From assembly GCF_004912275.1 (NCBI RefSeq), contig NZ_STGY01000056.1:62001-126000 (forward strand): 64,000 bases of DNA, written 5' to 3'. This document shows, piece by piece, positions 1 to 64,000 of the stretch. The position numbers and the translations under genes are program-made. This stretch comes from Glycomyces buryatensis. Lineage in GTDB: Bacteria > Actinomycetota > Actinomycetes > Mycobacteriales > Micromonosporaceae. Under the pieces are notes generated by a model. That model had not been told where the DNA came from. It saw only the letters and a list, made by a program, of their open reading frames with translations, and searched no databases. How positions within the stretch are numbered: the stretch's first letter is position 1; each line of letters begins with the position of its first letter.

Positions 1-650
1 CGCACCTCGGGTTCGAGCCCGGCCGCGGCGACCGCGGCGAGGTAGCGCTCGAACGCGGCCTTCTGCAGCGCATTGGCGGGGTGGTCCGGTTCGTCGGCGC
101 AGGCCAGGTGGCTCCAGGCGCCGACGACGGTGATCGCCCCGGCGGCGCGGTACTTGGCGGCGTTCTCGCAGAACTCGGCCCAGTCGTGCTCGCCGATGCC
201 GCCCCGCGATATCCCGGTGTCGCCCTTGAGGTGCACGCGGGCGGGCCGTCCGGCCTTCTCGGATGCGGCACTGATCGCCTCGAGCTGCGCCAGCGACGAC
301 ACCCCGATCTCGATGCCCGCCTCGATGCACTCGGCGAGGCCGGACTGCCCGGGCTCGTAGAGGAAGGCCATGACCGGCACGTCGGCCAGGTCGGGCAGCT
401 GCTTGAGCTGCCAGGCCTCGCGGAGGGTCGCGGTGCCGAGCCGCGCGGCGCCGGCCTCGGCCGCCACGCGGGCGGCCGGAATCATCCCGTGCCCGTAGGC
501 GTCGGCCTTGACCATCGCCATGAGCGGGACCGAGGTGAGGCCGGCCAGGGTCTCGACATTGTGCGCCAGACGGCGCCAGTCCATGCCGGCTTTCGCCAGG
601 CCGGACATGCCGCCGTGAACCGGGGCCGACATGATGCGGTAGTTGTCCAT
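1..650 (-). CDS. alr: Alanine racemase (3' end outside window)
   Basis: This PLP enzyme interconverts L- and D-alanine in the cytoplasm and supplies D-alanine for peptidoglycan. The visible 216 N-terminal residues contain the family's PLP-lysine motif VKADAYGHG at about residues 48-56, then the TIM-barrel strands (ARLGTATLREA, VHLKGDTGISRGG). The family is about 370 residues long, so roughly the last 40% lies beyond position 1. The ATG at 650 is the first in frame before the conserved W-x-x-L-AHN segment; a GTG or earlier start is possible. It is on the same strand as metE, 89 bp downstream of its stop, but no functional link is implied. Confidence 0.9.
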   Translation of the reverse strand, partial: MDNYRIMSAPVHGGMSGLAKAGMDWRRLAHNVETLAGLTSVPLMAMVKADAYGHGMIPAARVAAEAGAARLGTATLREAWQLKQLPDLADVPVMAFLYEPGQSGLAECIEAGIEIGVSSLAQLEAISAASEKAGRPARVHLKGDTGISRGGIGEHDWAEFCENAAKYRAAGAITVVGAWSHLACADEPDHPANALQKAAFERYLAAVAAAGLEPEV

Positions 651-739
651 CGCCACGCTTCAAGCGTACGTGCCCCCACGGCACACCCCGATGAACCTCA
701 CGTGTCATCGCAGGACGTGCTGTGGGGGCACCGTCTCGC

Positions 740-2971
740 TCAGGAGTGTTCGGCCCTCACGATCCGGGCGGCCTCGACCAGGTTCGCCAGCGCGGGACGG
801 ACCTCCTCGTAGCGGCGGGTCTTGAGTCCGCAGTCCGGGTTCGCCCAAAGGCGCGAGGGGCCTGTGGCGCGGGCGGCGAGCCGCAGCGCTTCGGCCATTT
901 CCTCGACCTGGGGGACGCGCGGGGAGTGGATGTCCCACACGCCCGGTCCGACGCCGCGGTGGTAATGGACGCGGTCCAGGTCGGCCAGGACTTCCATCTT
1001 GGAACGGGAGGCCTCGATGGAGGTCACGTCGGCGTCGAGTTCGGCGATGGCGTCGATGATCTCGCCGAACTCGGAGTAGCAGAGGTGGGTGTGGATGGCG
1101 GTGCCCGGCGCGGCCCCGGCGGTGGCGAGGCGGAACGCGCGGGTGGCCCACCGGCGGTAGGCCTCGCGTCCGGCGGCGCGGACGGGCAGGAGTTCCCGCA
1201 GGGCGGGCTCGTCGACCTGGATGACCCGAGTCCCGGCCGCCTCGAGGTCGGCGACCTCGCCGCGCAGGGCGAGGGCGACCTGGTCGGCGGTGTCGGCCAG
1301 CGGCTGGTCGTCGCGGACGAACGACCAGGCCAGGATGGTGACGGGGCCGGTGAGCATGCCCTTGACGGGCTTGTCGGTGATGGACTGGGCGTAGCCGGTC
1401 CATTCGACGGTCATGGGCGCGGTGCGGGCGACGTCGGCGTAGAGGATCGGCGGGCGCACGCACCGCGAGCCGTAGGACTGGACCCAGCCGGCGTCGGTGG
1501 TGGCGAAGCCGGTGAGCTGTTCGGCGAAGTACTGGACCATGTCATTGCGCTCGGGTTCGCCGTGCACGAGGACGTCCAGGCCGAGTTTTTCCTGTTCGGC
1601 GATGACGGCGGCGACTTCGGCCTTCATGCGGGCGCGGTAGTCGGCGTCGATCATCAGCCCGCGCCGGTGCGCGGAGCGGGCCTGGCGCAGCTCGGCGGTC
1701 TGGGGGAAGGAACCGATGGTGGTGGTCGGCAGGAGGCCCAGGTCCGGCTGCTGCTTGACGCGTTCGTCGTAGTCGGCGCGGCGGTCGGCCCCGGTGGGGA
1801 GGTCGGCGAGGCGGGCGCGGACGATCTCGTCGCGCCAGGACTCGGGGGAGGCGGGTCGGCCGGGGCGGCCCGTTCCGGGGGTGGCGAGGCTCGTGATCTC
1901 GCGCAGCTTCTGGCGGGCGAAGGCGAGCCGCTCGGTCAGGAGTGGATCGAGACCGGACTCGGCCTCGAGATCGATCGGGACGTGCAGGAGCGAGCACGAG
2001 GAGCCGACTCCGACGTTGTCGCTGAGTCTTTGCAGGCGTTCGATGTCGGCCCCGGCCGCCGCGAGGTCGCAGCGCCAGATATTGCGGCCGTCGACCACTC
2101 CGGCAACGATGAATGTTTCACGTGAAACACCGTGTGATTCGAGGGTCTCCAGGTCGTCGCGGCCCGAGACGAGGTCGAGAGCGATGCCCGCGACGCCGGC
2201 GTCGAGCAGCACCGGCAGCGACTCGCCGAACGGCCCGTATCCGCCGGTGACGAGCAGGTCGGCGATCCGGCCGAGCTCGGTGTAGACCGTGCGGACGGCC
2301 TCGAGTTCGGCCTCGGTTCGGTCGGCGCACAGCGCGGGCTCGTCCAGCTGCACCCGGGTGGCACCGGCATCGACCAGCGCGGTCAGCAGTTCGGCGTAGA
2401 CACCGGTCAGTTCATCGAGTCGGTCCAGTGGCTGGAAGCCCTCCGGCGCGTTATCGGTCGCCTTGGCCAGCAGGAGGAATGAGACGGGACCGAGCAGGAC
2501 GGGGCGGGCGTTCAGACCGCGCAGGACGGCCTCGTCGTACTCGGCGAGGGCCTTGGCGGGCCGGGACCGGAACTCGGTGTCGGGTCCGATCTCGGGAACC
2601 AGGTAGTGATAGTTGGTGTCGAACCACTTCGTCATCTCCAGCGGCGCGGCCTCGGCGTCGCCGCGGGCGGCGGCGAAGTAGGCGTCCGTCGGGGAGTCGC
2701 GGCGATGGCGGGGCGCGATCGCGTCCACGGCGAAGGCCGCGTCGAGAACGTGGTCGTACAGGGAGAACGTGCCGCTCGGAACGGAGTCGAGACCGGCGGC
2801 GGCGAGATCGTCCAACATCTGGCTGCGAACGGTCGCGGCGGCGGCGTCCAGGCCGGGCTCATCGAGCCGACCGGACCAGTAGGCCTCCAGGGCCCGTTTG
2901 AGCTCCCGGTCCGCGCCGATGCGCGGATAGCCGATCACGGTGGCGTGCAGGGTCTTCAGTTCGTCGTTCAT
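740..2971 (-). CDS. metE: Cobalamin-independent methionine synthase
   Basis: MetE transfers the methyl group of 5-methyltetrahydropteroyltri-L-glutamate to homocysteine, the last step of methionine synthesis, without vitamin B12. The 743-residue length is normal for the family. Both barrels are visible: the N-terminal half starts with the conserved GYPRIG segment, and the C-terminal half carries the zinc/homocysteine site, with H-x-C in IHTHLCYSEF and the second cysteine in NPDCGLKTR. The ATG at 2971 has GAGGGAAC six bases upstream. A cobalamin riboswitch precedes it, the standard logic by which B12 represses the B12-independent enzyme. A second, MetH-type enzyme is therefore likely elsewhere in the genome (inference). 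Confidence 0.97.
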   Translation of the reverse strand: MNDELKTLHATVIGYPRIGADRELKRALEAYWSGRLDEPGLDAAAATVRSQMLDDLAAAGLDSVPSGTFSLYDHVLDAAFAVDAIAPRHRRDSPTDAYFAAARGDAEAAPLEMTKWFDTNYHYLVPEIGPDTEFRSRPAKALAEYDEAVLRGLNARPVLLGPVSFLLLAKATDNAPEGFQPLDRLDELTGVYAELLTALVDAGATRVQLDEPALCADRTEAELEAVRTVYTELGRIADLLVTGGYGPFGESLPVLLDAGVAGIALDLVSGRDDLETLESHGVSRETFIVAGVVDGRNIWRCDLAAAGADIERLQRLSDNVGVGSSCSLLHVPIDLEAESGLDPLLTERLAFARQKLREITSLATPGTGRPGRPASPESWRDEIVRARLADLPTGADRRADYDERVKQQPDLGLLPTTTIGSFPQTAELRQARSAHRRGLMIDADYRARMKAEVAAVIAEQEKLGLDVLVHGEPERNDMVQYFAEQLTGFATTDAGWVQSYGSRCVRPPILYADVARTAPMTVEWTGYAQSITDKPVKGMLTGPVTILAWSFVRDDQPLADTADQVALALRGEVADLEAAGTRVIQVDEPALRELLPVRAAGREAYRRWATRAFRLATAGAAPGTAIHTHLCYSEFGEIIDAIAELDADVTSIEASRSKMEVLADLDRVHYHRGVGPGVWDIHSPRVPQVEEMAEALRLAARATGPSRLWANPDCGLKTRRYEEVRPALANLVEAARIVRAEHS

Positions 2972-3020
2972 GTGTCAGTTCCCTCGAACTCGCGACAACG
3001 TGGACCGCGCGGAGCGCGGT

Positions 3021-3215
3021 ACGCGGGCAGGTATTCGGACTCAAGGGCAGCCCGGTCTCCCGGCGCCTACCGGCCGTCGCTTCCCAAACTCAGCCCCACT
3101 TCCTATAGGATATATCCTATAGGAAACGAGGCCGACGCCCAGTGCCGATGACGGCTTTCGTTCCCTCTCACCGCTGCGGGGCAGTCCTGGATTCGCACCA
3201 GAGTTCCCTCTTAGC
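3021..3215 (-). promoter_or_regulatory. Cobalamin (B12) riboswitch upstream of metE
   Basis: On the minus strand the hallmark blocks occur in order: GGGAACTCTGGTGCGAATCC, GACTGCCCCGC, CGGTGAGAGGGAACGA, GGCACTGG, TTTGGGAAGCGACGG and finally GAGTCCGAATACCTGCCCGC. These correspond to the conserved core of the AdoCbl riboswitch family. The 3' end lies about 50 nt before the metE start, so translational or attenuation control in the leader is expected. A long AT-rich palindrome fills the variable peripheral stem before the GGGAAG block. Edges are approximate. Confidence 0.93.
3100..3125. repeat. 26-bp perfect palindrome inside the riboswitch
   Basis: Two copies of the 10-bp palindrome TCCTATAGGA are separated by TATA, and flanking T/A bases make the whole 26 bp self-complementary. 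It is almost pure A+T-rich DNA in a GC-rich leader. In the RNA it would form an extended peripheral hairpin between the GGCACTGG and GGGAAG blocks. In DNA it looks like a tandem protein operator. Which role is real cannot be told from sequence. Confidence 0.7.
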
Positions 3216-3357
3216 CGAGTCCCAAGCCGCTCAAGGCCTGCGGCCGGTCGCGGCGCGGGTCCCGGAACCAACGTCGCAGCCGATGGTACGTGCGTTCGCG
3301 GCCTTGCGAAACGGAGTATCGTCGCGCAGCGAGAGAGCCCACTTACTTGGAGGACCC

Positions 3358-4095
3358 ATGAGCATCCGACCCGTCGCCGTCGTCACCGGGGCTTCGAGCG
3401 GCATCGGCGCCGCCAGTGCGAAAGCGTTGGCGCAGGCCGGATTCGACGTGATCATCGGGGCTCGGCGCGCCGATCGCCTGGCCGAGGTCGCGAAGGAGAG
3501 CGGGGGGACGGCGCTGGCGCTCGACGTCACGGATGAGGCTTCGGTGGCGGCGTTCGCAGCGCAGGTCGAGCGCTGCGATCTGCTGGTGAACAATGCCGGT
3601 GGAGCGTTCGGCCTCGACACGGTCGCCACCGCCGATCTCGATGCCTGGCAGCGGATGTACGACACGAACGTCCTGGGCACGGTGCGCGTCACGAAGGCGC
3701 TCCTGCCGAAGCTCATCGCCTCCGGGGACGGCCAGGTCATCACGATCGGGTCGATCGCCGCGCGCACGCCCTACCAAGGCGGAGCCGGGTACAACGCCGC
3801 CAAGCACGGCGAGGCCGCGCTCACGCGGGTCCTGCGCATCGAGCTGCTCGGCGAGCCGGTGCGGGTCTGCGAGATCGACCCGGGCATGGTCGACACCGAG
3901 TTCAGCCTGGTGCGCTTCGAGGGCGACCAGGCCAAGGCCGACGCGGTGTACGAGGGCATGACCGCGCTGCGTGCCGAGGACATCGCCGAATCGATCGTGT
4001 GGGTGGCTACCCGGCCCTCGCATGTGAACATCGACCAGCTCACGATCATGCCGCGCGACCAGATCGGCCCGGGCCAGGTCCACCGCGCGAAGTAG
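3358..4095 (+). CDS. SDR family NAD(P)-dependent oxidoreductase
   Basis: This is a classical short-chain dehydrogenase of 245 residues, close to the family norm of 250. It has the Rossmann motif TGASSGIG near the N-terminus, the NNAG motif, and the catalytic set S (GSIAART) and Y-x-x-x-K (YNAAKH). The sequence resembles the YdfG/serine-3-dehydrogenase type, but the substrate cannot be read from it. The ATG at 3358 is preceded by TTGGAGGA with a good spacing, so the longer upstream reading frame is not used. It is divergent from metE, and the riboswitch lies in the shared spacer. A strong hairpin follows the stop codon. Confidence 0.9.
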   Translation: MSIRPVAVVTGASSGIGAASAKALAQAGFDVIIGARRADRLAEVAKESGGTALALDVTDEASVAAFAAQVERCDLLVNNAGGAFGLDTVATADLDAWQRMYDTNVLGTVRVTKALLPKLIASGDGQVITIGSIAARTPYQGGAGYNAAKHGEAALTRVLRIELLGEPVRVCEIDPGMVDTEFSLVRFEGDQAKADAVYEGMTALRAEDIAESIVWVATRPSHVNIDQLTIMPRDQIGPGQVHRAK

Positions 4096-4133
4096 ACGGC
4101 GAGCACGGACTGCGGCGAGACAGACTCAAGCCT

Positions 4134-4163
4134 CAGGGGGCGGACCGGTCGGTCCGCCCCCTG
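4134..4163. terminator. Bidirectional hairpin terminator
   Basis: A 13-bp perfect GC-rich stem with a four-base loop lies between the convergent SDR gene (+) and protease gene (-). There is no clear U-tract, as is common in high-GC actinobacteria. Confidence 0.7.
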
Positions 4164-4206
4164 ACGCGTCTTATCCCCTGCCAATCCGGAGATCCGAGTA
4201 ATGGAC

Positions 4207-6711
4207 CTATTCGGTGAGCGTGAATTCCGGTGAGCGCCAGTGCTCCCAGTGGTCCGGGTTCTCCGAATCGCCGAGGGCCTTGAGGACGCGGACCTGGGTG
4301 CGCCACTTGCCGGGTGCGAGCGCGTCCGGGTCGTCCTCGATGAACTGGGCCAGGTCGATGGCGGCAGCGTCGTCCGGTCCGGGCGAGCGCTCCACGAACT
4401 CCTCGCTCCCCCAGGAGACGACCTCGCCCGTCTCGGTGTTCTCGAGGTCGACCTCCATCGCCGCGACCTGACGCTCCAAATAGACCAGTGCCGTCGGCAC
4501 CGGCCCGTCCGCGATCGAGAATTTCTCGTCGGGTTCGAGGTCGCGGTAGTCGATCTCGCCAGTGATCTCGTCCTCGCCGATCGGCACGGCCAGGCGCGGG
4601 TAGTCGGGGTGCGCGAGAACCTCGATGTCCAGGTAGTCGCCCATGTAGCCGGCGTAGGCGGCCGCCAGGTTCTCGCCGCGGCCCTCGGGGCGGGCGACGA
4701 TCCGGCCGCCGAAGACGCTGCCGTCGGGCAGTTCGGCGTCCGGGGTCACGGTGACCTCCACCGTGGTCCGCTGACCGGGATACAGCGTGACGGTCTTGGG
4801 TTCGAACGTCGCCTTCGACGCTCCCGCCTCGAAACCGGTGTCGCGAATGTCCCCGGTGGTCGAGACCGCGTTCTGGTGCGAGAGCCGATAGGCCTGCGTC
4901 CGGCGCGAATCGGAGGCGAGCGTGACCTCGAAGGTGCGCGGGCCGGTGCCGTCGCCGACGCTGATCCCGGTGGGAGACATGGAACCCGCCGCGTCCAGGG
5001 CGCTGACGACGTCGACCACGCCGGTCCCCTGCCGGTGGGTCGCCTCGATGAGTTGCTGCTCCGGGTCCTCGGCCCACAGGGCCGGGCGGGCGGTGTTCGC
5101 CAGTCGGGTGCGGACCTCGCCCGGTTCGAGATCGGGCCGGTCCTGGAGCAGCAGCGCGGCGGCCCCGGCGACGTGCGGCGACGACATCGATGTTCCGGAC
5201 ATCGAGTCGTAGGAGCCGTCGGCGACGGGAACGGTCGACCAGATGCCGCCGCCGGGCGCGGCCAGGTCGGGCTTGAACGACAGGTCCGGGGCGGGCCCGA
5301 AGGCGGTGAAGTCGGAGGCGAAGCCGCCGCGCGGCAGGTCGACCATGACGGTGCCGCCGGAGAACTCCAGGGTCGGCTCCTGGCCGGCCTCGACCGCGTC
5401 GCGCAGGTCTTCGCCGTCGGATTCGGTGATCGCGACCAGCGGCACGTCCAGGTCCTCGGCCCCGGTGCCCCCGTAGGGACCCGAGCGATTGTTGTGGATG
5501 ACGACGGCGGTGGCGCCCTCTTTCACGGCGCGGGCGTACTTCTCGTTGAAGGTGCACTCGCCGCGCACGATCAGGGCGGTCTTGCCGCTGACGTCGCTCG
5601 CGGATTCGTCGCCCTCGCAGGCGCGGCCGAGCCAGGCGAGGGGGTCGGTGACGGAACCCGGCTCGGGTTCGGCCGCGTAGTCGATGAGGTTGTAGCCGAT
5701 CTTGCGGTCCAGGGCCTCGACGTGGGCGGCGTCCATGCGCTGGGCCGGATTGTCGGTGGAGGCGACCCCGATGACGTCGGAGGCGACGCCCGGGGCCGAG
5801 CCGGAGTAGATCCCGGACTGGCCGTCGTTGCCCATCGAGGCGACGACGGTGACGCCCTCGGCGACGAGCGCGTCGGCGGCCTCGGAGGTCGGGTATCCGG
5901 GCCACTGGAAGGACTGGCCGAGCGAGAGGTTGACGACGTCCATGCCGTCGTCTAGGGCGGTTTCGAGGGCCTGCATGATGACCTCGGCGCTGGTGGCGCC
6001 CTCGCAGCCGAAGACCTTGTAGGCGCCGAAGCTGACGTCCGGCGCGACGCCGGTGACCTGGCCGTCGGCGCCGACGATCCCGGCGACGTGGGTGCCGTGT
6101 CCGGCGCAGTCGGCGGGGTCGGTGTCGGGTTTCGGTTCGGCGAGTTCGGGATCGTCGGAGTCGTAGTCGTCGCCGACGAAGTCGGTGCCGGTGGCGACCC
6201 GGCAGCCGTCGCCGAAGCAGCCGCCCAGGTCGGGGTGGGTGTAGTCGATCCCGGTGTCGATGACGCCGACTCGGATGCCCGTGCCGGTGATGCCACGGTC
6301 GTGGGCGGTATCGGCGCGGGTGGTCTGGATGGCTTGGGCGAGTTCGGGAACGGGCTCGGCGGTCTCGGCCTGTTCGGCGTTCCCGTTCTCGGTGGGGCGA
6401 GTGGGGGAGGAGGGGGAGGAGAGCGCGACGTCGGTCCACACCCGCTCGACCGGCGCGAGGTCTTCGAGCCGGCGCGCGGTGGCGGCGTCGGCGGAGACGG
6501 ACACGCCGTTCCAGATGCGTTCGAAATCGTGGCGGACCTCGAAGTCGAGGTCGTGCCCGACCGCCTCCAACGCGGAGGAACCGACCCCCGGTTCGAGCTC
6601 GACCAGCCAAACCGCTTCGGCCCCATCACCCCCGGCGGCCGACGCCGGTGGAGCGGCGAACATGAGCGGGATCGCCATTACGGCGGCGAGCGGGAGTGAG
6701 CGGCCCGGCAT
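4207..6711 (-). CDS. Secreted subtilisin-like serine protease (S8) with PA insert
   Basis: The 834-residue precursor has a signal peptide (about 1-29, ending PASAAGG), an I9-like propeptide (about 32-98), and an S8 catalytic domain with Asp152 (VIDTGIDYTHPDL), His205 (GHGTHVAG) and Ser508 (GTSMSSPH). A protease-associated (PA) domain is inserted at about 345-470. The C-terminal 300 residues are beta-rich and resemble the appended domains of large extracellular subtilases. It probably acts outside the cell in protein degradation; its specificity is unknown. The ATG at 6711 follows GAGAGGAACCCCT. Reading frames extending further upstream lack a signal sequence at their start and are not preferred. 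Confidence 0.92.
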   Translation of the reverse strand: MPGRSLPLAAVMAIPLMFAAPPASAAGGDGAEAVWLVELEPGVGSSALEAVGHDLDFEVRHDFERIWNGVSVSADAATARRLEDLAPVERVWTDVALSSPSSPTRPTENGNAEQAETAEPVPELAQAIQTTRADTAHDRGITGTGIRVGVIDTGIDYTHPDLGGCFGDGCRVATGTDFVGDDYDSDDPELAEPKPDTDPADCAGHGTHVAGIVGADGQVTGVAPDVSFGAYKVFGCEGATSAEVIMQALETALDDGMDVVNLSLGQSFQWPGYPTSEAADALVAEGVTVVASMGNDGQSGIYSGSAPGVASDVIGVASTDNPAQRMDAAHVEALDRKIGYNLIDYAAEPEPGSVTDPLAWLGRACEGDESASDVSGKTALIVRGECTFNEKYARAVKEGATAVVIHNNRSGPYGGTGAEDLDVPLVAITESDGEDLRDAVEAGQEPTLEFSGGTVMVDLPRGGFASDFTAFGPAPDLSFKPDLAAPGGGIWSTVPVADGSYDSMSGTSMSSPHVAGAAALLLQDRPDLEPGEVRTRLANTARPALWAEDPEQQLIEATHRQGTGVVDVVSALDAAGSMSPTGISVGDGTGPRTFEVTLASDSRRTQAYRLSHQNAVSTTGDIRDTGFEAGASKATFEPKTVTLYPGQRTTVEVTVTPDAELPDGSVFGGRIVARPEGRGENLAAAYAGYMGDYLDIEVLAHPDYPRLAVPIGEDEITGEIDYRDLEPDEKFSIADGPVPTALVYLERQVAAMEVDLENTETGEVVSWGSEEFVERSPGPDDAAAIDLAQFIEDDPDALAPGKWRTQVRVLKALGDSENPDHWEHWRSPEFTLTE

Positions 6712-6824
6712 AGGGGTTCCTCTCAAGGTGGACGGCAGGACCCCGATCGTCGGCCACCAAGGGCCCCGAACCCCGGATTTAGCCCCCGAGCAGCAATGCG
6801 TGTCGGCCCAGCGCCCGCACCGAT

Positions 6825-7187
6825 TCAGCCGGTGATCAAATGCGCCAAGGCGAATCCCGCCAACCCGGCGATCAGGCCCCCCGCCAGGTTCGCGGCCACA
6901 TTCCCCAGCGCGTGGTACCAACGGCCGTCCTCGACCAGTCGAAGCGTCTCGTACGACAACGTCGAATACGTCGTCAGCGCACCGCAGAAACCGACCACGA
7001 GCAGCGCCGACCATCCCGGGCTCGCCACCGCGACCGCTAGGAACACGGCCAACCCGGAGCCGACGACATTCACCACGAACGTGCCCCACGGCAGGCGCCG
7101 CCCGGCGTAATGGGCGACGATCAGGTCGGTCAGGAAGCGAGCGGGCGCGCCGAATGCGGCGCCGGCCGCGACGAGCAGCAGGGTCAC
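6825..7187 (-). CDS. crcB: Fluoride-specific ion channel CrcB/Fluc, subunit 2
   Basis: This is a four-helix membrane protein of 120 residues with the CrcB/Fluc signature GAPARFLTD near the N-terminus and the STFS-like STLSYET segment. Fluc channels export fluoride as dual-topology dimers, and actinobacteria often encode two different subunits side by side. Its ATG overlaps the stop of the upstream crcB copy by four bases, so the pair is translationally coupled and probably forms a heterodimer. Confidence 0.9.
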   Translation of the reverse strand: MTLLLVAAGAAFGAPARFLTDLIVAHYAGRRLPWGTFVVNVVGSGLAVFLAVAVASPGWSALLVVGFCGALTTYSTLSYETLRLVEDGRWYHALGNVAANLAGGLIAGLAGFALAHLITG

Positions 7188-7639
7188 CGGGCCCCCTCGC
7201 CCCGGTTGCTACGCAATAGAACCCTGCGGGTCCCGTACATGCCCGCGGCGGCGGTCAGCAGTGCCACGGCCATGGTGGCGAACGCGTAGGCGACCGCGAG
7301 GGCGGTGTCGCCGGCGTTCGCGGCGCGGCCGATGTCGACGATGTAAGTGGAGAAGGTGGTGAAGCCGCCGAGCACCCCGACGCCGAGGAAGGGCCGGACC
7401 AGGCGGCCCCCGGGGGCGACCTCGGTGACGACGACCATGAGCACGCCGATGAGCAGGCCCCCCGCCGCATTCGCGGTGAACGTCGCGAGATCGAACTCGC
7501 TGGGATCAGAGGGGAACGCGCGGGTCAGGCCGTACCGGCCGAGCGCCCCGATGGCCCCGCCGGCCGAGACGGCGACGAGCGCGGAGACGGGCGTGGCCCG
7601 CAGGACGTGACCCACTGGCGGGCGCGGCGGCTCGGACAT
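7184..7639 (-). CDS. crcB: Fluoride-specific ion channel CrcB/Fluc, subunit 1
   Basis: This is the first gene of the coupled pair, 151 residues with four predicted membrane helices. The conserved segments GALGRYGLT and GGFTTFSTY are present, the latter with the phenylalanine/threonine channel-lining region. It carries about 25 extra N-terminal residues compared with its partner. I looked for a fluoride riboswitch in the 5' region and did not recognise one. Confidence 0.9.
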   Translation of the reverse strand: MSEPPRPPVGHVLRATPVSALVAVSAGGAIGALGRYGLTRAFPSDPSEFDLATFTANAAGGLLIGVLMVVVTEVAPGGRLVRPFLGVGVLGGFTTFSTYIVDIGRAANAGDTALAVAYAFATMAVALLTAAAGMYGTRRVLLRSNRGEGAR

Positions 7640-7962
7640 GGGGTCGAATCTATCCGCTCGGGGTTATTCCCACGTATGCGATCGCTCACCGATGCTTGCG
7701 CATCGATTCCGATCGGTATTACCGTTACCAGGCGATGAGCTACACAGTTACGAACCAGCATCTGACACGCAGGCGTCACCTCGACTTCTGCCGCGTGTCG
7801 ACCGTCCTGTGTCGTTAGCTCTCCCGAACACCTCACCGGCGGGGGCACGCCGACGCACCGCTTCTCCTCGCTGGATCCCGCCCGCTCCGGCACCTTCTTT
7901 CCTTCACCCTGGCACCGCAGCCCAGTCCGCTGCCGCCTGCCCGAAATTCCGGAGGTCTCTCC
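7640..7962. other. Divergent promoter region, no gene seen
   Basis: This 323-bp spacer separates crcB (-) from the dicarboxylate symporter (+). It is somewhat less GC-rich near 7,690-7,750, and a short stem CGATGC-TTGC-GCATCG is visible near 7,690. I see no convincing coding frame, riboswitch or repeated operator. GGAGG at 7951-7955 serves the symporter start. Confidence 0.5.
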
Positions 7963-9360
7963 ATGTCCGCTCCTGAAGCGAAAACCAGACGCAAACGGCG
8001 CCTGCCGTTCGCGGCCCAGCTCATCATCGGTCTCGTCGCCGGTCTCGTGCTCGGCTACGTCGCCCGCCAATGGTCCGTCGCCTGGCTCGGCACCACGCTC
8101 GAACAGGTCGGCACCCTGTTCGTGCAGCTGCTGTTCCTGGTCGTCCCGTTCCTGGTCTTCACCGCGATCGTCGCCTCGATCGCGAACCTGCGCAACCTCG
8201 CCAATGCCGGCCGTCTCGTCGCCAAGACCCTGGTCTGGTTCGCCGTCACCGCCCTGATCGCCGTCGGCATCGGGCTCACCATCGGCCTGGTCACCAATCC
8301 CGGCGAGGGCGTCCAGCTCAGCGCCGAGGCCGCGCGCCCCGAGACCACCGGGTCGTGGACCGACTTCCTGACCGGGATCATCCCGACCAATATCGCCGAC
8401 GCGTTCCTGAACGTCAACGTCCTCCAGATCGTCTTCATCGCGATTCTGGTGGGCGCCGCCGCCGCGAAGATCGGCCCCAAGGCCGAGCCTTTCCTCAAGT
8501 TCAACCAGTCGTTCCTCGACCTGACGCAGAAGGCCCTGTGGTGGGTCATCCGCCTGGCCCCCATCGGCACCGCCGGCCTCATCGGCAAGTCGATCTACTC
8601 CTACGGCTGGGACCTGCTCGAGCCGCTGGCCGTGTTCAGCATCGACATCTACGTCGGCTCGCTGCTGGTCATGCTCGTGGTCTACCCGATCCTGCTGCGC
8701 CTGGTCGCGAAGGTCTCGCCGCTCCAGTTCTTCCGCAAGGCCTGGCCGGCAATCCAGTTCGCGTTCGTCTCGCGCTCCTCGGTCGGCACCATGCCGCTCG
8801 CCCAGCGCATCGTGGTCGAGCGCCTCGGCGTCAACCGCGACTACGCCTCGTTCGCCTCGCCCTTCGGCGCCACCACCAAAATGGATGGTTGCGCCTCGGT
8901 CTACCCGGCCATCGCCGCGATCTTCGTCGCGCAGGTCTACGGGATCGACCTGGGCATCCAGGACTACCTGCTGATCGTGTTCGTCTCGGTCATCGGCTCG
9001 GCCGCGACCGCCGGGCTCACCGGCGCGACGGTCATGCTGACCCTCACGCTCTCCACGCTCGGCCTGCCGCTCGAAGGCGTCGGCCTGCTGCTGGCGATCG
9101 ACCCGATCATGGACATGATCCGCACCGCCACCAACGTGGCCGGCCAGATGGTCGTCCCCGTCCTGGTCTCCAGGTCCGAGGGCCTGCTCGACCACGCGGT
9201 CTACGACACCGCGCCGCGCCCCCTCGACGACGAGCCCACCGCGTTCGCCTCGAAGGACGCCGCCGATGCGAAGTCCGCGGCCGAATCGGAGGCCGCGTCG
9301 GTACGCGATGCCAACGCCCGGAACAAGTCCGGTGAGCCCGAGCTCCAACCGGTCGCATAG
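7963..9360 (+). CDS. Dicarboxylate/amino acid:cation symporter (DAACS)
   Basis: This 465-residue secondary transporter of the GltP/DctA family takes up C4-dicarboxylates or acidic amino acids with protons or sodium. It shows the family's eight-helix pattern, the serine-rich re-entrant loop (SRSSVGTMP), the GATTKMDG motif and the signature MDMIRTATNVAGQ in the last core segment. The final 45 residues are a hydrophilic, alanine-rich tail. The ATG at 7963 has GGAGG seven bases upstream. The gene stands alone and is followed by a hairpin terminator. Substrate choice between succinate/malate and glutamate cannot be settled by eye. Confidence 0.93.
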   Translation: MSAPEAKTRRKRRLPFAAQLIIGLVAGLVLGYVARQWSVAWLGTTLEQVGTLFVQLLFLVVPFLVFTAIVASIANLRNLANAGRLVAKTLVWFAVTALIAVGIGLTIGLVTNPGEGVQLSAEAARPETTGSWTDFLTGIIPTNIADAFLNVNVLQIVFIAILVGAAAAKIGPKAEPFLKFNQSFLDLTQKALWWVIRLAPIGTAGLIGKSIYSYGWDLLEPLAVFSIDIYVGSLLVMLVVYPILLRLVAKVSPLQFFRKAWPAIQFAFVSRSSVGTMPLAQRIVVERLGVNRDYASFASPFGATTKMDGCASVYPAIAAIFVAQVYGIDLGIQDYLLIVFVSVIGSAATAGLTGATVMLTLTLSTLGLPLEGVGLLLAIDPIMDMIRTATNVAGQMVVPVLVSRSEGLLDHAVYDTAPRPLDDEPTAFASKDAADAKSAAESEAASVRDANARNKSGEPELQPVA

Positions 9361-9380
9361 TCCTCGTCCTCTCCTGAAAT

Positions 9381-9410
9381 GCGGGGGCCGTCCTTCGGGG
9401 CGGCCCCCGC
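9381..9410. terminator. Bidirectional hairpin terminator
   Basis: A 10-bp perfect stem (GCGGGGGCCG with its complement) lies between the convergent symporter (+) and AAA ATPase (-) genes. Confidence 0.75.
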
Positions 9411-9433
9411 GCTATGCGTCCGGAATTCCGCTG

Positions 9434-10882
9434 TCAGGAATCCCAGGCAGCGAGCACTTCACCAGCTCCCCAGACGAGGTCGGCTTCGACTTCGTCGGTG
9501 GTGCCGGAGAGACTGACGACGACCAGGCCGGTCCGCTCCGGATCGACTCCTGGGACCTTCGTCGATCCACGGACCAGACTTGCGAAGTCGTGCCCGTCGA
9601 AGGGTGTGCTGAGCCATTTGATCGAACCGGTGTACAGGAGGTGTTTGGCGACCGGCCCTCGATCCGCTCCGACCAGGTCGATTTCGGGGTCGAAGCTCCG
9701 GGGCCACCAGCCACCGACCGCTTCAGCCTCCGGCCAGGGGAAATCAACCTCGACCACGGATCGATACAGTGCTTCGCGGATGACCGGCTCGATCGCGCGC
9801 CCGCGCCAGCTCGTCCACTGCCGCTGGATTTTCGCCACCGCCAGCTCGGGACGGCCGCGTTTTATGTCCTCATTGGCGTTCGCCAACACCGAGAGGTGGA
9901 GGCGGAGGTAGGTATCGCTCACTCGATACAACTTTCCGCCATTGCCCGCAACCACCGACAGCGGCTGATCGGCCGCCACCACCTGCTTCTGCTCCAGTGT
10001 TCGCAGGATCGGGCCAAGCGAGCCGGACTGGACCGGTGCCCCCGGACCGGATCCGGCCGCACGTGCGATGTTCGCGAAGGTCCGCTCACCACTGCCGATC
10101 GCGGTGAGCACTCGGCGGTGCTGGTCAGGCGCGGGGAACTCGGAAGCGAGCATGGTCTCGCCCAGGGTGAACAACGGACTGTACGCGTTCTCGCAGGAGT
10201 GTCGAATGAAGTCCGCCGGCGTCATGCCGTCGGGCCAGGCCCTGCACAATCCGGGGAACCCACCAGTGATCAAATGCGCGTCGAGCGCGTTCGCGCCGCC
10301 GAGACCGGTCATCTGTGCAACGTTTCGCGGGTCCAGCGGGTCGACCAGCATCGGATCGGCCCTGCCATAGAACGGACTGTCGTATCCGGAGAAGGACTCC
10401 ATCATCCGCATGTCACTGCCGATAAGGATGAGCAGCACCGGGAGGCGACTGAGCTCGCGGTCCCATTCGGTCTGGAGGATCCCCTCAAGGGTCTTGTCCT
10501 GTTCGAGGAGCCAGGGCAGCTCATCGAGCACTACCACGGAGGGACCGTTCTGAGGCAGTGCCGTCTTCAGCGCTTGCAGCGCGGTTCGCCAAGTCCACAC
10601 CGGATCTTCGGGGATCTCGGACGCGGCGGGGAGATCCGATTCGCGCAGCACCCTGACGAACCGCGCCATCGATTCGACGGGCGACATACCCCGATCGGCC
10701 TGAAAATAGACATAGGGCAGAGCGGCCTGCTCGCAGAATCGCTGTACCAGGCGCGACTTGCCCACCTGGCGACGTCCTCGTAGAGCGACGGCCGCTCCGC
10801 GCCCGTCGCTCTCGATCATCGCGGTCCGGTCTCGCAGCGCCTTCAGATAACGCTCACGCCCAATAAACGGACTATCGGTCAT
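9434..10882 (-). CDS. AAA family ATPase with DUF234-like C-terminus
   Basis: This 482-residue protein has a Walker A motif GRRQVGKSRL (about residues 35-44), Walker B VVVLDELPWL (about 120), an arginine-rich sensor region, a winged-helix segment and a C-terminal nuclease-like DUF234 module (DPEIDLVGAD, D-x-E-x-D pattern). Proteins of this archaeal-ATPase/DUF234 type are common in mobile or recently acquired regions, and their cellular role is poorly defined. The gene starts eight bases from a 57-bp perfect inverted repeat that must contain or control its promoter. The upstream DNA is AT-rich, unlike its neighbours, which hints at acquisition. Confidence 0.85.
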   Translation of the reverse strand: MTDSPFIGRERYLKALRDRTAMIESDGRGAAVALRGRRQVGKSRLVQRFCEQAALPYVYFQADRGMSPVESMARFVRVLRESDLPAASEIPEDPVWTWRTALQALKTALPQNGPSVVVLDELPWLLEQDKTLEGILQTEWDRELSRLPVLLILIGSDMRMMESFSGYDSPFYGRADPMLVDPLDPRNVAQMTGLGGANALDAHLITGGFPGLCRAWPDGMTPADFIRHSCENAYSPLFTLGETMLASEFPAPDQHRRVLTAIGSGERTFANIARAAGSGPGAPVQSGSLGPILRTLEQKQVVAADQPLSVVAGNGGKLYRVSDTYLRLHLSVLANANEDIKRGRPELAVAKIQRQWTSWRGRAIEPVIREALYRSVVEVDFPWPEAEAVGGWWPRSFDPEIDLVGADRGPVAKHLLYTGSIKWLSTPFDGHDFASLVRGSTKVPGVDPERTGLVVVSLSGTTDEVEADLVWGAGEVLAAWDS

Positions 10883-10890
10883 ATAATTTC

Positions 10891-10947
10891 CTGACTTAGA
10901 TCTGATCTTAGTAAGATTCTATCTTACTAAGATCAGATCTAAGTCAG
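10891..10947. repeat. Perfect inverted repeat, 27-bp arms
   Basis: The arms run 10891-10917 and 10921-10947 with a three-base loop and no mismatches. The sequence is AT-rich (CTGACTTAGATCTGATCTTA at the left edge). It lies directly 5' of the ATPase gene and 57 bp after the TetR stop codon. It could be a strong terminator for the TetR gene, an operator, or the remnant of a small mobile repeat. Confidence 0.9.
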
Positions 10948-11003
10948 GCTGAGTCGATGCCCCGCCCGCAAAGTACAGCCCCACGAGCCGGCTTTGCGCT
11001 GCG

Positions 11004-11705
11004 CTACGCGTCCGGCTTGCGCTGCTCCTCGATGTAGCGCTCCAGTCCGTCGAGGACGCGTTCGAGGCCGAATTCGAAGTACCGCTGGGGCGTACGGGCG
11101 GACAGGCTGCCGTCCGCTAGCAGCGCGGTCGCGTTCGGGAACCGTTCGCGCCCGGCCGGATCGGCCGCGAACCGGAACCACTCCGGCGAGTCGTCGGCCC
11201 CGTTCAGCTCGGGCTGCACCGCGCCGCGCACGTAGCCGTTGACGGCCATGACGGTGAACATCCGCTCCTCCCCGCTCAGCGGCTCGCCCGCGAGCGCGCT
11301 CAATCCCCGGTCCAGCCAAAGGGTCTCGTTCGGTCCGATGACCCGGGAGAGGGTCGCCAGCGGCAGCGCCCAGCGGTGCGCCACGAAGAAGTCGCGGGTG
11401 GCGCGGGCCCACTCGGCCAGCGCCGTCCGCCAGCCGTCCTCGATCGGGAGCTGGGGTGGCGTGCCGATGGCGGTGTCGATCATGAGCGCGATGAGCTCGT
11501 CCTTGCCCGGGACGTGGCGGTACAGGGACATGACGCCGCTGCCGAGCTGTTCCGCGATCCGTTTCATCGAGACCTTCTCCAGGCCTTCGGCGTCGGCGAT
11601 GGCGACGGCCTCGGCGACGATGCGGCCGCGGCTGAGGGTGGCGGGCCGCCCCCGCGTCGGTCGTTCGCCGGGCCCCCACAGCATTCGGTAGGCGTCCTGT
11701 CCCAT
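11004..11705 (-). CDS. TetR family transcriptional regulator
   Basis: This 233-residue repressor has an N-terminal TetR helix-turn-helix (about residues 23-68, with MKRIAEQLGSGVMSLYRHVPGKDEL) and a TetR_C-type ligand domain. The ATG at 11705 follows AAGGG at a five-base spacing; a GTG six bases upstream is an alternative. It is divergent from the DUF2306 gene, with two palindromic sites in the shared 140-bp spacer, so it very likely represses itself and that gene. The ligand is unknown. Confidence 0.88.
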   Translation of the reverse strand: MGQDAYRMLWGPGERPTRGRPATLSRGRIVAEAVAIADAEGLEKVSMKRIAEQLGSGVMSLYRHVPGKDELIALMIDTAIGTPPQLPIEDGWRTALAEWARATRDFFVAHRWALPLATLSRVIGPNETLWLDRGLSALAGEPLSGEERMFTVMAVNGYVRGAVQPELNGADDSPEWFRFAADPAGRERFPNATALLADGSLSARTPQRYFEFGLERVLDGLERYIEEQRKPDA

Positions 11706-11776
11706 GCACACCCTTTCCGTTCGCGGCCGGTCCGGCCGCCGTCTCCGCCTGGAGCTTACTCCTGGCGCGACATGAT

Positions 11777-11812
11777 GCGTATGTTATACGCTAATAAGCG
11801 TATGTCGTACGC
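11777..11812. promoter_or_regulatory. Two probable TetR operators
   Basis: GCGTATGTTATACGC (11777-11791) and GCGTATGTCGTACGC (11798-11812) are inverted repeats 21 bp apart centre to centre, two helical turns. They lie between the divergent TetR and DUF2306 genes, as expected for a cooperative TetR operator pair. Confidence 0.75.
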
Positions 11813-11842
11813 GAAATGTTGCCGGAATGATCGGAGACCCCC

Positions 11843-12598
11843 TTGACCTCCCCGACCCTCGCATCGGATCCCGTCCCTCCCGTCCGCACTCCCGTTCCCG
11901 CGAAGCCGAAGTGGTACCGCCGCCCCTGGATCGTCCCGCTGTTCGTGCTCGCGGTCTTCTTCGTGGCGGCCCGGCTGCCCTCGTACCTGACCTTCGACAC
12001 CGGCGACTCCCTCGTCGACCTCCAGGAGGCCTTTCCCGAGACCCACTACCTGCTGCTCAGCGGGCACATTCTGTTCGGCTCCATCGCGATCCTCGCCTGC
12101 TCGATGCAGGTGTGGCCGTGGCTGCGACTCAACCACCCGAAGGTCCACCGGATCACCGGCCGCGTCTACGTGTTCGCAGGGGTGGTCCCCTCGGGGCTGT
12201 TCGCCCTGGTCGTCGGCGTCATCTCGGTGATCGGTCCGGCGGGCAAGATCGGGAACATGTTCCTGGCGCTCTTGTGGTTCGGCACCACCTTCGCCGGGAT
12301 CGTCGCCGCCCGGCGCCACCGCTACCAGGAGCACCGCCGCTGGATGATCCGCAGCTTCGCGCTGTGCTGGTCCATCGTGGTTAATCGCCTGTGGGTCGTC
12401 GTCTTCATGCTGATCCTCATGCCGTTCCAGGACAGCTACTACGGCGGCGACATGGACCCGCTCATCCAAGACGCGGCGGTCGCATCGATCTGGATGAGCT
12501 GGATCGTGAACCTCATGATCGCCCAGTGGTGGCTCGACCGGCGCCCGAAGCGGCGCCCCCGCCCCGCACCGCAACCGGCTGATTCGCGGTCGGTCTAA
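11843..12598 (+). CDS. DUF2306 family membrane protein
   Basis: The protein has 251 residues and about six predicted membrane helices, with the DUF2306 pattern: H in LLLSGHILFG, an LNHPKVHRITGRVYV segment and HRRWMIRSFAL. Conserved histidines suggest haem or metal contact, but no function is established. The frame opens at a TTG (11843) with GGAG about eight bases upstream; no better ATG lies nearby. It is presumably controlled by the divergent TetR protein. Confidence 0.8.
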   Translation: MTSPTLASDPVPPVRTPVPAKPKWYRRPWIVPLFVLAVFFVAARLPSYLTFDTGDSLVDLQEAFPETHYLLLSGHILFGSIAILACSMQVWPWLRLNHPKVHRITGRVYVFAGVVPSGLFALVVGVISVIGPAGKIGNMFLALLWFGTTFAGIVAARRHRYQEHRRWMIRSFALCWSIVVNRLWVVVFMLILMPFQDSYYGGDMDPLIQDAAVASIWMSWIVNLMIAQWWLDRRPKRRPRPAPQPADSRSV

Positions 12599-12602
12599 GC
12601 CA

Positions 12603-12635
12603 GGAGCCGCCGCGAAAACCAGGCGCGGCGGCTCC
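12603..12635 (+). terminator. Hairpin terminator after DUF2306 gene
   Basis: A 12-bp perfect GC-rich stem with an A-containing loop begins 4 bp after the stop codon and is followed by a short T-rich stretch (GACTTTCG). Confidence 0.75.
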
Positions 12636-12772
12636 GACTTTCGTCGCAGGCTCAGGGTCCCGGCCTCCCACCTTCGGTTCGGTTTCCTTTGCGCCGCAGG
12701 TAGGCCAGGACCGGGGCAAACTCCGTCCCGCAGCAGGATTCATCACGGCCCGCACCGGCACAGACTCAGAGT

Positions 12773-13939
12773 ATGGACACCAACTCCTCAAGGGCCACCG
12801 CCGCGGCCCAGGCCGTGACCGATCAGCCGTCTCGCCCGCAGCGACTGCCGCTGCTCGATGTCCTGCGCGGCATCGCCATCCTCGGGACGCTCGGCACCAA
12901 TATCTGGATCTTCGCCTCAGTTCATGGCGAGGCCGGTCCCCTGATCGGCTACGCCGCCACCGACGACAGCCTCCTCGGCGGCGTCTTCGAACTGCTCACC
13001 AACGGCAAGTTCCTGTCGATGCTGACCGTCCTGTTCGGCGTCGGCCTCGCCATTCAATTCAGGTCGTCCGAGAAACACGGACGCCGCTGGCCCGGCCGCT
13101 ACCACTGGCGGGCGGCGTTCCTGTTCATCGAGGGCACGATCCACTTCACACTGATCTTCGCCTGGGACGTCCTCATGGGCTACGCGGTCACCGCGATCGT
13201 CGTGGCCTGGCTGCTCACCCGCTCCCGGCGGGCGCAGCACGCGGTCATGTGGGCCGCGCTCGGCGTGCACCTGGCCCTCATCGCGCTGATCACGACGGCG
13301 ATGTTCGGCGGCTCGGCGATCGACCCGCAGCCCGACCCCGAGGTCCAGGCGCTCTACGCCTCCGGCTCGTGGTGGGAGCAGGTCCAGTTCCGGCTCGACA
13401 ATGCCCTGGCCTTCCGCATCGAGCCGGTCGTGACGTTCCCGCTGCTGGTGTTCCTGTTCATGCTGGGCGTCAGGCTGCTCCGGGCCAGCGCCTTCGGAGC
13501 CGACGACCGCGCGCGGCTCATCCGACGCAGGCTCCTGTGGTGGGGCCTCGGCACCGGGATCCCGCTCAACCTGGCGATCATGGCCGGACCCGACCAGCTG
13601 TTCTTCATCGAACGCTATGTGGCCGCGCCGATCGTCATGCTGGGATACATCGGCCTGATCGGATTCGCGGTCGAGCGCGTCCGTCGCGGCCCGCTCATGA
13701 AGTCCCTGGAGTCATTGGGCCGCAGCGCACTCAGCGGCTACATCCTGCAGAACCTACTCGCCTCGGCGGTCTGCTACGGCTGGGGCCTCGGCCTCGCGGC
13801 GAGATTCGGCACCAGCCCGCTGTTCGTCGTCGGCCTGTGGCTCGCCATCTCCGCCGTCCTGCTCATCGGCTCGCGCCTGTGGCTGCGGCGCTTCGAGACC
13901 GGCCCGGCCGAACTGCTCCAGAAACGACTCCTGCGTTGA
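12773..13939 (+). CDS. DUF418 family membrane protein
   Basis: The protein has 388 residues with an N-terminal RGIAILGTLGTN segment typical of DUF418/acyltransferase-3-like proteins, about nine to ten membrane helices, and the C-terminal DUF418 block with GRSALSGYILQN. These YeiB-like proteins have been suggested to move or modify envelope components, but no substrate is known. The ATG at 12773 lacks a strong ribosome site. It is a single gene ending at a terminator shared with tctA. Confidence 0.85.
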   Translation: MDTNSSRATAAAQAVTDQPSRPQRLPLLDVLRGIAILGTLGTNIWIFASVHGEAGPLIGYAATDDSLLGGVFELLTNGKFLSMLTVLFGVGLAIQFRSSEKHGRRWPGRYHWRAAFLFIEGTIHFTLIFAWDVLMGYAVTAIVVAWLLTRSRRAQHAVMWAALGVHLALIALITTAMFGGSAIDPQPDPEVQALYASGSWWEQVQFRLDNALAFRIEPVVTFPLLVFLFMLGVRLLRASAFGADDRARLIRRRLLWWGLGTGIPLNLAIMAGPDQLFFIERYVAAPIVMLGYIGLIGFAVERVRRGPLMKSLESLGRSALSGYILQNLLASAVCYGWGLGLAARFGTSPLFVVGLWLAISAVLLIGSRLWLRRFETGPAELLQKRLLR

Positions 13940-13943
13940 ACGC

Positions 13944-13979
13944 CGACGCGGACCGGCCCGAATAGGCCGGTCCGCGTCG
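13944..13979. terminator. Bidirectional hairpin terminator
   Basis: A 15-bp perfect stem lies between the convergent DUF418 (+) and tctA (-) genes. Confidence 0.8.
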
Positions 13980-13996
13980 CTCCCCGCACAAGTACC

Positions 13997-15511
13997 TCAG
14001 ACCGAGACCGGCTCGGCCTCCCGCTTCCGCGCCAGGCGACGCCGAGTCAGCGTCACCAAGGGCCACAAGGCGATCAGGGCGATGATCCCGTAAACCGTCC
14101 ACGACACCGGGCCGCCGACGAGGCCGCCCAGGTCGCCGCCGGACAGCTGCAACGCCATGCGCGCCTGCCGCTCCGCCATCGGCCCCAGGATCAGACCGAC
14201 GATCAACGGCAGCACCGGCAGCCCGAACCGCCGCATGGCCAGGCCGACCAACCCGAGCGTCAACAGCAGGAACAGGTCGAACGGCTGGGCATTGACCGCA
14301 TAGGCGCCCATCGACGCGAAGAACAAGATCCCCGCGTACAGGTACGGCTTCGGGATGCGCAGCAGCTTCACCCACAGCGGAATCAGCGGCAGATTCAGCA
14401 CCAGCAGCATCACGTTGCCCACGAACAGGCTCGCGATCATCGTCCACACCAGCGCCGACTCCTTCTCGAACAGGAGCGGGCCCGGCTGGATGCCGTAGTT
14501 CTGGAACGCCGCCAACATCACCGCGGCAGTCGCATTGACCGGCAGGCCCAAAGCGAGCATCGGCACCATCGTTCCCGCCGCCGAGGCGTTGTTCGCCGCC
14601 TCCGGTCCTGCCACTCCCTCGATCGCTCCATGACCGAACTCCTTCTTGTGCTTCGAGAGTCGCCTCTCGGTGATGTACGACAGGAAGGTCGGCAGCTCGG
14701 CACCGCCGGCCGGCACCGCCCCGAACGGGAACCCCAGCGCCGAACCGCGCAGCCACGGCCCCCACGACCGCTTCCAGTCCGACCGGCCCATCCACACCCG
14801 GCCCACCGGGATGACATCGTCGCCGGCGACCTTGAGCCGCGCCGCCGTCCACAGCGCCTCACCGACGGCGAAGACACCGACGGCCACGATGATGACGTCG
14901 ACCCCGCTGGCGAGCTCGGCGACGCCGTACGTCAGCCGCTGCTGCCCGGTCACCGCGTCGATCCCGATGGTCCCGATGATGAGCCCGACCAGCAGCGAAG
15001 CGAACCCGCGGATGCGCGAAGCCCCGAGCACCGACGAGGTCGCGACCAAGGCCAGCACCATGATCGCGAAATAGTCCGGCGCGCCCAACGTGATCGCGAA
15101 CTGCACCGTGATCGGCGTGACCAACACCAGCGCGGTCGTCGCGATGAGCCCGGCCACGAACGAGCCGATGGCGGCCGTCGCCAGCGCCTGCCCGCCGCGT
15201 CCGGCCTTGGCCATCTTGAAGCCCTCGAGGACCGTGACCACCGAGGAGGACTGGCCCGGCGTGTTCAGCAGGATCGACGTGGTCGAGCCGCCGTACATGC
15301 CGCCGTAGAAGATCCCGCCGAACATGATGAACGCCTGCGTCGGCTCCATGCCGTACGTGATCGGCAGCAGCAGCGCCACCGCCATCGCCGTCCCCAGTCC
15401 GGGCAGGACCCCGACGGCGGTGCCGATCGTGACGCCGATGAGCGCGATCAGCAGGTTGCCCGGGGTCAGGATCGCGGCGAACCCGTCCATCAGGGCATTG
15501 AAGTTGTCCAT
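13997..15511 (-). CDS. tctA: Tripartite tricarboxylate transporter, large membrane subunit
   Basis: TctA is the large channel-forming subunit of the TctABC secondary transporter for citrate and related carboxylates. The 504 residues show about 12 membrane helices, the GTxxGVLPGLG motif ([11 protein letters not shown]) near residue 35 and the second, symmetry-related block [16 protein letters not shown]. Length is normal. The ATG at 15511 overlaps the tctB stop codon (TGATG), so the genes are coupled. It is the last gene of tctCBA. Confidence 0.93.
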
Positions 15512-16047
15512 CACAGAATCCCTTGCAGCACACCGGCGGGCAGGCCGACGCCCAAGCCGATGGCGAAGCCGTAGAACGTGGCCAGCGACAGCACGACCGC
15601 CGCGACCGCCGTCAGGAGGTAACGGCGCGAGCCCAGCACGATCGCCGCGCCCCAGAACAGCAGCGCACCCGAGATGACCCAGCCGAGCCAGTCGATGAGC
15701 ACCGCGTTCGCGATGAACACCGCGCACAGCAGGCCGACCGTCCGCCAGTCGAAGTTCCCGTCGTCCTCGCCGTTCTCGGCCTCGCCGCGCCCCCCGCGCA
15801 GCACGTCGAGCGCGTAGCACCCCGCGACGACGAACAGCAGGATCCCCAGGATGATCGGCACCGGCTTCGGCCCGATCGGGTCGTTCGACGCCGAGAAACC
15901 GCCGAGCCTCGAAGCGTCGATGATCGCCAGGATCCCCAGCAGCACCAGGAAACCGCACACCCACAACTGGGCCAGGTCCCTCCCGCGCGGCGGGGTGCGC
16001 CCCTCCTCCTCGGAGAGACGCACCGCGGTTTCGTCCGGCATCGTCAT
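15511..16047 (-). CDS. tctB: Tripartite tricarboxylate transporter, small membrane subunit
   Basis: This 178-residue protein has four predicted membrane helices arranged as in TctB (GFLVLLGILAII, VPIILGILLFVVAG and a C-terminal pair). The ATG at 16047 overlaps the tctC stop by four bases. Its N-terminal 35 residues are hydrophilic. The transported substrate is probably a tri- or dicarboxylate, judged by the family and by the CitAB-like regulator next door. Confidence 0.9.
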   Translation of the reverse strand: MTMPDETAVRLSEEEGRTPPRGRDLAQLWVCGFLVLLGILAIIDASRLGGFSASNDPIGPKPVPIILGILLFVVAGCYALDVLRGGRGEAENGEDDGNFDWRTVGLLCAVFIANAVLIDWLGWVISGALLFWGAAIVLGSRRYLLTAVAAVVLSLATFYGFAIGLGVGLPAGVLQGIL

Positions 16048-17042
16048 GCCAGGCCCAGTTCCGCCAGCACGTCCGCGACCATCTGGTCCTGCTCGGTCAG
16101 GAAGTCGCCGAAGTCGTCGCCGGTGATGAACGCGTCGGTCCAGCCCTGCTTCTCCAGCTCCTCCTGCCAGGCGTCCGACTCGTGCATGTCGGTGAGCGCG
16201 TCGATCCACTTCTGGCGGTCGGCGTCCTCGATCCCCGGAGGCGCCACCCAGCCGCGCCAGTTCGTGAACTCCAGTTCGATCCCGGACTCGACCAACGTGG
16301 GGGCGTCGGGGACCAGGTCGACCCGCTCCGCACCCGAAACGGCCAGCACCCGCAGCTGCCCCGCGTTGATCTGGTCGATGAACTCCCCGACGCCGCTGGC
16401 GCCGAACGAGACCTTGTCGCCCAGCAGCGCCGGCAGCAGCTCGCCGCCGCCGTCATAGGACACGTAGTTGACCTTCGTCGGGTCGATCCCCACCGCACCC
16501 GCCAGCTGCATCGGCAGCAGGTGGTCCGGGCCGCCGGGGGAGGAACCGCCGCCGACCGTGACACCGTCCAGATCCTCGGCCCAGGCCGCGACCAGGTCGT
16601 CGATGGTCTCGAACGGGGAGGCCGTGGGCACCACGATCGCGCCCGACTCCTCCACCAGCTTCGCGATCGCGGTCGTGTCGGTCAGCCGCGCCTCCGACGC
16701 CTGCGTATAGGAGGCGCCGACGACGCCCAGACCCATCTGCATGGCGAGGTCGCCGTTGCCGGACTCGCTCACCGTCCGCTGCAGACCCACCGTGCCGCCG
16801 GCCCCTTCGAGGTTGAACACCTCGATGGCCTTCGCGATGCCCTCGTCCTCCATGACGCGGGCGATCGAGCGGGCGGTGGTGTCGTAGCCGCCGCCGGGGC
16901 TGTTCGGCACCATGATCCTCAGGCCGGTGAGGGGCCCGCCGGATCCGGAGCCATCGTCGGCGGTCAGTCCGCATGCGCTGGCCGTCGCTGCTGCCCCGGC
17001 TGCCGCCGCGACGCTGAGGACGGCCCTCCTGGAAAATTTCAT
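16044..17042 (-). CDS. tctC: Tripartite tricarboxylate transporter, substrate-binding protein
   Basis: This 332-residue extracytoplasmic binding protein of the TctC/BugD type begins with a twin-arginine-like SRRAVLS segment and a lipoprotein-style cysteine (about residue 24, ASAC), so it is probably a membrane-anchored lipoprotein. The ligand-site loops typical of the family, VPNSPGGGYDTTAR and the second SSPGGPDHL loop, are present. It is the first gene of the operon and is divergent from the sensor kinase gene. Confidence 0.92.
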   Translation of the reverse strand: MKFSRRAVLSVAAAAGAAATASACGLTADDGSGSGGPLTGLRIMVPNSPGGGYDTTARSIARVMEDEGIAKAIEVFNLEGAGGTVGLQRTVSESGNGDLAMQMGLGVVGASYTQASEARLTDTTAIAKLVEESGAIVVPTASPFETIDDLVAAWAEDLDGVTVGGGSSPGGPDHLLPMQLAGAVGIDPTKVNYVSYDGGGELLPALLGDKVSFGASGVGEFIDQINAGQLRVLAVSGAERVDLVPDAPTLVESGIELEFTNWRGWVAPPGIEDADRQKWIDALTDMHESDAWQEELEKQGWTDAFITGDDFGDFLTEQDQMVADVLAELGLA

Positions 17043-17114
17043 GGTGGTTGCTCTTTCATTTCGGGGGTGCTCGAGAGACGATGGTCACCCCTGCGCCCGC
17101 CCGGCGTCAGCATT

Positions 17115-18821
17115 GTGTCCGTAACGATCATTGAGTTCTTTGTGTTCAAGCTCCCGATCCCCGCCCGCCCGACCTTGGCCGGACAGCTGCTCGTCTTCCA
17201 GCTGACGGTCGTCCTCTGCGTGCTCGCCGTCGTCGCCGCCCTGTCGCTGGCGCAGTCGGAGGCGACGTTCAATGCCGAGCAGGGCCGCCGCGTCACCCAG
17301 CTCGCCGAGCGGCTCGCCTCGGACGACCTGGTGCGCGCCCGGATCATCGAGCCGGCCCCGTCGCAGACGCTGGCGCCGCTGGTGCAGAGCACCCTCACGC
17401 ATTCCCAGGTCGCGTCGGTGACCATCGCGGATGCGGACGGGACCGTGCTGGTCTCGACCAATCCGCTGCTGGTCGGCACCGAGCTGCCGACTGGGGATCC
17501 CGGCGTGTTCGACGGGCGGGGCTGGCGCGGCGAGCTGGACGTCGGCCGCGGCCGGGAGCTGGTCGCGCAGGTCCCGGTCATGGGCGCCGGGGGCGCGGGC
17601 GGCACCGGGGGCGGCAATCTCGGCGAGGTCCTCGGGGTCGTCATGGTCGGCCAGGATTCGCAGACCGTCGGCGAGCGCCTGGTCGATGCCAGCCCCAACC
17701 TGCTGCTGTATCTCGGCGTCGCGAGCGTCCTCGGCTTGGGCGGCTCGTGGCTGCTGGCCCGCCGCATCAAGCGCGCGACCTTCGGGATGGAGCCGCGGGA
17801 GATCGCCGGGCTGGCCGAGCACCGCGAGGCGATGCTCTACGGGATCGCCGAGGGCGTGGTCGCTCTGGATTCCGCGGAGCAGATCACGCTCGTCAATGAC
17901 GTGGGGCGGCGGCTGCTCGACCTGCCCGCCGACTCGGTCGGCCGGTCGCTGGACTCCCTCGATCTGTCCGGGCGGCTGCGCGATGTCCTCACCGGTGTCG
18001 TCACCGGCGCCGACCAGGTCGTGGTGCAGGCGGGCCGGGTCCTGGTGGTGAACCGAATGAGCGTCGAGAAGGACGGGCGCGACCTCGGCTCGGTCGCGAC
18101 GCTGCGCGATCGCACCGAACTGGCGCAGCTCGAACGCGACCTCGGCGCCTTCCGCTCCACGGCCGAGGCCCTGCGCGCCCAGGCCCACGAGTTCGACAAC
18201 AAGCTCCACACCATCTCCGGGCTCATCCAGATCGGCGAGCACGACGAGGTCGTCGCGTACGTCGAGGCCCTGGGCCGGCAACGTCGCGGGCTGGACGTTT
18301 CGATCGACGGCCCGATCCGCGACAAGGCCGTCGCGGCGCTGCTGGCCGCCAAGTCCGCCCAGGCCGCCGAGCGGCAGGTCCGGCTCGAGGTCGCTCCCGG
18401 TTCGGCGCTCGGACCGTTGGAGGCGACCGATTCGGCCGACGTCGGCACGGTCGTGGGCAACCTGGTCGACAACGCCTTCGACGCCGCCGCCGGGGGAGAC
18501 GACGCCTGGGTGTCGGTGGAGATCCGCGAAACCGAAGGGGGCGTGGACATCACCGTCACCGACTCGGGTCCGGGGGTCCCGCCGGAGACCGCCCAGGAGG
18601 TCTTCGCGCACGGCTACACCACCAAGGCGGCCGCTTCGGGTGAGCGCGGCATCGGTCTTGCGCTCACGAAACTCGTGTGCGAGCATCACGGAGGCGAGGT
18701 CACGGTGGCCAACACCGCCGACGGCGCCCGCTTCTCAGCCCGGCTGCCCCTCGCCCCAGGGGCGCTCTCCGGGTTCGGTCCGCCCACCGAAGAATTGACC
18801 ATCCACAAAGGAGTGCGATGA
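17115..18821 (+). CDS. CitA/DcuS-type sensor histidine kinase
   Basis: This membrane kinase has about 568 residues: a first membrane helix (about 25-45), an extracytoplasmic PAS-like sensor, a second helix, a cytoplasmic PAS domain, the CitA-type phosphoacceptor region with His in RAQAHEFDNKLHTISGL, and an HATPase domain with N box (VGNLVDNAFDAA), GPGVPP and GERGIGLAL. It probably senses citrate or a similar carboxylate and controls the divergent tctCBA operon. The start is uncertain: GTG at 17115 and GTG at 17142 are both possible and neither has a clear ribosome site. Confidence 0.88.
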   Translation: MSVTIIEFFVFKLPIPARPTLAGQLLVFQLTVVLCVLAVVAALSLAQSEATFNAEQGRRVTQLAERLASDDLVRARIIEPAPSQTLAPLVQSTLTHSQVASVTIADADGTVLVSTNPLLVGTELPTGDPGVFDGRGWRGELDVGRGRELVAQVPVMGAGGAGGTGGGNLGEVLGVVMVGQDSQTVGERLVDASPNLLLYLGVASVLGLGGSWLLARRIKRATFGMEPREIAGLAEHREAMLYGIAEGVVALDSAEQITLVNDVGRRLLDLPADSVGRSLDSLDLSGRLRDVLTGVVTGADQVVVQAGRVLVVNRMSVEKDGRDLGSVATLRDRTELAQLERDLGAFRSTAEALRAQAHEFDNKLHTISGLIQIGEHDEVVAYVEALGRQRRGLDVSIDGPIRDKAVAALLAAKSAQAAERQVRLEVAPGSALGPLEATDSADVGTVVGNLVDNAFDAAAGGDDAWVSVEIRETEGGVDITVTDSGPGVPPETAQEVFAHGYTTKAAASGERGIGLALTKLVCEHHGGEVTVANTADGARFSARLPLAPGALSGFGPPTEELTIHKGVR

Positions 18822-19489
18822 TCGACGTGCTCGTAGTCGACGACGACTTCCGGGTGGTGAACATCCACGCCGGCTTCGTCGCCAAGGTCGACGGCTTCCG
18901 CGTCGTCGGCACCGCCGCGAGCGGCGCCGAGGCCCTCGAAGCCGTCGAGAGACACCGCCCCGACCTGGTACTGCTCGACCTGTACCTGCCCGACGCATTC
19001 GGACTCGACGTGCTGGCGCGGCTGCGCGCCGAGGGCCGCGAGTGCGACGTCATGATCATCTCGGCCGCCCGCGAGGCCGAGGCGGTGCGCGGTGCCGTCC
19101 GCTCCGGCGCCGTCTCCTACCTGCTGAAACCCTTCGGCTTCAACGACTTCCGCGAACGCCTGGAACAGTATGCGACGCGGCGCGCGGGCCTGGCCGCCGC
19201 GGCGGTGCACGACCAGGCCGACGTCGACCGGGCCTTCTCCCCGCCCGCGTCCGGACCCGCGGCGGCCCTGCCGCCCAAGGGGCTCAGCGCAGAGACGGTG
19301 CGGCTGGTCGAGACCGCGCTGCGCGAGACGAGCGGAACGCTGTCGGCCGCCGAATGCGCCGAACGCATCGGCGTCTCCCGCGTCTCGGCCCGCCGCTACC
19401 TCGAACACCTCACCGAATCCGGCAAGGCCGACGTGGGCCTCCGCTACGCCGGAAGAGGCCGTCCCGAACGCCGCTACCGCTGGCGCTGA
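18818..19489 (+). CDS. CitB/DcuR-type response regulator
   Basis: This 223-residue regulator has a receiver domain with the acidic pair (VVDDD), phosphoacceptor Asp in LVLLDLYLPD, conserved Lys in LLKPF, and a C-terminal CitB-type helix-turn-helix (LSAAECAERIGVSRVSARRYLEHL). The ATG follows AAAGGAG and overlaps the kinase stop by four bases. With the kinase it forms the two-component system expected to activate tctCBA. Confidence 0.92.
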   Translation: MIDVLVVDDDFRVVNIHAGFVAKVDGFRVVGTAASGAEALEAVERHRPDLVLLDLYLPDAFGLDVLARLRAEGRECDVMIISAAREAEAVRGAVRSGAVSYLLKPFGFNDFRERLEQYATRRAGLAAAAVHDQADVDRAFSPPASGPAAALPPKGLSAETVRLVETALRETSGTLSAAECAERIGVSRVSARRYLEHLTESGKADVGLRYAGRGRPERRYRWR

Positions 19490-19518
19490 CCGGCCGAATC
19501 CGACCGCCCCGCCGGATG

Positions 19519-19552
19519 TGTACGACCGTACATTATCCGTGTACGATCGTAC
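19519..19552. promoter_or_regulatory. Two probable TetR operators
   Basis: TGTACGACCGTACA (19519-19532) and GTACGATCGTAC (19541-19552) are palindromes sharing the GTACG half-site, just before the acetyltransferase ATG. They probably bind the TetR protein encoded as the second gene of this unit, giving autoregulation. Confidence 0.75.
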
Positions 19553-19554
19553 GC

Positions 19555-20154
19555 ATGACTGAGGTGGACTACTTCGCGGGCGACGACCGCACCATGCGCG
19601 AACGGATGCTCGCCGGGGACCTGTACATCGCCGACGACCCCGACCTGGCGATTGCCGCCCAGCGCGCCCTGGAGTTGACCGACGCCTACCACCGGGCCGT
19701 CGTCGCCGGCGAGGACGGCGCCGGCGCGATCCTCGCGGAGCTGCTCGGCGGCCTCGGCGAGGGGTCGTTCGTCAAGCCGCCCTTGTTCGTCGATTACGGA
19801 TCGCACATCACCATCGGCGCCCGGTCCTTCGTCAACTACAACCTCACCGCGCTCGACGTCGCCGCCATCGAGATCGGCGACGACTGCCTCATCGGCCCGA
19901 ACGTACAGCTGCTGACGCCGACCCACCCGGTCGAACCGGGCCCGCGCCGCGACAAGCTCGAAGCCGCCCAGCCCATCACCATCCGCGACAACGTCTGGAT
20001 CGGCGGCGGCGTCATTGTCTGCCCCGGCGTGACGATCGGCGAGAACTCGGTGATCGGCGCGGGGGCCGTCGTCACCCGCGACATCCCCGCGAACGTCGTA
20101 GCCGTCGGCAACCCGGCCCGTGTCGTCCGCGAGTTCGAGTCCGATCGTGACTGA
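19555..20154 (+). CDS. Sugar O-acetyltransferase (maltose/galactoside acetyltransferase family)
   Basis: This 199-residue protein has the left-handed beta-helix hexapeptide fold of the NodL-LacA-Maa family. Features include the N-terminal helical MRERMLAGDLYIADDP segment, FVNYN, the catalytic His in LLTPTHPVE, and the acetyl-CoA loop VWIGGGVIVCPGVTIG. It transfers acetyl from acetyl-CoA to a sugar hydroxyl; the acceptor is unknown. The ATG at 19555 lies three bases after the operator, so its transcript may be nearly leaderless. Confidence 0.9.
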   Translation: MTEVDYFAGDDRTMRERMLAGDLYIADDPDLAIAAQRALELTDAYHRAVVAGEDGAGAILAELLGGLGEGSFVKPPLFVDYGSHITIGARSFVNYNLTALDVAAIEIGDDCLIGPNVQLLTPTHPVEPGPRRDKLEAAQPITIRDNVWIGGGVIVCPGVTIGENSVIGAGAVVTRDIPANVVAVGNPARVVREFESDRD

Positions 20155-20713
20155 CCCGGGCCCGCGCACCAGACGCCAGGACCCCGAGCGGCGCGAACGG
20201 ATCATCGCCGCCTGCCTGGACGTCATCGCCGAATCCGGGGTCGCGGGTACCTCGCACCGCCGGGTGGCCGCCGCCGCCGACGTCCCGCTGGGGTCGATGA
20301 CCTACCACTTCTCGGGCATGGACGAACTCCTCCGCGAGGCCTTCGGCCGCTTCTCCGCCGCGATGGCCGGCTACTTCGAGCAGCGCATGGCGGAGGTCCG
20401 GGACCGGGACCAGGCGAAACTGGAGCTCGTGAGCCTCATCGCCGCGGGCGACTCCTACTCCCGGCGCGACCTCGTGATCACCCACGAGCTCTATACGCTC
20501 GCCGCCCGCGAACCGGCGTTCCGGGAGCTGACGAACGCCTGGATGGCCCGCAGCCGCACCGCCCTGGAGCGCCACTTCGACCCGGCCACGGCCCGCATGC
20601 TCGACGCCCTCATCGAGGGCCTCACCATCCACCGGGCCCTCGACACCGAACCGCAGGACCGAACGATCGTGACCGCGGCGATCGACCGAATCACCCAAGG
20701 CCCCACCGGCTAG
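20147..20713 (+). CDS. TetR family transcriptional regulator
   Basis: This 188-residue regulator has a helix-turn-helix with SHRRVAAAADVPLGSMTYHF and a TetR C-terminal domain. The GTG at 20147 overlaps the acetyltransferase by eight bases, so the pair is one translational unit. It likely binds the GTACG palindromes upstream of the operon. Confidence 0.88.
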   Translation: MTDPGPRTRRQDPERRERIIAACLDVIAESGVAGTSHRRVAAAADVPLGSMTYHFSGMDELLREAFGRFSAAMAGYFEQRMAEVRDRDQAKLELVSLIAAGDSYSRRDLVITHELYTLAAREPAFRELTNAWMARSRTALERHFDPATARMLDALIEGLTIHRALDTEPQDRTIVTAAIDRITQGPTG

Positions 20714-20865
20714 GTGTGATGTCCAGGGAGGTTGGTCAGTCTGCTGACTGGTGGTCGGCCTCCGCGACCGGGTCCAGATCGTGGTGTTCGCCTACCGGCA
20801 GGGTTTGGTGACCTGACCCGCCTGATCTCCTGGCCTCGGCGCGATGGTGATCCGCCGCAATCAAA

Positions 20866-20902
20866 GGAGGGGGCGGCACCGCATCGCGGTGCCGCCCCCT
20901 CC
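20866..20902. terminator. Bidirectional hairpin terminator
   Basis: A 17-bp perfect stem with a three-base loop lies between the convergent TetR (+) and glycosidase (-) genes. The 150 bp before it (20714-20865) show no supportable gene. Confidence 0.8.
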
Positions 20903-20957
20903 CAAGGCCGCAGTGGTCGATGCCTATGCGGTCAGGTCTACCGGAAGGTTGACCGGG

Positions 20958-22169
20958 TCATACATCACCGAGGCCGCTCATGATGGCATCGACAATGCCG
21001 GACTGGGTCACTGCATTGGAGGATCGGTCGAACAGCCCGAACCCGTACTGACCGTTGACGCCATTGTCCCAGTAGATGGTGGAGGCCCCATACTTCTTGG
21101 CGGTGGCCACCATGGTGCGCGCGAAGTCCGCACGGTACTGACTATTCGCCGAGTCGTTCGATGACTTGTCGACCGAGCCGTACTCGCCGACGACGACCGG
21201 GTACCCCTTGGTAACGAAGGCGTCGTAGGTCAGCTTCAGCTGCGCGTCCATGTAGTCCTCCTGCCCCCAGGTGGACGTTTTCGACGGATCGGTCGCGCCC
21301 GGACCCCATTGGGTGATGGTGCCGTTCTCCTCCCCAGCGAAGTCCCACGGAGCGTAGTAGTGCACCGAGATCATGATCCGCTGCTCGTCGCTGGGAATAT
21401 CGGGGGATCGGTGGTCGTCGGTCGGAATCTCGAAGCCGTAGTCCCCCGTGGTGTAGTCGATGTTCGTGTTCCAGCCGGGGACGAGCAGCCACCGCGAACC
21501 GTTGTTCCCGCCGGCTTGTCTCACGGTGTCGACGAAGATCTGGTTGTAGCTGTTGATGTTCGAATAGCACGGCTGAGTGGGCTCGCCGAACTGCCCGTCG
21601 AACTCCTCGTTCATGGACTCCAGGATCAGGCGCTCGTCGTAATCCTGGAACCTGGTGGCGATCTGCTCCCATGCTCTCTGATACTTGGCCACGATCGTCG
21701 TCTGATCGGACGCGTCACAGATCAGCCAGGAACCGTCGACGGTCTTGTAGCCGTCGCCGTGCATGTTGATCACCACATACATGCCCCGGTCGTAGGCGTA
21801 GTCGACGACTTCCTGCACTCGGTTCAGCCAGGCGGCGTCGATCGCGTAGTCCGGTCCGGACCCGATGGAATTCAAATAGGACACCGGGATCCGGATCGTG
21901 TCGAACCCTGCCGCCTGCACGCTGTCGATCAGCGCCTGGGTGACGGTCGGGTTGCCCCAGGCGGTTTCGCTCGGGACCCCGTTGGCGTTGGCTTCCAGGC
22001 TGTTGCCGAGATTCCAGCCGGCGCCCATGTCGGCGGCGATCTGCGATGCGTCCAGCTGCGTCATGGTGTCGGCCGACGCCTGGGTCGTCCAGATGCTGGT
22101 GACCGATACGCCAACCGCCAAGATCACGGCGGCGAACGCGGCCCTGAACCTTCCCTTTCTTGAACCCAC
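20958..22169 (-). CDS. Secreted glycoside hydrolase family 5 (cellulase-type)
   Basis: This 403-residue precursor has a signal peptide (MGSRKGRFR then a hydrophobic core, cleavage after QASA) and a GH5 TIM barrel. Visible GH5 landmarks are GWNLGNSLEA, the general acid/base Glu in ESMNEEFD and the nucleophile Glu in VVVGEYGSV. It resembles endo-beta-1,4-glucanases; mannanase or xyloglucanase activity cannot be excluded. No carbohydrate-binding module is attached. I chose GTG 22169 because GGAAGGG lies nine bases upstream and the signal peptide then starts correctly. Confidence 0.88.
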   Translation of the reverse strand: MGSRKGRFRAAFAAVILAVGVSVTSIWTTQASADTMTQLDASQIAADMGAGWNLGNSLEANANGVPSETAWGNPTVTQALIDSVQAAGFDTIRIPVSYLNSIGSGPDYAIDAAWLNRVQEVVDYAYDRGMYVVINMHGDGYKTVDGSWLICDASDQTTIVAKYQRAWEQIATRFQDYDERLILESMNEEFDGQFGEPTQPCYSNINSYNQIFVDTVRQAGGNNGSRWLLVPGWNTNIDYTTGDYGFEIPTDDHRSPDIPSDEQRIMISVHYYAPWDFAGEENGTITQWGPGATDPSKTSTWGQEDYMDAQLKLTYDAFVTKGYPVVVGEYGSVDKSSNDSANSQYRADFARTMVATAKKYGASTIYWDNGVNGQYGFGLFDRSSNAVTQSGIVDAIMSGLGDV

Positions 22170-22448
22170 GAGCAATTTCCCTTCCTCGTCTTCCCTGTTG
22201 ATAGTGACGTTCGAAGAACCTGTCGACGCCGGTGTTCCAGCGGACCTGGCCGTCGCGAAGGGCTGACGACTGGACCACCGTCTCTCGAGGTGCATCTCAG
22301 CCAGAAGTGGACTTCCGGATGAGATGTTTGTTGGATCAACTAGTGAAACTATGATCCATCAGAATAGTTGCAAATGTCAATGTTTTCGTTGAATTGCGGG
22401 GGATCGTGTCCCATCCCGATGCCGTCGCGTCAGACGCACCGTGGTGGT
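22170..22448. promoter_or_regulatory. AT-rich upstream region of GH5 gene
   Basis: This spacer is clearly AT-richer than the surroundings, especially 22,315-22,390 (TTGTTGGATCAACTAGTGAAAC). It probably carries the glycosidase promoter and operators. I could not recognise a CebR-type TGGGAGCGCTCCCA box. No coding frame is supported. Confidence 0.4.
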
Positions 22449-22510
22449 GAACAGGCAAAACGCCCCCGGTTCCGATCATCTGATCGGAACCGGGGGCGTT
22501 TTGCCTGTTC
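22449..22510. terminator. Perfect hairpin, 30-bp arms (bidirectional terminator)
   Basis: The arms 22449-22478 and 22481-22510 are exactly complementary with a two-base loop. The stem carries GCCCCCGGTTCCGATC and, outside it, AAAA/TTTT steps. It lies 71 bp from the attL end of the element, so before integration it was probably the terminator of the tRNA-Ala transcript. Confidence 0.85.
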
Positions 22511-22580
22511 AGGCACCAGCCCGAAGGCCGATGCCGCTAACGATATTCACATGGCCCTGAGTTCAAGGCCAGGCCATATA

Positions 22581-22627
22581 GTGGAGCCAAGGGGAATCGA
22601 ACCCCTAACCTCCGCCTTGCAAAGGCG
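22581..22627 (-). repeat. attL: 47-bp copy of the tRNA-Ala 3' end
   Basis: The 47 bp from GTGGAGCCAAGGGG to TTGCAAAGGCG are identical to 51165-51211. The sequence then diverges (CCATAGGCGG instead of GCGCTCTGCC), so this is a tRNA fragment covering the 3' half including the anticodon region, not a functional tRNA. It marks the far end of the integrated element. Confidence 0.95.
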
Positions 22628-23013
22628 CCATAGGCGGGATACCCCGGTCCCTAGCTGCGCGTTTAGCCTTCGCATTCCAGCACAAGAGTGGTTCCACGTC
22701 GGCGTGTCGCGACGATTCGCACCACAGTTGGTACCACGAGGGACTCACGGTGGTCCGCCTTGCTCGTTCAGTTCCGACCAGTGTCAACCCAGATCTGACT
22801 ACAGGCAGTAATGGGAGATTGCGGAGGACCTGTGGCGGGGCATGATACGCCCGACCTGCATGGACGCCGCTATTTAGATTCTCCCGCGCCCGGCACGCGA
22901 TGCATGACGCAACCAAGGGCCAGATGGAGTTCGGCGCTCCTGGCGCCGTCTACAGGTCCTATTTTTGAGGCGGTAGGCCGGATTGTATTGGGGCGTAGCC
23001 AGGTTCGGAAACG
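22628..23013. other. Element left-end spacer, no gene seen
   Basis: About 385 bp between attL and the operon terminator show no frame with believable codon use or a ribosome site. A short frame at 22605-22916 (-) overlaps the att core and looks spurious. The region could hold the Xis/Int arm-binding sites usual next to attP, but I see no clear repeated motif. Confidence 0.4.
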
Positions 23014-23046
23014 AAAGAGCCCGGAAGGGTCGCTTCCGGGCTCTTT
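23014..23046. terminator. Terminator at the end of the element's long operon
   Basis: AAAGAGCCCGGAAG (23014-23027) pairs perfectly with CTTCCGGGCTCTTT (23033-23046). The stem ends in A/T runs on both sides, so it works as an intrinsic terminator in either direction. It closes the minus-strand operon 30 bp after its last stop codon. Confidence 0.88.
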
Positions 23047-23075
23047 TCGTGGCAAGGAGCGCGTGGCGGAGTGCG

Positions 23076-23378
23076 CTAGCCGATATCAGGGAGGGTGATG
23101 CCGATGGCGGCGAAGGCGGCGCGGATCTCGCGCCATCGCCGCAGCTCGGTCGAGTCGGTGGCCACTTGGGCCGGGACTCGGTCTTCGAGCGCTTCGCGCA
23201 GCCAAGCCCAGCCGGCGTCGGTAATGGCGCAGGTGTAGCCGGATTGGGTCGCGTACCCGCGCTTGACCAGGCGGTCGGCGTTGCGGTCGTGGACGACGGT
23301 GATGCCTCGGTCGTCGGCCTCGGCGAGTTCGAGCAGGAGTTCGCGTTGCCCGTTGGGAAGGAAGTCTTCGAGACGCAT
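23076..23378 (-). CDS. Hypothetical protein, winged-helix-like
   Basis: This 100-residue protein is the last gene of the long operon. Its middle (GITVVHDRNADRLVKRGYATQSGYTCAITDAGWAWL) has the helix-helix-beta wing look of small MarR-like or phage winged-helix proteins, but no family is recognised. The ATG at 23378 is preceded by GAGAGGACC at a good distance; the frame runs further upstream without a ribosome site. Confidence 0.6.
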   Translation of the reverse strand: MRLEDFLPNGQRELLLELAEADDRGITVVHDRNADRLVKRGYATQSGYTCAITDAGWAWLREALEDRVPAQVATDSTELRRWREIRAAFAAIGITLPDIG

Positions 23379-23446
23379 GCAGGTCCTCTCGGTTCGGGTG
23401 AAGCATGTCTGCCGCTGCGAACTTGTCGCGGCGGCAGACACGCAGG

Positions 23447-23779
23447 TCAGCATTCGATGAGTTCGACGAGCTGGTAGAGGATCCGACGCTTGTTCTGCTC
23501 TGCGGTTCGAGCCGTCTCACCGAGTTGGCCCCACTTGCTCGGCGGCAGTGGGCGCATGGCTTCGTTGGCCTCGACGTAGGTACGACCCAGGGCCTTGATG
23601 AGGTCGAGTTTGGCCTCGACCTCGGCGCGGATCGACCGGTCGACCGCTGCGGAGATGGCTTGGCGAAGGCCCGAGAATTCGCGCTTGAGCGCGGCGGCGT
23701 CGCGGTAGCCCTCGTTCTCGGAGACGACGGTTTTCTCGGCGAGCTCGGCGTAGTCGAAGAGCTGGTCACGCAGGTCCAT
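23447..23779 (-). CDS. Hypothetical helical protein
   Basis: This 110-residue, charged and almost entirely helical protein (VDRSIRAEVEAKLDLIKALGRTYVEANEAM) has a short tryptophan-containing stretch (PLPPSKWGQLGETA). No family is recognised. It lies in the coupled left arm of the operon between two other small unknown genes. Confidence 0.55.
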   Translation of the reverse strand: MDLRDQLFDYAELAEKTVVSENEGYRDAAALKREFSGLRQAISAAVDRSIRAEVEAKLDLIKALGRTYVEANEAMRPLPPSKWGQLGETARTAEQNKRRILYQLVELIEC

Positions 23780-23849
23780 GTGATGGCCTATCTGGTCGGA
23801 GGACAGCGGCGGGGCCGGACGCCGATGCGTCCCGACCCCGTGAGGCGGA

Positions 23850-24308
23850 TTACTGGTGGAGTTCGAGTTTTCCGACTAGGTTGAAGCCTGTACGTGATGT
23901 TCGTTTAGCCCATTGGCTCATCAGGGAGCGGACGGCGTCGCCGTCGAGCCGGGGTTTGATGCCGATGGCGTTGTTCTCGTACAAGTCGGAGGCGTGGCCG
24001 CTCATGGTGCGCTTGCGGAAGTGAACGGTGCCGGTACCGAGGACGACTTCGCTGCCGAGCGGCGGGGTGCCGGCGCCTCGGCGGATAGCGTGGTCGACTT
24101 CGTTTTGCTTGCGCGGTTCACGGTTGACAACGGCGACGAGGGTGCCTCGTTGGCCGGCGAGGTCGGCGGGGAACTCGACGTCGTCGCCATAGATGTTGCC
24201 GCGGTGGAAGAGGGTGACGATGTCGTCCCAGCGGTAGGCGTCGGGGTCGCGGCGGCGGGCGGGGAGGTCGACTTCGAGGAAGCCCTCTCCGAGCACGGTG
24301 GTGGTCAT
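23850..24308 (-). CDS. Hypothetical protein
   Basis: This soluble protein of 152 residues has a beta-rich N-terminus (GEGFLEVDLPARRR) and a central block with basic residues (VHFRKRTMSGHASDLYENNAIG). No known domain is recognised. The ATG at 24308 follows GAAAGG. A perfect 14-bp hairpin sits just upstream in the leader between this gene and the preceding one. Confidence 0.55.
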   Translation of the reverse strand: MTTTVLGEGFLEVDLPARRRDPDAYRWDDIVTLFHRGNIYGDDVEFPADLAGQRGTLVAVVNREPRKQNEVDHAIRRGAGTPPLGSEVVLGTGTVHFRKRTMSGHASDLYENNAIGIKPRLDGDAVRSLMSQWAKRTSRTGFNLVGKLELHQ

Positions 24309-24339
24309 GGGTGCCTTTCGGTTGGTGGCGGGATACGGA

Positions 24340-24374
24340 ACGGCCCGACCGAGCTTTGTACTCGGTCGGGCCGT
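24340..24374 (-). terminator. Intra-operon hairpin, 14-bp stem
   Basis: ACGGCCCGACCGAG pairs perfectly with CTCGGTCGGGCCGT across a seven-base loop. It lies in the gap between two operon genes and has no U-tract after it. The flanks (GGATACGG before the stem) match those of the hairpin at 25121, so the two are related copies. It may be an attenuator or an mRNA-stabilising or processing element. Confidence 0.65.
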
Positions 24375-24419
24375 CGAATGTTGGTGTGGGAATTCGGCGC
24401 TGGGGTGCCGTGACAGGGT

Positions 24420-24770
24420 TTACTGGTGGCCGATGTGGCCGGAGACTTCGACGATCAGGCGTTCGATCTCGGTTTCCTGGAGGTCGGCTTCAGCCTTGTA
24501 TCGCATCTTGTCGGCGTTCCTGCGTGCGTTCCAGGCGTCCCAGCGGTACTGCTCGATGATGCCGGCGAATTCAACGATGGCGTCCAGGTTCGCGATGGCG
24601 GCCTTGTGGTCGCGGGCGGGCAGGATTTCGAGGACGTCGGCTCGGGCCTGGTCGAGTCGTGGTCGTTCTTCGGCGGCGTAGGAGTTGTTCCCTTGCAAGA
24701 CGGACTTGGCGACGACCTTGGCCTGCTGGGCAAACCATTCGAGTCGGTAGCGCAGTTTGCGGCGGTCCAT
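24420..24770 (-). CDS. Hypothetical helical protein
   Basis: This 116-residue helical protein is rich in Arg, Glu and Ala, with long amphipathic stretches (RYKAEADLQETEIERLIVEVSG) that could form a coiled coil. It has no recognised family. The ATG at 24770 follows AGAAGGAGC, an excellent ribosome site. Confidence 0.58.
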   Translation of the reverse strand: MDRRKLRYRLEWFAQQAKVVAKSVLQGNNSYAAEERPRLDQARADVLEILPARDHKAAIANLDAIVEFAGIIEQYRWDAWNARRNADKMRYKAEADLQETEIERLIVEVSGHIGHQ

Positions 24771-24811
24771 TGGTGCTCCTTCTGGATGTCGTCGTGATCG
24801 TGAGAGACAGA

Positions 24812-25087
24812 TCAGCGGTTGGTGCCGTACAAGGCCCTTCCGATCGAGTAGCGCTGGGAATCGGAGGCGACGGCGGCAATTACCTTCTCGGAGTCGATGG
24901 GGTCGGGGAGCTTCTTGTAGTGGTCGCCGCCGAGCCGGTCAGCCAACCCTTTGACGTCGGCGTCGAGCTGACGGGACTTGTCCCACTGGTAGTGGCTGCC
25001 GGGCGGTGCGTTCAAGACTCGGGAGGTTAGGTCGATGATGCGGACCAGGTCGTCGACGAGTCGCGCTTCGGAGTTGTTGAGCGCCAT
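24812..25087 (-). CDS. Hypothetical protein
   Basis: This 91-residue soluble protein (ALNNSEARLVDDLVRIIDLTS at the start) has no recognised domain. The ATG at 25087 with GAAAGG eight bases upstream was chosen over a longer frame that would run through the hairpin at 25121. Confidence 0.55.
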   Translation of the reverse strand: MALNNSEARLVDDLVRIIDLTSRVLNAPPGSHYQWDKSRQLDADVKGLADRLGGDHYKKLPDPIDSEKVIAAVASDSQRYSIGRALYGTNR

Positions 25088-25120
25088 GAGAGAGCCTTTC
25101 TGGATGCGGTGGATACGGTT

Positions 25121-25154
25121 CGGCCCGGCCGAGCGGTCGTGCTCGGCCGGGCCG
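25121..25154 (-). terminator. Intra-operon hairpin, 14-bp stem
   Basis: CGGCCCGGCCGAGC pairs perfectly with its complement across a six-base loop. It sits between the stop of the upstream gene and the ribosome site of the next. It is a close relative of the hairpin at 24340 in sequence and flanks. Confidence 0.65.
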
Positions 25155-25198
25155 TGGGTGTGCGAGGTCGGCATGCGTTTCGATTCGAGCGGCGGGTC

Positions 25199-25429
25199 CT
25201 ATTTGCCTCGCAGTTTCAGGCATCGAAAGCACGACACCTCGGGCTTGACCTGGTACGTCTTGCTGCCGTAGACGTAGGCGCGGGTGGGCATCGGCTTCCA
25301 TTGCTGGCCGCGGGTGCCGCAGATCGGTTGGAGCGCACCGTTCTTGACGGCGCCGAAGTGGTTGATGTTGCTGAACGTGGTGCTGATGATCGGCACCTCC
25401 TGAGCGGCGTCTCGGCTTGCGGTGCTCAC
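25199..25429 (-). CDS. Hypothetical protein with C-terminal CxxC
   Basis: This 76-residue protein ends in a basic segment with CFRCLK, and another cysteine lies near residue 37. A single-metal zinc site is possible but not proven. Its ATG overlaps the previous stop by four bases. Confidence 0.5.
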   Translation of the reverse strand: MSTASRDAAQEVPIISTTFSNINHFGAVKNGALQPICGTRGQQWKPMPTRAYVYGSKTYQVKPEVSCFRCLKLRGK

Positions 25430-25956
25430 TGGTGATTACCTCCGAGGCCGGGGAACCGTTTGATCAGCTCACTGATGTCGGCGGCGATGCCGAGCCTGTG
25501 GGCCATCTCGTTGACCATCCGGGCCGACTCGTCGGCGCGGCCGTCGGCGAGGGCAACCTGGGCGGCATAGACGGTCTCGATCATCTCCAGCAGCCGGTCC
25601 GGATCCAGAGCAGCGATAGCCGGGAAGTCGGCGAGGTCTGGAACCCCCGCGTCGGTGGGCGTTGCTGCGGCGGGCGGGTAGGGGCCGGCCTTTCGCTGGC
25701 GCGGAATCGGAGTGCCGCTGGGCGGGCGCGGGGCCTGGCGGTGGACGACGCCGGTGACGGAGACGCCTGCGGGCAGGTGGCCCATCTTCTGATGCAGCGA
25801 GTAGGAGCCGCCCTCGCAGTGCTCGACGTTGACGATGCCGTGCTTGTCGCAGCGGAGCGTGACGCCTTCGACGGTGGCCTGCGAGTTCGGAGCCATGGTG
25901 AGAGTGGTGGCATGGTCGATGGTGACCTGGCGGTTGTTGATCTCGATGTGGGGCAC
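25426..25956 (-). CDS. Hypothetical protein
   Basis: The N-terminal half of this 176-residue protein is beta-rich (PHIEINNRQVTIDHATTLTM), followed by a proline-rich linker (about 75-100) and a helical C-terminus. The start resembles the 59-residue protein at 38760-38939 (KIHIDGSTVIIDHTTFVVPP), so the two share a small beta domain that may be specific to this element. It starts at GTG 25956. Confidence 0.55.
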   Translation of the reverse strand: MPHIEINNRQVTIDHATTLTMAPNSQATVEGVTLRCDKHGIVNVEHCEGGSYSLHQKMGHLPAGVSVTGVVHRQAPRPPSGTPIPRQRKAGPYPPAAATPTDAGVPDLADFPAIAALDPDRLLEMIETVYAAQVALADGRADESARMVNEMAHRLGIAADISELIKRFPGLGGNHQ

Positions 25957-25958
25957 GG

Positions 25959-26141
25959 TCAGCGCTCCTCAGCGTTGGTGGGGTGCTTGCAGGTGCGGTT
26001 GAGCAGGGCCAAGGCGTCGGCGACGGTGCGTTCGAACTCCTCACTGGTCTCGCGGTCGCCCTCGAACAGTTCGGCGCACTCGTCGGTGGCGATGCAGATC
26101 GCGGGAGGGCGGGCCTTGGTGGTGCAGCCTGCGGTGGTCAC
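25959..26141 (-). CDS. Small hypothetical protein
   Basis: This 60-residue protein opens at GTG 26141, overlapping the preceding stop (GTGA). The sequence (CIATDECAELFEGDRETSEEF) is acidic with three cysteines. No family is recognised. Confidence 0.5.
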   Translation of the reverse strand: MTTAGCTTKARPPAICIATDECAELFEGDRETSEEFERTVADALALLNRTCKHPTNAEER

Positions 26142-26512
26142 AGCGGGTCTCCTTCGGTGTCGGTGCGTTCGTGGCAGTTGAGGCATTCGCCGAGGCTGCG
26201 TGGGATGTAGTGGCCGTATTCGGTGCCGCAGGTCGGGCACGTCGAGTTCGCCACCCATGCCTTCGAGAGCGCGGCAAGTTGCGCGTCGGTCGGGGGCCGT
26301 TTCGGACGGGCCAGGTCCTCGCGGAAGAGGTAGGCCACTCGTTTGCCACGCCGCCACAGGATCTGCGCGGCGATCGGCTGGCGGCCGGGGGTCAGGCCCT
26401 TCGCCGCGAGCTGGCGGCGGGTGCACAGGCCGCTCGGCGCGAATCGGTAGTTGAAGGTCGGGATCCCGAACCGGTCTCCGGTCGGGTCGTCGTATTTGGC
26501 GAGGTAGCTCAT
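26138..26512 (-). CDS. RRQRL-motif zinc-binding protein
   Basis: This 124-residue protein has the CTRRQLAAKGLTPGRQP block near residue 31 that characterises actinobacterial 'RRQRL motif' proteins. A C-terminal zinc ribbon follows, with CPTCGTEYGHY and CLNCHE. Such proteins are common in AICEs and actinobacterial plasmids; their job is unknown, but DNA or RNA binding is likely. The ATG overlaps the methylase stop by four bases. Confidence 0.75.
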   Translation of the reverse strand: MSYLAKYDDPTGDRFGIPTFNYRFAPSGLCTRRQLAAKGLTPGRQPIAAQILWRRGKRVAYLFREDLARPKRPPTDAQLAALSKAWVANSTCPTCGTEYGHYIPRSLGECLNCHERTDTEGDPL

Positions 26513-27372
26513 CGGCCGGCGTCCTTGGGTTGCAGGTCGAACAGGGTCGGTTGGGCGGTGAGGTCGCGGTTGGACCAGATGACCTCGGTGCGCTCGTGCC
26601 AGGTGCCGCCCTGGCTGGTCCCCGAGGCGATCGCGACGCGGTGCCAGCCGGGGTACAGCTCCCGGTACAGCTCGGAGTCGTAGCCCGACAGGACGACGGC
26701 GGCGCGGCAGGTGTGCAGGGCTTCGGCGAGGGCCTGGTGGTCGGTCTCGGTACGCATCTCGTGCCGGTAGTTGCGGGCCCGGGTCGAGCCGAGGTAGGGC
26801 GGGTCGACGTACAGCAGCACGCCCGAATGGCGGCCGTAGGCGGCGATGACCTCGAGCGCGGGCCGAGCTTCAAGGGAGACGCCCCGGAGCCTGGCGGCTG
26901 CGGCGGGCATGCGGGAGCGGTAGGCGTCCAAGTAGGCCGGCATACCGATCGATGAGCCGTTGGGGTCTTGGTGGTGGCGCCATCCCACGGCCCGCTGGGT
27001 TCCGGTGCGGGACTGGGTCAGTCGGACCCACACCCGCCGGGCGACCTCGACCTCGCAGGCGTCGACTCCGGCGGGTGCGCAGGCGGCGGCGTATTCGGCC
27101 CGCGAGTGCGGGGTGAGCGCGACCGCCCGCTCGAAGTCGTCGGGGCGGTCGCGCACGATGCGCCAGAACGTCATCAGGTCGCCGTCGAGGTCGTTGACGG
27201 TTTCCATGCGCGCCTTCGGCTTCGTCAACAGGACCGCGAGTGAACCGGCGTAGGGCTCGACGTAGTGCTGATGCGGGACGCGGGAGAGCAGTTCGACGAT
27301 CGGCTCGGCCAGGCGCTGCTTGCCGCCGTAGTACGGCACCGGTGGCTTGACCGCGGTGTCGTTAGGCGGCAT
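26509..27372 (-). CDS. dam: DNA adenine methylase (Dam/D12 class)
   Basis: This 287-residue N6-adenine methyltransferase has the SAM-binding segment PVPYYGGKQRLA at the N-terminus, VEPYAGS and the catalytic DPPY (LLYVDPPYLG). D12-class enzymes usually methylate GATC or a related site. No restriction enzyme is seen nearby, so it is an orphan, probably used to protect or mark the element's DNA or regulate its replication. The ATG at 27372 overlaps the end of the replication gene by 11 bp. Confidence 0.9.
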   Translation of the reverse strand: MPPNDTAVKPPVPYYGGKQRLAEPIVELLSRVPHQHYVEPYAGSLAVLLTKPKARMETVNDLDGDLMTFWRIVRDRPDDFERAVALTPHSRAEYAAACAPAGVDACEVEVARRVWVRLTQSRTGTQRAVGWRHHQDPNGSSIGMPAYLDAYRSRMPAAAARLRGVSLEARPALEVIAAYGRHSGVLLYVDPPYLGSTRARNYRHEMRTETDHQALAEALHTCRAAVVLSGYDSELYRELYPGWHRVAIASGTSQGGTWHERTEVIWSNRDLTAQPTLFDLQPKDAGR

Positions 27373-28510
27373 CGGATCTCGCCCCCGCCGGCAGCAGGCC
27401 GTGCAGCAACCGGCCGGCCTCGACCGGACCGGCGGTGGTGCGGCGGCCTGAGCGGGCCTGTGTCGCACCCGGATCGCGGTACCCCGACCCGTGCTGCCGG
27501 ATCGGGGTGTTGGGCGCGGAGACGGCCCGTGGGGCCGCCTGGTGGATGCGGTTCTCGCGGGGCCGAGGGCACCGAAGGCACGTGTCCGGGTCGGCCGGGT
27601 CCGGGTCGAAGTCGTGGGCGTCGTCGCCCAGCGGCGGCAGATCCGGTTGCGGCGCAGACACTTCGGTAGGCGGATCGGCGGGCAGCTCAGCAAGGCGGTG
27701 CTTGTAAAGTCCCGCGTGGCTGCGGACCTCGGCAAGGTCGGTGGTCAGCTCCGTCGTCAAAGACTCCGCAGACCATCCCGTGTTCAAACGAGCGGCGACG
27801 GCAGCGGTGAGGCGGTGGCGTTGACCGCCAGTGAGGTTGCCGGGCAGGGTGGCGACGAGGGCGACAGCCGCTTTTCGGATTTCGTCGTTTCCCTCCGCCT
27901 CCTCCGGTCGGGCCACTGCGGCGATTGAAGCCGCCGACGGCCCGGAGGGGGTAGGGGGAGGGGGTTCTTTATATATGTTCTTTCTTTGTTGCGGATTAGC
28001 CAACGTTGGCAAAGCCGTCTTAAGTACCCGACCTGCGGATACACCCTGTTTCCCCTGATCAGCAACTTCGGACGGATTTTCCGTCGGAAGTGCCTGCGGG
28101 GCCTCGAATCCGAGGTGTTCGCGCTGCTCAACACCCAAGGACGGATTTTCCGTCGATGGCTCGGCCCGCTTCGCTGCTCGGAGTGCGGCCACGACCGGGT
28201 CGGCAGTGGCGCGGAGGGCTAGTTTCGCGCCGCGAATCTTCCCTTCTGCGTCTCGGATCTTGGACCGCTTGAGGTACCCGGCTTTCTCTAGTCGCCGGAG
28301 GATCACGCGGACCTTGTCGCGCCCAGCGGGTGAGGCGTTGACGATGAAGGATTCGGTGAACTGGAAGCCAGGCTGGTGGCTGCGCAGCCACGTAAGCAAG
28401 CCCAAGTCTTCCCAGTGCAAGCTGGCGCGGCACCATTCCAGGGGGGTGCGGACGTACGGGTCGTCGTACGGCTCGACCTCGAAGAAGTCGACTTCGAAAC
28501 TGCTTGCCAT
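27362..28510 (-). CDS. Winged-helix protein, probable replication initiator
   Basis: This 382-residue protein has an N-terminal winged-helix domain (about 15-95; WCRASLHWEDLGLLTWLRSH, then VRVILRRLEKAGYLKRSKI), a low-complexity linker, and a second helical domain (about 205-275) with GGQRHRLTAAVAARL. A CLRCPRPRE zinc-like motif lies near 315. The arrangement recalls phage DnaD/lambda-O-type initiators. It is encoded directly after the DnaB helicase, so a role in recruiting DnaB is a reasonable inference. The ATG at 28510 follows GAAAGGAG. Its linker coding region is AT-rich and repeat-bearing (see candidate origin). Confidence 0.7.
   Translation of the reverse strand: MASSFEVDFFEVEPYDDPYVRTPLEWCRASLHWEDLGLLTWLRSHQPGFQFTESFIVNASPAGRDKVRVILRRLEKAGYLKRSKIRDAEGKIRGAKLALRATADPVVAALRAAKRAEPSTENPSLGVEQREHLGFEAPQALPTENPSEVADQGKQGVSAGRVLKTALPTLANPQQRKNIYKEPPPPTPSGPSAASIAAVARPEEAEGNDEIRKAAVALVATLPGNLTGGQRHRLTAAVAARLNTGWSAESLTTELTTDLAEVRSHAGLYKHRLAELPADPPTEVSAPQPDLPPLGDDAHDFDPDPADPDTCLRCPRPRENRIHQAAPRAVSAPNTPIRQHGSGYRDPGATQARSGRRTTAGPVEAGRLLHGLLPAGARSDAA
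27963..28155. other. Candidate replication origin of the element
   Basis: Within the initiator gene, 27965-28000 is a strongly AT-rich stretch (TTCTTTATATATGTTCTTTC). About 70-155 bp to its right are two identical 17-bp inverted-repeat elements, GGACGGATTTTCCGTCG, at 28070-28086 and 28139-28155. This iteron-plus-AT-rich layout inside an initiator gene is like the lambda O/ori arrangement. The two repeats are in the same reading frame, so protein-level repetition is an alternative. Confidence 0.45.
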
Positions 28511-28547
28511 GTGGGGTCACTCCTTTCGATGGGCCGTCCCTGGATAT

Positions 28548-29912
28548 TCAGGCGAGGGAGACGATGCGGGCTTTGTGGAGTTGGGCGGCGGCGGTGACGG
28601 TGCCGCACTGTCCGGAGCGGTGTTTGGCGATGATGATGTCGATCTCGCCCTTGCGGGGTGTGTCAGGCGTGTAGTAGTCCTCGCGGTGGAGCATGAGGAC
28701 GACGTCGCTGTCCTGTTCGATCGCGCCGGACTCGCGCAGGTCTGAGAGCATCGGGCGTTTGTCCTGTCGCCCTTCGACATTGCGGTTGAGCTGGGCGAGG
28801 GCGACGATCGGGCAGCCCAGATCCTTGGCCAGTAGTTTCAGGCCGCGGCTGATCTCGGCGATGTCCCGTTCGCGGGAATCGCCCCGACTGCCTGAGGGCA
28901 TCAGCTGCAGGTAGTCGACGACGACCAGGCCGAGCCCGCCGACGGCCCGATGCTGGGCGTCCAAGCGCCGTGCACGCGAACGCAGCCGGGTGATGGTGGT
29001 GTCGGTGGCCGCGTCGATGAACAACGGCGCGTCGGCGAGCTTCGCCGCGCCAGAGACGGTGCGGGCGATCTGGTCGTCGGGGATGCGCGCGGTGCCGGTG
29101 AACCAGGCGAGGTTCCCGCCGACTTCGGCGCACACCAGACGCGCGGCGAGCTCTTCGCCGCTCATCTCCAACGAGCAGAACAAAGTCGGCACGTTCAGAT
29201 GGAGCGCGGCGTGGCGGGCGAGGTCGCCGCCGAAGACGCTCTTGCCCCCTCCGGGCCGGGCGGCGATCACGATCAACTGGCCCGGACGCATGCCGCCGAG
29301 GGATCTGTCGAGGTCGGCCAGTCCGGTAGACAGCCCGACCTCGGTCTCGTCGGCTTCGAGGCCGTCGATCACACCGGTCAGGTAGTCGGCCAACGGGGTC
29401 GGCCCGGCGGTCGTCTCGGTGTCGACGGCGTCCAGGAACGTCTTCTCAGCCAGGACCAGGAGCTCGTCGAGATCGCGGCCGCCGTCGTTGTAGCCGATCT
29501 GGGAGACGTAGGTGCCGGCGGCGATCACTCGCCGCTGGATGGCCTTGTCGCGCACGATCCGCGCGTAGTATCCCGCGTTCGCCGCCGTCGGGACGGACTC
29601 GAGCAGCTCGTGGAGGTAGAGGCCGCCGCCGATCCTCACCAGTTGCCCGGTGTCGTTGAGCGCGGCGGCGATGGTGACCGCGTCGGCCGGCTCGGAGCGG
29701 GAGAACTGCGAGCAGATCGCTTCGAAGACGGCTGTGTGCGCGGGCTTGTAGAAGTCGTCGGGGCGCAATAGCTCGACGACGTCGGCGATGGCGTCGGAGC
29801 TCATGAGCATGCCGCCCAGGACCGAACGTTCGGCCATCACATCGTGGGGCGGGGTCCGGTCGAAGACGCGCGCTTCGGGCTGTTCTTGGGCAGCAGTGGT
29901 CGCCACTGTCAT
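28548..29912 (-). CDS. dnaB: Replicative DNA helicase, DnaB family
   Basis: This 454-residue protein has the DnaB N-terminal domain (about 25-125; AERSVLGGMLMSSDAIADV) and the RecA-like C-terminal domain with Walker A ARPGGGKS, the GLVVVDYLQLM Walker B region and GREISRGLK-like motif IAEISRGLK. It is complete and close in length to host DnaB. As part of the element it probably unwinds the element's own origin. The ATG at 29912 follows AGAAAGG. A chromosomal dnaB would be elsewhere. Confidence 0.92.
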   Translation of the reverse strand: MTVATTAAQEQPEARVFDRTPPHDVMAERSVLGGMLMSSDAIADVVELLRPDDFYKPAHTAVFEAICSQFSRSEPADAVTIAAALNDTGQLVRIGGGLYLHELLESVPTAANAGYYARIVRDKAIQRRVIAAGTYVSQIGYNDGGRDLDELLVLAEKTFLDAVDTETTAGPTPLADYLTGVIDGLEADETEVGLSTGLADLDRSLGGMRPGQLIVIAARPGGGKSVFGGDLARHAALHLNVPTLFCSLEMSGEELAARLVCAEVGGNLAWFTGTARIPDDQIARTVSGAAKLADAPLFIDAATDTTITRLRSRARRLDAQHRAVGGLGLVVVDYLQLMPSGSRGDSRERDIAEISRGLKLLAKDLGCPIVALAQLNRNVEGRQDKRPMLSDLRESGAIEQDSDVVLMLHREDYYTPDTPRKGEIDIIIAKHRSGQCGTVTAAAQLHKARIVSLA

Positions 29913-29954
29913 ACTGTGTGGGCCTTTCTGATCAGCAGATGGTTGGGAAGCGGG

Positions 29955-29989
29955 CCCGGCGCGCACCGCCAAGTACTGCGCCGGGCCGT
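29955..29989 (-). terminator. Intra-operon hairpin, 10-bp stem
   Basis: GGCCCGGCGC and GCGCCGGGCC form a perfect stem with a 15-base loop in the gap before dnaB. It belongs to the series of hairpins in the operon's intergenic gaps. Confidence 0.5.
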
Positions 29990-30011
29990 TGTCGTATTCG
30001 GGCAGGTGGCC

Positions 30012-30197
30012 TCAGGACTCGAGCTTGAAGATCCCCATGATGGAGAGGTTGGCCAGGCGTTTTTGGTCGCGAATCAGGTGGGCGACCGAATCAATCGCGT
30101 TCTCGGAGTTGAGCGGGTGGCGGGTGGCAACGGTCGTTCTCCCGTAGGAGGTCGGTGACTCGTCGATGTTGAGGAAGTTGACGTAGTTCCAGTGCAT
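30012..30197 (-). CDS. Small hypothetical protein
   Basis: This 61-residue protein (HWNYVNFLNIDESPTSYGRT) is preceded by AAGAAAG. Its codon use is less GC-biased than that of its neighbours. No family is recognised. Confidence 0.5.
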   Translation of the reverse strand: MHWNYVNFLNIDESPTSYGRTTVATRHPLNSENAIDSVAHLIRDQKRLANLSIMGIFKLES

Positions 30198-30228
30198 ACT
30201 TTCTTTTTTCTTGATGTGAGCGGGCGGT

Positions 30229-30711
30229 TTAGTTCAGGACCGCGAGGATGACGGTGGCGGTCCCGAGTGCGAGCGCGCCACCGGTCATGCGGAGCGCCCA
30301 TTTCAGGCGCCGCCACTTGGCGGCGACGATGCGCGCCAGATGGTTGTGTTCAGCGGCGAGTGCGGTCAGCCGCCATTTGGGGGCGGTGGCTTTGCGCCGG
30401 GCGGTGGTGAGTGTGGCTTCGACGTCTCCGATGCCGAGTTGGCCCGGCGGTTGGGGCCAGACCACGCCTCCGAGGATCGCGATAGCCGCCAATGAAAATC
30501 CAGCGGCTGGCCAGGCGGTGATGGCGGCGATGGCTGGCAAGTGGGCGAACACGCCGGTGGCGACTGCGCCGACAATGCTGGGAATCAGGACGCTGCCGAG
30601 CAATTGCGCCTTGCTATCGGCCGCGCGAGTGTGCTCGCGCAGTGCCACGATCGTTTCCTTCAAATCGTGTTCGACAGCCTGGTCGATCGGATTGGGAGGA
30701 GGACTGGTCAA
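30229..30711 (-). CDS. Membrane protein resembling Pycsar effector PycTM (DUF5706-like)
   Basis: This 160-residue protein has an N-terminal helix bearing LREHTRAADSKAQLLGSVL, two adjoining membrane helices, a cytoplasmic middle and a third, C-terminal membrane segment. This order and the ADSKAQLL signature match the DUF5706/Pycsar-effector family, whose PycTM members damage the membrane when a cyclic pyrimidine binds. No Pycsar cyclase is adjacent. It could instead be an ordinary AICE membrane protein that spreads DNA or excludes entry. The assignment is by eye and tentative. Confidence 0.5.
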   Translation of the reverse strand: MTSPPPNPIDQAVEHDLKETIVALREHTRAADSKAQLLGSVLIPSIVGAVATGVFAHLPAIAAITAWPAAGFSLAAIAILGGVVWPQPPGQLGIGDVEATLTTARRKATAPKWRLTALAAEHNHLARIVAAKWRRLKWALRMTGGALALGTATVILAVLN

Positions 30712-30823
30712 GGCGGAACCCCTTCAACGCTCATATGGTGGATCTGTGGTTGGACCGGTGTGGACCATGCAGGCAGCGCACCAGGCCTTCTCATTTCGGT
30801 GGAGCGGATGACGATCGGGCCGG

Positions 30824-31054
30824 TCAGCGGCCGGTATCGGTCGGGGTGTCGTTGGCGGCTGGGAGGTCGAGTTGCTTGATGGCCTTATTGGTGTAGCGGG
30901 CGGCGCGGCGCATGACACCGCGTTGGATCGGCGTGGGCTTGTTGCCCGCCCACAAGGGGTACTTGGCGGTGAGGACGCGGGCGGCCTCTTCGAGATGGAA
31001 TTTCGCCCGGTTGCGGGTCTCGGTGAAGTCCGGTGCGATCGGGTCGTCAGGCAT
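30824..31054 (-). CDS. Small hypothetical protein downstream of TraB
   Basis: This 76-residue basic helical protein (FHLEEAARVLTAKYPLWAGN) has no recognised family. The ATG at 31054 follows AGGAAGGG and overlaps the translocase stop, so the two are coupled. Confidence 0.6.
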   Translation of the reverse strand: MPDDPIAPDFTETRNRAKFHLEEAARVLTAKYPLWAGNKPTPIQRGVMRRAARYTNKAIKQLDLPAANDTPTDTGR

Positions 31055-33068
31055 GGGGCCCTTCCTGGTCGTGGTGGACGGGGACGGCCTCGTAGCGGCC
31101 GTGCCCGACTTTGCGGATGAGCGCGGGAACGGTGGTGAGCGTCTTGAGGATGTTGTGGACCTGGCGTTCGGACAATCCGGTCGCCTCTTGCAACTTGACG
31201 GGCTGGTCGGCGCCGTCGCGGATGAGCGCGAGGACCTTCCGAGCGGTGTCGGTGAGGTTCGCTTCGGCCTCGACGGCCGGGTCGAACTGAGCCCAGGTGG
31301 GGAAGGCGATGACCTGCCCGTAGTGCTCGCCGTCGTTCCCGGCAGTTGAAGCGTTCGTGTCTTTGTCGTCGTGTTCAACCGGCGCGATGCCGGCGCGCGC
31401 CGATGCCACGAGCGCGCGCATCTGGTCGAGTCGTTCGGTGTCGCTCTGGTGTCGGCCGGCGTAGGCCGGTCCGGCCTGGGTCGCCGAACCCATGTCGAGC
31501 CGGGCGCGCTGTGAGAGCGGGATCTGGTCGAACCAGTCCGTGGACGCGCCGGGGTCGTCGCCGAGGTGGTAGGCGCGGAACGGGGCCGAACGTCCGATGG
31601 AGCGGCCGTCGCCGCCGACCGGCGCCGACCGGTAGCCATAGCCGGGGACGTCGGGCAACAGGGTCGGGTCGATGCCGTCGGCCACGCCGCCGACGAGGTC
31701 CTTGGTGTTGCTCGACGTGGTCTTGAGCATGATCAGGTTCGAGGAGACGATGTTGTTGCGCAGCGCCTCATCACCGAAGGTGCCCAGGTCGAGCTGCTGG
31801 TCGCCACCGAGGGGCTGGACACCGACCTTGCGGCCCCGGCGGGCTAGGTCGAGCAGAGCCTCACGGATCTCCTTGTCCTTGCAGGCGGTGGAGAACTCGT
31901 CGATGACGATCATCAGCGCCGGACGCTGGGGGGAGGGAGTGAACCCGTCCCAGCCTTCAACGCTGTTCTCGGCCTTCCGGAACTTCATGACACGCTGCGC
32001 GGTGCGAAGCATCGTCTTGATCGCTTCCATGCCGCGGGCGCACCAGTCGGCGTTGGCCGCCATGGCCGTGGAGGAGGCGCCATCTTCGGGGTCGCCGTAC
32101 CAGACCACGGTGCGGCCGTCGGCGATCAGGGAGTGGCAGATGATGTCGATGATGCGGGACTTGCCCGATCCCTTCTGGCCGACGACGAACCCGCCGTGGA
32201 AGGTGTTCGGTTCGAACACCCGCCAGTTCGCAGTGCCCGCGCCGTCGGTGTGGGGGCCGAGGCGGATCTGCTCGATCGCCCTGTCGAATGTGGGCCCGGT
32301 GTAGGGGACGGTCGTGCCGATCGGGCGGCCGGTGACCACGGTCAAACGCCCCAGAGAGGCGTCTTCGAAGTCGGGGTGGTCTTCGACGATGAGCTTGGGT
32401 GCCAGGGTGTTCAGCCCGGTGGCGATCTTGGGGAGGGCGTTGACCGCTTCGGTGAGCGTCTGGGCGCCAGGCACCAGCTGGAGCCGGAACACGATGGTGT
32501 GTTCGGTCTCGAACTCCCAGCTCAGGATCGTGCCGGCCAGGACGCCGCCGGACTTGGCCAGGCGCTCGGTCCACTTGACAACCAACTGCTCAGCTGAGCC
32601 AAGCTCAGGTTCGGGTTCGATGATCTCGCCTTCGAGGACCTCGGTGACGGGCAAGGCGTTCGGGTCGGGGTTGGCCAGGCGCCGCGGGGCCCACCAGGGC
32701 CATGAGACCGGGAGCCAGAGGGTGGCGCCGATGGCGGCGGCGGTCAGGGACGGGCCGGCCACTACCCACACCAGCGACCACCCGCACGCCAGGGCGATGG
32801 CGGCTGAGGCGGCGAGGACGCGGGAGCGGGGCCAGGTGCGAGCTTTCGCGGCGATCGCGACGGCGACGGCGGCAACGGCCGTGGTGGCAACGGTCGCGGC
32901 GATGACCAGACCGAGCAGATCGGCGAAGGCGGCCAGGACCCAACCGAGAGTGGCTGCGGCGCAGGCCAAGCCGGCCAGCAGGTGCGGCAGTGCCTGAGCG
33001 CGGATCGGGCCGGCCTCGGATTCGGCGGTGACGAAGCGCCCCTTGTCGTCGCGGCTGATCGCCGTCAT
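31047..33068 (-). CDS. traB: FtsK/SpoIIIE-type conjugative DNA translocase (TraB)
   Basis: This 673-residue translocase pumps double-stranded DNA between mycelial cells during AICE transfer. It has N-terminal membrane helices (about 25-140), a RecA-like motor with Walker A GQKGSGKS (about 300), Walker B LMIVIDEF and a GRKVGVQPLGG block, and a C-terminal winged helix (about 595-660; LQEATGLSERQVHNILKTL) in the place of the FtsK gamma/TraB DNA-recognition domain. It is the only transfer motor in the element. The ATG at 33068 follows GAAAGGAG. Confidence 0.9.
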   Translation of the reverse strand: MTAISRDDKGRFVTAESEAGPIRAQALPHLLAGLACAAATLGWVLAAFADLLGLVIAATVATTAVAAVAVAIAAKARTWPRSRVLAASAAIALACGWSLVWVVAGPSLTAAAIGATLWLPVSWPWWAPRRLANPDPNALPVTEVLEGEIIEPEPELGSAEQLVVKWTERLAKSGGVLAGTILSWEFETEHTIVFRLQLVPGAQTLTEAVNALPKIATGLNTLAPKLIVEDHPDFEDASLGRLTVVTGRPIGTTVPYTGPTFDRAIEQIRLGPHTDGAGTANWRVFEPNTFHGGFVVGQKGSGKSRIIDIICHSLIADGRTVVWYGDPEDGASSTAMAANADWCARGMEAIKTMLRTAQRVMKFRKAENSVEGWDGFTPSPQRPALMIVIDEFSTACKDKEIREALLDLARRGRKVGVQPLGGDQQLDLGTFGDEALRNNIVSSNLIMLKTTSSNTKDLVGGVADGIDPTLLPDVPGYGYRSAPVGGDGRSIGRSAPFRAYHLGDDPGASTDWFDQIPLSQRARLDMGSATQAGPAYAGRHQSDTERLDQMRALVASARAGIAPVEHDDKDTNASTAGNDGEHYGQVIAFPTWAQFDPAVEAEANLTDTARKVLALIRDGADQPVKLQEATGLSERQVHNILKTLTTVPALIRKVGHGRYEAVPVHHDQEGPHA

Positions 33069-33095
33069 GGTCGTCTGCTCCTTTCGATGGTTGGG

Positions 33096-33122
33096 GGCGG
33101 CAGGGCCACCGGCCCTGCCGCC
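33096..33122 (-). terminator. Intra-operon hairpin, 12-bp stem
   Basis: GGCGGCAGGGCC pairs perfectly with GGCCCTGCCGCC across a three-base loop, between the upstream stop codon (33132) and the traB start (33068). Being 5' of traB, it could limit traB expression. Confidence 0.65.
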
Positions 33123-33131
33123 GTTGGGTGA

Positions 33132-33428
33132 TTACCCGCCGAGCAGGTATTCCTTGTTACCGGCCGACGGAGCCGCGCGGAGGGCGTCGGCCACGGACTG
33201 GTGACGGCCGATCTCGGCCGCAAATTCGTTGAAGGCGGTCCTCGCAGCGCTCAGGCCCTCCAGCGCTCGGTGCAGCGCTGAGATGGGCTCGTTGTCAACC
33301 CCGGCGTCTAGAAGAGAAGCTCTCGACTGGTCGACGGCGACCATCGCGTTGGTGATCTGCTCCATCATTTCGGCGCTGAAGCGCAGAGCGGCGGGGAGAG
33401 TGGGGACCTCGCCTGAGGTGTTCGACAT
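33132..33428 (-). CDS. Nested in-frame gene: C-terminal 98-residue product
   Basis: Inside the 513-residue gene an AGGAGG (33434-33439) lies five bases before an in-frame ATG at 33428. Translation from here would give a separate 98-residue, all-helical domain (SAEMMEQITNAMVAVDQSRA). This is the best Shine-Dalgarno in the region and falls exactly at a linker-domain boundary, so a second, soluble product is likely. Confidence 0.6.
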   Translation of the reverse strand: MSNTSGEVPTLPAALRFSAEMMEQITNAMVAVDQSRASLLDAGVDNEPISALHRALEGLSAARTAFNEFAAEIGRHQSVADALRAAPSAGNKEYLLGG

Positions 33429-34673
33429 GGATTCCTCCTGGATGTTGTTGTTGATCGGTTCGTTGTCGGACGGGTTCTGGTCAGAGGTAGCTGCGGGCTG
33501 CTCCTGTTGGGCCTGTTCGTGATCGAGCAATTCGTCCCAGGCAAAGCCGGGCCATTTCCAGTCCTCTGGTGCGCCGTCGGGCCGTTCGGGTATGGCGACG
33601 CCGCGGTTCAGCAGCCACTGGGTTCGGATCTTGCGTTCGTCCTCGGCGTCGTCGCCGGAGGCTTGTTTGCGGATGAGGTCGGCCCACAGCCGGTCCTTCG
33701 GCTCGCCGCCGACGTCCTCCAGCAGCTGCGCGTAGGCGCGCGGCGGCGCGGACTTGTAGGCATGGGAGTAGCCGTAGGAGTCGTCGTAGGCGTTGCGCGC
33801 CATGTCCCGGGCATGGTCGAGCAGTTTCTCCTGCCGCTGCCCGGGAGTAACCCACTCGCCAAGGTCAGGCTTGATCGACTGGCTCGGCAGCACGTGGTCG
33901 GTCAGCAGCCACAGGATGTCGGCGTCGGTCGCGCCGTAGTGCTCGCGCAGGTACTCGTGCTCGGATTCTCGTTCGAGCAGGTGCGGGTTTCGGGCCCCGC
34001 TGAACGCCGACAGTGGATTGGTCCGCGCAGGCTCCGACACGGCTCCGAACGGAGTCCAGTTCATTTCCGTGTCCTCGGCCGCGTGGTTCTCGGCGGCTGT
34101 GCCGCCCTCCCACTCGGGCATGGTCGGGACCTCGATTTCGAAGCCGGTGACCGGTTCTGGCCCGTCATCGACGGTGGCGGGTGGCACCTCCGGCTCGGGT
34201 TCGCGGCTTCGGGGGATCGAGTCGAAGGCGTCGGCGACGGTGTCGCCCGACTTGGTCTCCAACTCCGCATCGATCACGACGGGCGCGCCGAGCGTGTCCT
34301 GGTCGGTGACCTGTTCTTCCGAGTCCGGTTTGGACTTGGTTGGCTCGACCTGGTCGGCGGTCGGGCCGTGGCGGTCGATCGCCTTGGCCCAGCCCGCAAT
34401 CCACTTCGACGCCAGCCACGCCCGCAGCCCGGGCCGGTAGCCGTACTCGTCGATGGTCTTGCGCCGCCGGGCCGCGGCGGACTCCCACGCTTCGTCCATG
34501 TAGAGGCCGAAGCCGCGGCGGTTGCCGTTGGCGCGGTCCTCGCGGCGGGCGGCGAGCTTTTTCATCCGGGCTGTCTCGGTGCCCTTGACGGCATGGATGC
34601 TGTCGGTAACGCGCATGCCGACCGCGTGGGTGAACACGGTGGTGATGGCGGCGATGACAATGAGTTCGATCAT
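33132..34673 (-). CDS. Hypothetical membrane-anchored protein, upstream of traB
   Basis: This 513-residue protein has one N-terminal membrane helix (IELIVIAAITTVFTHAVGM), a basic juxtamembrane region, a disordered acidic middle (about 120-215), a helical domain with REHYGATDADILWLLTDHV, and a glutamine/asparagine-rich linker before a helical C-terminal 98 residues. No family is recognised. Topology and position beside traB suggest an accessory transfer protein. The ATG follows AAGGGG. An internal start with a perfect ribosome site gives a second product (next entry). Confidence 0.62.
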   Translation of the reverse strand: MIELIVIAAITTVFTHAVGMRVTDSIHAVKGTETARMKKLAARREDRANGNRRGFGLYMDEAWESAAARRRKTIDEYGYRPGLRAWLASKWIAGWAKAIDRHGPTADQVEPTKSKPDSEEQVTDQDTLGAPVVIDAELETKSGDTVADAFDSIPRSREPEPEVPPATVDDGPEPVTGFEIEVPTMPEWEGGTAAENHAAEDTEMNWTPFGAVSEPARTNPLSAFSGARNPHLLERESEHEYLREHYGATDADILWLLTDHVLPSQSIKPDLGEWVTPGQRQEKLLDHARDMARNAYDDSYGYSHAYKSAPPRAYAQLLEDVGGEPKDRLWADLIRKQASGDDAEDERKIRTQWLLNRGVAIPERPDGAPEDWKWPGFAWDELLDHEQAQQEQPAATSDQNPSDNEPINNNIQEESMSNTSGEVPTLPAALRFSAEMMEQITNAMVAVDQSRASLLDAGVDNEPISALHRALEGLSAARTAFNEFAAEIGRHQSVADALRAAPSAGNKEYLLGG

Positions 34674-34682
34674 TGCTACCCC

Positions 34683-35072
34683 TTAACCCAGCGCCGTCAG
34701 CGTGCCGAAGACGATGCCGAACATGGGGGCGACCAGCGGCGAGAAGGCGATGCTGGTCCAGTGGACCCAGCCCTTCCCCCCAGCGGACTCGGCCCCGGCC
34801 GGCTCCAGGTTGTTGGGGATCATCACCAGGGTCCAGAACAGGACGATCCCCAGGGCGATCGCCCACCCGGCGGAAGCGCCGAGCAGGGCGCCCGATCCCA
34901 TGGAGGACAGCTCGACCAGCCAGGCGCCGATCTTGCCCAGCCATTCCCCGGCGATGCCGCCGGCGACGCCGAGACCGAACAGGAACAAGAAGACGTACTG
35001 GGCTTTCGGGTGGACTTTGAACAGCGCGAGCACCGCCCAGGTGATCAGGCTGCCGGTTGCGATGAATTCCAT
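34683..35072 (-). CDS. Small membrane protein, four helices
   Basis: This 129-residue protein has about four hydrophobic segments (TGSLITWAVLALF, YVFLFLFGLGVAGGIAG, GASAGWAIALGIVLFW and a C-terminal one). It probably belongs with the Spd-type spread proteins that AICEs use for intramycelial movement. No named family is recognised. The ATG at 35072 follows GAGG. Confidence 0.6.
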   Translation of the reverse strand: MEFIATGSLITWAVLALFKVHPKAQYVFLFLFGLGVAGGIAGEWLGKIGAWLVELSSMGSGALLGASAGWAIALGIVLFWTLVMIPNNLEPAGAESAGGKGWVHWTSIAFSPLVAPMFGIVFGTLTALG

Positions 35073-35132
35073 GAGTCGTACCTCGTTTCGGTGTAGTCGA
35101 TTGCGGTGGAAAGGGTTCGATGCGGAAGTGGT

Positions 35133-35735
35133 CTAGAACGCGACAAGGAGCACCAGGCCCCACAGGCCAGCCACCAGGCCGACGGTGGCGGCGCGGCCGG
35201 GCCGCTGGAAGATCCAGGCGATGACGTAGGCGAGCGCCGAGACCGGGACGGCCACGAGACGGTTGTAGGCGCGCCCGGCCTTTCGGGCCTTGCCGTCCCC
35301 GGCGCACCAGGGCGCGGTGTCGGCGTAGGCGATGACCTCGTCGAGCGAGGCCGGACGCTCGGTCCGCCAGTTCGGCGGCACCCAGATCGCCCGCACCCCG
35401 GCGAGCCGGTCGGCCATCGAAGGACCAGTCGCGGCCACCTCGACTGGGGCTTCCTCGGCTGCCGCCGCCTCGCTCGTCTCCGCAAGTTCGGGGACGGGCG
35501 GGGCCGCGGCGGAGTCTGCACTCGCGGGGGCCGGATCGGGTGCAGAGTGCAGCGTCTCGCCAGTGGCATCGCCCGCCTGACCTGCGTTCGATTCGGGCAC
35601 GACGTGCAGATGCCGCTGCAGAGTGCAGGGTGCAGGCTCGGTGTCCCTAGCCGGGACTGCCGGGCTCTGAGTGGGCGATTCGGCGTCCGCGGGCACGTCC
35701 TCGAACGGGCTCCACGGCGCTGCTTCAGCGGTCAT
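35133..35735 (-). CDS. Hypothetical membrane protein with disordered N-terminus
   Basis: This 200-residue protein has about 100 residues of Pro/Ala/Glu-rich disordered sequence, then a soluble patch (WVPPNWRTERPASLDEVIAY) and one or two C-terminal membrane helices. The WVPPxxWxERPASLxE pattern suggests a conserved AICE membrane protein, but no function is known. The ATG at 35735 follows GAAAGGAG. DNA repeats lie in its disordered part. Confidence 0.58.
   Translation of the reverse strand: MTAEAAPWSPFEDVPADAESPTQSPAVPARDTEPAPCTLQRHLHVVPESNAGQAGDATGETLHSAPDPAPASADSAAAPPVPELAETSEAAAAEEAPVEVAATGPSMADRLAGVRAIWVPPNWRTERPASLDEVIAYADTAPWCAGDGKARKAGRAYNRLVAVPVSALAYVIAWIFQRPGRAATVGLVAGLWGLVLLVAF
35541..35628. 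repeat. Repeated TGCAGAGTGCAG motif
   Basis: The 12-mer TGCAGAGTGCAG occurs at 35541-35552 and 35617-35628, and additional TGCAG units lie at about 35604 and 35631. The two 12-mers are read in different codon phases of the overlapping gene, so the repetition is at DNA rather than protein level. Confidence 0.6.
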
Positions 35736-35757
35736 GTCGGTTCTCCTTTCGAGGTTC

Positions 35758-35792
35758 GGCGGCGAGCGGATCTGGCAGATCCGCTCGCCGCC
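35758..35792 (-). terminator. Intra-operon hairpin, 16-bp stem
   Basis: GGCGGCGAGCGGATCT pairs perfectly with AGATCCGCTCGCCGCC across a three-base loop, between the spdB-like stop (35850) and the next start (35735). It is the strongest of the operon hairpins, without a U-tract. Confidence 0.7.
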
Positions 35793-35849
35793 GATGGATT
35801 CGGGCTAGTGACTGCCGGGTGCGTCCCGTGCCTCGCCTGCGCCCGGCCA

Positions 35850-37163
35850 TTACTTGCCGTTTCGTTTCTTCAGATCGGCGACGAAGGTGTGCGCGGTCGA
35901 CGGGGCGCACTCGGCGCGGTCGGCGAGGTCGCGAACGGTCGGGTTCGGCACGCCTTCGGCGCGGAACGCGGCGAGCGCCTCGCCGAGCCGAACACTCGCC
36001 GAACGGCCGTCCTTGCTTGTTCGGCCGTTCGTGTTCGGTCCGGTCTTCTTCGGCTGCGGCCGAACAGGGGCCCCGGGCTTGTTCGGTGTCCGGTGTTCGG
36101 TGGTTCTGGAATCGCGAACAGGGTTGCGGCCCGAGCCGTCGGCAGGGGCCGAACGCCGGTCGGACAACGTTCGGCGAACAGTTTTCTCGCGCCCTCGTCC
36201 CGATGCGCCAGACTTGCCGATGTCGTGTTCGCTCGCGGCGGTGAGGACTTCGGCGACGGTGATTTTCCGCTGTCGGTAGCGGACCCGCAGCTCCGGTTTG
36301 GCACCGCGGACCGAACCGAACTCGGCCTTCATGACCGCCTTGGCCAGTTGGCGTTCCTCCTCGCGCTTCAACGCGTCCTCGTAGGAGTCGATGGCCCAGA
36401 GCTGCATCGCCCGCCACAGAATGAATGTGGCGATCGGGGCGCAGGCCCAGCGGATGAGCGGGACGGTGCGGGTGGTCGTGGCCTCTTCCTTGGCTTTGAG
36501 CTTCATGATCCGGGCGATGGCCTCGGTGAACACCACCCACAGGCTTGGCAGGACCGCGTGGGCGATCTGCGCTTCGAGCGCGGTGTAGGCGGTGACGTTG
36601 AGGTAGATCGTCGCTATGGTCAAACCCCAAGGCACGTAACGCAGCCAGGGGATCCGTTTGCCGCGGCGGGCGAGGAAGATGTCCAAGAGCGTGAAGGTGA
36701 TGATGCCCAGGTCGATCCCGGTGGGAAACAGCCAGGCGTAACCCTCGGGGGACCAGCTTCGCGCTTTCTCTTCCACGGTGAGGAAGGACACTGCGAACCC
36801 GGCGACGCCGAGCGCGCCGGCGAGGAACCAGATCGGCACCAGGGCGCCCCACTCGACCATCCACGCGGCCAGGGCGTCCCACCATCGCTGTTCGCCCGGC
36901 GGCTTGGTCTTGTGTTCGCGATGCTTTGTTCGGCGGGTGTTCGCCACCTCGGCTTCGGTCTGTTCGGTCGGTGTCCGGTGTTCGGCTGTGGCGTGTTCGG
37001 TCTCGTGTCCGGTGTTCGGTCCTGGCTCGGTTCGCCCCTGACGGGGGTGCCCGGTGACGGTCGTGTTCGGTGTTCGGTCGCACTCGCACATCGCGTCCGG
37101 TCGGTCGCAGCGGGGGCACCATTCGAGGATCGGTTCGTTGTCGTCGGTGTCGGTTGTGGGCAT
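35850..37163 (-). CDS. SpdB-like DUF2637 spread protein
   Basis: This 437-residue protein has a disordered N-terminus with a zinc-type CPRCDRPDAMCEC motif (residues 16-28), four membrane helices (about 105-260) forming the DUF2637 domain typical of Streptomyces SpdB/TraSA-linked spread proteins, and a long basic tail ending in a helix-turn-helix (PTVRDLADRAECAPSTAHTFVADL). It probably helps distribute the element through septa after transfer. The ATG at 37163 follows GGAAGGAGG. Its coding DNA carries dense GTGTTCGG repeats. Confidence 0.75.
   Translation of the reverse strand: MPTTDTDDNEPILEWCPRCDRPDAMCECDRTPNTTVTGHPRQGRTEPGPNTGHETEHATAEHRTPTEQTEAEVANTRRTKHREHKTKPPGEQRWWDALAAWMVEWGALVPIWFLAGALGVAGFAVSFLTVEEKARSWSPEGYAWLFPTGIDLGIITFTLLDIFLARRGKRIPWLRYVPWGLTIATIYLNVTAYTALEAQIAHAVLPSLWVVFTEAIARIMKLKAKEEATTTRTVPLIRWACAPIATFILWRAMQLWAIDSYEDALKREEERQLAKAVMKAEFGSVRGAKPELRVRYRQRKITVAEVLTAASEHDIGKSGASGRGREKTVRRTLSDRRSAPADGSGRNPVRDSRTTEHRTPNKPGAPVRPQPKKTGPNTNGRTSKDGRSASVRLGEALAAFRAEGVPNPTVRDLADRAECAPSTAHTFVADLKKRNGK
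36031..37077 (+). repeat. GTGTTCGG repeat clusters (candidate clt/TRS)
   Basis: The 8-mer GTGTTCGG occurs seven times in the same orientation: 36031, 36093, 36978, 36993, 37012, 37063 and 37070 (first bases). Five fall within 100 bp at the 5' end of the spdB-like gene. A longer unit GTGTCCGGTGTTCGG occurs three times (36086, 36971, 37005) and is read in two different codon phases. Streptomyces TraB proteins recognise clustered 8-bp repeats at the transfer locus, so this is a candidate clt. Confidence 0.6.
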
Positions 37164-37187
37164 GGTCGGTCGCCTCCTTCCGGAGCG

Positions 37188-37994
37188 TTAGTCGGTGTCG
37201 GTCGGTTCGGTGTAGGTCGTCAGAGCGGCCAGGGCCGAGCGGCGCCCTTTGCCGGTGGCGCGGACTGCGGCCCAGTCGATGTCGCGGTGTTTGGTTTCGA
37301 GTTCGGTCAGGTCGCTGGCGCGGTAGAGGGCGACGGCGGTGCCGAACCGCGTTTGGTAGGTGCGGACCGGGACGACGCGTTCGGCCCGTACGAGGTGGTC
37401 GAAGTCGGCCCGGCGGATGCCGAGTACGGCGGCGGCCTCGTCGCCGTGGAGTTCACGGCCGCTCTCGCCTGCGCGAGTAGCGGCTGCTGCGTCGTCGAAG
37501 GATTCGAGGCTGTAGCCCGAGTAGAGGAGGTGGTCCTTGTAGTCCCCGGCGGTATCGATCAGGCCCTGGCGGGCCAGTTCGGTCACGGCCTCGGGCGAGA
37601 CCTCGCAGCCGAGCTTGGCGGTGAGGTACTCGCCCGCCTTGCAGGCGCCGACGTCGGGCACGGTGCCGACGTGTGCGAGGACCTCGCCGATCCGATCGGC
37701 CATCGCGGTGAGCGTCTCGCGATTCCACTGCCGGGGGTAATAGTTGACCGGGGCCGCCCAGGGAAGCGCTTGGGCCCGGTCGATCTGGAACCGTTCCAGC
37801 GCCAGGAAGTCCCCGGCCTGGAGCGGCCCGAGCCGGGCCAGGTCGCGTTCGGCGATTGCCATTGCCGCGCGGGCGGCGTATTCGGTCAGGTTGCGTTCGG
37901 GCATCCACGGCACCCGCCACGCCCCGGTGTCACTGCGGAGGGCGACGTGCCCGCCAGCCTCGGCGACCATCCGGTCGTCCTCGATGCGGATCAC
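37188..37994 (-). CDS. Hypothetical protein with MerR/excisionase-like C-terminal segment
   Basis: The C-terminal part of this 268-residue protein (LHGDEAAAVLGIRRADFDHLVRAERV) resembles the helix-turn-helix of excisionase or MerR-like proteins; the rest is helical. No family is named. Its ATG overlaps the previous stop. It is a possible regulator or DNA-binding accessory of transfer. Confidence 0.5.
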   Translation of the reverse strand: MIRIEDDRMVAEAGGHVALRSDTGAWRVPWMPERNLTEYAARAAMAIAERDLARLGPLQAGDFLALERFQIDRAQALPWAAPVNYYPRQWNRETLTAMADRIGEVLAHVGTVPDVGACKAGEYLTAKLGCEVSPEAVTELARQGLIDTAGDYKDHLLYSGYSLESFDDAAAATRAGESGRELHGDEAAAVLGIRRADFDHLVRAERVVPVRTYQTRFGTAVALYRASDLTELETKHRDIDWAAVRATGKGRRSALAALTTYTEPTDTD

Positions 37995-38401
37995 CGGGCC
38001 GCCTCCAAAACCCCGGAAGCCTTGGTGATTGCGTCCTGCAGAACCTGACCGGATTCAGTGGACCCGAACGTGTACTTCGCGCATGTGGTGCGCACCCGGA
38101 CGGTGAAGTCGCCTAGGCGTATGCGGGTCTCGAAGTCGCCGAACCGCTCGTTGAACGTCCCGTCGCCGTACCGCACGGTCAGGCGACCGAACGCCACCAG
38201 GTCTTGGCGATCGCTGATGTACAAGGTCGCCTCGAAGTCGGCGTCATCGTCGTAGTCGGTCAGGTACCAGGTCAGGTCTAGGGCGGCGAAGTCGGCCTTG
38301 CGGACGGCGCTCACTTCCTTGCGGAGTTCGCGCTTGATAACGGCACTGGCGGCGATCAGAGCGAGACCGTGGATGCGCTGTGCTGCTTTGCTTTTGCCCA
38401 T
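37991..38401 (-). CDS. Hypothetical protein
   Basis: This 136-residue protein has a basic helical N-terminus and a beta-rich remainder (LDLTWYLTDYDDDADFEATLYI). No family is recognised. It is coupled at both ends by overlapping start and stop codons. Confidence 0.52.
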   Translation of the reverse strand: MGKSKAAQRIHGLALIAASAVIKRELRKEVSAVRKADFAALDLTWYLTDYDDDADFEATLYISDRQDLVAFGRLTVRYGDGTFNERFGDFETRIRLGDFTVRVRTTCAKYTFGSTESGQVLQDAITKASGVLEAAR

Positions 38402-38763
38402 CAGCGCACCTCCGGCTTTCCGCTCGCTTGGGCGATGGCGTCCAGGAGCGCGGTGAGGTTCGTCTGGTCGAGGCTGAGTGCGAGGGAGCCGAGGTCGACG
38501 TCGAGCTTCCCGGCCAGCGACAGGGCCGCTTCGGCGATGGACTGCTCGGCGCCCGAGAACGGTGCGCGGCGGATCTGGCGTTTCATCGCGTCGAAGTCGA
38601 AATGCAGCCAGGGATCGGTCTTGATGAACCGGTCGATCCAGATGTGTGCGATCAGGTTCGACTCGTCGAGCAACTGCAGGGCGGCCATGGTGCGCAGGTC
38701 GCCCTTGGCCCAGGCGTGGAGGTCGTCGACGTAGATCACGTCGGTTTCGGAGGTGGACTTCAT
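38401..38763 (-). CDS. Hypothetical protein
   Basis: This 120-residue acidic, mostly helical protein (VIYVDDLHAWAKGDLRTMAALQ) shows no recognisable motif. Its ATG overlaps the preceding stop by four bases. Confidence 0.5.
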   Translation of the reverse strand: MKSTSETDVIYVDDLHAWAKGDLRTMAALQLLDESNLIAHIWIDRFIKTDPWLHFDFDAMKRQIRRAPFSGAEQSIAEAALSLAGKLDVDLGSLALSLDQTNLTALLDAIAQASGKPEVR

Positions 38764-38939
38764 CGAGTGGCCTCCACAGTGACGGTGAGGTCGAAGCGGG
38801 GGTCGGGGCCGACGATCGTGACCTTCCCGGAGGCGTCGGATTTGATGGTTATGCCGCGGTGGGTGTGGTGGGTGTTCGGGGGCACGACGAAGGTGGTGTG
38901 GTCGATGATGACGGTGGAGCCGTCGATGTGGATTTTCAA
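38760..38939 (-). CDS. Small beta-rich hypothetical protein
   Basis: This 59-residue protein starts at TTG 38939, with AAGGAG ten bases upstream. The sequence (KIHIDGSTVIIDHTTFVVPP) is a compact beta protein and resembles the N-terminal domain of the protein at 25426-25956, suggesting duplication within the element. Confidence 0.5.
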   Translation of the reverse strand: MKIHIDGSTVIIDHTTFVVPPNTHHTHRGITIKSDASGKVTIVGPDPRFDLTVTVEATR

Positions 38940-38946
38940 AGCGCTC

Positions 38947-39384
38947 TTACTCCTTGCAGTCGAGGGCCGCCTCAATGGCGGCAGTGAGGTCGGGGTCGGG
39001 GGTCCACAGCCCGAGTTGGCCTCTGGCGGGGACCGGTTCGGCGAGGGGACGGACATCGGCGAGGACCCAGTGCCAGATGTCGCCGCCCATCTCGCCCCAG
39101 GACTTGCAGGCGGCCGTGTTGCACGCCGAAGGCCAACCCGCGGCGTGGCAGTCGACCAGATCGGCGACCGCCACGACCGCGCCCAAGACGAGGTTGTCTT
39201 TGCGGGGGATGAGGATGGGGCCGAAGGTCTTGCGGGCCCATTCCCATTCGGCGACGGCGAGCGTCTTACCCGCGTGGACGGCGACGGGCCCGGTGTAGTT
39301 GGTGCGGCGGACACGGTTTTCGATCGTCTTGCCGCCACGGGCGATCAAGTCCGGCCACGGCGGTCGGACGGTGAAGGCGCGCAT
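38947..39384 (-). CDS. ASCH domain protein
   Basis: This 145-residue protein has the ASCH/PUA-like fold: RPPWPDLIARGGKTIENR at the start (compare the family's W-a-x-x-I-x-x-GxKxxExR), then LGAVVAVADLVDC and a tryptophan-rich HWVLADVRPL. ASCH domains bind RNA or modified nucleosides, and some hydrolyse N4-acetylcytidine. Its role in the element is unknown, perhaps RNA-level regulation. Confidence 0.78.
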   Translation of the reverse strand: MRAFTVRPPWPDLIARGGKTIENRVRRTNYTGPVAVHAGKTLAVAEWEWARKTFGPILIPRKDNLVLGAVVAVADLVDCHAAGWPSACNTAACKSWGEMGGDIWHWVLADVRPLAEPVPARGQLGLWTPDPDLTAAIEAALDCKE

Positions 39385-39972
39385 CTAGACCTCCACCTCC
39401 TGGCGGACGGGCGTGGCGACCGCGGGCGAGACCGGTGCGACCTGTTCGGCCAGGCGCCCCGAGCGCTGTTCGGCGCGGGCCACCTTGTAGCCGAGGAACG
39501 CGGTCACCGTGACCGCCAGGAGCGCGGTCAGTGCCAAGCGGTCGGTGCCGCCGGCGATGATGAGCGCGGCCCAGACCAGATATCCGGCGTGCCACGACTG
39601 GTCGAGCAGGTAGGCGCCGTTCATGCCGAAAGACTTGAGACGGTAGAAGTCCTGCTTGCCGAGCGCGTTCGCGATGCGCCGCAGCGGCTCGCGCCGATCG
39701 GCGATGTAGTGGCTGACCGCCGAGACGCCCAGGCCGATCGCGGTCGGGACGGGCTCGGTGCTCAGGTCCAGGTACAGGTGCGCGAGCCCCAAACCGATGA
39801 CGGCGGTGGCGGTGTAGGTCGCGACGTGCTTGACGCACGCGAGACGACCGATCCAGCCCGGCAGTCCCTTGGCGTCCGAGTCGGCCTGATGCTGGATCCA
39901 GTGGTCACCCACCGCGTGAGCCGCTCCCAAAATGGCGCTCACGGCCGCGAAAACAGCGATGGTCTCGTTCAC
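39385..39972 (-). CDS. DUF3307-like membrane protein
   Basis: This 195-residue protein has about four membrane helices, a histidine-rich first segment (AHAVGDHWIQHQ), CVKHVATYT, and an AVSHYIADRRE segment that fit DUF3307. Histidines in the membrane face suggest metal or lipid contact, but no function is established. Actinobacterial AICEs often carry this family. Confidence 0.65.
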   Translation of the reverse strand: MNETIAVFAAVSAILGAAHAVGDHWIQHQADSDAKGLPGWIGRLACVKHVATYTATAVIGLGLAHLYLDLSTEPVPTAIGLGVSAVSHYIADRREPLRRIANALGKQDFYRLKSFGMNGAYLLDQSWHAGYLVWAALIIAGGTDRLALTALLAVTVTAFLGYKVARAEQRSGRLAEQVAPVSPAVATPVRQEVEV

Positions 39973-40175
39973 CGGCCCTCACCACCCGCGTGTTCGCTCA
40001 CGGCGGCGGCGAGGGTCTCGGCTTGGTCCTCATCGAGTTCGAGGAGCTGCTCGACGAGCTTGGAGCCGGACCGTTCGCCCAGGCCGGGAAGCCCGGCGTG
40101 GGCGGGGCCGATGGTGCCGGTCGGCAGACCGGCGTCCTCGAGTGCGAGCAGCGCCCGCTGATAGACAGTGGACAA
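39969..40175 (-). CDS. Small helical hypothetical protein
   Basis: This 68-residue protein starts at TTG 40175 with GGAGGTGG six bases before it, an unusually strong ribosome site overlapping the GGDEF stop region. The sequence (LSTVYQRALLALEDAGLPTG) is helical and acidic. No family is recognised. Confidence 0.6.
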   Translation of the reverse strand: MSTVYQRALLALEDAGLPTGTIGPAHAGLPGLGERSGSKLVEQLLELDEDQAETLAAAVSEHAGGEGR

Positions 40176-40176
40176 G

Positions 40177-40860
40177 TTAGGCCACCTCCACCTGGTGGAC
40201 GGGCACGTCGGTGCGGGCGGGGAGGTCGCGGGTGCGCAACGCCGGCCGGTCGGCCGTGGCGTGGTCGTCGGCATAGGGGTCGAAGACGCACAAGATGCCG
40301 TCGCCGGTGGCCTTGTTGCGGTACATCGCCGCATCCGCCCGCCGCATCGCCTCGGAGAGATCGCCGTCGAATCGCGCCGCGCCCATGGCGATGCGCGACC
40401 AGACGGTATCCCCGCCGGGGGCCTGCTCGGTGATCGCGACCACCGGCGCACGCCGGGCCCGCAGCGCCTCGAAGACTCTCGAGGTGGCCAGGAGTGCGAA
40501 CTCGTCGCCGCCGAGGCGGGCGACCAGAGCACCCGGGGCCGCCGCGCTCAGCGCGGCGGCCGCGTCGGCAATGAGCTCGTCGCCGGCCTCGTGCCCGTAG
40601 ACGTCGTTGACCTGCTTGAGGCCGTTACAATCGGCGAGGATCACATACAGGTCCTGGGCGCCGCCGGTCGAGTTGGTCCTTGCCCCGGCGGCCCTTTCCC
40701 ACCCCCTCCGATTCAGCAGCCCGGTCAGGGCGTCGGTGTGCGCTTCGCGTTCGGCCCGGCCAAGCAGCCGGTGTGCCGTAACCCAGGCGGTCAGACCGAC
40801 CGCGGACGAGGAGACGGCAACGCCGGCGGCGAAGCCGGTGATCATCGCTGGGTCCATCAC
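40177..40860 (-). CDS. GGDEF protein (probable diguanylate cyclase)
   Basis: This 227-residue protein has one N-terminal membrane helix (about 5-30) followed by a GGDEF domain with LTGLLNRRGW, ADCNGLKQVND, the intact active-site motif RLGGDEF and a C-terminal ADAAMYRNK. Such enzymes make cyclic di-GMP from two GTP. The RxxD inhibitory site that usually lies just before GGDEF is absent, so product inhibition is unlikely. In actinomycetes c-di-GMP controls development, so an AICE-encoded cyclase could affect the host's growth phase (inference). Confidence 0.88.
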   Translation of the reverse strand: MMDPAMITGFAAGVAVSSSAVGLTAWVTAHRLLGRAEREAHTDALTGLLNRRGWERAAGARTNSTGGAQDLYVILADCNGLKQVNDVYGHEAGDELIADAAAALSAAAPGALVARLGGDEFALLATSRVFEALRARRAPVVAITEQAPGGDTVWSRIAMGAARFDGDLSEAMRRADAAMYRNKATGDGILCVFDPYADDHATADRPALRTRDLPARTDVPVHQVEVA

Positions 40861-41201
40861 CGCACCTCCTTCTTCGCATCGTCACCCTCGAGCGCGGTCT
40901 CGACGTCGTTGAGCATGCGGGCGTAGAAGTCGCGCAGTTCCCGCTGGAAGTAGTTGCTCATCCGCCTGCGCAGCGCGTTCTTGAGGTGACCGGTGCCCTC
41001 GGCGGAGTGGACCAGGCGGCAGCCGTCCTCATAGGCGTCGAGCTTGTGGCGGTTGATGGTGTGTTCGGCTGAGTAGTAGCCCGTCTCGTTCATGCGCTTA
41101 GCCGCTTCAGTGGCCCGTGCGCCCCACATGGCGTAGAGGTCGGTCTTGATGCTCAAGGCAGGAGTTCCTTTCGAATTTGGTTGCTGGACTGGGTGATTCA
41201 C
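40857..41201 (-). CDS. Hypothetical protein
   Basis: This 114-residue basic helical protein (KTDLYAMWGARATEAAKRMN) has no recognised family. The GTG at 41201 overlaps the previous stop; a TTG at 41156 with AAAGGA nine bases upstream is an equally good start. It ends overlapping the GGDEF gene. Confidence 0.52.
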   Translation of the reverse strand: MNHPVQQPNSKGTPALSIKTDLYAMWGARATEAAKRMNETGYYSAEHTINRHKLDAYEDGCRLVHSAEGTGHLKNALRRRMSNYFQRELRDFYARMLNDVETALEGDDAKKEVR

Positions 41202-41395
41202 ATTTCGGCGGCCAGGCGGGTGCCGTCGAACTTCAGATAGACGCGGACATCGCCGCTGCCGCCCCTGGTGGGGTAGGGCGGCGAGACGTTCAGCAGGATC
41301 GGCGGATCATCCTCAACCGCCTCCTCGCGCATGGACTCGACGACCGCCATGACCTCGGCGGATCGGCCCGTCAGGCGCATCTGCAACTCAGCCAC
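41198..41395 (-). CDS. Small hypothetical protein
   Basis: This 65-residue protein starts at GTG 41395, overlapping the previous gene by eight bases. It has an alternating helix-strand composition (MRLTGRSAEVMAVVESM, then VRVYLKFDGTRLAAEM). It may be related to its upstream neighbour, whose end has a similar EVRVWVPLYG strand. Confidence 0.48.
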   Translation of the reverse strand: MAELQMRLTGRSAEVMAVVESMREEAVEDDPPILLNVSPPYPTRGGSGDVRVYLKFDGTRLAAEM

Positions 41396-41759
41396 GAGCG
41401 GCCACCGCCTTCCGGCGGGCGGCATCGACAACGTCGATCGCGGTCTGGACGCTCATGCCGTACAACGGCACCCACACCCGGACCTCGGTCCCGGCGAGGT
41501 AGACCCGGCACTCGAACTCGCCGGCCGCGTGCGTGTCGCGCTCGGCGGGAGCGAGCTGGTAGTGGCCGGCCATGTTCGCCCAGGCCGCGAACGCGACCAG
41601 AGACTCAGGCCCGGGCGCGAACCGGATCGGCGAGGGAAGTGCGTTGAACCCGCCAGCCCTGGTGTGCCCGAACACGAGCCGCGGCATCTGCGCGGCCTCG
41701 CCGTAGAGCACCGAGTTCGCCGACCCGGGCACCGCGTTGAGCCGATCGAGCAGTCTCAT
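41388..41759 (-). CDS. Hypothetical protein
   Basis: This 123-residue mixed alpha/beta protein ends with a helix (SVQTAIDVVDAARRKAVAA). No family is recognised. The ATG overlaps the previous stop by four bases. Confidence 0.5.
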   Translation of the reverse strand: MRLLDRLNAVPGSANSVLYGEAAQMPRLVFGHTRAGGFNALPSPIRFAPGPESLVAFAAWANMAGHYQLAPAERDTHAAGEFECRVYLAGTEVRVWVPLYGMSVQTAIDVVDAARRKAVAARG

Positions 41760-42220
41760 CGAGGTTCACCGCCTTCGCGGAAGAACAGCTCGACCTCGTC
41801 GACACGCCCGACCTCGGTCAGATCCAGCCAGTCCTCGTCGCGCCCGTCGAGGGGCTTGACGCCGATGAGGACCTTCCGGCCGGTTTCGCCGACGCGGCCG
41901 CCCTCGTCGAGGGTCCAGGCGAACAGTTCGCCGTGGCCGAGCACGAAGACCGTGCCCTGCTTCGGCGCCTGTTTCCTCCAGTGCTCGCGCATTTTCTTGG
42001 CGGCCTCGGTGCGAGGAGGGCGTCCCGGCCGGTAGGGGACAGTGACGATGGCGCGCAGTTCGCCGACCTTGCCGACCGGGGCCTTGGCGAAGTCGACGGC
42101 GGTGCGCTCGTCGAACGTCCCCGGCCCGGGAACCAGGAAGACCGAGCCCCACCGGTCGCTGTGCCGCTCCCACGAGGTGTGCCCGACACGACCTCGGCCG
42201 AGCGTGATGTCCCTGCCCAT
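41756..42220 (-). CDS. Hypothetical protein
   Basis: This 154-residue beta-rich protein (RWGSVFLVPGPGTFDERTAV; GTVFVLGHGELFAWTLDEGG) has a central basic helix. No family is recognised. It is coupled to the upstream HTH-like gene by a TGATG overlap. Confidence 0.5.
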   Translation of the reverse strand: MGRDITLGRGRVGHTSWERHSDRWGSVFLVPGPGTFDERTAVDFAKAPVGKVGELRAIVTVPYRPGRPPRTEAAKKMREHWRKQAPKQGTVFVLGHGELFAWTLDEGGRVGETGRKVLIGVKPLDGRDEDWLDLTEVGRVDEVELFFREGGEPR

Positions 42221-42702
42221 CAGCCGTTCACCGCCTCAAGGTTCTGGGCGGCGACCTGGCGCAGGAGGAAGAACTCCTGGACGTCGACCAGAGTCTGGGT
42301 TTCGACCGCCTCGCGTTCGAGGTCGAGCAGGAACTCAGCGGAGATGAACCGGACTTTGCCGAGCACAGCGCCGGGGAAGGCGCCGGAGTCGATCAAAGCG
42401 GTCAGGTGCCGCCGGTCGATCCGCAGCAGCTTCGCGGCCTCCTGGAGTCGCAGGAAGGTCTTGTCGCCGAACGGCTCAGGCGGTTCGACAGGCATGCCTC
42501 GCAGCTGGGCATCGATCGCCCGCAGGGCTGAGGCCGGAACCCGCCAGGACTGGGTGGAGAGCCGGATGCCGCCGAGTCCACCGCTCTCAAGGCGTCGGCG
42601 AACCTCCGATTCGCTGAGCGGCACGAAGGCCGGGACCTCGGACACTTTGTAGTACCGCTCGGTCATTGCCGACAGCGGTTTGGAGGCGAGGGCCATGGTC
42701 AT
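42220..42702 (-). CDS. Helix-turn-helix protein, excisionase-like (two HTH units)
   Basis: This 160-residue protein has two excisionase/MerR-like units: YYKVSEVPAFVPLSESEVRR near residue 17 and TFLRLQEAAKLLRIDRRHLT near 82. This makes it the best Xis or operon-regulator candidate in the element. The ATG at 42702 follows AGGGAG at six bases. Confidence 0.6.
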   Translation of the reverse strand: MTMALASKPLSAMTERYYKVSEVPAFVPLSESEVRRRLESGGLGGIRLSTQSWRVPASALRAIDAQLRGMPVEPPEPFGDKTFLRLQEAAKLLRIDRRHLTALIDSGAFPGAVLGKVRFISAEFLLDLEREAVETQTLVDVQEFFLLRQVAAQNLEAVNG

Positions 42703-42787
42703 ACTTGTCTCCCTTCAGGGTTGGACCGGCCGGGGAAGGCCGATTGGGTGGCGGCGGTCAGTGCCGCCAAGGCATCGATCGGGAGAT

Positions 42788-43234
42788 TCACGCGGCCGCG
42801 ATGCTCAGTACCGGTGGCGGCCGCTCGCTTCGCTCGGCGAGGGCACGATCGACGATGCTTTTCGAGACGCTGAGGCGTAGGGCGATCTCGGAGCGTTTGA
42901 GCCCCTGGTCGCGCAGCTTGCGTACGGCCATGTCTCGTTCAGTCGGAGTCAGGTTCGGTGCGGGCGCCTCGCCGTTCATGGCTCGGTCGACCGCGACCTG
43001 GTCGACCAGTTTGGGGTCAAATGCCGGCGGATGCTGTGGCAGTTGCACGTCGGCGGCGAGGAGCGCGTCGGCGCGGATCACCGCCTCCCAGCATCTGCCG
43101 CAGGCGACCTTGTTCTTGCCGCTGCGGTAGAGCGGATGCTCGGTCTTGCAGCGGCGGGTCGCGGCTTCGGCGAGCGGATGCGTATAGCTGAAGTGCGGAG
43201 CGTGCGGACGGGAGATTCGGCGGGGGCGGCTCAT
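42788..43234 (-). CDS. Putative regulator with C-terminal HTH and CxxC segment
   Basis: This 148-residue protein has a basic N-terminus with spaced cysteines (RRCKTEHPLYRSG, CGRCWEA) that may bind zinc, and a C-terminal resolvase/sigma-type helix-turn-helix (TPTERDMAVRKLRDQGLKRS, then EIALRLSVSKSIVDRAL). It is probably a DNA-binding regulator of the operon. The ATG overlaps the stop of the first gene. Confidence 0.62.
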   Translation of the reverse strand: MSRPRRISRPHAPHFSYTHPLAEAATRRCKTEHPLYRSGKNKVACGRCWEAVIRADALLAADVQLPQHPPAFDPKLVDQVAVDRAMNGEAPAPNLTPTERDMAVRKLRDQGLKRSEIALRLSVSKSIVDRALAERSERPPPVLSIAAA

Positions 43235-43476
43235 GATGCGGCCACCGCCGAGGTGCCCAGGCGCCGAATTTCGGCGGTCAGGTCGATGACGATCTCGTAT
43301 TCGGCGTCGGTGTCGTCGAGGCCGCCGGTGATCCAGTTCCGGTACGTCGCATAGTCGATGTCGAGGAACTTCATGATCTTCGACGGGAGGATTCCCCGAG
43401 CGCGCATACGCAGCGCCTTGATGGCGGTAGCGGCATCACCCTTCAAGTCGAGGTTCTCGGTGTTGACAGACTGCAA
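43231..43476 (-). CDS. First gene of the long operon: small HTH-like protein
   Basis: This 81-residue protein (ALRMRARGILPSKIMKFLDI, then DYATYRNWITGG) looks like a phage-type helix-turn-helix. I chose TTG 43476, with GAAAGGAA just upstream; an ATG at 43515 in the same frame has no ribosome site. A leader of about 440 nt separates it from the rrn-leader-like box. Confidence 0.55.
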   Translation of the reverse strand: MQSVNTENLDLKGDAATAIKALRMRARGILPSKIMKFLDIDYATYRNWITGGLDDTDAEYEIVIDLTAEIRRLGTSAVAAS

Positions 43477-43728
43477 AGGAATTTCCTTTCGGTTGCGCCG
43501 CAATGAGTGCGGCATGGTGAACGACCGGCGCGGTTCGCGCTGCCGTGAAACGAAAATGGGGAAGGTCTGTGAGGTGCGGCGGAGCGGGGCTCGACGCCGC
43601 GAAGGGGCTGAATCGTGTTCAGGGGCGGGGGCGCGGACTGGTCCGCGCCCCCGCGGCCTGGGTGCGCCCGTCGGACGTTGAGAACGACGACGGGCCGGTG
43701 GTGTCTCGCCAGTGTTTGCGGCGAGAGT

Positions 43729-43913
43729 GCGCTGTGTCCCTCCGCTCAGGGTTGGTCCCGGTCTCGAGGAGGCCCGTTATTCCCCAGTCAGGGAATGGGC
43801 CCGTGGCTCCCGGTGAGGGAGTGGTCGTCCTTGCTTGCCGGGACGTTCCGGCCACGGCGCGATCTGCGCGGCGACGGGAACAGTTCAAACACCCTGTTGA
43901 GTTCTCAAACAAC
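43729..43913 (-). ncRNA. rrn-leader-like RNA element, copy A
   Basis: Read on the minus strand, the element begins with GTTGTTTGAGAACTCAACAG, followed by GGGTGTTT, then ACGGGCCTCCTCG and finally GGGACACAGCGC. The first block matches, from memory, the conserved TTGAGAACTCAA box of actinobacterial rRNA leaders, where antitermination and processing signals lie. The same three blocks occur in the same order in copy B. This copy lies in the untranslated leader of the 20-kb operon. No protein is encoded here. Confidence 0.55.
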
Positions 43914-44005
43914 GCACCCCGCTGTCAGACCGCAATTGGCCCTCCAACGAACTTCCAGAGCTGGTGACCGTTTGGACAGAAACCCAGGAAGCGATTTGGT
44001 TGGTT

Positions 44006-44067
44006 CATGGTAGGCATACCATGAAGCTACCGTCAACCTACCAATGGAAGTTTTTTGGTAGGTCCTC
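44006..44067. promoter_or_regulatory. Operator/promoter region of GntR1
   Basis: CATGGTAGGCATACCATG (44006-44023) is an inverted repeat. Related GGTAGG/CCTACC half-sites follow at about 44027-44063. The region lies between the long minus-strand operon and the gntR-nudix pair. It is the probable operator through which this GntR protein represses both directions, as KorSA-type regulators do in AICEs. Confidence 0.65.
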
Positions 44068-44111
44068 ATGGAAGGGCTATGGTTGGGTGCTGGTCCGGAT
44101 TAGGGGGAGGC

Positions 44112-44861
44112 ATGGCTAAACCACCAACCAAGGCTGAGACGGTCGCCAATGCTCTTGGCGCGCTGATTCTCAAGGGCACCTACAAAGCAGGAGACTGGCT
44201 TCCAGCCGAACGCGAGCTGGCAGACCAGTACGAGGTCGATCGCTCGACGGTGCGCAGAGCGGTGCGGATGCTCGCAGAGCAAGAACTGGTCGTCATCAAG
44301 TCCGGGGTCGGCGCGCAGGTCAGGGCAGGCGAAACTCTTCAACGAGATGCGGCTGATGTGACCCGCCAGGTGGGCGACTGGCGAGGAGTGCACGTCTCCA
44401 TCACTCAGTCCGGAAGGGAACCCTTCACGGAGACCAAAGTGTCTGAGGCGGTCGCTGATGCTCGCCTCGCGCGATGGCTTGGGGTCACCACAGGAGCGCC
44501 TCTAGTTGAGCGCGCACGACTTCAAGGTGTCGTCGGCGACCCGCCATTCCAGATTTCGACTACGTGGATTCCGCCTGAGACGATGGCGGAGTTTCCGGCC
44601 CTCATGCAGGTCAACACCGGTCCCGGTGGCATCTACTCTCGATTCGAGGAGAAGGGGCACGACCTCATGTTCGAAGAATCCGTCACCTGCCGGCTCCCGA
44701 GAGCCCACGAACAAGAAGTTCTGGAGATCGAGGCGAGCCAGCCAGTCCTCACGACCTGGCGACGGTGCTACGACCAGCGGGAACGAATCATGGAGGTCAC
44801 GAACAAGATCATCGTCGGTGAGCGACATGATGTGATCTACCGCTTTGGAGGACGGCCGTGA
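44112..44861 (+). CDS. GntR/UTRA transcriptional regulator (repressor of element)
   Basis: This 249-residue regulator has an N-terminal GntR winged helix (LPAERELADQYEVDRSTVRR, then AVRMLAEQELV) and a C-terminal UTRA ligand domain (about 80-245). By place and type it is the counterpart of AICE repressors such as KorSA. The ATG at 44112 follows TAGGGGGAGG; reading frames reaching further upstream are not needed. It is divergent from the transfer/replication operon and coupled to the NUDIX gene. Confidence 0.85.
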   Translation: MAKPPTKAETVANALGALILKGTYKAGDWLPAERELADQYEVDRSTVRRAVRMLAEQELVVIKSGVGAQVRAGETLQRDAADVTRQVGDWRGVHVSITQSGREPFTETKVSEAVADARLARWLGVTTGAPLVERARLQGVVGDPPFQISTTWIPPETMAEFPALMQVNTGPGGIYSRFEEKGHDLMFEESVTCRLPRAHEQEVLEIEASQPVLTTWRRCYDQRERIMEVTNKIIVGERHDVIYRFGGRP

Positions 44862-45409
44862 CCATCGCAGACCGGGATCCCGACATCAAACAAGTGGCGA
44901 GCAAAGTCGCATATCAGAACCCCTACATGACCCTCAGGGAAGATGAGATCGAGAGGCGTGACGGTTCGAGAGGCATCTACTCGGTCGTCGAGAAGCCCGA
45001 CTTCGCGCTCATCGTTCCTGAGGAGTCGGATGGGTTCTGGCTGGTCGAACAGTTCCGTTACCCTGTTGGCGCTCGAAGCTGGGAGTTCCCGCAGGGAACG
45101 TTTCCACAGGGCAAGACCGGCACGGCAGAAGCTCTTGCTACTGCGGAACTGGCCGAGGAGACCGGCATAGCTGCTGGCCAGCTTGAGAAGATCGGGTTTC
45201 TTTACTGCGCAAAGGGAATGAGCAGCCAAGGATTCCACATCTTCGTGGCAACCGAGCTTCAGCACGGCACTCCAAACCGGGAGACCGAGGAACAAGACAT
45301 GATCCACAAGTGGTTCAGCCGAGCCGACGTCGAAACGATGATCAAAGCCGGCGAAATCACGGATGACTCCACGATCGCGGCCTACGCGTTGGTGATGCTG
45401 AGCAACTGA
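44858..45409 (+). CDS. NUDIX hydrolase, candidate Pif-like immunity protein
   Basis: This 183-residue NUDIX-fold protein resembles ADP-ribose pyrophosphatases (WEFPQGTF; AELAEETGI). The NUDIX box is degenerate: the first Glu is replaced by Lys and the Arg of REUxEE by Ala, while the EE pair and final G remain. In the Streptomyces element pSAM2, the NUDIX-motif protein Pif blocks redundant transfer between element carriers, and this gene sits in the matching regulatory spot. Its GTG overlaps the gntR stop. Whether it still hydrolyses nucleotides is doubtful. Confidence 0.75.
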   Translation: MTIADRDPDIKQVASKVAYQNPYMTLREDEIERRDGSRGIYSVVEKPDFALIVPEESDGFWLVEQFRYPVGARSWEFPQGTFPQGKTGTAEALATAELAEETGIAAGQLEKIGFLYCAKGMSSQGFHIFVATELQHGTPNRETEEQDMIHKWFSRADVETMIKAGEITDDSTIAAYALVMLSN

Positions 45410-45437
45410 ACTGGGAACAGCTTGTTCCAGAACCTGC

Positions 45438-45489
45438 TTGGGGCCTGACATCCGTGACGGATGTCAGGCCCCATTCTCTTGCCCGCGAG
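45438..45489 (+). terminator. Terminator hairpin, copy 1 of a 52-bp direct repeat
   Basis: GGGGCCTGACATCC pairs with GGATGTCAGGCCCC, giving a 14-bp stem ending before ATTCTCTT. The 52-bp block from TTGGGGCC to CCCGCGAG is identical to 47761-47812. Here it lies 29 bp after the NUDIX stop and also terminates minus-strand RNA coming from copy B. Confidence 0.85.
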
Positions 45490-45501
45490 TGCGGGCGGGT
45501 G

Positions 45502-45659
45502 GCGCTGTGTCCCCAGCGCTGTGGGCGTCCCGGATCGAGGAGGCCCGTAGCTCTTGTTCGAGCGGGCGACCTTGCACACCGGGCCGTATTCCTGCCCCCA
45601 CGCGGCACGTCGACCGGCGGGACAGGAACCACAAACACCCTGTTGAGATCTCAAACAAC
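45502..45659 (-). ncRNA. rrn-leader-like RNA element, copy B
   Basis: This diverged copy of the element at 43729 carries GCGCTGTGTCCC (45502), CGAGGAGGCCCGT (45536) and a 27-base box differing from copy A by one position (TTGAGATCTCAA instead of TTGAGAACTCAA). On the minus strand it would be transcribed from the GntR2 operator region towards the hairpin at 45438. The likely product is a short RNA of about 300 nt, with no gene behind it. Confidence 0.5.
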
Positions 45660-45777
45660 ACGCTTCGTCGTCGAGTCGCGAGCGACTGTTCGACAGAGCG
45701 AATGCCTTGGGCTGCTTCACACACCGGTGGCGTTTGCCGCAGCACCTGACATTCAGAGCCGCCTTGTACGTCAAGGC

Positions 45778-45897
45778 GTGTAGTGCTACACACGACTGTA
45801 TCGTGTAGTACTACGCATGTCAACCTGGGGTCCAAATCACCCGCCTGCCTGCGAAGATGCTTGCGAGTTCACGGCAAGCTATTGTGTAGTAGTACAC
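45778..45897. promoter_or_regulatory. Three GntR2 operator sites
   Basis: The inverted repeat GTGTAGTACTACAC, or near variants, occurs at 45778-45791, 45803-45816 and 45884-45897. The last site is 28 bp upstream of the gntR start. The layout implies autoregulation and control of a divergent minus-strand promoter. Confidence 0.8.
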
Positions 45898-45925
45898 GGT
45901 GTACCACGGAGTTAGGAGGACTGCG

Positions 45926-46687
45926 GTGTCGCCGAAAGTTCAACGCACGAAAGCGGCCTACGAGCAGATCTACGAAGACCTGCGCGACAAGATCGCCAAT
46001 GACGATCTGGCTGTCGGCGACAAGGTGCCCTCGGCACGGCAGCTCGCCGACGATTGGGATGTGCAGCCCAACACCGCTATGAAGGCGTTGACCGTGCTGC
46101 GGCGCGAGGGGCTCACCGAGACGATCCTTGGGAAGGGAACCTTCGTCCGCGACCAACAGGCTCACAGGACCGCCCAGGACCGGCTTCGCTCGATCCGCAG
46201 TTCAGGGCGGATTTACCCCGACAACGAATACGCGCGCATCCTCGAAACCGAGCTGGTGCCTGCGCCGGAACCGGTCGCGGTAGCCCTAGGGCTCGAGACC
46301 GGATCCCCGGTGATCCGTCGTCTGCGCGTGACGATCAATCGGGAATCTGAGACGCCGGTCTCCGTGTCGACAAGCTGGTTCAACGGAAGCCTCGCCACCA
46401 CTTCTCCAGACCTGCTCGTGGCGGAGCGACTTCCGGAAGGAACGCCCGCGTATATCGAGCGCACCACCAACCGGCGTATCACCGCGGGCCGTGACCAGTC
46501 CGCGGCTTCGGCCGCCGCCGAGCGCGACGCCGAACTGCTTCAGGTCGAGGTCGGCTCGCCGATTAAACGAGGCCGGAACTGGTTGACCGACGCGGAGGGC
46601 GACGTCGTCGAGTACGGCGAGTCCGTGAGTGTTGCCGACCGCTGGTCGACCTACAGCTACGAGATCCACTCCGAGACAGAGGACTGA
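45926..46687 (+). CDS. GntR/UTRA transcriptional regulator of the purC cassette
   Basis: This 253-residue regulator has a GntR winged helix (SARQLADDWDVQPNTAMKAL) and a UTRA domain (about 75-245; ETGSPVIRRLRVTINRES). GTG 45926 follows TTAGGAGGA. It is distinct from the first GntR protein and has its own set of palindromic operators. It shares a transcript with the purC homologue, four bases away, so its ligand may be a metabolite of that enzyme. Confidence 0.85.
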   Translation: MSPKVQRTKAAYEQIYEDLRDKIANDDLAVGDKVPSARQLADDWDVQPNTAMKALTVLRREGLTETILGKGTFVRDQQAHRTAQDRLRSIRSSGRIYPDNEYARILETELVPAPEPVAVALGLETGSPVIRRLRVTINRESETPVSVSTSWFNGSLATTSPDLLVAERLPEGTPAYIERTTNRRITAGRDQSAASAAAERDAELLQVEVGSPIKRGRNWLTDAEGDVVEYGESVSVADRWSTYSYEIHSETED

Positions 46688-46691
46688 GATT

Positions 46692-47522
46692 GTGCAACTA
46701 CTTCACTCCGGCAAGGTAAGGGATGTCTACGAGGACCGCGGCGACATCATCCTCGTCGCCTCCGACAAGGTCTCCGTCTACGACGTCGTCCTCCCGACCC
46801 CGATCCCCGAGAAGGGGAAGTTCCTGACCGCGTTGAGCTTGTGGTGGTTCAACCAACTCGCCGACCTCGTACCCAACCACGTCATCTCGGCTGACGACGT
46901 CCCTGCCGAATTCGCGGGACGTGCGATCCGCTGCAAGAAGTTGGAGATGCTGCCGGTCGAGTGCATCGCCCGCGGCTACCTGGCCGGCCTCGGTCTGCGC
47001 GAGTACACGCGCGATGGGGCGATCTCCGGCGTGCAGCTCCCCGAGGGACTGCTTGAAGGTTCCAAGCTGCCCGAGCCGGTTTTCACCCCGACGACGAAGG
47101 CCACTGAAGGCCACGACGAGTTCATCACCTTCGACGACGTCGCCAAGTCCATTGGATCCGATACCGCCGACCGACTCAAGGAACTGACCATCGAGGTCTA
47201 CAGCCGCGGCGCCGAGATCGCCGCCGAGCGCGGCATCATCATCGCCGATACCAAGTTCGAGTTCGGCTTCGACGCAGACGGCGCCCTGGTCCTCGGCGAC
47301 GAGATATTGACGTCGGACTCCTCCAGGTTCTGGCCTGCCGACGAGTGGGAGCCCGGGCGGCCGCAGTACGCCTTCGACAAGCAGTTCGTGCGCGACTGGG
47401 CGTCCTCGACCGGATGGAACAAGCAAGCGCCGGCACCCGAGGTCCCCGACGAGATCGTCGAGGCGACGAGGGCGCGTTACCGTGAGGCCTACGAGCGCAT
47501 CACCGGGGAGACGTGGAAGTAA
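46692..47522 (+). CDS. purC: SAICAR synthetase homologue carried by the element
   Basis: PurC condenses CAIR with aspartate using ATP, a step of purine biosynthesis. This 276-residue copy has the family motifs GKVRDVYE, DKVSVYDVVLPTPIPEKG, LPVECIARGYL, FTPTTKA and DSSRFWPADEWEPG, all apparently intact. GTG 46692 gives the normal N-terminus. Its setting, on a conjugative element behind a GntR regulator, is unusual, since purC normally sits in the chromosomal pur operon. It may serve an element-specific nucleotide pathway or supply purine intermediates. Confidence 0.88.
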   Translation: MQLLHSGKVRDVYEDRGDIILVASDKVSVYDVVLPTPIPEKGKFLTALSLWWFNQLADLVPNHVISADDVPAEFAGRAIRCKKLEMLPVECIARGYLAGLGLREYTRDGAISGVQLPEGLLEGSKLPEPVFTPTTKATEGHDEFITFDDVAKSIGSDTADRLKELTIEVYSRGAEIAAERGIIIADTKFEFGFDADGALVLGDEILTSDSSRFWPADEWEPGRPQYAFDKQFVRDWASSTGWNKQAPAPEVPDEIVEATRARYREAYERITGETWK

Positions 47523-47743
47523 TGGCAGAACCGCAGAAGATCAACGAGCACGAGGTCATCGAGAAGATCAAGCAGTTGCTGGTCGACGAGGGGCTCGATC
47601 CCCAGGTGGTCAGCTACCACGACGTCTCGGTGGGGGTCAATCGAATGCTTCGCGGTCTCGGCATCGAGACCTACCTCGACATCACCAACACCATCGACCG
47701 GTCCTGGCCTTCGAAGCGCGAAGAGACCGACAGTCCCTGGTAG
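47522..47743 (+). CDS. Small unknown protein coupled to purC
   Basis: This 73-residue protein begins at an ATG sharing one base with the purC stop (TAATG). The sequence (INEHEVIEKIKQLLVDEGLD; GVNRMLRGLGIETYLDITNT) is charged and helical at the start. It is not PurS, which it might be mistaken for by position. Tight coupling suggests it acts with the PurC homologue. Confidence 0.68.
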   Translation: MAEPQKINEHEVIEKIKQLLVDEGLDPQVVSYHDVSVGVNRMLRGLGIETYLDITNTIDRSWPSKREETDSPW

Positions 47744-47760
47744 CCCCGTTCCTCGGCCTT

Positions 47761-47812
47761 TTGGGGCCTGACATCCGTGACGGATGTCAGGCCCCATTCT
47801 CTTGCCCGCGAG
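47761..47812 (+). terminator. Terminator hairpin, copy 2 of the 52-bp direct repeat
   Basis: Identical to 45438-45489. It lies 17 bp after the small gene and closes the gntR-purC cassette. With copy 1 it brackets 2.3 kb. Confidence 0.85.
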
Positions 47813-47848
47813 ATCGGTCGACGTGTCCACCCGAAGACCGATCGTACG

Positions 47849-47932
47849 ATGATCTACCTGGCATGCAACCCCGTCGACATGACCGAGGTCTATGTCGGTG
47901 ACGAACTCGAACAGCTAGTCATCGTTCGCTGA
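47849..47932 (+). CDS. Possible micro-ORF
   Basis: A 27-codon frame (IYLACNPVDMTEVYVGDELE) has coding-like third positions but no strong ribosome site and lies after the terminator. It may be the remnant of a larger gene. Kept only as a possibility. Confidence 0.25.
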   Translation: MIYLACNPVDMTEVYVGDELEQLVIVR

Positions 47933-48202
47933 CAAGGGTTGGAATCTGCCAGATATCGGGCAAACCCTGGTATCAGCAGGGAGATTGTGACTGTAGTACC
48001 GACTGTCGTCGAGATTGAATTTCACGGTCTTGCCACATTCGGGACAAGTTCTTTTTTCGAAATTTGGCGCTGCGAGGATCACGGGGTCTGAGCCGGAGGT
48101 CGCTTGGGAGACACCCTTGACAGCTGGTTTGAGGTCGTTCTGTAGCGCGATCAATCGATCGTTGGCAAAGAATTTTCGAACAGGTTTGGGTCGGGGCGAC
48201 AT
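47915..48202 (-). CDS. Small zinc-ribbon-like protein, third gene of TA set
   Basis: This 95-residue protein has a basic N-terminus and a probable zinc knuckle (CPECGKTVKFN with a later CPISG). The ATG at 48202 follows AAGGA at eight bases; an ATG nine bases upstream lies too close to that site. It starts just after the toxin stop and so belongs to the same transcript. No family is recognised. Confidence 0.6.
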   Translation of the reverse strand: MSPRPKPVRKFFANDRLIALQNDLKPAVKGVSQATSGSDPVILAAPNFEKRTCPECGKTVKFNLDDSRYYSHNLPADTRVCPISGRFQPLSANDD

Positions 48203-48203
48203 C

Positions 48204-48656
48204 TCATACATCCTTCGAGGAAGGCCAGAATGCGGGTGGGTCGGTTCGGGGATTGATGATTTTCAGACGCTCGCGGCTTCCAGGATTGACCGCTCGCAGC
48301 TGGATCATGAGCTGTCCGGCAGCCTGTTCGAGCTCCTTCACCGCGAGTGGCAGCGCCGCAGAGACGGTCCCGATGGCGAGGCCGAGACCCTCCAACCCGG
48401 GGTGCTTCTGCCGGTACTCGATCCTATGGAGACCGGACTTGGCGATAGCCTCCACTTCGAGCTGGCGTTTCATCTGCTTGACGTCGTTGGTCACGACCGC
48501 TTGATAGCCGTGCTCCGCCGCACGCGGGTAGAGGTCCAGATCCTTCGTGCCCGACCAGGACTTGTCGATTACGTGATCGCACTGGTGATTGCGCATGAAT
48601 GCGCGGATCGCCTCGACCAGCTGCCTCGGGACGTTCTCATCGAAAAGCAGCTGCAA
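48204..48656 (-). CDS. vapC: VapC45-type toxin (DUF5615, PIN-like)
   Basis: This 150-residue protein has the DUF5615/Mut7-C PIN-like pattern: the acidic start LLFDENVP, the central SGTKDLDLYPRAAEHGYQAV and VTNDVKQM. These residues would form the nuclease site. Mycobacterium tuberculosis VapC45 (Rv2019) is the closest named example I recall. It follows the antitoxin gene by two bases. Confidence 0.8.
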   Translation of the reverse strand: MQLLFDENVPRQLVEAIRAFMRNHQCDHVIDKSWSGTKDLDLYPRAAEHGYQAVVTNDVKQMKRQLEVEAIAKSGLHRIEYRQKHPGLEGLGLAIGTVSAALPLAVKELEQAAGQLMIQLRAVNPGSRERLKIINPRTDPPAFWPSSKDV

Positions 48657-48658
48657 CG

Positions 48659-49309
48659 CTAAGCCACCGCATGGAGGAGTGGTCGGCTCGCCTCGGTGTA
48701 GGAATCGACGTACTCAGCGAAGTCGAGCGCGTCATTTGCAGCGTCGGCGGAGACCGAGGGGTAGTAGTCCCGGATCTCGGCAGAGGGGACGCCGTCGCGC
48801 ATGAGGCCAGCGACGTCCTCGAACGGTACTCGGGTGCCTTCGATAACCGGCTCTCCACCGCGGATGCCCGTGTCGATGATCATGTGCGGGCGTGGTCGCA
48901 GAAGGTCAGGAACTTGGCGGCCCTGGTGGTAGTAGGGCTTGAGGATGTCGACGACCTCGACGATGACCTGCTGCCCTGGACGCCTAAGGAGATCGGTTCC
49001 GCGATCGTGTTCGACGAGGTAGATGGTGCTGGCATCGCCGACGAGGGTGTACCGGGACAGATGGTCCATTTCCCCGGAGTCGCGCAGCTTGTTCAGCGCC
49101 TTGCGGATTTTCTGCAGTGAGAACTGCTCCCGCAGCGAAACGAAGGTCCGCAACGCGATCAGGTCCCGGAAGGAGTACAGGATGGGCCGTTCTTCGGAGA
49201 TCTCAGGCTGCAACAGCGGCTTGGATTCACCGCGGGGGCGACGCCAGTAGGCTAGCTGGCGCATCGTCGCGCCGGTGAGAGCAGCGGCGAGCTTTGGTTC
49301 ATATGTCAT
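48659..49309 (-). CDS. vapB: VapB45-type antitoxin (DUF433 with N-terminal HTH)
   Basis: This 216-residue protein has a MerR-like helix-turn-helix at the start (LAAALTGATMRQLAYWRR), a linker domain and a C-terminal DUF433 domain (GEPVIEGTRVPFEDVAGLMRDG). This is the layout of VapB45/Rv2018-type antitoxins, which bind the DUF5615 toxin and repress the operon. The ATG at 49309 follows AAAGGAAG; GTG 49360 is an alternative. Confidence 0.82.
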   Translation of the reverse strand: MTYEPKLAAALTGATMRQLAYWRRPRGESKPLLQPEISEERPILYSFRDLIALRTFVSLREQFSLQKIRKALNKLRDSGEMDHLSRYTLVGDASTIYLVEHDRGTDLLRRPGQQVIVEVVDILKPYYHQGRQVPDLLRPRPHMIIDTGIRGGEPVIEGTRVPFEDVAGLMRDGVPSAEIRDYYPSVSADAANDALDFAEYVDSYTEASRPLLHAVA

Positions 49310-49471
49310 TTGCTTCGCCACTTCCTTTCTGGCGTTTGTTTCGATGTCCGCATTGACCATGGTATGCGATGAAGGGGGGATCCGCGCATCCTCCAAAGGG
49401 ATGATGAAGCTCTTCGGAGAACAGTGTTCGCACTGGTACAACCCGCAGCGGACTGGCACGTGGGCGTTCCG

Positions 49472-51064
49472 TTAGAGAAGGATCTTCTTGAGATGCGAAT
49501 CGACGTCGTCAACCACGCACGCGGGGACTCCGCGGGCCGCCCGGACGAGGCCGTCGTCGATCAGCAACTGCAGTGCACGGTGGGCAGTCGACGGCGCGAC
49601 TTCGTAGCGCTCTGCGAGGGCCTTCTGGGGCGGGAGACGGTCGCCGGAGGCGATGATCCCCGCGCGAATGGCGCCGAGCAGGTCTCGAGCAATGTGTTCG
49701 TAGGGTTCAGTAGGTTCTTCGGGGACCACAGGCGCGGGCTCGGCGGTGAGCATCTGCCTGGCGGCCGCGGGAATGGACGGCATCCGCATGCCGGTGAGGT
49801 CGGCCGCCCGCTGGGCGGACTCACTGCGGTGCGCGGCGTACACACGGAGCGTCGTGGTACCGCCGCCACCATGACCGAGGATGCCGGCGACGGTCCGGAC
49901 GTCGACTCCGGCGGCGATGAGCTCAGTCGCGGCAAAGTGGCGGGTCTCCTTGAGGGTGGCTTTGATGCCGAGGCGGTCCCGGAGGCGGCCGAAGCGCTGG
50001 GTGAGCGTCGATGGTCGGTGCCAGCTGGCGCAGTCAGGGTCGGGGGAGAAGATTCGTCCGTTCGGGGCGATCGTGGCCCCCAGTGCTTCGGCTTGACGCT
50101 CCCGATGGTTCCGGTAGGCGCGCAGCAGTTGGATGTCGAATTCGGTGAGCGCGACGCGTCGCTTGCGGTGGGTCTTGGTGTCCTTCTCCCGCATTTGTCC
50201 ATCGTCGGACTCGCTGATGGCGGTCTCGATGCGAAGCACTCCGACGTCGAGGTCGAGCCGGTCCCAACTCCAAGCGCATATCTCGCCTCTGCGTGCTCCG
50301 GTGCGCACCGCCATCCATATCAGCAGGCCCCATTCGGGGTCACTGTGCCAAGCGGCGTTGATCAGTCGGCCGATCTCCTCCGAGGTGGGCGGGTTCGGGT
50401 CGGGGGGTGGTGCTGCGGGCGGGTCGGCGAGGGCGATGGGGTTGACGGCCAGCCACTTCCAGCGGACGGCTCTGGTCAGTGCCCCCGAGAGGACAGTATG
50501 GATACGCCGGACCGTGTCGTCGGCCAGGGGGCGGCATTGGTGGGCTTTGCAGCGATCGTCGCACTCGTGGAGAAGAGCAGTGCGGTGATCGACCAAACGC
50601 TCGCCGCGGCGGCAGTGCCGGCGGCAGCGCAGCAATTCGCCGTAGAAGCTGTCGAAGATTTCGGCGTCGAGGTCGGCGATCTTCACGTCGCCGATGATCG
50701 GCCGGATGTGGTTTCGGGCCCGGGCCTTGTCGTCTTCGATGGTCTCGGGCTCGACCTTGCGCTTGCGTTGCGCGGGTGGGAGTTCGAGGTACTTGTCGAG
50801 AAGTTCGTTCACGGTCGCGTTAGTGCGGGGGTGGCGTCGCGCGTCAACTTGGGCGATGAAGCCCTGCTTGATCTGTTCGGCGCGCTTCCATGCCTCGCGT
50901 CGCGTCTTTACAGCGGCGTTCTTCGGCACTTGCACAGTCTCGGTGAGGTTGTTCCGCGCGCCGGTGCGCTTGTCGGTCCCCGCGTAGACGGTCACTCTCA
51001 GTGATCCGCTGGGGAGTTCTTCGATGGAGCCGCGGTCGCGGATCGGCTTGAATTTCTCGGTCAT
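49472..51064 (-). CDS. int: Tyrosine integrase with C-terminal GntR winged helix
   Basis: This 530-residue site-specific recombinase moves the element in and out of tRNA-Ala. It has an N-terminal arm-binding region, a SAM-like core-binding domain and the catalytic domain with Arg in RTGARRGEI, box II LKETRHFAAT (the usual first His is Lys), LGHGGGG and the nucleophile Tyr in LRVYAAH. Beyond this, residues from about 455 form an extra GntR-type winged helix (ALAERYEVAPSTAHRALQLL). The ATG at 51064 is about 100 bp from attR. The extra domain is unusual. Confidence 0.9.
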   Translation of the reverse strand: MTEKFKPIRDRGSIEELPSGSLRVTVYAGTDKRTGARNNLTETVQVPKNAAVKTRREAWKRAEQIKQGFIAQVDARRHPRTNATVNELLDKYLELPPAQRKRKVEPETIEDDKARARNHIRPIIGDVKIADLDAEIFDSFYGELLRCRRHCRRGERLVDHRTALLHECDDRCKAHQCRPLADDTVRRIHTVLSGALTRAVRWKWLAVNPIALADPPAAPPPDPNPPTSEEIGRLINAAWHSDPEWGLLIWMAVRTGARRGEICAWSWDRLDLDVGVLRIETAISESDDGQMREKDTKTHRKRRVALTEFDIQLLRAYRNHRERQAEALGATIAPNGRIFSPDPDCASWHRPSTLTQRFGRLRDRLGIKATLKETRHFAATELIAAGVDVRTVAGILGHGGGGTTTLRVYAAHRSESAQRAADLTGMRMPSIPAAARQMLTAEPAPVVPEEPTEPYEHIARDLLGAIRAGIIASGDRLPPQKALAERYEVAPSTAHRALQLLIDDGLVRAARGVPACVVDDVDSHLKKILL

Positions 51065-51134
51065 GTGGAACGACCTTAAGCAGGTTCGTTCCATATTCCG
51101 TACCACGGAAACCGGCCGGTCCCGGAAACGAACA

Positions 51135-51159
51135 TTCCCCAGGCCACCGACCTGGGGAA
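51135..51159 (-). terminator. Hairpin after tRNA-Ala
   Basis: TTCCCCAGG and CCTGGGGAA form a perfect nine-base-pair stem directly downstream of the tRNA 3' end, on the element side. It replaces the original tRNA terminator that was moved to the far end at 22449-22510. Confidence 0.6.
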
Positions 51160-51164
51160 ATGAT

Positions 51165-51211
51165 GTGGAGCCAAGGGGAATCGAACCCCTAACCTCCGCC
51201 TTGCAAAGGCG
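51165..51211 (-). repeat. attR: 47-bp tRNA-Ala repeat
   Basis: Identical to 22581-22627. Here it is continuous with the 5' half of a complete tRNA-Ala, so integration has restored the tRNA with element-derived 3' sequence. Confidence 0.95.
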
Positions 51212-51238
51212 GCGCTCTGCCAATTGAGCTATGGCCCC
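51166..51238 (-). tRNA. tRNA-Ala (anticodon TGC)
   Basis: On the minus strand the 73-nt gene starts GGGGCCATAGCTCAATTGG, has anticodon loop CTTTGCAAG with TGC, a T-arm with GGTTCGATTC, and acceptor end TGGCTCCA. All stems pair, with one G-U in the acceptor. CCA is not encoded. It is the attachment site of the element. Confidence 0.96.
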
Positions 51239-51338
51239 CGGTCACACCACGTATGGCGTGAACCGTACGAGTATCCCCGCCGCTGTCATACCTGCAGCGA
51301 GGATACCCGGGGCGCAGTGAGCTGGCTAACGCTCAGCG

Positions 51339-51470
51339 CTAGCGCACATCCTCCGCGGAGGTCGTGGCCTCGTGCCACAGGGTGCGCTCGTCGTTGATCG
51401 CCTTGACCTTCTTGGCGACCACGACGGCGACGGTCGCCACTCCGGCGACGATCAACAGTTTCTTCCACAT
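51339..51470 (-). CDS. DLW-39-type small membrane protein
   Basis: This 43-residue protein has one membrane helix (WKKLLIVAGVATVAVVVAKK) and a charged tail ending LWHEATTSAEDV. Proteins of this kind, named for a DLW motif in the tail, lie between gyrA and nearby tRNA genes in many actinobacteria. The function is unknown. The ATG at 51470 gives the expected size. Confidence 0.75.
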   Translation of the reverse strand: MWKKLLIVAGVATVAVVVAKKVKAINDERTLWHEATTSAEDVR

Positions 51471-51594
51471 GGACCCAGGCCCCCTACTAGCAGAGATTGC
51501 CGCGTATAGCAATGCCTCGTCCGGCACCGCACGATGCGACTCAGCATAGCGAACACGCCTTGGATGAAGCCGCCGGGCGTTCCGGGGAATGAAA

Positions 51595-51619
51595 AAACCC
51601 GCCGGCTTGCGGCGGGTTT
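51595..51619 (-). terminator. Terminator of tRNA-Ile
   Basis: AAACCCGCCG and CGGCGGGTTT form a 10-bp stem, followed on the minus strand by a T-run. It begins four bases after the encoded CCA. Confidence 0.85.
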
Positions 51620-51622
51620 GTG

Positions 51623-51699
51623 TGGTGGGCGTACCAAGACTCGAACTTGGGACCTCGGAGTTATCAGCTCCGCGCTCTAACCACCTGAGCTATACGCCC
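51623..51699 (-). tRNA. tRNA-Ile (anticodon GAT)
   Basis: On the minus strand the gene starts GGGCGTATAGCTCAGGTGG, has anticodon GAT in CTGATAAC, T-arm GTTCGAGTC and acceptor end TACGCCCA followed by an encoded CCA. Its pairing with tRNA-Ala downstream of gyrA is typical of the actinobacterial gyr region. Confidence 0.96.
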
Positions 51700-51880
51700 G
51701 ATATTTGATTGGTGTTGCCGCATCGGCAACGCTGAGAAAGGTTACCCCACCAGGGGAAGGAACCCTCCTCCGGCCCCCTGGGATAAGGGACGGCCGTCAC
51801 TGCCGCCGCGAGCGGCGCGAGGGCCAGAGTACGGGCGCGAGGACCAGGCGTCGAGCGTGTTTCGGGGTCGGTGGAATGCA

Positions 51881-51915
51881 CCACGGGCCCGCACCGAGGT
51901 GGTGCGGGCCCGTGG
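51881..51915 (-). terminator. Terminator after the DUF3566 gene
   Basis: CCACGGGCCCGCACC pairs perfectly with its complement across a five-base loop, 17 bp beyond the DUF3566 stop codon. It ends the gyrB-gyrA-DUF3566 region. No gene is supported in 51700-51880. Confidence 0.8.
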
Positions 51916-51931
51916 GTCGTCTATCCAATCG

Positions 51932-52621
51932 CTAGTCGCGCTCGGCGAGGGTGACCTCGATGCCGCCGACCAGGTCGGCGCACACGTTGTAGATGAAGGA
52001 ACCGAGCGTGGCGAGCGCGGTGAACAGGACCATGTTGACGACACCGAGCAGCGCGGCGGCGCCGATGACGCCCTTCGCGGTGATCCGGATGTTTTCGGTC
52101 TGGGCCGCGGCATTGTCGCCGTTGGTGCCCATGAGCATCGTCAGCATGTCGTTGACGGTGTCGAAGACGCCCATCGCGTCGAGCGCGATGTACAGCACCG
52201 TGGTCGCGACGACCATGACGATGAACAACACGATCGAGACCGCGAACGAGAACTTCATGACCGACCACGGGTCGACCCGCTTGAGCCGGAGCCTGGCCCG
52301 GCGCGGACCGCGCGCCGCGGCCTGCGAGACGGCCGCCCTGGCCGCACGGACCGCGTCGGCGACCCGGGCGGAGCTGGCGACGCCCGCGTTCTGCTGCGGC
52401 TGGGCCGGGCCCTGCTGCACCTGGCTGATCGCCTCCGGCGTCACCGGCGGCGGGGTCATCCCCGGCGGCCGGCGGATCGTCAACGTCTTGTCCTGCTCGG
52501 CCGCGGACATGGCCGAAGCCGAGGCGCCCCCGTCCGCCTTCGGCTGCTCGACCGGATCGGGCGTCGGTTCGACGCCCTCTTTCCGGTCGGTCTCCGCAGC
52601 GGTCGCCTTCGCGTCGGTCAT
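51932..52621 (-). CDS. DUF3566 membrane protein
   Basis: This 229-residue protein has a disordered N-terminal 105 residues, then the DUF3566 domain: a basic RLRLKRVDPWSVMKFSF segment entering the first helix and a second helix (VNMVLFTALATLGSFIYN). This gene follows gyrA in most actinobacteria, and its role is unknown. It starts where gyrA ends. Confidence 0.88.
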   Translation of the reverse strand: MTDAKATAAETDRKEGVEPTPDPVEQPKADGGASASAMSAAEQDKTLTIRRPPGMTPPPVTPEAISQVQQGPAQPQQNAGVASSARVADAVRAARAAVSQAAARGPRRARLRLKRVDPWSVMKFSFAVSIVLFIVMVVATTVLYIALDAMGVFDTVNDMLTMLMGTNGDNAAAQTENIRITAKGVIGAAALLGVVNMVLFTALATLGSFIYNVCADLVGGIEVTLAERD

Positions 52622-55120
52622 CTACTCGTCCTGTCCCTCATCGGGTTCCTCGGCACTCTGGGTGATGGCGAGCAGCGTCACTTCGTCGGGCAGGTCGATC
52701 AGCTTGACACCCATCGTGTTTCGGTCCGTGGTCTGGCGGACCGGCTTCACCGGAGTCCTGATGACGCCCCCTTCCGAGGTGATCGCGAACAGCTCGTCGT
52801 CCGGCGTCACAGACAGCGCCCCCACCAGGTCGCCGCGCCGTTCGGTGATCTTAGCCGTCAGGACGCCCTTGCCTCCGCGGCCTTGCTGCGGGTACGCGTC
52901 CACCGGAGTCCGTTTCGCATATCCGCGGCTGGTCGCCACGAGGATGTCCATATTATCGCTCAGGACGATCATCGTGAGCAATTCGTCGTCCCCGACGAAG
53001 CGCATCCCGATCACACCGCTGGTCGCGCGCCCCATTGGACGGAGCGATTCGTCGGACGCCTGGAACCGGATCGCCTGGGCCTTGCGGGAAACCAGGAGCA
53101 GGTCGTCGTCCGGCTCGATCAGGGCCGCACCGACGAGCTCGTCGCCGTCGCGCAGGTTGATGCCGACAATGCCGCCGGTGCGCGGCGAGTCGAAGTCCGG
53201 CAGGCGGCTCTTCTTGACCAGGCCGTCGCGGGTGGCCAGCACCAGGTACGGCGCTGCCTCATAGGACTCGAGCTGGATGACCTGGGCGATCGTCTCGTCC
53301 GGCTGGAACGCCAGGACGTTCGCCACGTGCTGGCCGCGGGCGGTGCGGCTGGCCTCGGGCAGCTCGTAGGCCTTGGCCCGGTAGACGCGGCCCTTGTTGG
53401 TGAAGAACAGGATCCAGTCGTGCGTGGTGGTCACGAAGAAGTGGCTGACGATGTCGTCCTGCTTCAGCTGCGCGCCCTGGACGCCCTTCCCGCCCCGCTT
53501 CTGCGAGCGGAACGAGTCGGTCTTGGTGCGCTTGACGTAACCGCCGTGCGTGATAGTGACCACAATGTCTTCGCGGGCGATCAGGTCCTCCATGGACACC
53601 TCGCCGGCGTCGGGCAGGATCTGCGTGCGTCGCTCGTCGCCCCAGCGGGCGACCACGGCCGCCAGCTCGTCGCGGACGATCGCCCTCACCCGCTCGGGCT
53701 TGGCGAGGATGTCCTCGAGGTCGGCGATGCGCGTCTCGATCTCGATCAGCTCGTCGATGATCCGCTGCCGCTCCAGGGCCGCCAGGCGCCGCAGCTGCAT
53801 GTCGAGGATCGCCGTCGCCTGGATCTCGTCGACGTCGAGCAGGGTCATCAGGCCCTGCTTCGACTCTTCGGCCGAGGGCGCGCGACGGATGAGTGCGATT
53901 GTCTCGTCCAGCAGGTCGAGCGCCTTGCCGAGGCCGCGCAGGATGTGGGCCCGCTCCTCGGCCTTGCGCAGGCGGTACTGGGTGCGCCGCTGGATCACTT
54001 CGATCTGGTGCGCCACGTAGTAGCGGACCATCTGCGCGATGTTCAGCGTGCGCGGCACCCCGTCGACCAGGGAGAGCATGTTCGCGCCGAACGTCTCCTG
54101 GAGCTGGGTGTGCTTGTACAGGTTGTTGAGCACGACCTTCGGGACCGAGTCGCGCTTGAGCACGATGACCAGGCGCATGCCGGTGCGGCCGGAGGACTCG
54201 TCGCGGATGTCGGCGATGCCCGTCAGCTTGCCGTCCTTGACGAGGTCGGCCACGCGCTCGGCCAGGTTGTCCGGGTTGACCTGGTAGGGCAGCTCGGTGA
54301 CGACCAGGCAGGCGCGGCCCTTGGAGTCCTCTTCGACCTCCACGACGGCGCGCATCTTGATCGAGCCGCGGCCGGTCCGGTAGGCCTCCTCGATGGCGGC
54401 GCGGCCCAGGACCGTGGCACCGGTGGGGAAGTCCGGGCCGGTGATGATGCCCAGGATCGCCTCCAGGGCCTCTTCCTCGGTGGACTCGGGGTTGTCGAGG
54501 CACCAGTTGACGGCCGCGGCGACCTCGCGCAGGTTGTGCGGCGGGATCTTGGTGGCCATGCCGACCGCGATGCCCTCGGAGCCGTTCATGAGGAGGTTCG
54601 GAATCCGCGAGGGCAGGATCGTGGGCTCGGTGGTCTTGCCGTCGTAGTTCGGCTCGAAGTCCACCGACTCCTCGTCGATGTCCCGCAGCATCTCCATCGC
54701 GAGCGGGTCGAGCCGGCTCTCGGTGTAACGCATGGCGGCGGCCGGGTCGTTGCCCGGGGAGCCGAAGTTGCCCTGGCCGTCGATGAGCGGGTACCGCAGG
54801 CTCCACGGCTGGGCCATGCGGACCAGGGAGTCGTAGATGGCCGAGTCGCCGTGCGGGTGGTACTGACCCATGACGTCGCCGATGACGCGGGAGCACTTGA
54901 CGTAGCCCCGGTCGGAGCGGTAGCCGCCGTCGTACATCCCGTAGAGGATCTTGCGGTGGACCGGCTTGAGCCCGTCGCGCACGTCCGGCAGGGCGCGCCC
55001 CACGATGACGCTCATCGCGTAGTCGAGGTAGGAGCGCGACATCTCAACTTCGATGCCGACCGGGTCGATGCGGCCGTGGCCCTCCGGGATTTCCAGCTGG
55101 TCTTGGTTGTTCTCAGGCAC
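52622..55120 (-). CDS. gyrA: DNA gyrase subunit A
   Basis: GyrA cleaves and rejoins DNA in the supercoiling enzyme. It has 832 residues, with the winged-helix active region [10 protein letters not shown] containing the catalytic Tyr (RYTE) and the six-bladed C-terminal domain with GyrA box QRGGKGV (also QQGRGGKG). The quinolone-resistance region reads [15 protein letters not shown], with the sensitive-type Ser and Asp at the key positions. It lies 47 bp after gyrB, in the same operon. Confidence 0.98.
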
Positions 55121-55167
55121 CAGTGCTTCCTTGCTCTGTCAGACGGATGTGAAAGGTCGCATAGCCA

Positions 55168-57132
55168 CTAGATGTCCAGGAATCGGACGTCCTTGGCATT
55201 CTCCTGGATGAAGCGGCGGCGGCTCTCCACGTCCTCACCCATCAGGACGCTGAAGAGCTCGTCCGCGGTTGCCGCGTCGTCGAGCTGAACTTGGAGAAGG
55301 TTGCGGCTGGAGGGATCCATGGTGGTCTCCCACAGCTCGGTGTAGTTCATCTCACCGAGACCTTTGTAGCGCTGCACGCCGTCCGAGCGGCGCGGGTCGG
55401 ACTTGCCTGAGGCGACGCCCGCCTCGATGATCTGGTCGCGCTCGGAGTCCGAGTACGCGTAGTCGACCAGGTCGCCCTTCTTGTTCCACTTGATCTTGTA
55501 CAGCGGCGGCTGGCTCATGTAGACGTGGCCGAGCTCGACCAGCGGCCGCATGAAGCGGAACAGCAGCGTCAGCAGCAGGGTGTTGATGTGGTGGCCGTCG
55601 ACGTCGGCGTCGGACATCAGGATGACCTTGTGGTACCTGAGCTTCTCGATGTCGAATTCCTCGTGGATACCGGTGCCCAGGGCGGTGATCATGCCCTGGA
55701 CCTCGTTGTTCTTGAGGATCTTGTCCAGGCGCGCCTTCTCGACGTTGAGGATCTTGCCGCGGATGGGCATGATCGCCTGGGTGCGGGGGTTGCGCCCCTG
55801 CTTGGCCGAACCGCCGGCCGAGTCGCCCTCGACCACGAACATCTCGCACTCGCTCGGGTTGGTCGACTGGCAGTCGGCCAGCTTGCCGGGCATCGAGGAG
55901 GTCTCCAGCAGGCTCTTGCGGCGGGCCAGCTTGCGGGCCTGCTGCGCGGCCCGGCGGGCGTTCGCCGCCGAGGAGGCCTTCTGGACGATGATCTTGGCTT
56001 CCTTGGGGTGGCGGTCGAGCCAGTCGGGCAGCCACTCGTTGCAGACGCGCTGCACGAAACCCTTGACCTCGGTGTTGCCGAGCTTGGTCTTGGTCTGGCC
56101 CTCGAACTGCGGCTCGCGCAGCTTGACGGAGATGATCGCGGCCAGGCCCTCGCGGATGTCGTCGCCCGAGAGGCGGTCCTTGTCCGAGCGCAGCAGCTTC
56201 TTATCGAAGCCGTACTTGTTGACCGCGTTGGTCAGCGCGGAGCGGAAGCCCTCTTCGTGGGTGCCGCCCTCGTGGGTGTTGATGGCGTTGGCGAAGGTGT
56301 AGACCGATTCCCCGTAGGACTCGTTCCACTGCATCGCGACCTCGAGGGCCTGCTCGGCCTCCTCGGCCTGGAACGAGACCACGGTGGGGTGGACCGGGGT
56401 CTTCGAGGCGTTGAGGTGGCGCACGAAGTCGGCGATGCCCTCGTCGTACTTGAAGGTGACCTCGCGGACGTTGCCTTCCTCGTCGAGGTGCTCCGTCCGC
56501 TCGTCGCGCAGGCTGATGGCGAGGCCCTTGTTCAGGAAGGCCATCTCCTGGAGGCGCCGGTAGATCGTCTTGTAGTCGAATTCGAGGGTCTCGAAGATGT
56601 CGCCGTCGGGCCAGAACGAGACGACGGTGCCGTGCTCGTCCGAGGGCTCGCCCTTCTCGAGCGGGCCGGGCTGGGCGTTCTTGTAGTGCTGGCGCCACAC
56701 GAAGCCGTCGCGGCGGATCTCGACCGCCAGCTGGGTCGAGAGGGCGTTGACGACGGAGACGCCGACGCCGTGAAGGCCACCGGAGACGGCGTAGCTGTCG
56801 GAGTCGAACTTGCCGCCGGCGTGGAGCACGGTCAGCGCGACCTCGACACCCGGCTTCTTCAGCTTCGGGTGGAGGTCGACGGGGAAACCGCGGCCGTTGT
56901 CCTGGACGCGGATGCCGCCGTCGGAGAGGAGGGCGACGTGGATGTCGGTGCAGTGGCCGGCCATCGCCTCGTCGACGGAGTTGTCGACCACTTCCTGGAG
57001 GAGGTGGTGCAGGCCGCGCTCACCGGTCGAACCGATGTACATGCCCGGGCGCTTCCGGACGGCCTCAAGGCCTTCGAGGACCGTCAGCGAACTGGCGCTG
57101 TACTCGTCCTTCTGCTTCGCCGCCACCGGCAA
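55168..57132 (-). CDS. gyrB: DNA gyrase subunit B
   Basis: GyrB is the ATPase subunit of gyrase. Its 654 residues show the GHKL ATP site ([26 protein letters not shown]), the transducer, and the TOPRIM domain with [13 protein letters not shown], the Mg2+ Asp pair in [10 protein letters not shown], and PLYKI. It lacks the roughly 165-residue insert of enterobacterial GyrB, as usual in actinobacteria. The ATG at 57132 follows AGAAGGAG. Confidence 0.98.
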
Positions 57133-57465
57133 CTCCTTCTGTCGTCGTTCACGGTCAGTGAGAAAAAGCTAGTCCATGGGTGTGACATTTTCAGCCGTAT
57201 GGACCGGGGCGCGCCCGGTGTCGGTTCCGGCCCGGCGGGCCGGTCCAGCGCCTGGAGGCGCGAAGCCGTCCGATCACAATGCGGCGGTCCGCGCTCGGCG
57301 CCGACCGCCTGGTCGAGTTCACGAACGGTGAAACCGCTCGCATGTCACCCTGTCAAGTCTACTGCGCGCGTGCCTCGAATTCGCTCTCTCAGCGGTGCGA
57401 AGTCGTCACAGTCGCATTGGGGGCCGAGGACATGAACCCCCCTACGGACCTAGGGGTGTGCGGCT
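57133..57465 (-). promoter_or_regulatory. gyrB leader/promoter region
   Basis: This 333-bp spacer between gyrB and the DciA gene holds no credible gene. On the minus strand a TTGACA hexamer (57351-57356) could be a -35 box, giving a gyrB leader of nearly 200 nt. Gyrase genes are usually controlled by supercoiling, but nothing specific can be read here. Confidence 0.4.
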
Positions 57466-57942
57466 TCAGAACGTGTCACGGGAGCCATTAAACCGTACTC
57501 GTCTCGGACCGAAGGAACGTGTCGGCTGTTTGGGTCCGACGATCTTCAGCCGTTTGACGACGCCGGGTCCGAGCGCGGCGGTGATCTTGCCGTAGATCTG
57601 GCCCGAGAGCAACCGCAGCTGGGTGGCCCAGGCGGTGGATTCGGCGACGACGAGCAGCTCGCCGTTCTCCAGCTGCTCGGGACGGCAGTGCCCGGCGATG
57701 TCGGGTCCGACGATCTCGGTCCAGCGGCCGAACACGGAGGCGTTGGAGACCTTGCGGGTCCAGCCGTTCTTGCGCACGACCTGGCCGAGCAGGTTCCCGA
57801 GGAGTTCGGGGTCCCGCTTGTCGGGGCCGGGGCCGGACCACTCCTTGCGGAAGCGCGGGTCGTCGCTCTTGCCGCGCCGCCGGGGACGGGGCCGGTAGTT
57901 GTATCCCCCTGAGCCGCTAGAGCCTGTGCCGCTATAGGACAT
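57466..57942 (-). CDS. dciA: DciA family protein (DUF721), helicase loader
   Basis: This 158-residue protein has a basic, glycine-rich N-terminus and the DUF721 domain (LGNLLGQVVRKNGWTRKVSN, then VFGRWTEIVGPDIAGHCRPE). DciA loads the replicative helicase in bacteria without DnaC, and it normally lies between recF and gyrB in actinobacteria. The ATG overlaps the end of recF. Confidence 0.9.
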   Translation of the reverse strand: MSYSGTGSSGSGGYNYRPRPRRRGKSDDPRFRKEWSGPGPDKRDPELLGNLLGQVVRKNGWTRKVSNASVFGRWTEIVGPDIAGHCRPEQLENGELLVVAESTAWATQLRLLSGQIYGKITAALGPGVVKRLKIVGPKQPTRSFGPRRVRFNGSRDTF

Positions 57943-59068
57943 GCCGGATCTCCCCTTCCCATACGTCGAAGCGCGCGCCGGTCAATCGGGTGGGGACGTC
58001 GGCGGCGACAGCGCAGGTGATGAGCGTCTGCGGAGCGGCCTCGGCGTACTCGGCGAGGCGCTCGCGCCGCGTCCCGTCGAGTTCGGCGAAGACGTCGTCG
58101 AGGATCAGGATGGGGGCGGTGCCGTCGGAGCGCAGGAGCTCGAAGGCGCCCAAGCGGAGTGCGAGCGCGACCGACCAGGTCTCGCCGTGGGAGGCGTAGC
58201 CCTTGACGGGGAGGTCCCCGAGGGTCAGCTCGACGTCGTCGCGGTGGGGGCCGACGAGCGTCGACCCGCGCTCGACCTCCTTGGCGCGGGCTCCGGCCAG
58301 CGCGACCGAGAGCCGCGCGGTGAGCACGCCCGAGTCGGCGGTGAGGTCGTCGCCGAGTTCGGAGGTGTAGACGAGGGTGACCTCCGAGCGGCCGTCGGCG
58401 ATGCGGGAGTGGGCCTTGGCGACCGGTTCGGCCAGGTCGGCGGCGAGGGCGAGGCGCCCGGCGAGGAGTTCGCCGCCGTGTTCGGCGAGGTGGGCGTCCC
58501 AGGCGTCGAGGGTGGCGAGCTCGGCGGAGCCGGGTCCGCGGCCGCCGGTCTTCTTGGCGAGGTAGGCGGTGCGCAGGAGGGTGTTGCGCTGCTTGAGGAC
58601 CCGGTCGTAGTCGGCCTTGACGCCGGCGAAGCGGGGGTAGCGGGCGCACAGCAGTTCGTCGAGGTAGCGGCGCCTGACGCTCGGTTCGCCGCGGATGAGG
58701 GCGAGGTCTTCGGGGGCGAAGGCGATGGCCTTGAGGGCGCCGATGATCTCGCGGGGCCGGGCCAGGGGGGTCTTGTTCAGGCGGGCCCGGTTCGACTTGC
58801 CGGGGACGATGGCGAGTTCGGCGAGGAGGCGGCGGGAGTCGTGGAGGATCTCGGCGCGGATGACGGCCTGCTCGCAGCCGGTGCGGACGAGGGGCGCGTC
58901 TGTGGAGACCCGGTGGGAGCGGAGATTCGCCAGGTAGATAAGGGCCTCGACCAGGTTGGTCTTGCCGTGTCCATTGGGGCCCACCAGGATCGAGGGCCCC
59001 TCGTCGAGCATGATTTGGGCGTGCGCGTAGGACCTGAAGTCCGTCAATTGCAGCTGTCGTACACGCAC
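57932..59068 (-). CDS. recF: DNA replication and repair protein RecF
   Basis: RecF is an SMC-like ATPase that helps load RecA at gaps. The 378-residue protein has Walker A GPNGHGKTN (about 33-41), the signature region GSTLVGPHRDD and Walker B PILILDDVFAELD. GTG 59068 gives the typical RVRQLQLTDFRSY start. Gene order dnaN-gnd-recF-dciA-gyrB is that of Streptomyces and relatives. Confidence 0.95.
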   Translation of the reverse strand: MRVRQLQLTDFRSYAHAQIMLDEGPSILVGPNGHGKTNLVEALIYLANLRSHRVSTDAPLVRTGCEQAVIRAEILHDSRRLLAELAIVPGKSNRARLNKTPLARPREIIGALKAIAFAPEDLALIRGEPSVRRRYLDELLCARYPRFAGVKADYDRVLKQRNTLLRTAYLAKKTGGRGPGSAELATLDAWDAHLAEHGGELLAGRLALAADLAEPVAKAHSRIADGRSEVTLVYTSELGDDLTADSGVLTARLSVALAGARAKEVERGSTLVGPHRDDVELTLGDLPVKGYASHGETWSVALALRLGAFELLRSDGTAPILILDDVFAELDGTRRERLAEYAEAAPQTLITCAVAADVPTRLTGARFDVWEGEIRHVL

Positions 59069-59091
59069 GCCTCTATGATGCCGCCTGCCGA

Positions 59092-59967
59092 CTACTCGGG
59101 CTTCACCGCATGGCCACCGAACTGGTTTCGCAGCGCGGCGACGGCCTTCATGGCCGGGGAGTCGTCCTGGCGGGAGACGAACCGGGCGAAGAGCGACTCG
59201 GTGATCGCCGGCGCGGCGACACGGAGGCGGATGGCCTCCTCGACCGTCCAGCGGCCCTCGCCGGAGTCCTCGACGTAGCCCTTGATCTTGGCCAGTTCGG
59301 GGTCCTCGTCCAGGGCCCGGTCGAGCAGGTCGAGCAGCCAGGACCGGATGACGGTGCCCGAGCGCCAGGACTTGAAGACCTCGGGCACGTTGTCGACGTA
59401 CTCGCTCGCCTCGAGCAGCTCGTAGCCCTCGGCGTAGGACTGCATCATGGCGTACTCGATGCCGTTGTGGACCATCTTGGCGTAGTGGCCGGCGCCGACA
59501 CCGCCGGCGTGGACGAAGCCGAACTCGCCTTCGGGCTTGAGCACGTTGAAGATCGGCATGAGCCGTTCGACATCGGCCGCGGCGCCGCCGACCATGAGGG
59601 CGTAGCCCTCCTTGATGCCCCACACGCCGCCTGAGACGCCGGCGTCGACGTAGCCGATGCCGGACTCGGCGAGCAGCTTCGCGTTGACCTCGTCGTCGGT
59701 GAAGCGGGAGTTCCCGCCGTCGATGACGATGTCACCCTCGGACAGCAGGCCGCCCAGTTCGGCCACGGTGGACCGGGTCGGCTCGCCCGCGGGCACCATG
59801 ACCCACACGGCCCGCGGGGTCTCGAGCGAGTCGACCAGTTCGGCCAGCGACCCGACGTCACTGGCGTCCGGGTTGCGGTCGTAGCCGACTACCTGGTGTC
59901 CAGCCTGTTCGAGCCGCAACTTCATGTTGCCGCCCATTTTGCCGAGCCCGATCATGCCGAGTTGCAT
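59092..59967 (-). CDS. gnd: 6-phosphogluconate dehydrogenase, short form
   Basis: This 291-residue decarboxylating dehydrogenase of the GndB/YqeC type is much shorter than the 470-residue GndA form. It has the GLGKMGGNM nucleotide motif at the N-terminus, DGGNSRFTDDE, the catalytic GGVWG and Lys-containing HYAKMVHNGIEY, and GEGRWTVEEAI near the end. Its place between dnaN and recF is a well-known feature of many actinomycetes. Confidence 0.93.
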   Translation of the reverse strand: MQLGMIGLGKMGGNMKLRLEQAGHQVVGYDRNPDASDVGSLAELVDSLETPRAVWVMVPAGEPTRSTVAELGGLLSEGDIVIDGGNSRFTDDEVNAKLLAESGIGYVDAGVSGGVWGIKEGYALMVGGAAADVERLMPIFNVLKPEGEFGFVHAGGVGAGHYAKMVHNGIEYAMMQSYAEGYELLEASEYVDNVPEVFKSWRSGTVIRSWLLDLLDRALDEDPELAKIKGYVEDSGEGRWTVEEAIRLRVAAPAITESLFARFVSRQDDSPAMKAVAALRNQFGGHAVKPE

Positions 59968-60033
59968 GTCGCGCCCCCTTTCGCATCAGCGATAAGCGTG
60001 TTCGCGCCCAGGTCACGCACTTCGTTGTGTGGG

Positions 60034-61194
60034 TTAGGCGTCCCACCGCAATGGTTGCAGCATGTACAGGTAGCCGTCGTGCTTTGTGTCAGATTCCTCA
60101 TCTTCGGGCGCGCCCTCCCCGCTCATCACGACCGGCTTGCCGAGCTCGTTCATCTTGAACGCGGTCACGGGAGCATCCACAACGGACAGACCGTCGAGGA
60201 GGTACGTGGGGTTGAACGCGATCTTGCCGGGTTCGCCGTCGAGCACGCAGTCCATGCCCTCGGACGCCTTGGCGTCCTCGGCGCCGCCGGCCTCGACCAC
60301 GAGGCCGTCCTCGTCGAAGGACAGGCGGATCGGCGAGTTGCGGTCGCCGACGAGCGCGACGCGGCGGGCCACCTCGATCAGGTCGGAGGTCTTGACCTTG
60401 AGCGTGGTCGAGTAGGACGTCGCCAGCAGGCTCCGCAGCGGCGGCAGCTGGCCGTCCAGGACCCGCGAGGTGGTCTGGCGGCCCCCGGCGATGAAGCCGA
60501 CCATGCCGGGGGAACCTTCGGTTCCCAACGGCACTGCGATCGTCACGGAACCCCCTGAATTTCCTGACGTGGACCCGAAGGTACGGGCGGTGTCCGCGAG
60601 GGCTTTGGCGGGCACCAGGACGGTCACGGCGACGTCGGACTCGCCGGGCTCCCAGGAGGAGTCGCGGATGGCCATCCGGTAGCGGTCGGTGGCGAGCATG
60701 CCCATGCCGCCGCCGGTCAACTCGAGCTGAACGCCGGTCATCGTCGGCAGGGTCTCGTCCTTGCCGGCGGCGATGGCGGTCTGGGCGACGGCCTTGGCGA
60801 ACTCGTCGGCGTCGATGGTGCCGATCGCCTCGGGCATCTGCGGCAGGCTCGGGTAGTCCTCCAGCGGCATCGTCGGCAGGGTGAAACGGGCCGAACCGCA
60901 AGTGAGTTCGGCGTGGGGGCCGTCGACGGTGAAGTTCACCGGCTTGTTCGGGAGGGCCTTGACGATCTCGGACAAGAGCTTCCCCGACACCAGGGTGGTC
61001 CCGGCCGATTCGCCGGTGACGGCGACGGTGACGCGGGTGGAGATCTCGTAGTCGAAACCGGAGATGGTCAGCTCGCCTTCGTCGACCGACAGGCGGGCTC
61101 CGGCGAGGACGGGAACCGACGGTCGGGTGGGAAGGCTCTTGGCCGTCCACGACACCGCGTCGGCGAAGGTGTCTCGATCAACTTGGAACTTCAT
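60034..61194 (-). CDS. dnaN: DNA polymerase III sliding clamp (beta)
   Basis: DnaN forms the ring that keeps polymerase on DNA. The 386-residue protein has the usual three-domain clamp pattern, starts MKFQVDRDTFADAVSW and ends with the VYMLQP-LR-like tail LYMLQPLRWDA. The ATG at 61194 follows GAGGAGCG. The oriC spacer separates it from dnaA. Confidence 0.97.
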   Translation of the reverse strand: MKFQVDRDTFADAVSWTAKSLPTRPSVPVLAGARLSVDEGELTISGFDYEISTRVTVAVTGESAGTTLVSGKLLSEIVKALPNKPVNFTVDGPHAELTCGSARFTLPTMPLEDYPSLPQMPEAIGTIDADEFAKAVAQTAIAAGKDETLPTMTGVQLELTGGGMGMLATDRYRMAIRDSSWEPGESDVAVTVLVPAKALADTARTFGSTSGNSGGSVTIAVPLGTEGSPGMVGFIAGGRQTTSRVLDGQLPPLRSLLATSYSTTLKVKTSDLIEVARRVALVGDRNSPIRLSFDEDGLVVEAGGAEDAKASEGMDCVLDGEPGKIAFNPTYLLDGLSVVDAPVTAFKMNELGKPVVMSGEGAPEDEESDTKHDGYLYMLQPLRWDA

Positions 61195-61591
61195 GGGTGC
61201 TCGCTCCTCATCTGGCTGAAGCCCGGTTGTACACAGCGCTATTACTAATGGTTTCTCTTTATATATAACTGTCGTCGTAGTAGTCGGTGCTGTGGAAACT
61301 GTGGAAAACCCGCCTTTTTGCAGCTAGACCCCTAAGTGGCCCTGTGGACGACCTGTGGAGAACCTGTGGATGAATCGGGAGTTTATCCACAGGTTCATGC
61401 ACCTGCCGAGTTTTCCACATTCTGTCCACAGCTTCATCCACAGCTTTTCCACAGGTTATGCACAGGGTTGTGCACACCGAAATTGCGAATCGAATTCACG
61501 GCTTCGCCTGTTTTCCACATTCTGTCCACAGGATTTCCACAGAAATCCGGGTTTATCCACAGCTTTTCCACAACGTTATCCACAGGCGACT
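61195..61591. other. oriC: chromosomal replication origin
   Basis: The dnaA-dnaN spacer holds perfect DnaA boxes TTATCCACA at 61383-61391, 61553-61561 and 61576-61584. Many near-matches (TTTTCCACA, CTGTCCACA, TCATCCACA, TTATGCACA and reversed TGTGGA forms) pack 61290-61590. An AT-rich stretch near 61235-61270 (TTTCTCTTTATATATAACTG), at the dnaN side, is the likely unwinding region. The layout matches Streptomyces-type origins. Confidence 0.93.
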
Positions 61592-63583
61592 TCATTCGTC
61601 GGTGTGTTTCAAACGATTGGTCAATTCCGCGATCTGGTTGTACAGGGCCCGGCGCTCGGCCATCTGCTTCCTGATCTTCTTGTTCGCGTGCATGACGGTG
61701 GTGTGGTCCCTGCCGCCGAACGCCTGCCCGATGCGCGGCAGCGACATGTCGGTCAGCTCCCGGCACAGGTACATCGCGACCTGGCGGGCGTTGACCAGCA
61801 CCCGCGAGCGCGAGTTCCCCTTGAGGTCGGAGCCCTGAACGCCGAAGTAGTCGGCGGTGGCGCTCATGATCTGGTCCACGGTGACCTCGGCGGCCTGCCC
61901 GCCCTCGGGGATGAAGTCGTGCAGCACTTCCTCGGCCAGACCCAGGTCGACCGGCTTGCGGTTGAGACTGGCGTAGGCCGTGACGCGGATGAGCGCGCCC
62001 TCCAGCTCCCGGATGGAGTGGTGGATCTGGGTGGCGATGAACTCGACCGCGTCGGTGGGGATGTTGAGTTCGTCCTGCACCGCCTTCTTGCGCAGGATCG
62101 CGATCCGCGTCTCCAGGTCCGGCGGCTGGATGTCGGCGAGCAGGCCCCACTCGAAGCGGGTGCGCAGCCGGTCCTCCAGGGTCTGGAGCTGCTTGGGAGA
62201 GCGGTCGGAGGAGATCACCAGCTGCTTGTTGGCGTTGTGCAGCGCGTTGAAGGTGTGGAAGAACTCTTCTTGGGTGCGCTCGCGGTCCATCAGGAATTGG
62301 ATGTCGTCGATCAGGAGGATGTCGACGTCCCGGTAGCGCCGCTGGAAGGCCTGCTGGCGGCGGTCCGACAGCGAGTTGATGAAGTCGTTCGTGAACTCCT
62401 CGGTGGTCACGTACCGCACCGAGGACGCGGTGCCCAGGTCGTGGGCGTAGTGGCCGACCGCATGCAGCAGGTGGGTCTTGCCGAGCCCGGAACCGCCGTA
62501 GATGAACAGCGGGTTGTAGGCCTTCGCGGGGGCCTCGGCCACGGCGAACGCGGCCGCGTGGGCGAAGCGGTTGGACGAGCCGATGACGAAGGTGTCGAAG
62601 TTGTAGCGCGGTTGCAGCCGGCCCACCCCGTCGACGACACCGGCCTGCGGGGCCTCCTTCACGGACTTGGTGATGCCGCCGCGGCGCTGCGGATCGGGGT
62701 CGTCCGACGGAGGCGGTGCGACCGGCGGGGTGTAGGCGTTCGCCTCCGCCGCCACCGCGTGAGCGGGGGTCGGCTCGGCCACCTCGGGTTGGTGCGGCTG
62801 CTGCTGCGGAATGCTCGGGGCCTCGGGCGCCGGCGCCGCGACTGGAGCCGGCGAGACGGGACGCTCCGGCGCGGTCTCGGGCTGTACCTCGGTTCGGGAC
62901 TCGGTCATCCGCGCCTCGGTCTGCGTCTCGGCGGCCGTTCGGGCTCGCGAGCCACGGCCGTTCGCGCGGAACGCGTCCGTGTCGAACAGGCTCGGCGGAT
63001 TCGCCGAAGGCTGCACGGGAACCGGATCCGGCTGCCGCTGCTGAGGCTGGGCCTGCGGTTGCTGCGGCGATGCGGGCGCCGGTTCCTGGTACTGCGGCTC
63101 GGCCTGAGCCGGCGGCTGCGACCGGGGCGCGGGAGGGGAGGGAGGCGTCTCGACCGGGTCGGTGCGGGGCATCTCGAAGATCAGCGTCGCGTCGGAGGCT
63201 GCGGGTCGAGCGGGCTCCCACGACTCATCCCGTCGGACGGGCGCGGGTGGCTCCTCGGCCCGGACGGGCTCAGCCGGCGGCTCAGGGGCGGCGGCGGTGG
63301 CATGCTCGATCGGGGCCTCGGTCGAGCTGTCCTGCATGGTGACCGCGATCTGCGTCGGCTGACCCAGGACCTGGGACAGCGATTCGCTGATCGGGTCGCG
63401 CAGCTTCGACTCGAAGGCGGCGCGGGCGAACTTGTTGGGGGCGGCGATGATGAACGTCCCGTTCATCGCCACCAGGGGCTGCGTCAGGCGCATCCACGCC
63501 TGCTGCTGACGCGACAGCACTGACGTCTCAGTCAGCTCGGCGGTCACCGCCGACCAGACTGCCGACAGATCTTGGTCGGTCAC
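61592..63583 (-). CDS. dnaA: Chromosomal replication initiator DnaA
   Basis: DnaA opens oriC. The 663-residue protein has domain I ([18 protein letters not shown]), a very long Pro/Gln/Ala-rich domain II (about 100-310), the AAA+ domain with Walker [11 protein letters not shown] and Walker [11 protein letters not shown], and the DNA-binding domain with [11 protein letters not shown]. Long linkers are typical of actinomycete DnaA. GTG 63583 has GAGGG nine bases upstream; ATG 63592 in frame has no room for a ribosome site. Confidence 0.96.
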
Positions 63584-64000
63584 CTTCGCCATCCCTCGCA
63601 ATACTCGGTTACGTCTCCGCGGGCGTCGACGTGGTGCGCTAGACTTCGGTCTTCGGACGGCCCGGTTTCGCCAGGCGCGAAGCCGTCGGACCAGACTTCC
63701 CCACTCGGTTGCCCGCAGTGCGTCTAAGCAGTTTTCCACAGGTTATCCACAGGCACTCAGTTGGCCTGTGTACATGCGTGCCTCGTGACAATGTTTCCTG
63801 AATCACGGTCATGACCTGCGTTTTTATGTGAGCGATCCGGCGATCTGCTAGGCGGCGCGGCGAACTCGCCCATGATGTGGACAAAGTTATCCACAGGCAG
63901 CACTTCGGCTTCACCGACGACCGTCCACGCTGTGCGATCCGCGCGGCGCTGCCCAGCTGAACCGGCCTGCGGCGAGGCGTCGCCGGGCGGCGAGTAATAT
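63584..64000. other. dnaA upstream region with extra DnaA boxes
   Basis: This end of the window has no supported gene. It carries perfect TTATCCACA boxes at 63743-63751 and 63887-63895 and a TTTTCCACA at 63732-63740, so DnaA probably autoregulates dnaA here or the origin region extends across dnaA. In this clade rpmH usually lies just beyond, divergent from dnaA, but it is not within the window. Confidence 0.7.

Follow-up and report, generated by a model that had tools for sequence, protein, structure and literature searches.

Two copies of a short sequence known from the leaders of 16S rRNA genes in related bacteria lie in an AICE, the conjugative element of an actinobacterium from soil, and the question is what such a sequence could do there. 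We analysed a whole stretch of 64 kb from Glycomyces buryatensis (hereafter, the window), in which the two copies, A and B, are encoded on the minus strand. We favour, with a probability of about 0.6, the reading that each copy is a leader in which a boxA of the host's rrn type precedes a folded RNA peculiar to the element and then a terminator-like hairpin, and that the Nus factors of the host would provide read-through. This composition suggests that the element may borrow the host antitermination machinery to pass its own terminators.

The box of 16S rRNA leaders

A and B have in common a box, GTTGTTTGAGA[A/T]CTCAACAGGGTGTTTG, at positions 43894-43913 and 45640-45659 of the minus strand, respectively. 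A search allowing up to three mismatches finds two matches in the 64-kb window and none in 100 shuffled sequences. The first-pass annotation had likened this block to the box upstream of actinobacterial 16S rRNA, and the comparison held well: 16S rRNA leaders of congeneric Glycomyces are identical to the box of A over 28 nt, and B differs by one base. The similarity to the rrn leader, which had been singled out for checking, is present with respect to these congeners, the host's own 16S leader being masked in its assembly by a run of N. In the relatives, the box lies 97-259 nt upstream of the 16S rRNA in every fetched locus that reaches its start. A weight matrix of 32 positions, built on 18 distinct rrn-leader boxes from relatives, gives scores of 49.8 to A (43886-43917, minus strand, around the core of 28-nt identity) and 47.9 to B (45632-45663, minus strand), and the next best site in the window scores -7.0. 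As to their membership among rrn-type boxA sequences, the box of the 16S leaders of the genus is found in both copies.

A and B were also said to hold three blocks in the same order, and the pattern of the second and third blocks, GGGCCTCCTCG-N8..38-GGGACACAGCGC, is indeed found at both. Of the 354 genomes searched, two have it: the own genome, at A and B, and G233, with a match of 59 bases. The description of the copies as rRNA-leader-like elements fits the first block and fails for the others, which are part of an element-specific folded RNA and were not seen in the rrn leaders inspected.

A folded RNA shared with a related element

A third homologue, C, was identified in a related AICE (L234, of whose 29-kb contig 20 kb were read), where it stands directly ahead of the operon with a degenerate box (matrix score 9.7). 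Separate folds of the three sequences have helices P1 and P2 in common, P3 being clear in B and C only. In A (43738-43881, minus strand), P1 spans 43845-43881, P2, which contains an additional inner hairpin, spans 43755-43844, and in place of P3 there is a weak hairpin of 4 bp (43738-43751); in B (45502-45628, minus strand), P1, P2, and P3 span 45589-45628, 45529-45583, and 45502-45519. The test by covariance folding that had been proposed gave a divided answer: P1 and P2 are common to the three sequences, but both sides changed in just 2 of the 21 consensus pairs, and five of the 21 are disrupted or contain a gap in one of the sequences; the covariation term is +0.56. Support for the fold from covariation across A, B, and C is thus thin. 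A covariance model (R1), used with stricter filters on 250 family genomes, retrieves A, B, C, and one weak match (E 0.0023), which is without a box and was rejected by eye as a fourth homologue. At A and B, Rfam gives no match at gathering score; between 43300 and 46200 there are three matches far under these scores, the best of them on the 45440-45472 hairpin. BLAST with the entire leader of A gives no match in phages; in two plasmid records, its GC-rich 3' portion is matched over short lengths.

The fold z-scores of the three cores are only -2.0 to -2.3. For the longer leaders, no shuffle gives a fold as strong (0 of 100 and 0 of 200). The strength of these longer folds would also agree with a region that is a replication or transfer signal, i.e., an RNA-primed or single-strand origin lying in the leader by chance; an excerpt of one study describes RNA-based origins with noncoding RNA in mycobacterial prophages (PMC7157519). 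We regard such an origin as improbable, given that it leaves unexplained the identity with 16S leaders and the host-like versions of the box in other mobile elements.

Operon, promoters, and flanking genes

A had been placed in the leader of a 20-kb operon, and it does head a minus-strand gene run from about 43.5 to 23.1 kb (presumed operon, 23076-43515). This run encodes a DnaB helicase, a DNA methyltransferase, an excisionase-like protein, and, by weak similarity, an FtsK/TraB-like ATPase; small HTH-like proteins, GGDEF, DUF2637, and further genes complete it. The 673-aa protein matches NF041214 TraB with an E-value of 1.6e-11, yet scores 43 bits where the cut-off is 800, and it matches FtsK-like PHROGs with an E-value of 1e-4. 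The first genes of the operon have only weak HTH matches, and the protein of the very first (77 residues) retrieves only itself from 354 family genomes. No RepSA was found among the element proteins scanned, which are a part of the total; besides the helicase, the element has a 513-aa protein without matches, and the own genome has two RepSA matches, one of them on contig C9. The element also encodes a tyrosine integrase that has a GntR domain at its C terminus (49472-51223, minus strand), and an att repeat in tRNA-Ala (51165-51211) has a partner at 22581-22627, identical over 47 bp.

Between 43400 and 46000, where 0.4 sigma-70-like promoters would be expected, two are predicted. Both lie on the minus strand and are aimed into the leaders: one at 44007-44036 for A and one at 45795-45823 for B, with the box 94 and 136 nt downstream of the predicted -10 hexamer, respectively. 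On the plus strand, GntR-UTRA regulator 1 and a NUDIX gene (44055-45409) diverge from A, and GntR-UTRA regulator 2 and purC, for SAICAR synthetase (45899-47522), diverge from B. The GntR-controlled divergent promoter envisaged before each copy has its counterpart in divergent GntR genes and predicted promoters, control by the regulators being a putative part of the scheme. B adjoins the purC cassette, as had been noted: it is flanked by the GntR-purC pair on one side and the NUDIX gene on the other, all on the plus strand.

In L234, leader C lies directly ahead of an operon collinear with the present one, and C, like A, has a divergent regulator on its other side. B appears to be this backbone's older leader. 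A second module, comprising GntR1, NUDIX, promoter, and leader A, would have ended up between B and the operon and left B an orphan. Of the two leader elements originally proposed, A keeps its place at the head of the operon, and B is doubtful as a second working leader. That B has a predicted promoter, box, fold, and hairpin, yet no operon of its own, could also mean that Nus recruitment serves the folding or processing of the leader RNA, or titrates Nus factors from rRNA synthesis, B being a non-coding RNA of this kind. In Escherichia coli, the rrn complex aids rRNA folding, maturation, and subunit assembly, according to the portion consulted of PMC6614801. We consider this role unlikely, as C, the same RNA, directly precedes an operon in the related element, and in the phages, plasmids, and AICEs inspected, genes follow the box, which stands in a leader or a gap. 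Nothing specific favours a role in RNA processing.

The distance between box and genes bears on a further alternative, in which the box exerts translational or attenuation control on the first genes instead of antitermination across the operon. The model for it is the boxA in the suhB 5' UTR of E. coli, where bound NusB-S10 blocks translation (PMC10931766, in an extract). In A, the box precedes the first operon ORF by about 370 nt. Of the ten phages inspected, nine have the box 323-505 nt ahead of their first gene, and only Zuko has it 27 nt from a start. Such remoteness speaks against local control of this type, which we consider unlikely.

Hairpins behind the leaders and along the operon

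Behind each of A, B, and C stands a hairpin whose perfect stem has 13 bp or more, and among the loci checked this holds for these three only: in 24 other box-bearing loci there is no stem above 8 bp within 330 nt, and a strong hairpin is not a general companion of the box. Between leader A and the first gene, a terminator-like perfect hairpin of 13 bp (43625-43654, minus strand) has no U-tract on the minus strand; a hairpin in G000:C68, 87% identical to it over 47 bp, begins a few bases past a stop codon. The perfect 16-bp hairpin behind B (45439-45473) has a T-rich tail on the plus strand, 30 nt after the NUDIX gene, and is repeated at 95% identity after purC (47761-47820).

Counting perfect stems of 11 bp or more gives 17 in the window and none in each of five block shuffles. 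Twelve of them are within 56 nt of a predicted gene 3' end, and several are inside the operon or end it. On the minus strand, these include a hairpin of 18 bp (35756-35794) located 56 nt past the DUF2637 gene, with a hairpin of different sequence in the matching place of L234; a 12-bp hairpin 10 nt after the gene of the 513-aa protein (33096-33122); and three of 14 bp, one 45 nt past a gene and within the next predicted ORF (25121-25154), one in an intergenic gap (24340-24374), and one at the 3' end of the operon, whose stem terminates in CTCTTT (23014-23046). Because such hairpins sit at gene ends, we infer that they terminate transcription. The operon-internal hairpins have no U-tracts on the minus strand, U-tailed terminator-like sites are not in excess in the operon (17 versus 12.4 expected), and the number of promoters predicted inside it (0 versus 0.9 expected) carries little weight.

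A possible mechanism and its known relatives

These elements can be arranged in a scheme. A GntR repressor would release the promoter, allowing the leader to be transcribed; the nascent box would recruit NusA and NusB-S10 of the host, as such boxes do on pre-16S RNA; and the polymerase modified in this way would pass the leader hairpin and those inside the operon, at which stray transcripts from elsewhere would halt. The folded RNA may stabilise or tune the Nus complex. The NusA of the host is close to PDB 1k0r and 2asb/2atw, which we take to be M. tuberculosis NusA, the latter two presumably with rrn-box RNA. Nus-bound boxes are present in mycobacterial rrn leaders, as stated in a section of PMC5676007.

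The nearest known relative is the boxA/nut of actinobacterial 16S leaders, with the same box sequence, a predicted promoter upstream, and NusA present in the host; it differs in what follows, which is rRNA there and, as read from the DNA, another folded RNA and a conjugative operon here. Antitermination in mobile elements is well known in general, and we found no description of the rrn type in AICEs in the open-access literature. The conAn system of pLS20-type plasmids likewise heads a long conjugation operon with internal terminators and one regulated promoter (PMC8955417, in part), but it has its own protein, ConAn1, and the RNA conAn2, whereas the cis signal here is the rrn box and no dedicated protein was recognised among the scanned proteins of the element. 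In the early leader of lambda, the nut sites that work with N likewise hold a boxA, and Nus factors take part there (excerpt of PMC12691694). HK022 put RNA and EAR RNA, antitermination signals made of RNA only as described in the part consulted of PMC8955417, can be likened by description to the folded leader; they differ in that boxA stands before the RNA here.

Boxes in other mobile elements

Near-matches to the box with at most one mismatch occur three times in the own genome, all in mobile elements. Non-rrn copies found in the genus are in the present AICE (twice), in a prophage of the same genome, and in RepSA AICEs, a tally that leaves out five plus-strand matches (G005, G013, G014, G016, and G017), which may be rrn copies at contig ends. 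Conservation in related elements, another check that had been asked of the proposal, is seen in C and in box-like sites above control, 11 of 60 RepSA AICE regions having a site above the reversed-matrix maximum (L127, with the top RepSA score, is not counted among the 11, its hit being an rrn copy at the end of a contig). In 15 of 16 tabulated RepSA AICE loci the box is intergenic, by crude ORF calling. The box is not a trait of all RepSA AICEs, and since 49 of the 60 regions are without one above control and the box of C is degenerate, it is not essential to AICEs. The GntR-NUDIX pair is no marker of box-bearing elements either (none of the 29 loci surrounding other NUDIX homologues has a box).

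Boxes of similar sequence occur beyond the genus, where they stand in the non-coding leaders of operons in actinophages and plasmids (60 of 142 phage records and 6 of 19 plasmid records were inspected individually). Seven viral contigs have the box pattern and none the reversed pattern; the available stretches of the seven contain no 16S, and the strict patterns (the long box; blocks 2 and 3) have no matches in viral contigs. Matches in Tsukamurella and Arthrobacter plasmids were dropped as rrn operons, with 16S 222 and 186 nt downstream. Howe and Smith reportedly described, in 1996, an rrn-antiterminator-like sequence in the cos-region leader of phage phiC31. The CAATAG version is found in two of four mycobacteriophages (the other two have two variants) and in a Nocardia phage, and CAACAG in three Streptomyces plasmids and three of four Streptomyces phages, the fourth, Gilson, having CAATAG. 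There is a tendency in these sequences for phage and plasmid boxes to be of host-like versions.

This distribution argues against the box being a functionless relic of recombination with an rrn operon. The complete 28-nt identity in A and the decay of the box in C would suit a relic, but there are two copies here and separate ones outside rrn in the prophage, other AICEs, phages, and plasmids, and no rrn similarity was seen past the box; we give this origin very little credence. Returning to antitermination, we propose tentatively, and with more doubt than confidence, a two-part extension: that the rrn boxA and the dedicated fold of A, B, and C form a composite antitermination RNA for the whole AICE operon, and that actinobacterial phages, plasmids, and AICEs have repeatedly come to carry the host rrn boxA, in many cases the version that their particular host has, for early or transfer operons. 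If true, this would account for the read-through of internal hairpins in the long and tightly repressed operons that actinobacterial phages and conjugative elements carry, and it would tie the expression of mobile elements to factors of rRNA synthesis. The box would offer a short searchable signature for the starts of such operons, and its non-rRNA occurrences would be a naturally available collection of boxA sites from a phylum for which we found little literature on antitermination outside rRNA. Some of the actinophage and plasmid boxes, like those of A and B, adjoin a divergent GntR gene.

The box of leaders A and B is a 16S leader box

Two minus-strand leaders in the window's conjugative element (AICE), A at 43729-43913 and B at 45502-45659, open with the same box, GTTGTTTGAGA[A/T]CTCAACAGGGTGTTTG, and in both, as the first-pass annotation had described, ACGGGCCTCCTCG and GGGACACAGCGC are present downstream of it. 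The box in A and B is not there by chance, because its pattern (at most three mismatches) matched twice in the window and never in 100 shuffles, and because its matrix scores (49.8 for A and 47.9 for B) are far above that of the next best window site (-7.0). The likeness of this first block to the sequence upstream of actinobacterial 16S rRNA, which had also been pointed out, holds: the box is the 16S leader box of the genus Glycomyces. A 23-base pattern was found, with at most two mismatches, in 63 of 101 genomes (the host and 100 relatives). In a first set of 27 loci from relatives, the 16S start lies 103-236 nt downstream of the box in 12, and in the other 15 the contig runs out no more than about 210 nt from it; among 40 further loci, the distance is 97-259 nt in 27, a contig end cuts 12 within 450 nt, and one (L058) has a box that is not rrn. 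The host's own 16S leader is masked by N, and its three near-matches to the box are A, B, and one on another contig (C76).

Copies of the box and a predicted folded leader in related mobile elements

Within the genus, those copies found outside an rrn context sit in mobile elements. On C76 the box is preceded by terminase genes and followed by a series of small genes, and the region is therefore a prophage; L058/L093 is an AICE that carries both RepSA and an integrase. Conservation in related elements, a check proposed with the initial observation, was found both in RepSA elements and in a third leader. RepSA has matches in 188 of 250 family genomes, and we fetched 60 RepSA regions, 40 near the top of the listed matches (some near contig ends omitted) and 20 further down, eight of the latter picked as members of the genus; all 60 were chosen without regard to their box content, which was not yet known. 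The highest reversed-matrix control scored 5.1, and eleven of the 60 regions exceed it: 4/13 within the genus (L158, L167, L168, and L169) and 7/47 outside it (L125, L130, L132, L134, L138, L146, and L150). L127 exceeds the control too, but by an rrn at a contig end, and was excluded from the 11. A 16-base core (at most three mismatches) gave 15 matches, spread over 13 of the 60 loci with L127 included, vs 0-3 for 12 permuted motifs; among the 20 RepSA loci named in one genome scan, only the element of relative G018 has it within two mismatches. We tabulated 16 loci: 14 RepSA AICEs, prophage L092, and L234, the AICE locus of the third leader; L136 and L170 score below the control. By crude ORF calls the box is intergenic in 15 of them, and in 11 it lies 61-159 nt after a same-strand gene of 60-145 aa.

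The third leader, C, occupies 9138-9300 of L234 (G021 contig 6; 20 of 29 kb read); the promoter region of GntR2 and a small ORF precede it, and an HTH/excisionase-like gene (judged by eye) follows. Of the ten genes that run in the window from gene 4 through that for DUF2637, this AICE has collinear matches to nine, gene 8 being the exception. GntR2 (74%) and purC (84%), which in the window are divergent from B, are shared as well. The box of C is degenerate (9.7), yet is the top site of L234, the next scoring -2.3. Folded separately, A, B, and C have in common helix P1, with TTCC/GGAA at its base, and helix P2, with CCGG/CCGG, an AGG/CCU step, and a GCCC/GGGC-type stem that carries a 3-nt bulge. 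Helix P3, whose loop contains GGGACA, can be made out clearly in B and C; at the same place in A there is only a 4-bp hairpin of different sequence, and P2 of A contains an additional hairpin. A sequence-based consensus comprises 21 pairs, of which two are changed on both sides and five are disrupted by a mismatch or gap in one of the sequences; its covariation term is +0.56. Few shuffles fold as low as the cores of A, B, and C (3, 5, and 11 of 200), and none as low as longer versions of leaders A and B with their hairpins (0 of 100 and 0 of 200). A P2-P3 model run against the 250 family genomes returned A, B, C, and one weak match, which we judged false. A perfect hairpin follows the box by 187-289 nt in A, B, and C (13, 16, and 16 bp).

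Boxes in phages and plasmids outside the genus

Phage and plasmid records are often near relatives or duplicate entries, so that their counts are not independent. A 33-base box query matched 30 phage records: no annotated feature lies beneath the match in 21 of 22 actinophages, and annotated genes do in all eight others. The reversed query gave seven records, none named as an actinophage and all under annotated genes. A mycobacterial-type query matched 142 phage records (55 of Escherichia phages); among the best 60 of these, all 47 actinophages lack a feature beneath the match, and 12 of 13 non-actinophage matches fall under an annotated gene, one being unannotated. In 9/10 phage regions examined, 323-505 nt separate the box from the next downstream gene on its strand (27 nt in Zuko), and seven of those nine phages have no annotation from the box to the genome end upstream of it; in P3.1 and Gilson, genes occur farther upstream. 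The genes that follow would be early operons. In IMG/VR, seven contigs match the box vs none for the reversed pattern, and no 16S start was found in their available stretches; one is probably the same phage as Immanuel3.

Nineteen plasmid records have the box. Two of the six examined were set aside as rrn operons, and in the other four it lies 177-432 nt upstream of a gene. A divergent GntR gene stands directly upstream of the box in pSQ10 and S. cyaneofuscatus, and with one small gene intervening in Streptomyces NBC_01267; the S. uncialis plasmid has a divergent sigma factor and a UTRA regulator there. Phage and plasmid versions of the box lean to the host's own: CAATAG in MrMagoo, Scherzo, and a Nocardia phage, CCATAG in PegLeg, AAATAG in Superchunk, and CAACAG in HaugeAnator, FlowerPower, Zuko, and plasmids. 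Gilson, a Streptomyces phage, has CAATAG, and the Gordonia phage Bantam has CAACAG.

Hairpins in the operon and a possible role for the box

The window has 17 perfect stems (at least 11 bp, loops of 3-10) vs none in each of five block-shuffled copies; for 12 of the 17, the 3' end of a predicted gene is no more than 56 nt away. Along the minus-strand gene run, hairpins occur in leader A (43625-43654), after the DUF2637 gene (35756-35794; L234 has one of different sequence at the matching place), at 33096-33122, at 25121-25154 within a predicted ORF, at 24340-24374, and at the operon end (23014-23046, finishing in CTCTTT); a further perfect stem (40537-40561) is within a gene. The hairpin of leader A has a relative on contig C68 (87% over 47 bp) that begins a few bases past a stop codon. 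None of the operon-internal hairpins has a U-tract on the minus strand; terminators lacking U-tails are reportedly found in phage phiC31. Over 22700-42600, promoter prediction found none (0.9 expected), and the 17 U-tailed terminator-like sites represent no excess over the 12.4 expected. At the left end of the element, a separate 30-bp perfect hairpin (22448-22511) borders the att repeat on its outer side.

The sequence, placement, and recurrence of the box and the presence of the hairpins are observed; that the leaders are transcribed under GntR control, bind Nus factors, and allow read-through, and the order of events behind the two copies, are inferred. The NusA of the host closely resembles the M. 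tuberculosis NusA of PDB 1k0r and 2asb/2atw, the latter two of which contain rrn-box RNA. According to passages of the sources, boxA is bound by NusB-S10 and is part of rrn and lambda antitermination (PMC12691694, PMC10931766), Nus-bound boxes are present in mycobacterial rrn leaders (PMC5676007), and conAn stands at the start of the pLS20 conjugation operon, which has more than 20 terminators (PMC8955417). Among the open-access papers listed in our literature search, none was on an rrn-type box leading AICE operons, in line with the earlier view that such antitermination is not known to be described for these elements. An older phiC31 paper may have foreseen the phage part of the finding.

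Origin of the two copies

GntR1, NUDIX, and genes 1-3 are placed between B and gene 4 in the window. Within the 20 kb read of L234, NUDIX and genes 1-3 have no match, and the sole match to GntR1 is the gene for GntR2 (27%). Leader A probably belongs to a regulatory module that came to separate an older leader (B) from the operon. In L234 a different HTH-like gene stands at this place, so that genes may have been exchanged in addition to being gained. The terminator-like hairpin sequences after NUDIX (45438-45497) and after purC (47761-47820) are 95% identical over 60 bp; this repeat, flanking leader B, GntR2, and purC, suggests that the leader B/GntR2/purC module was inserted or duplicated by recombination. 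The host has a second GntR1-NUDIX pair on its contig 3 (L236, 9677-10611; 81% over 130 and 71% over 181 residues), at which no box was found within one mismatch.

Other cargo

The gene purC (SAICAR synthetase, 46629-47522), which accompanies GntR2 in both the window AICE and L234 (84% identical protein), is odd cargo for a conjugative element. A GGDEF protein (diguanylate cyclase) is encoded within the conjugative operon (40177-40860) and kept in L234 (62%). In the integrase (49472-51223), residues 507-569 form a C-terminal DNA-binding domain of GntR type, and a cobalamin riboswitch (73.4 bits) lies at 3009-3256 on the minus strand.
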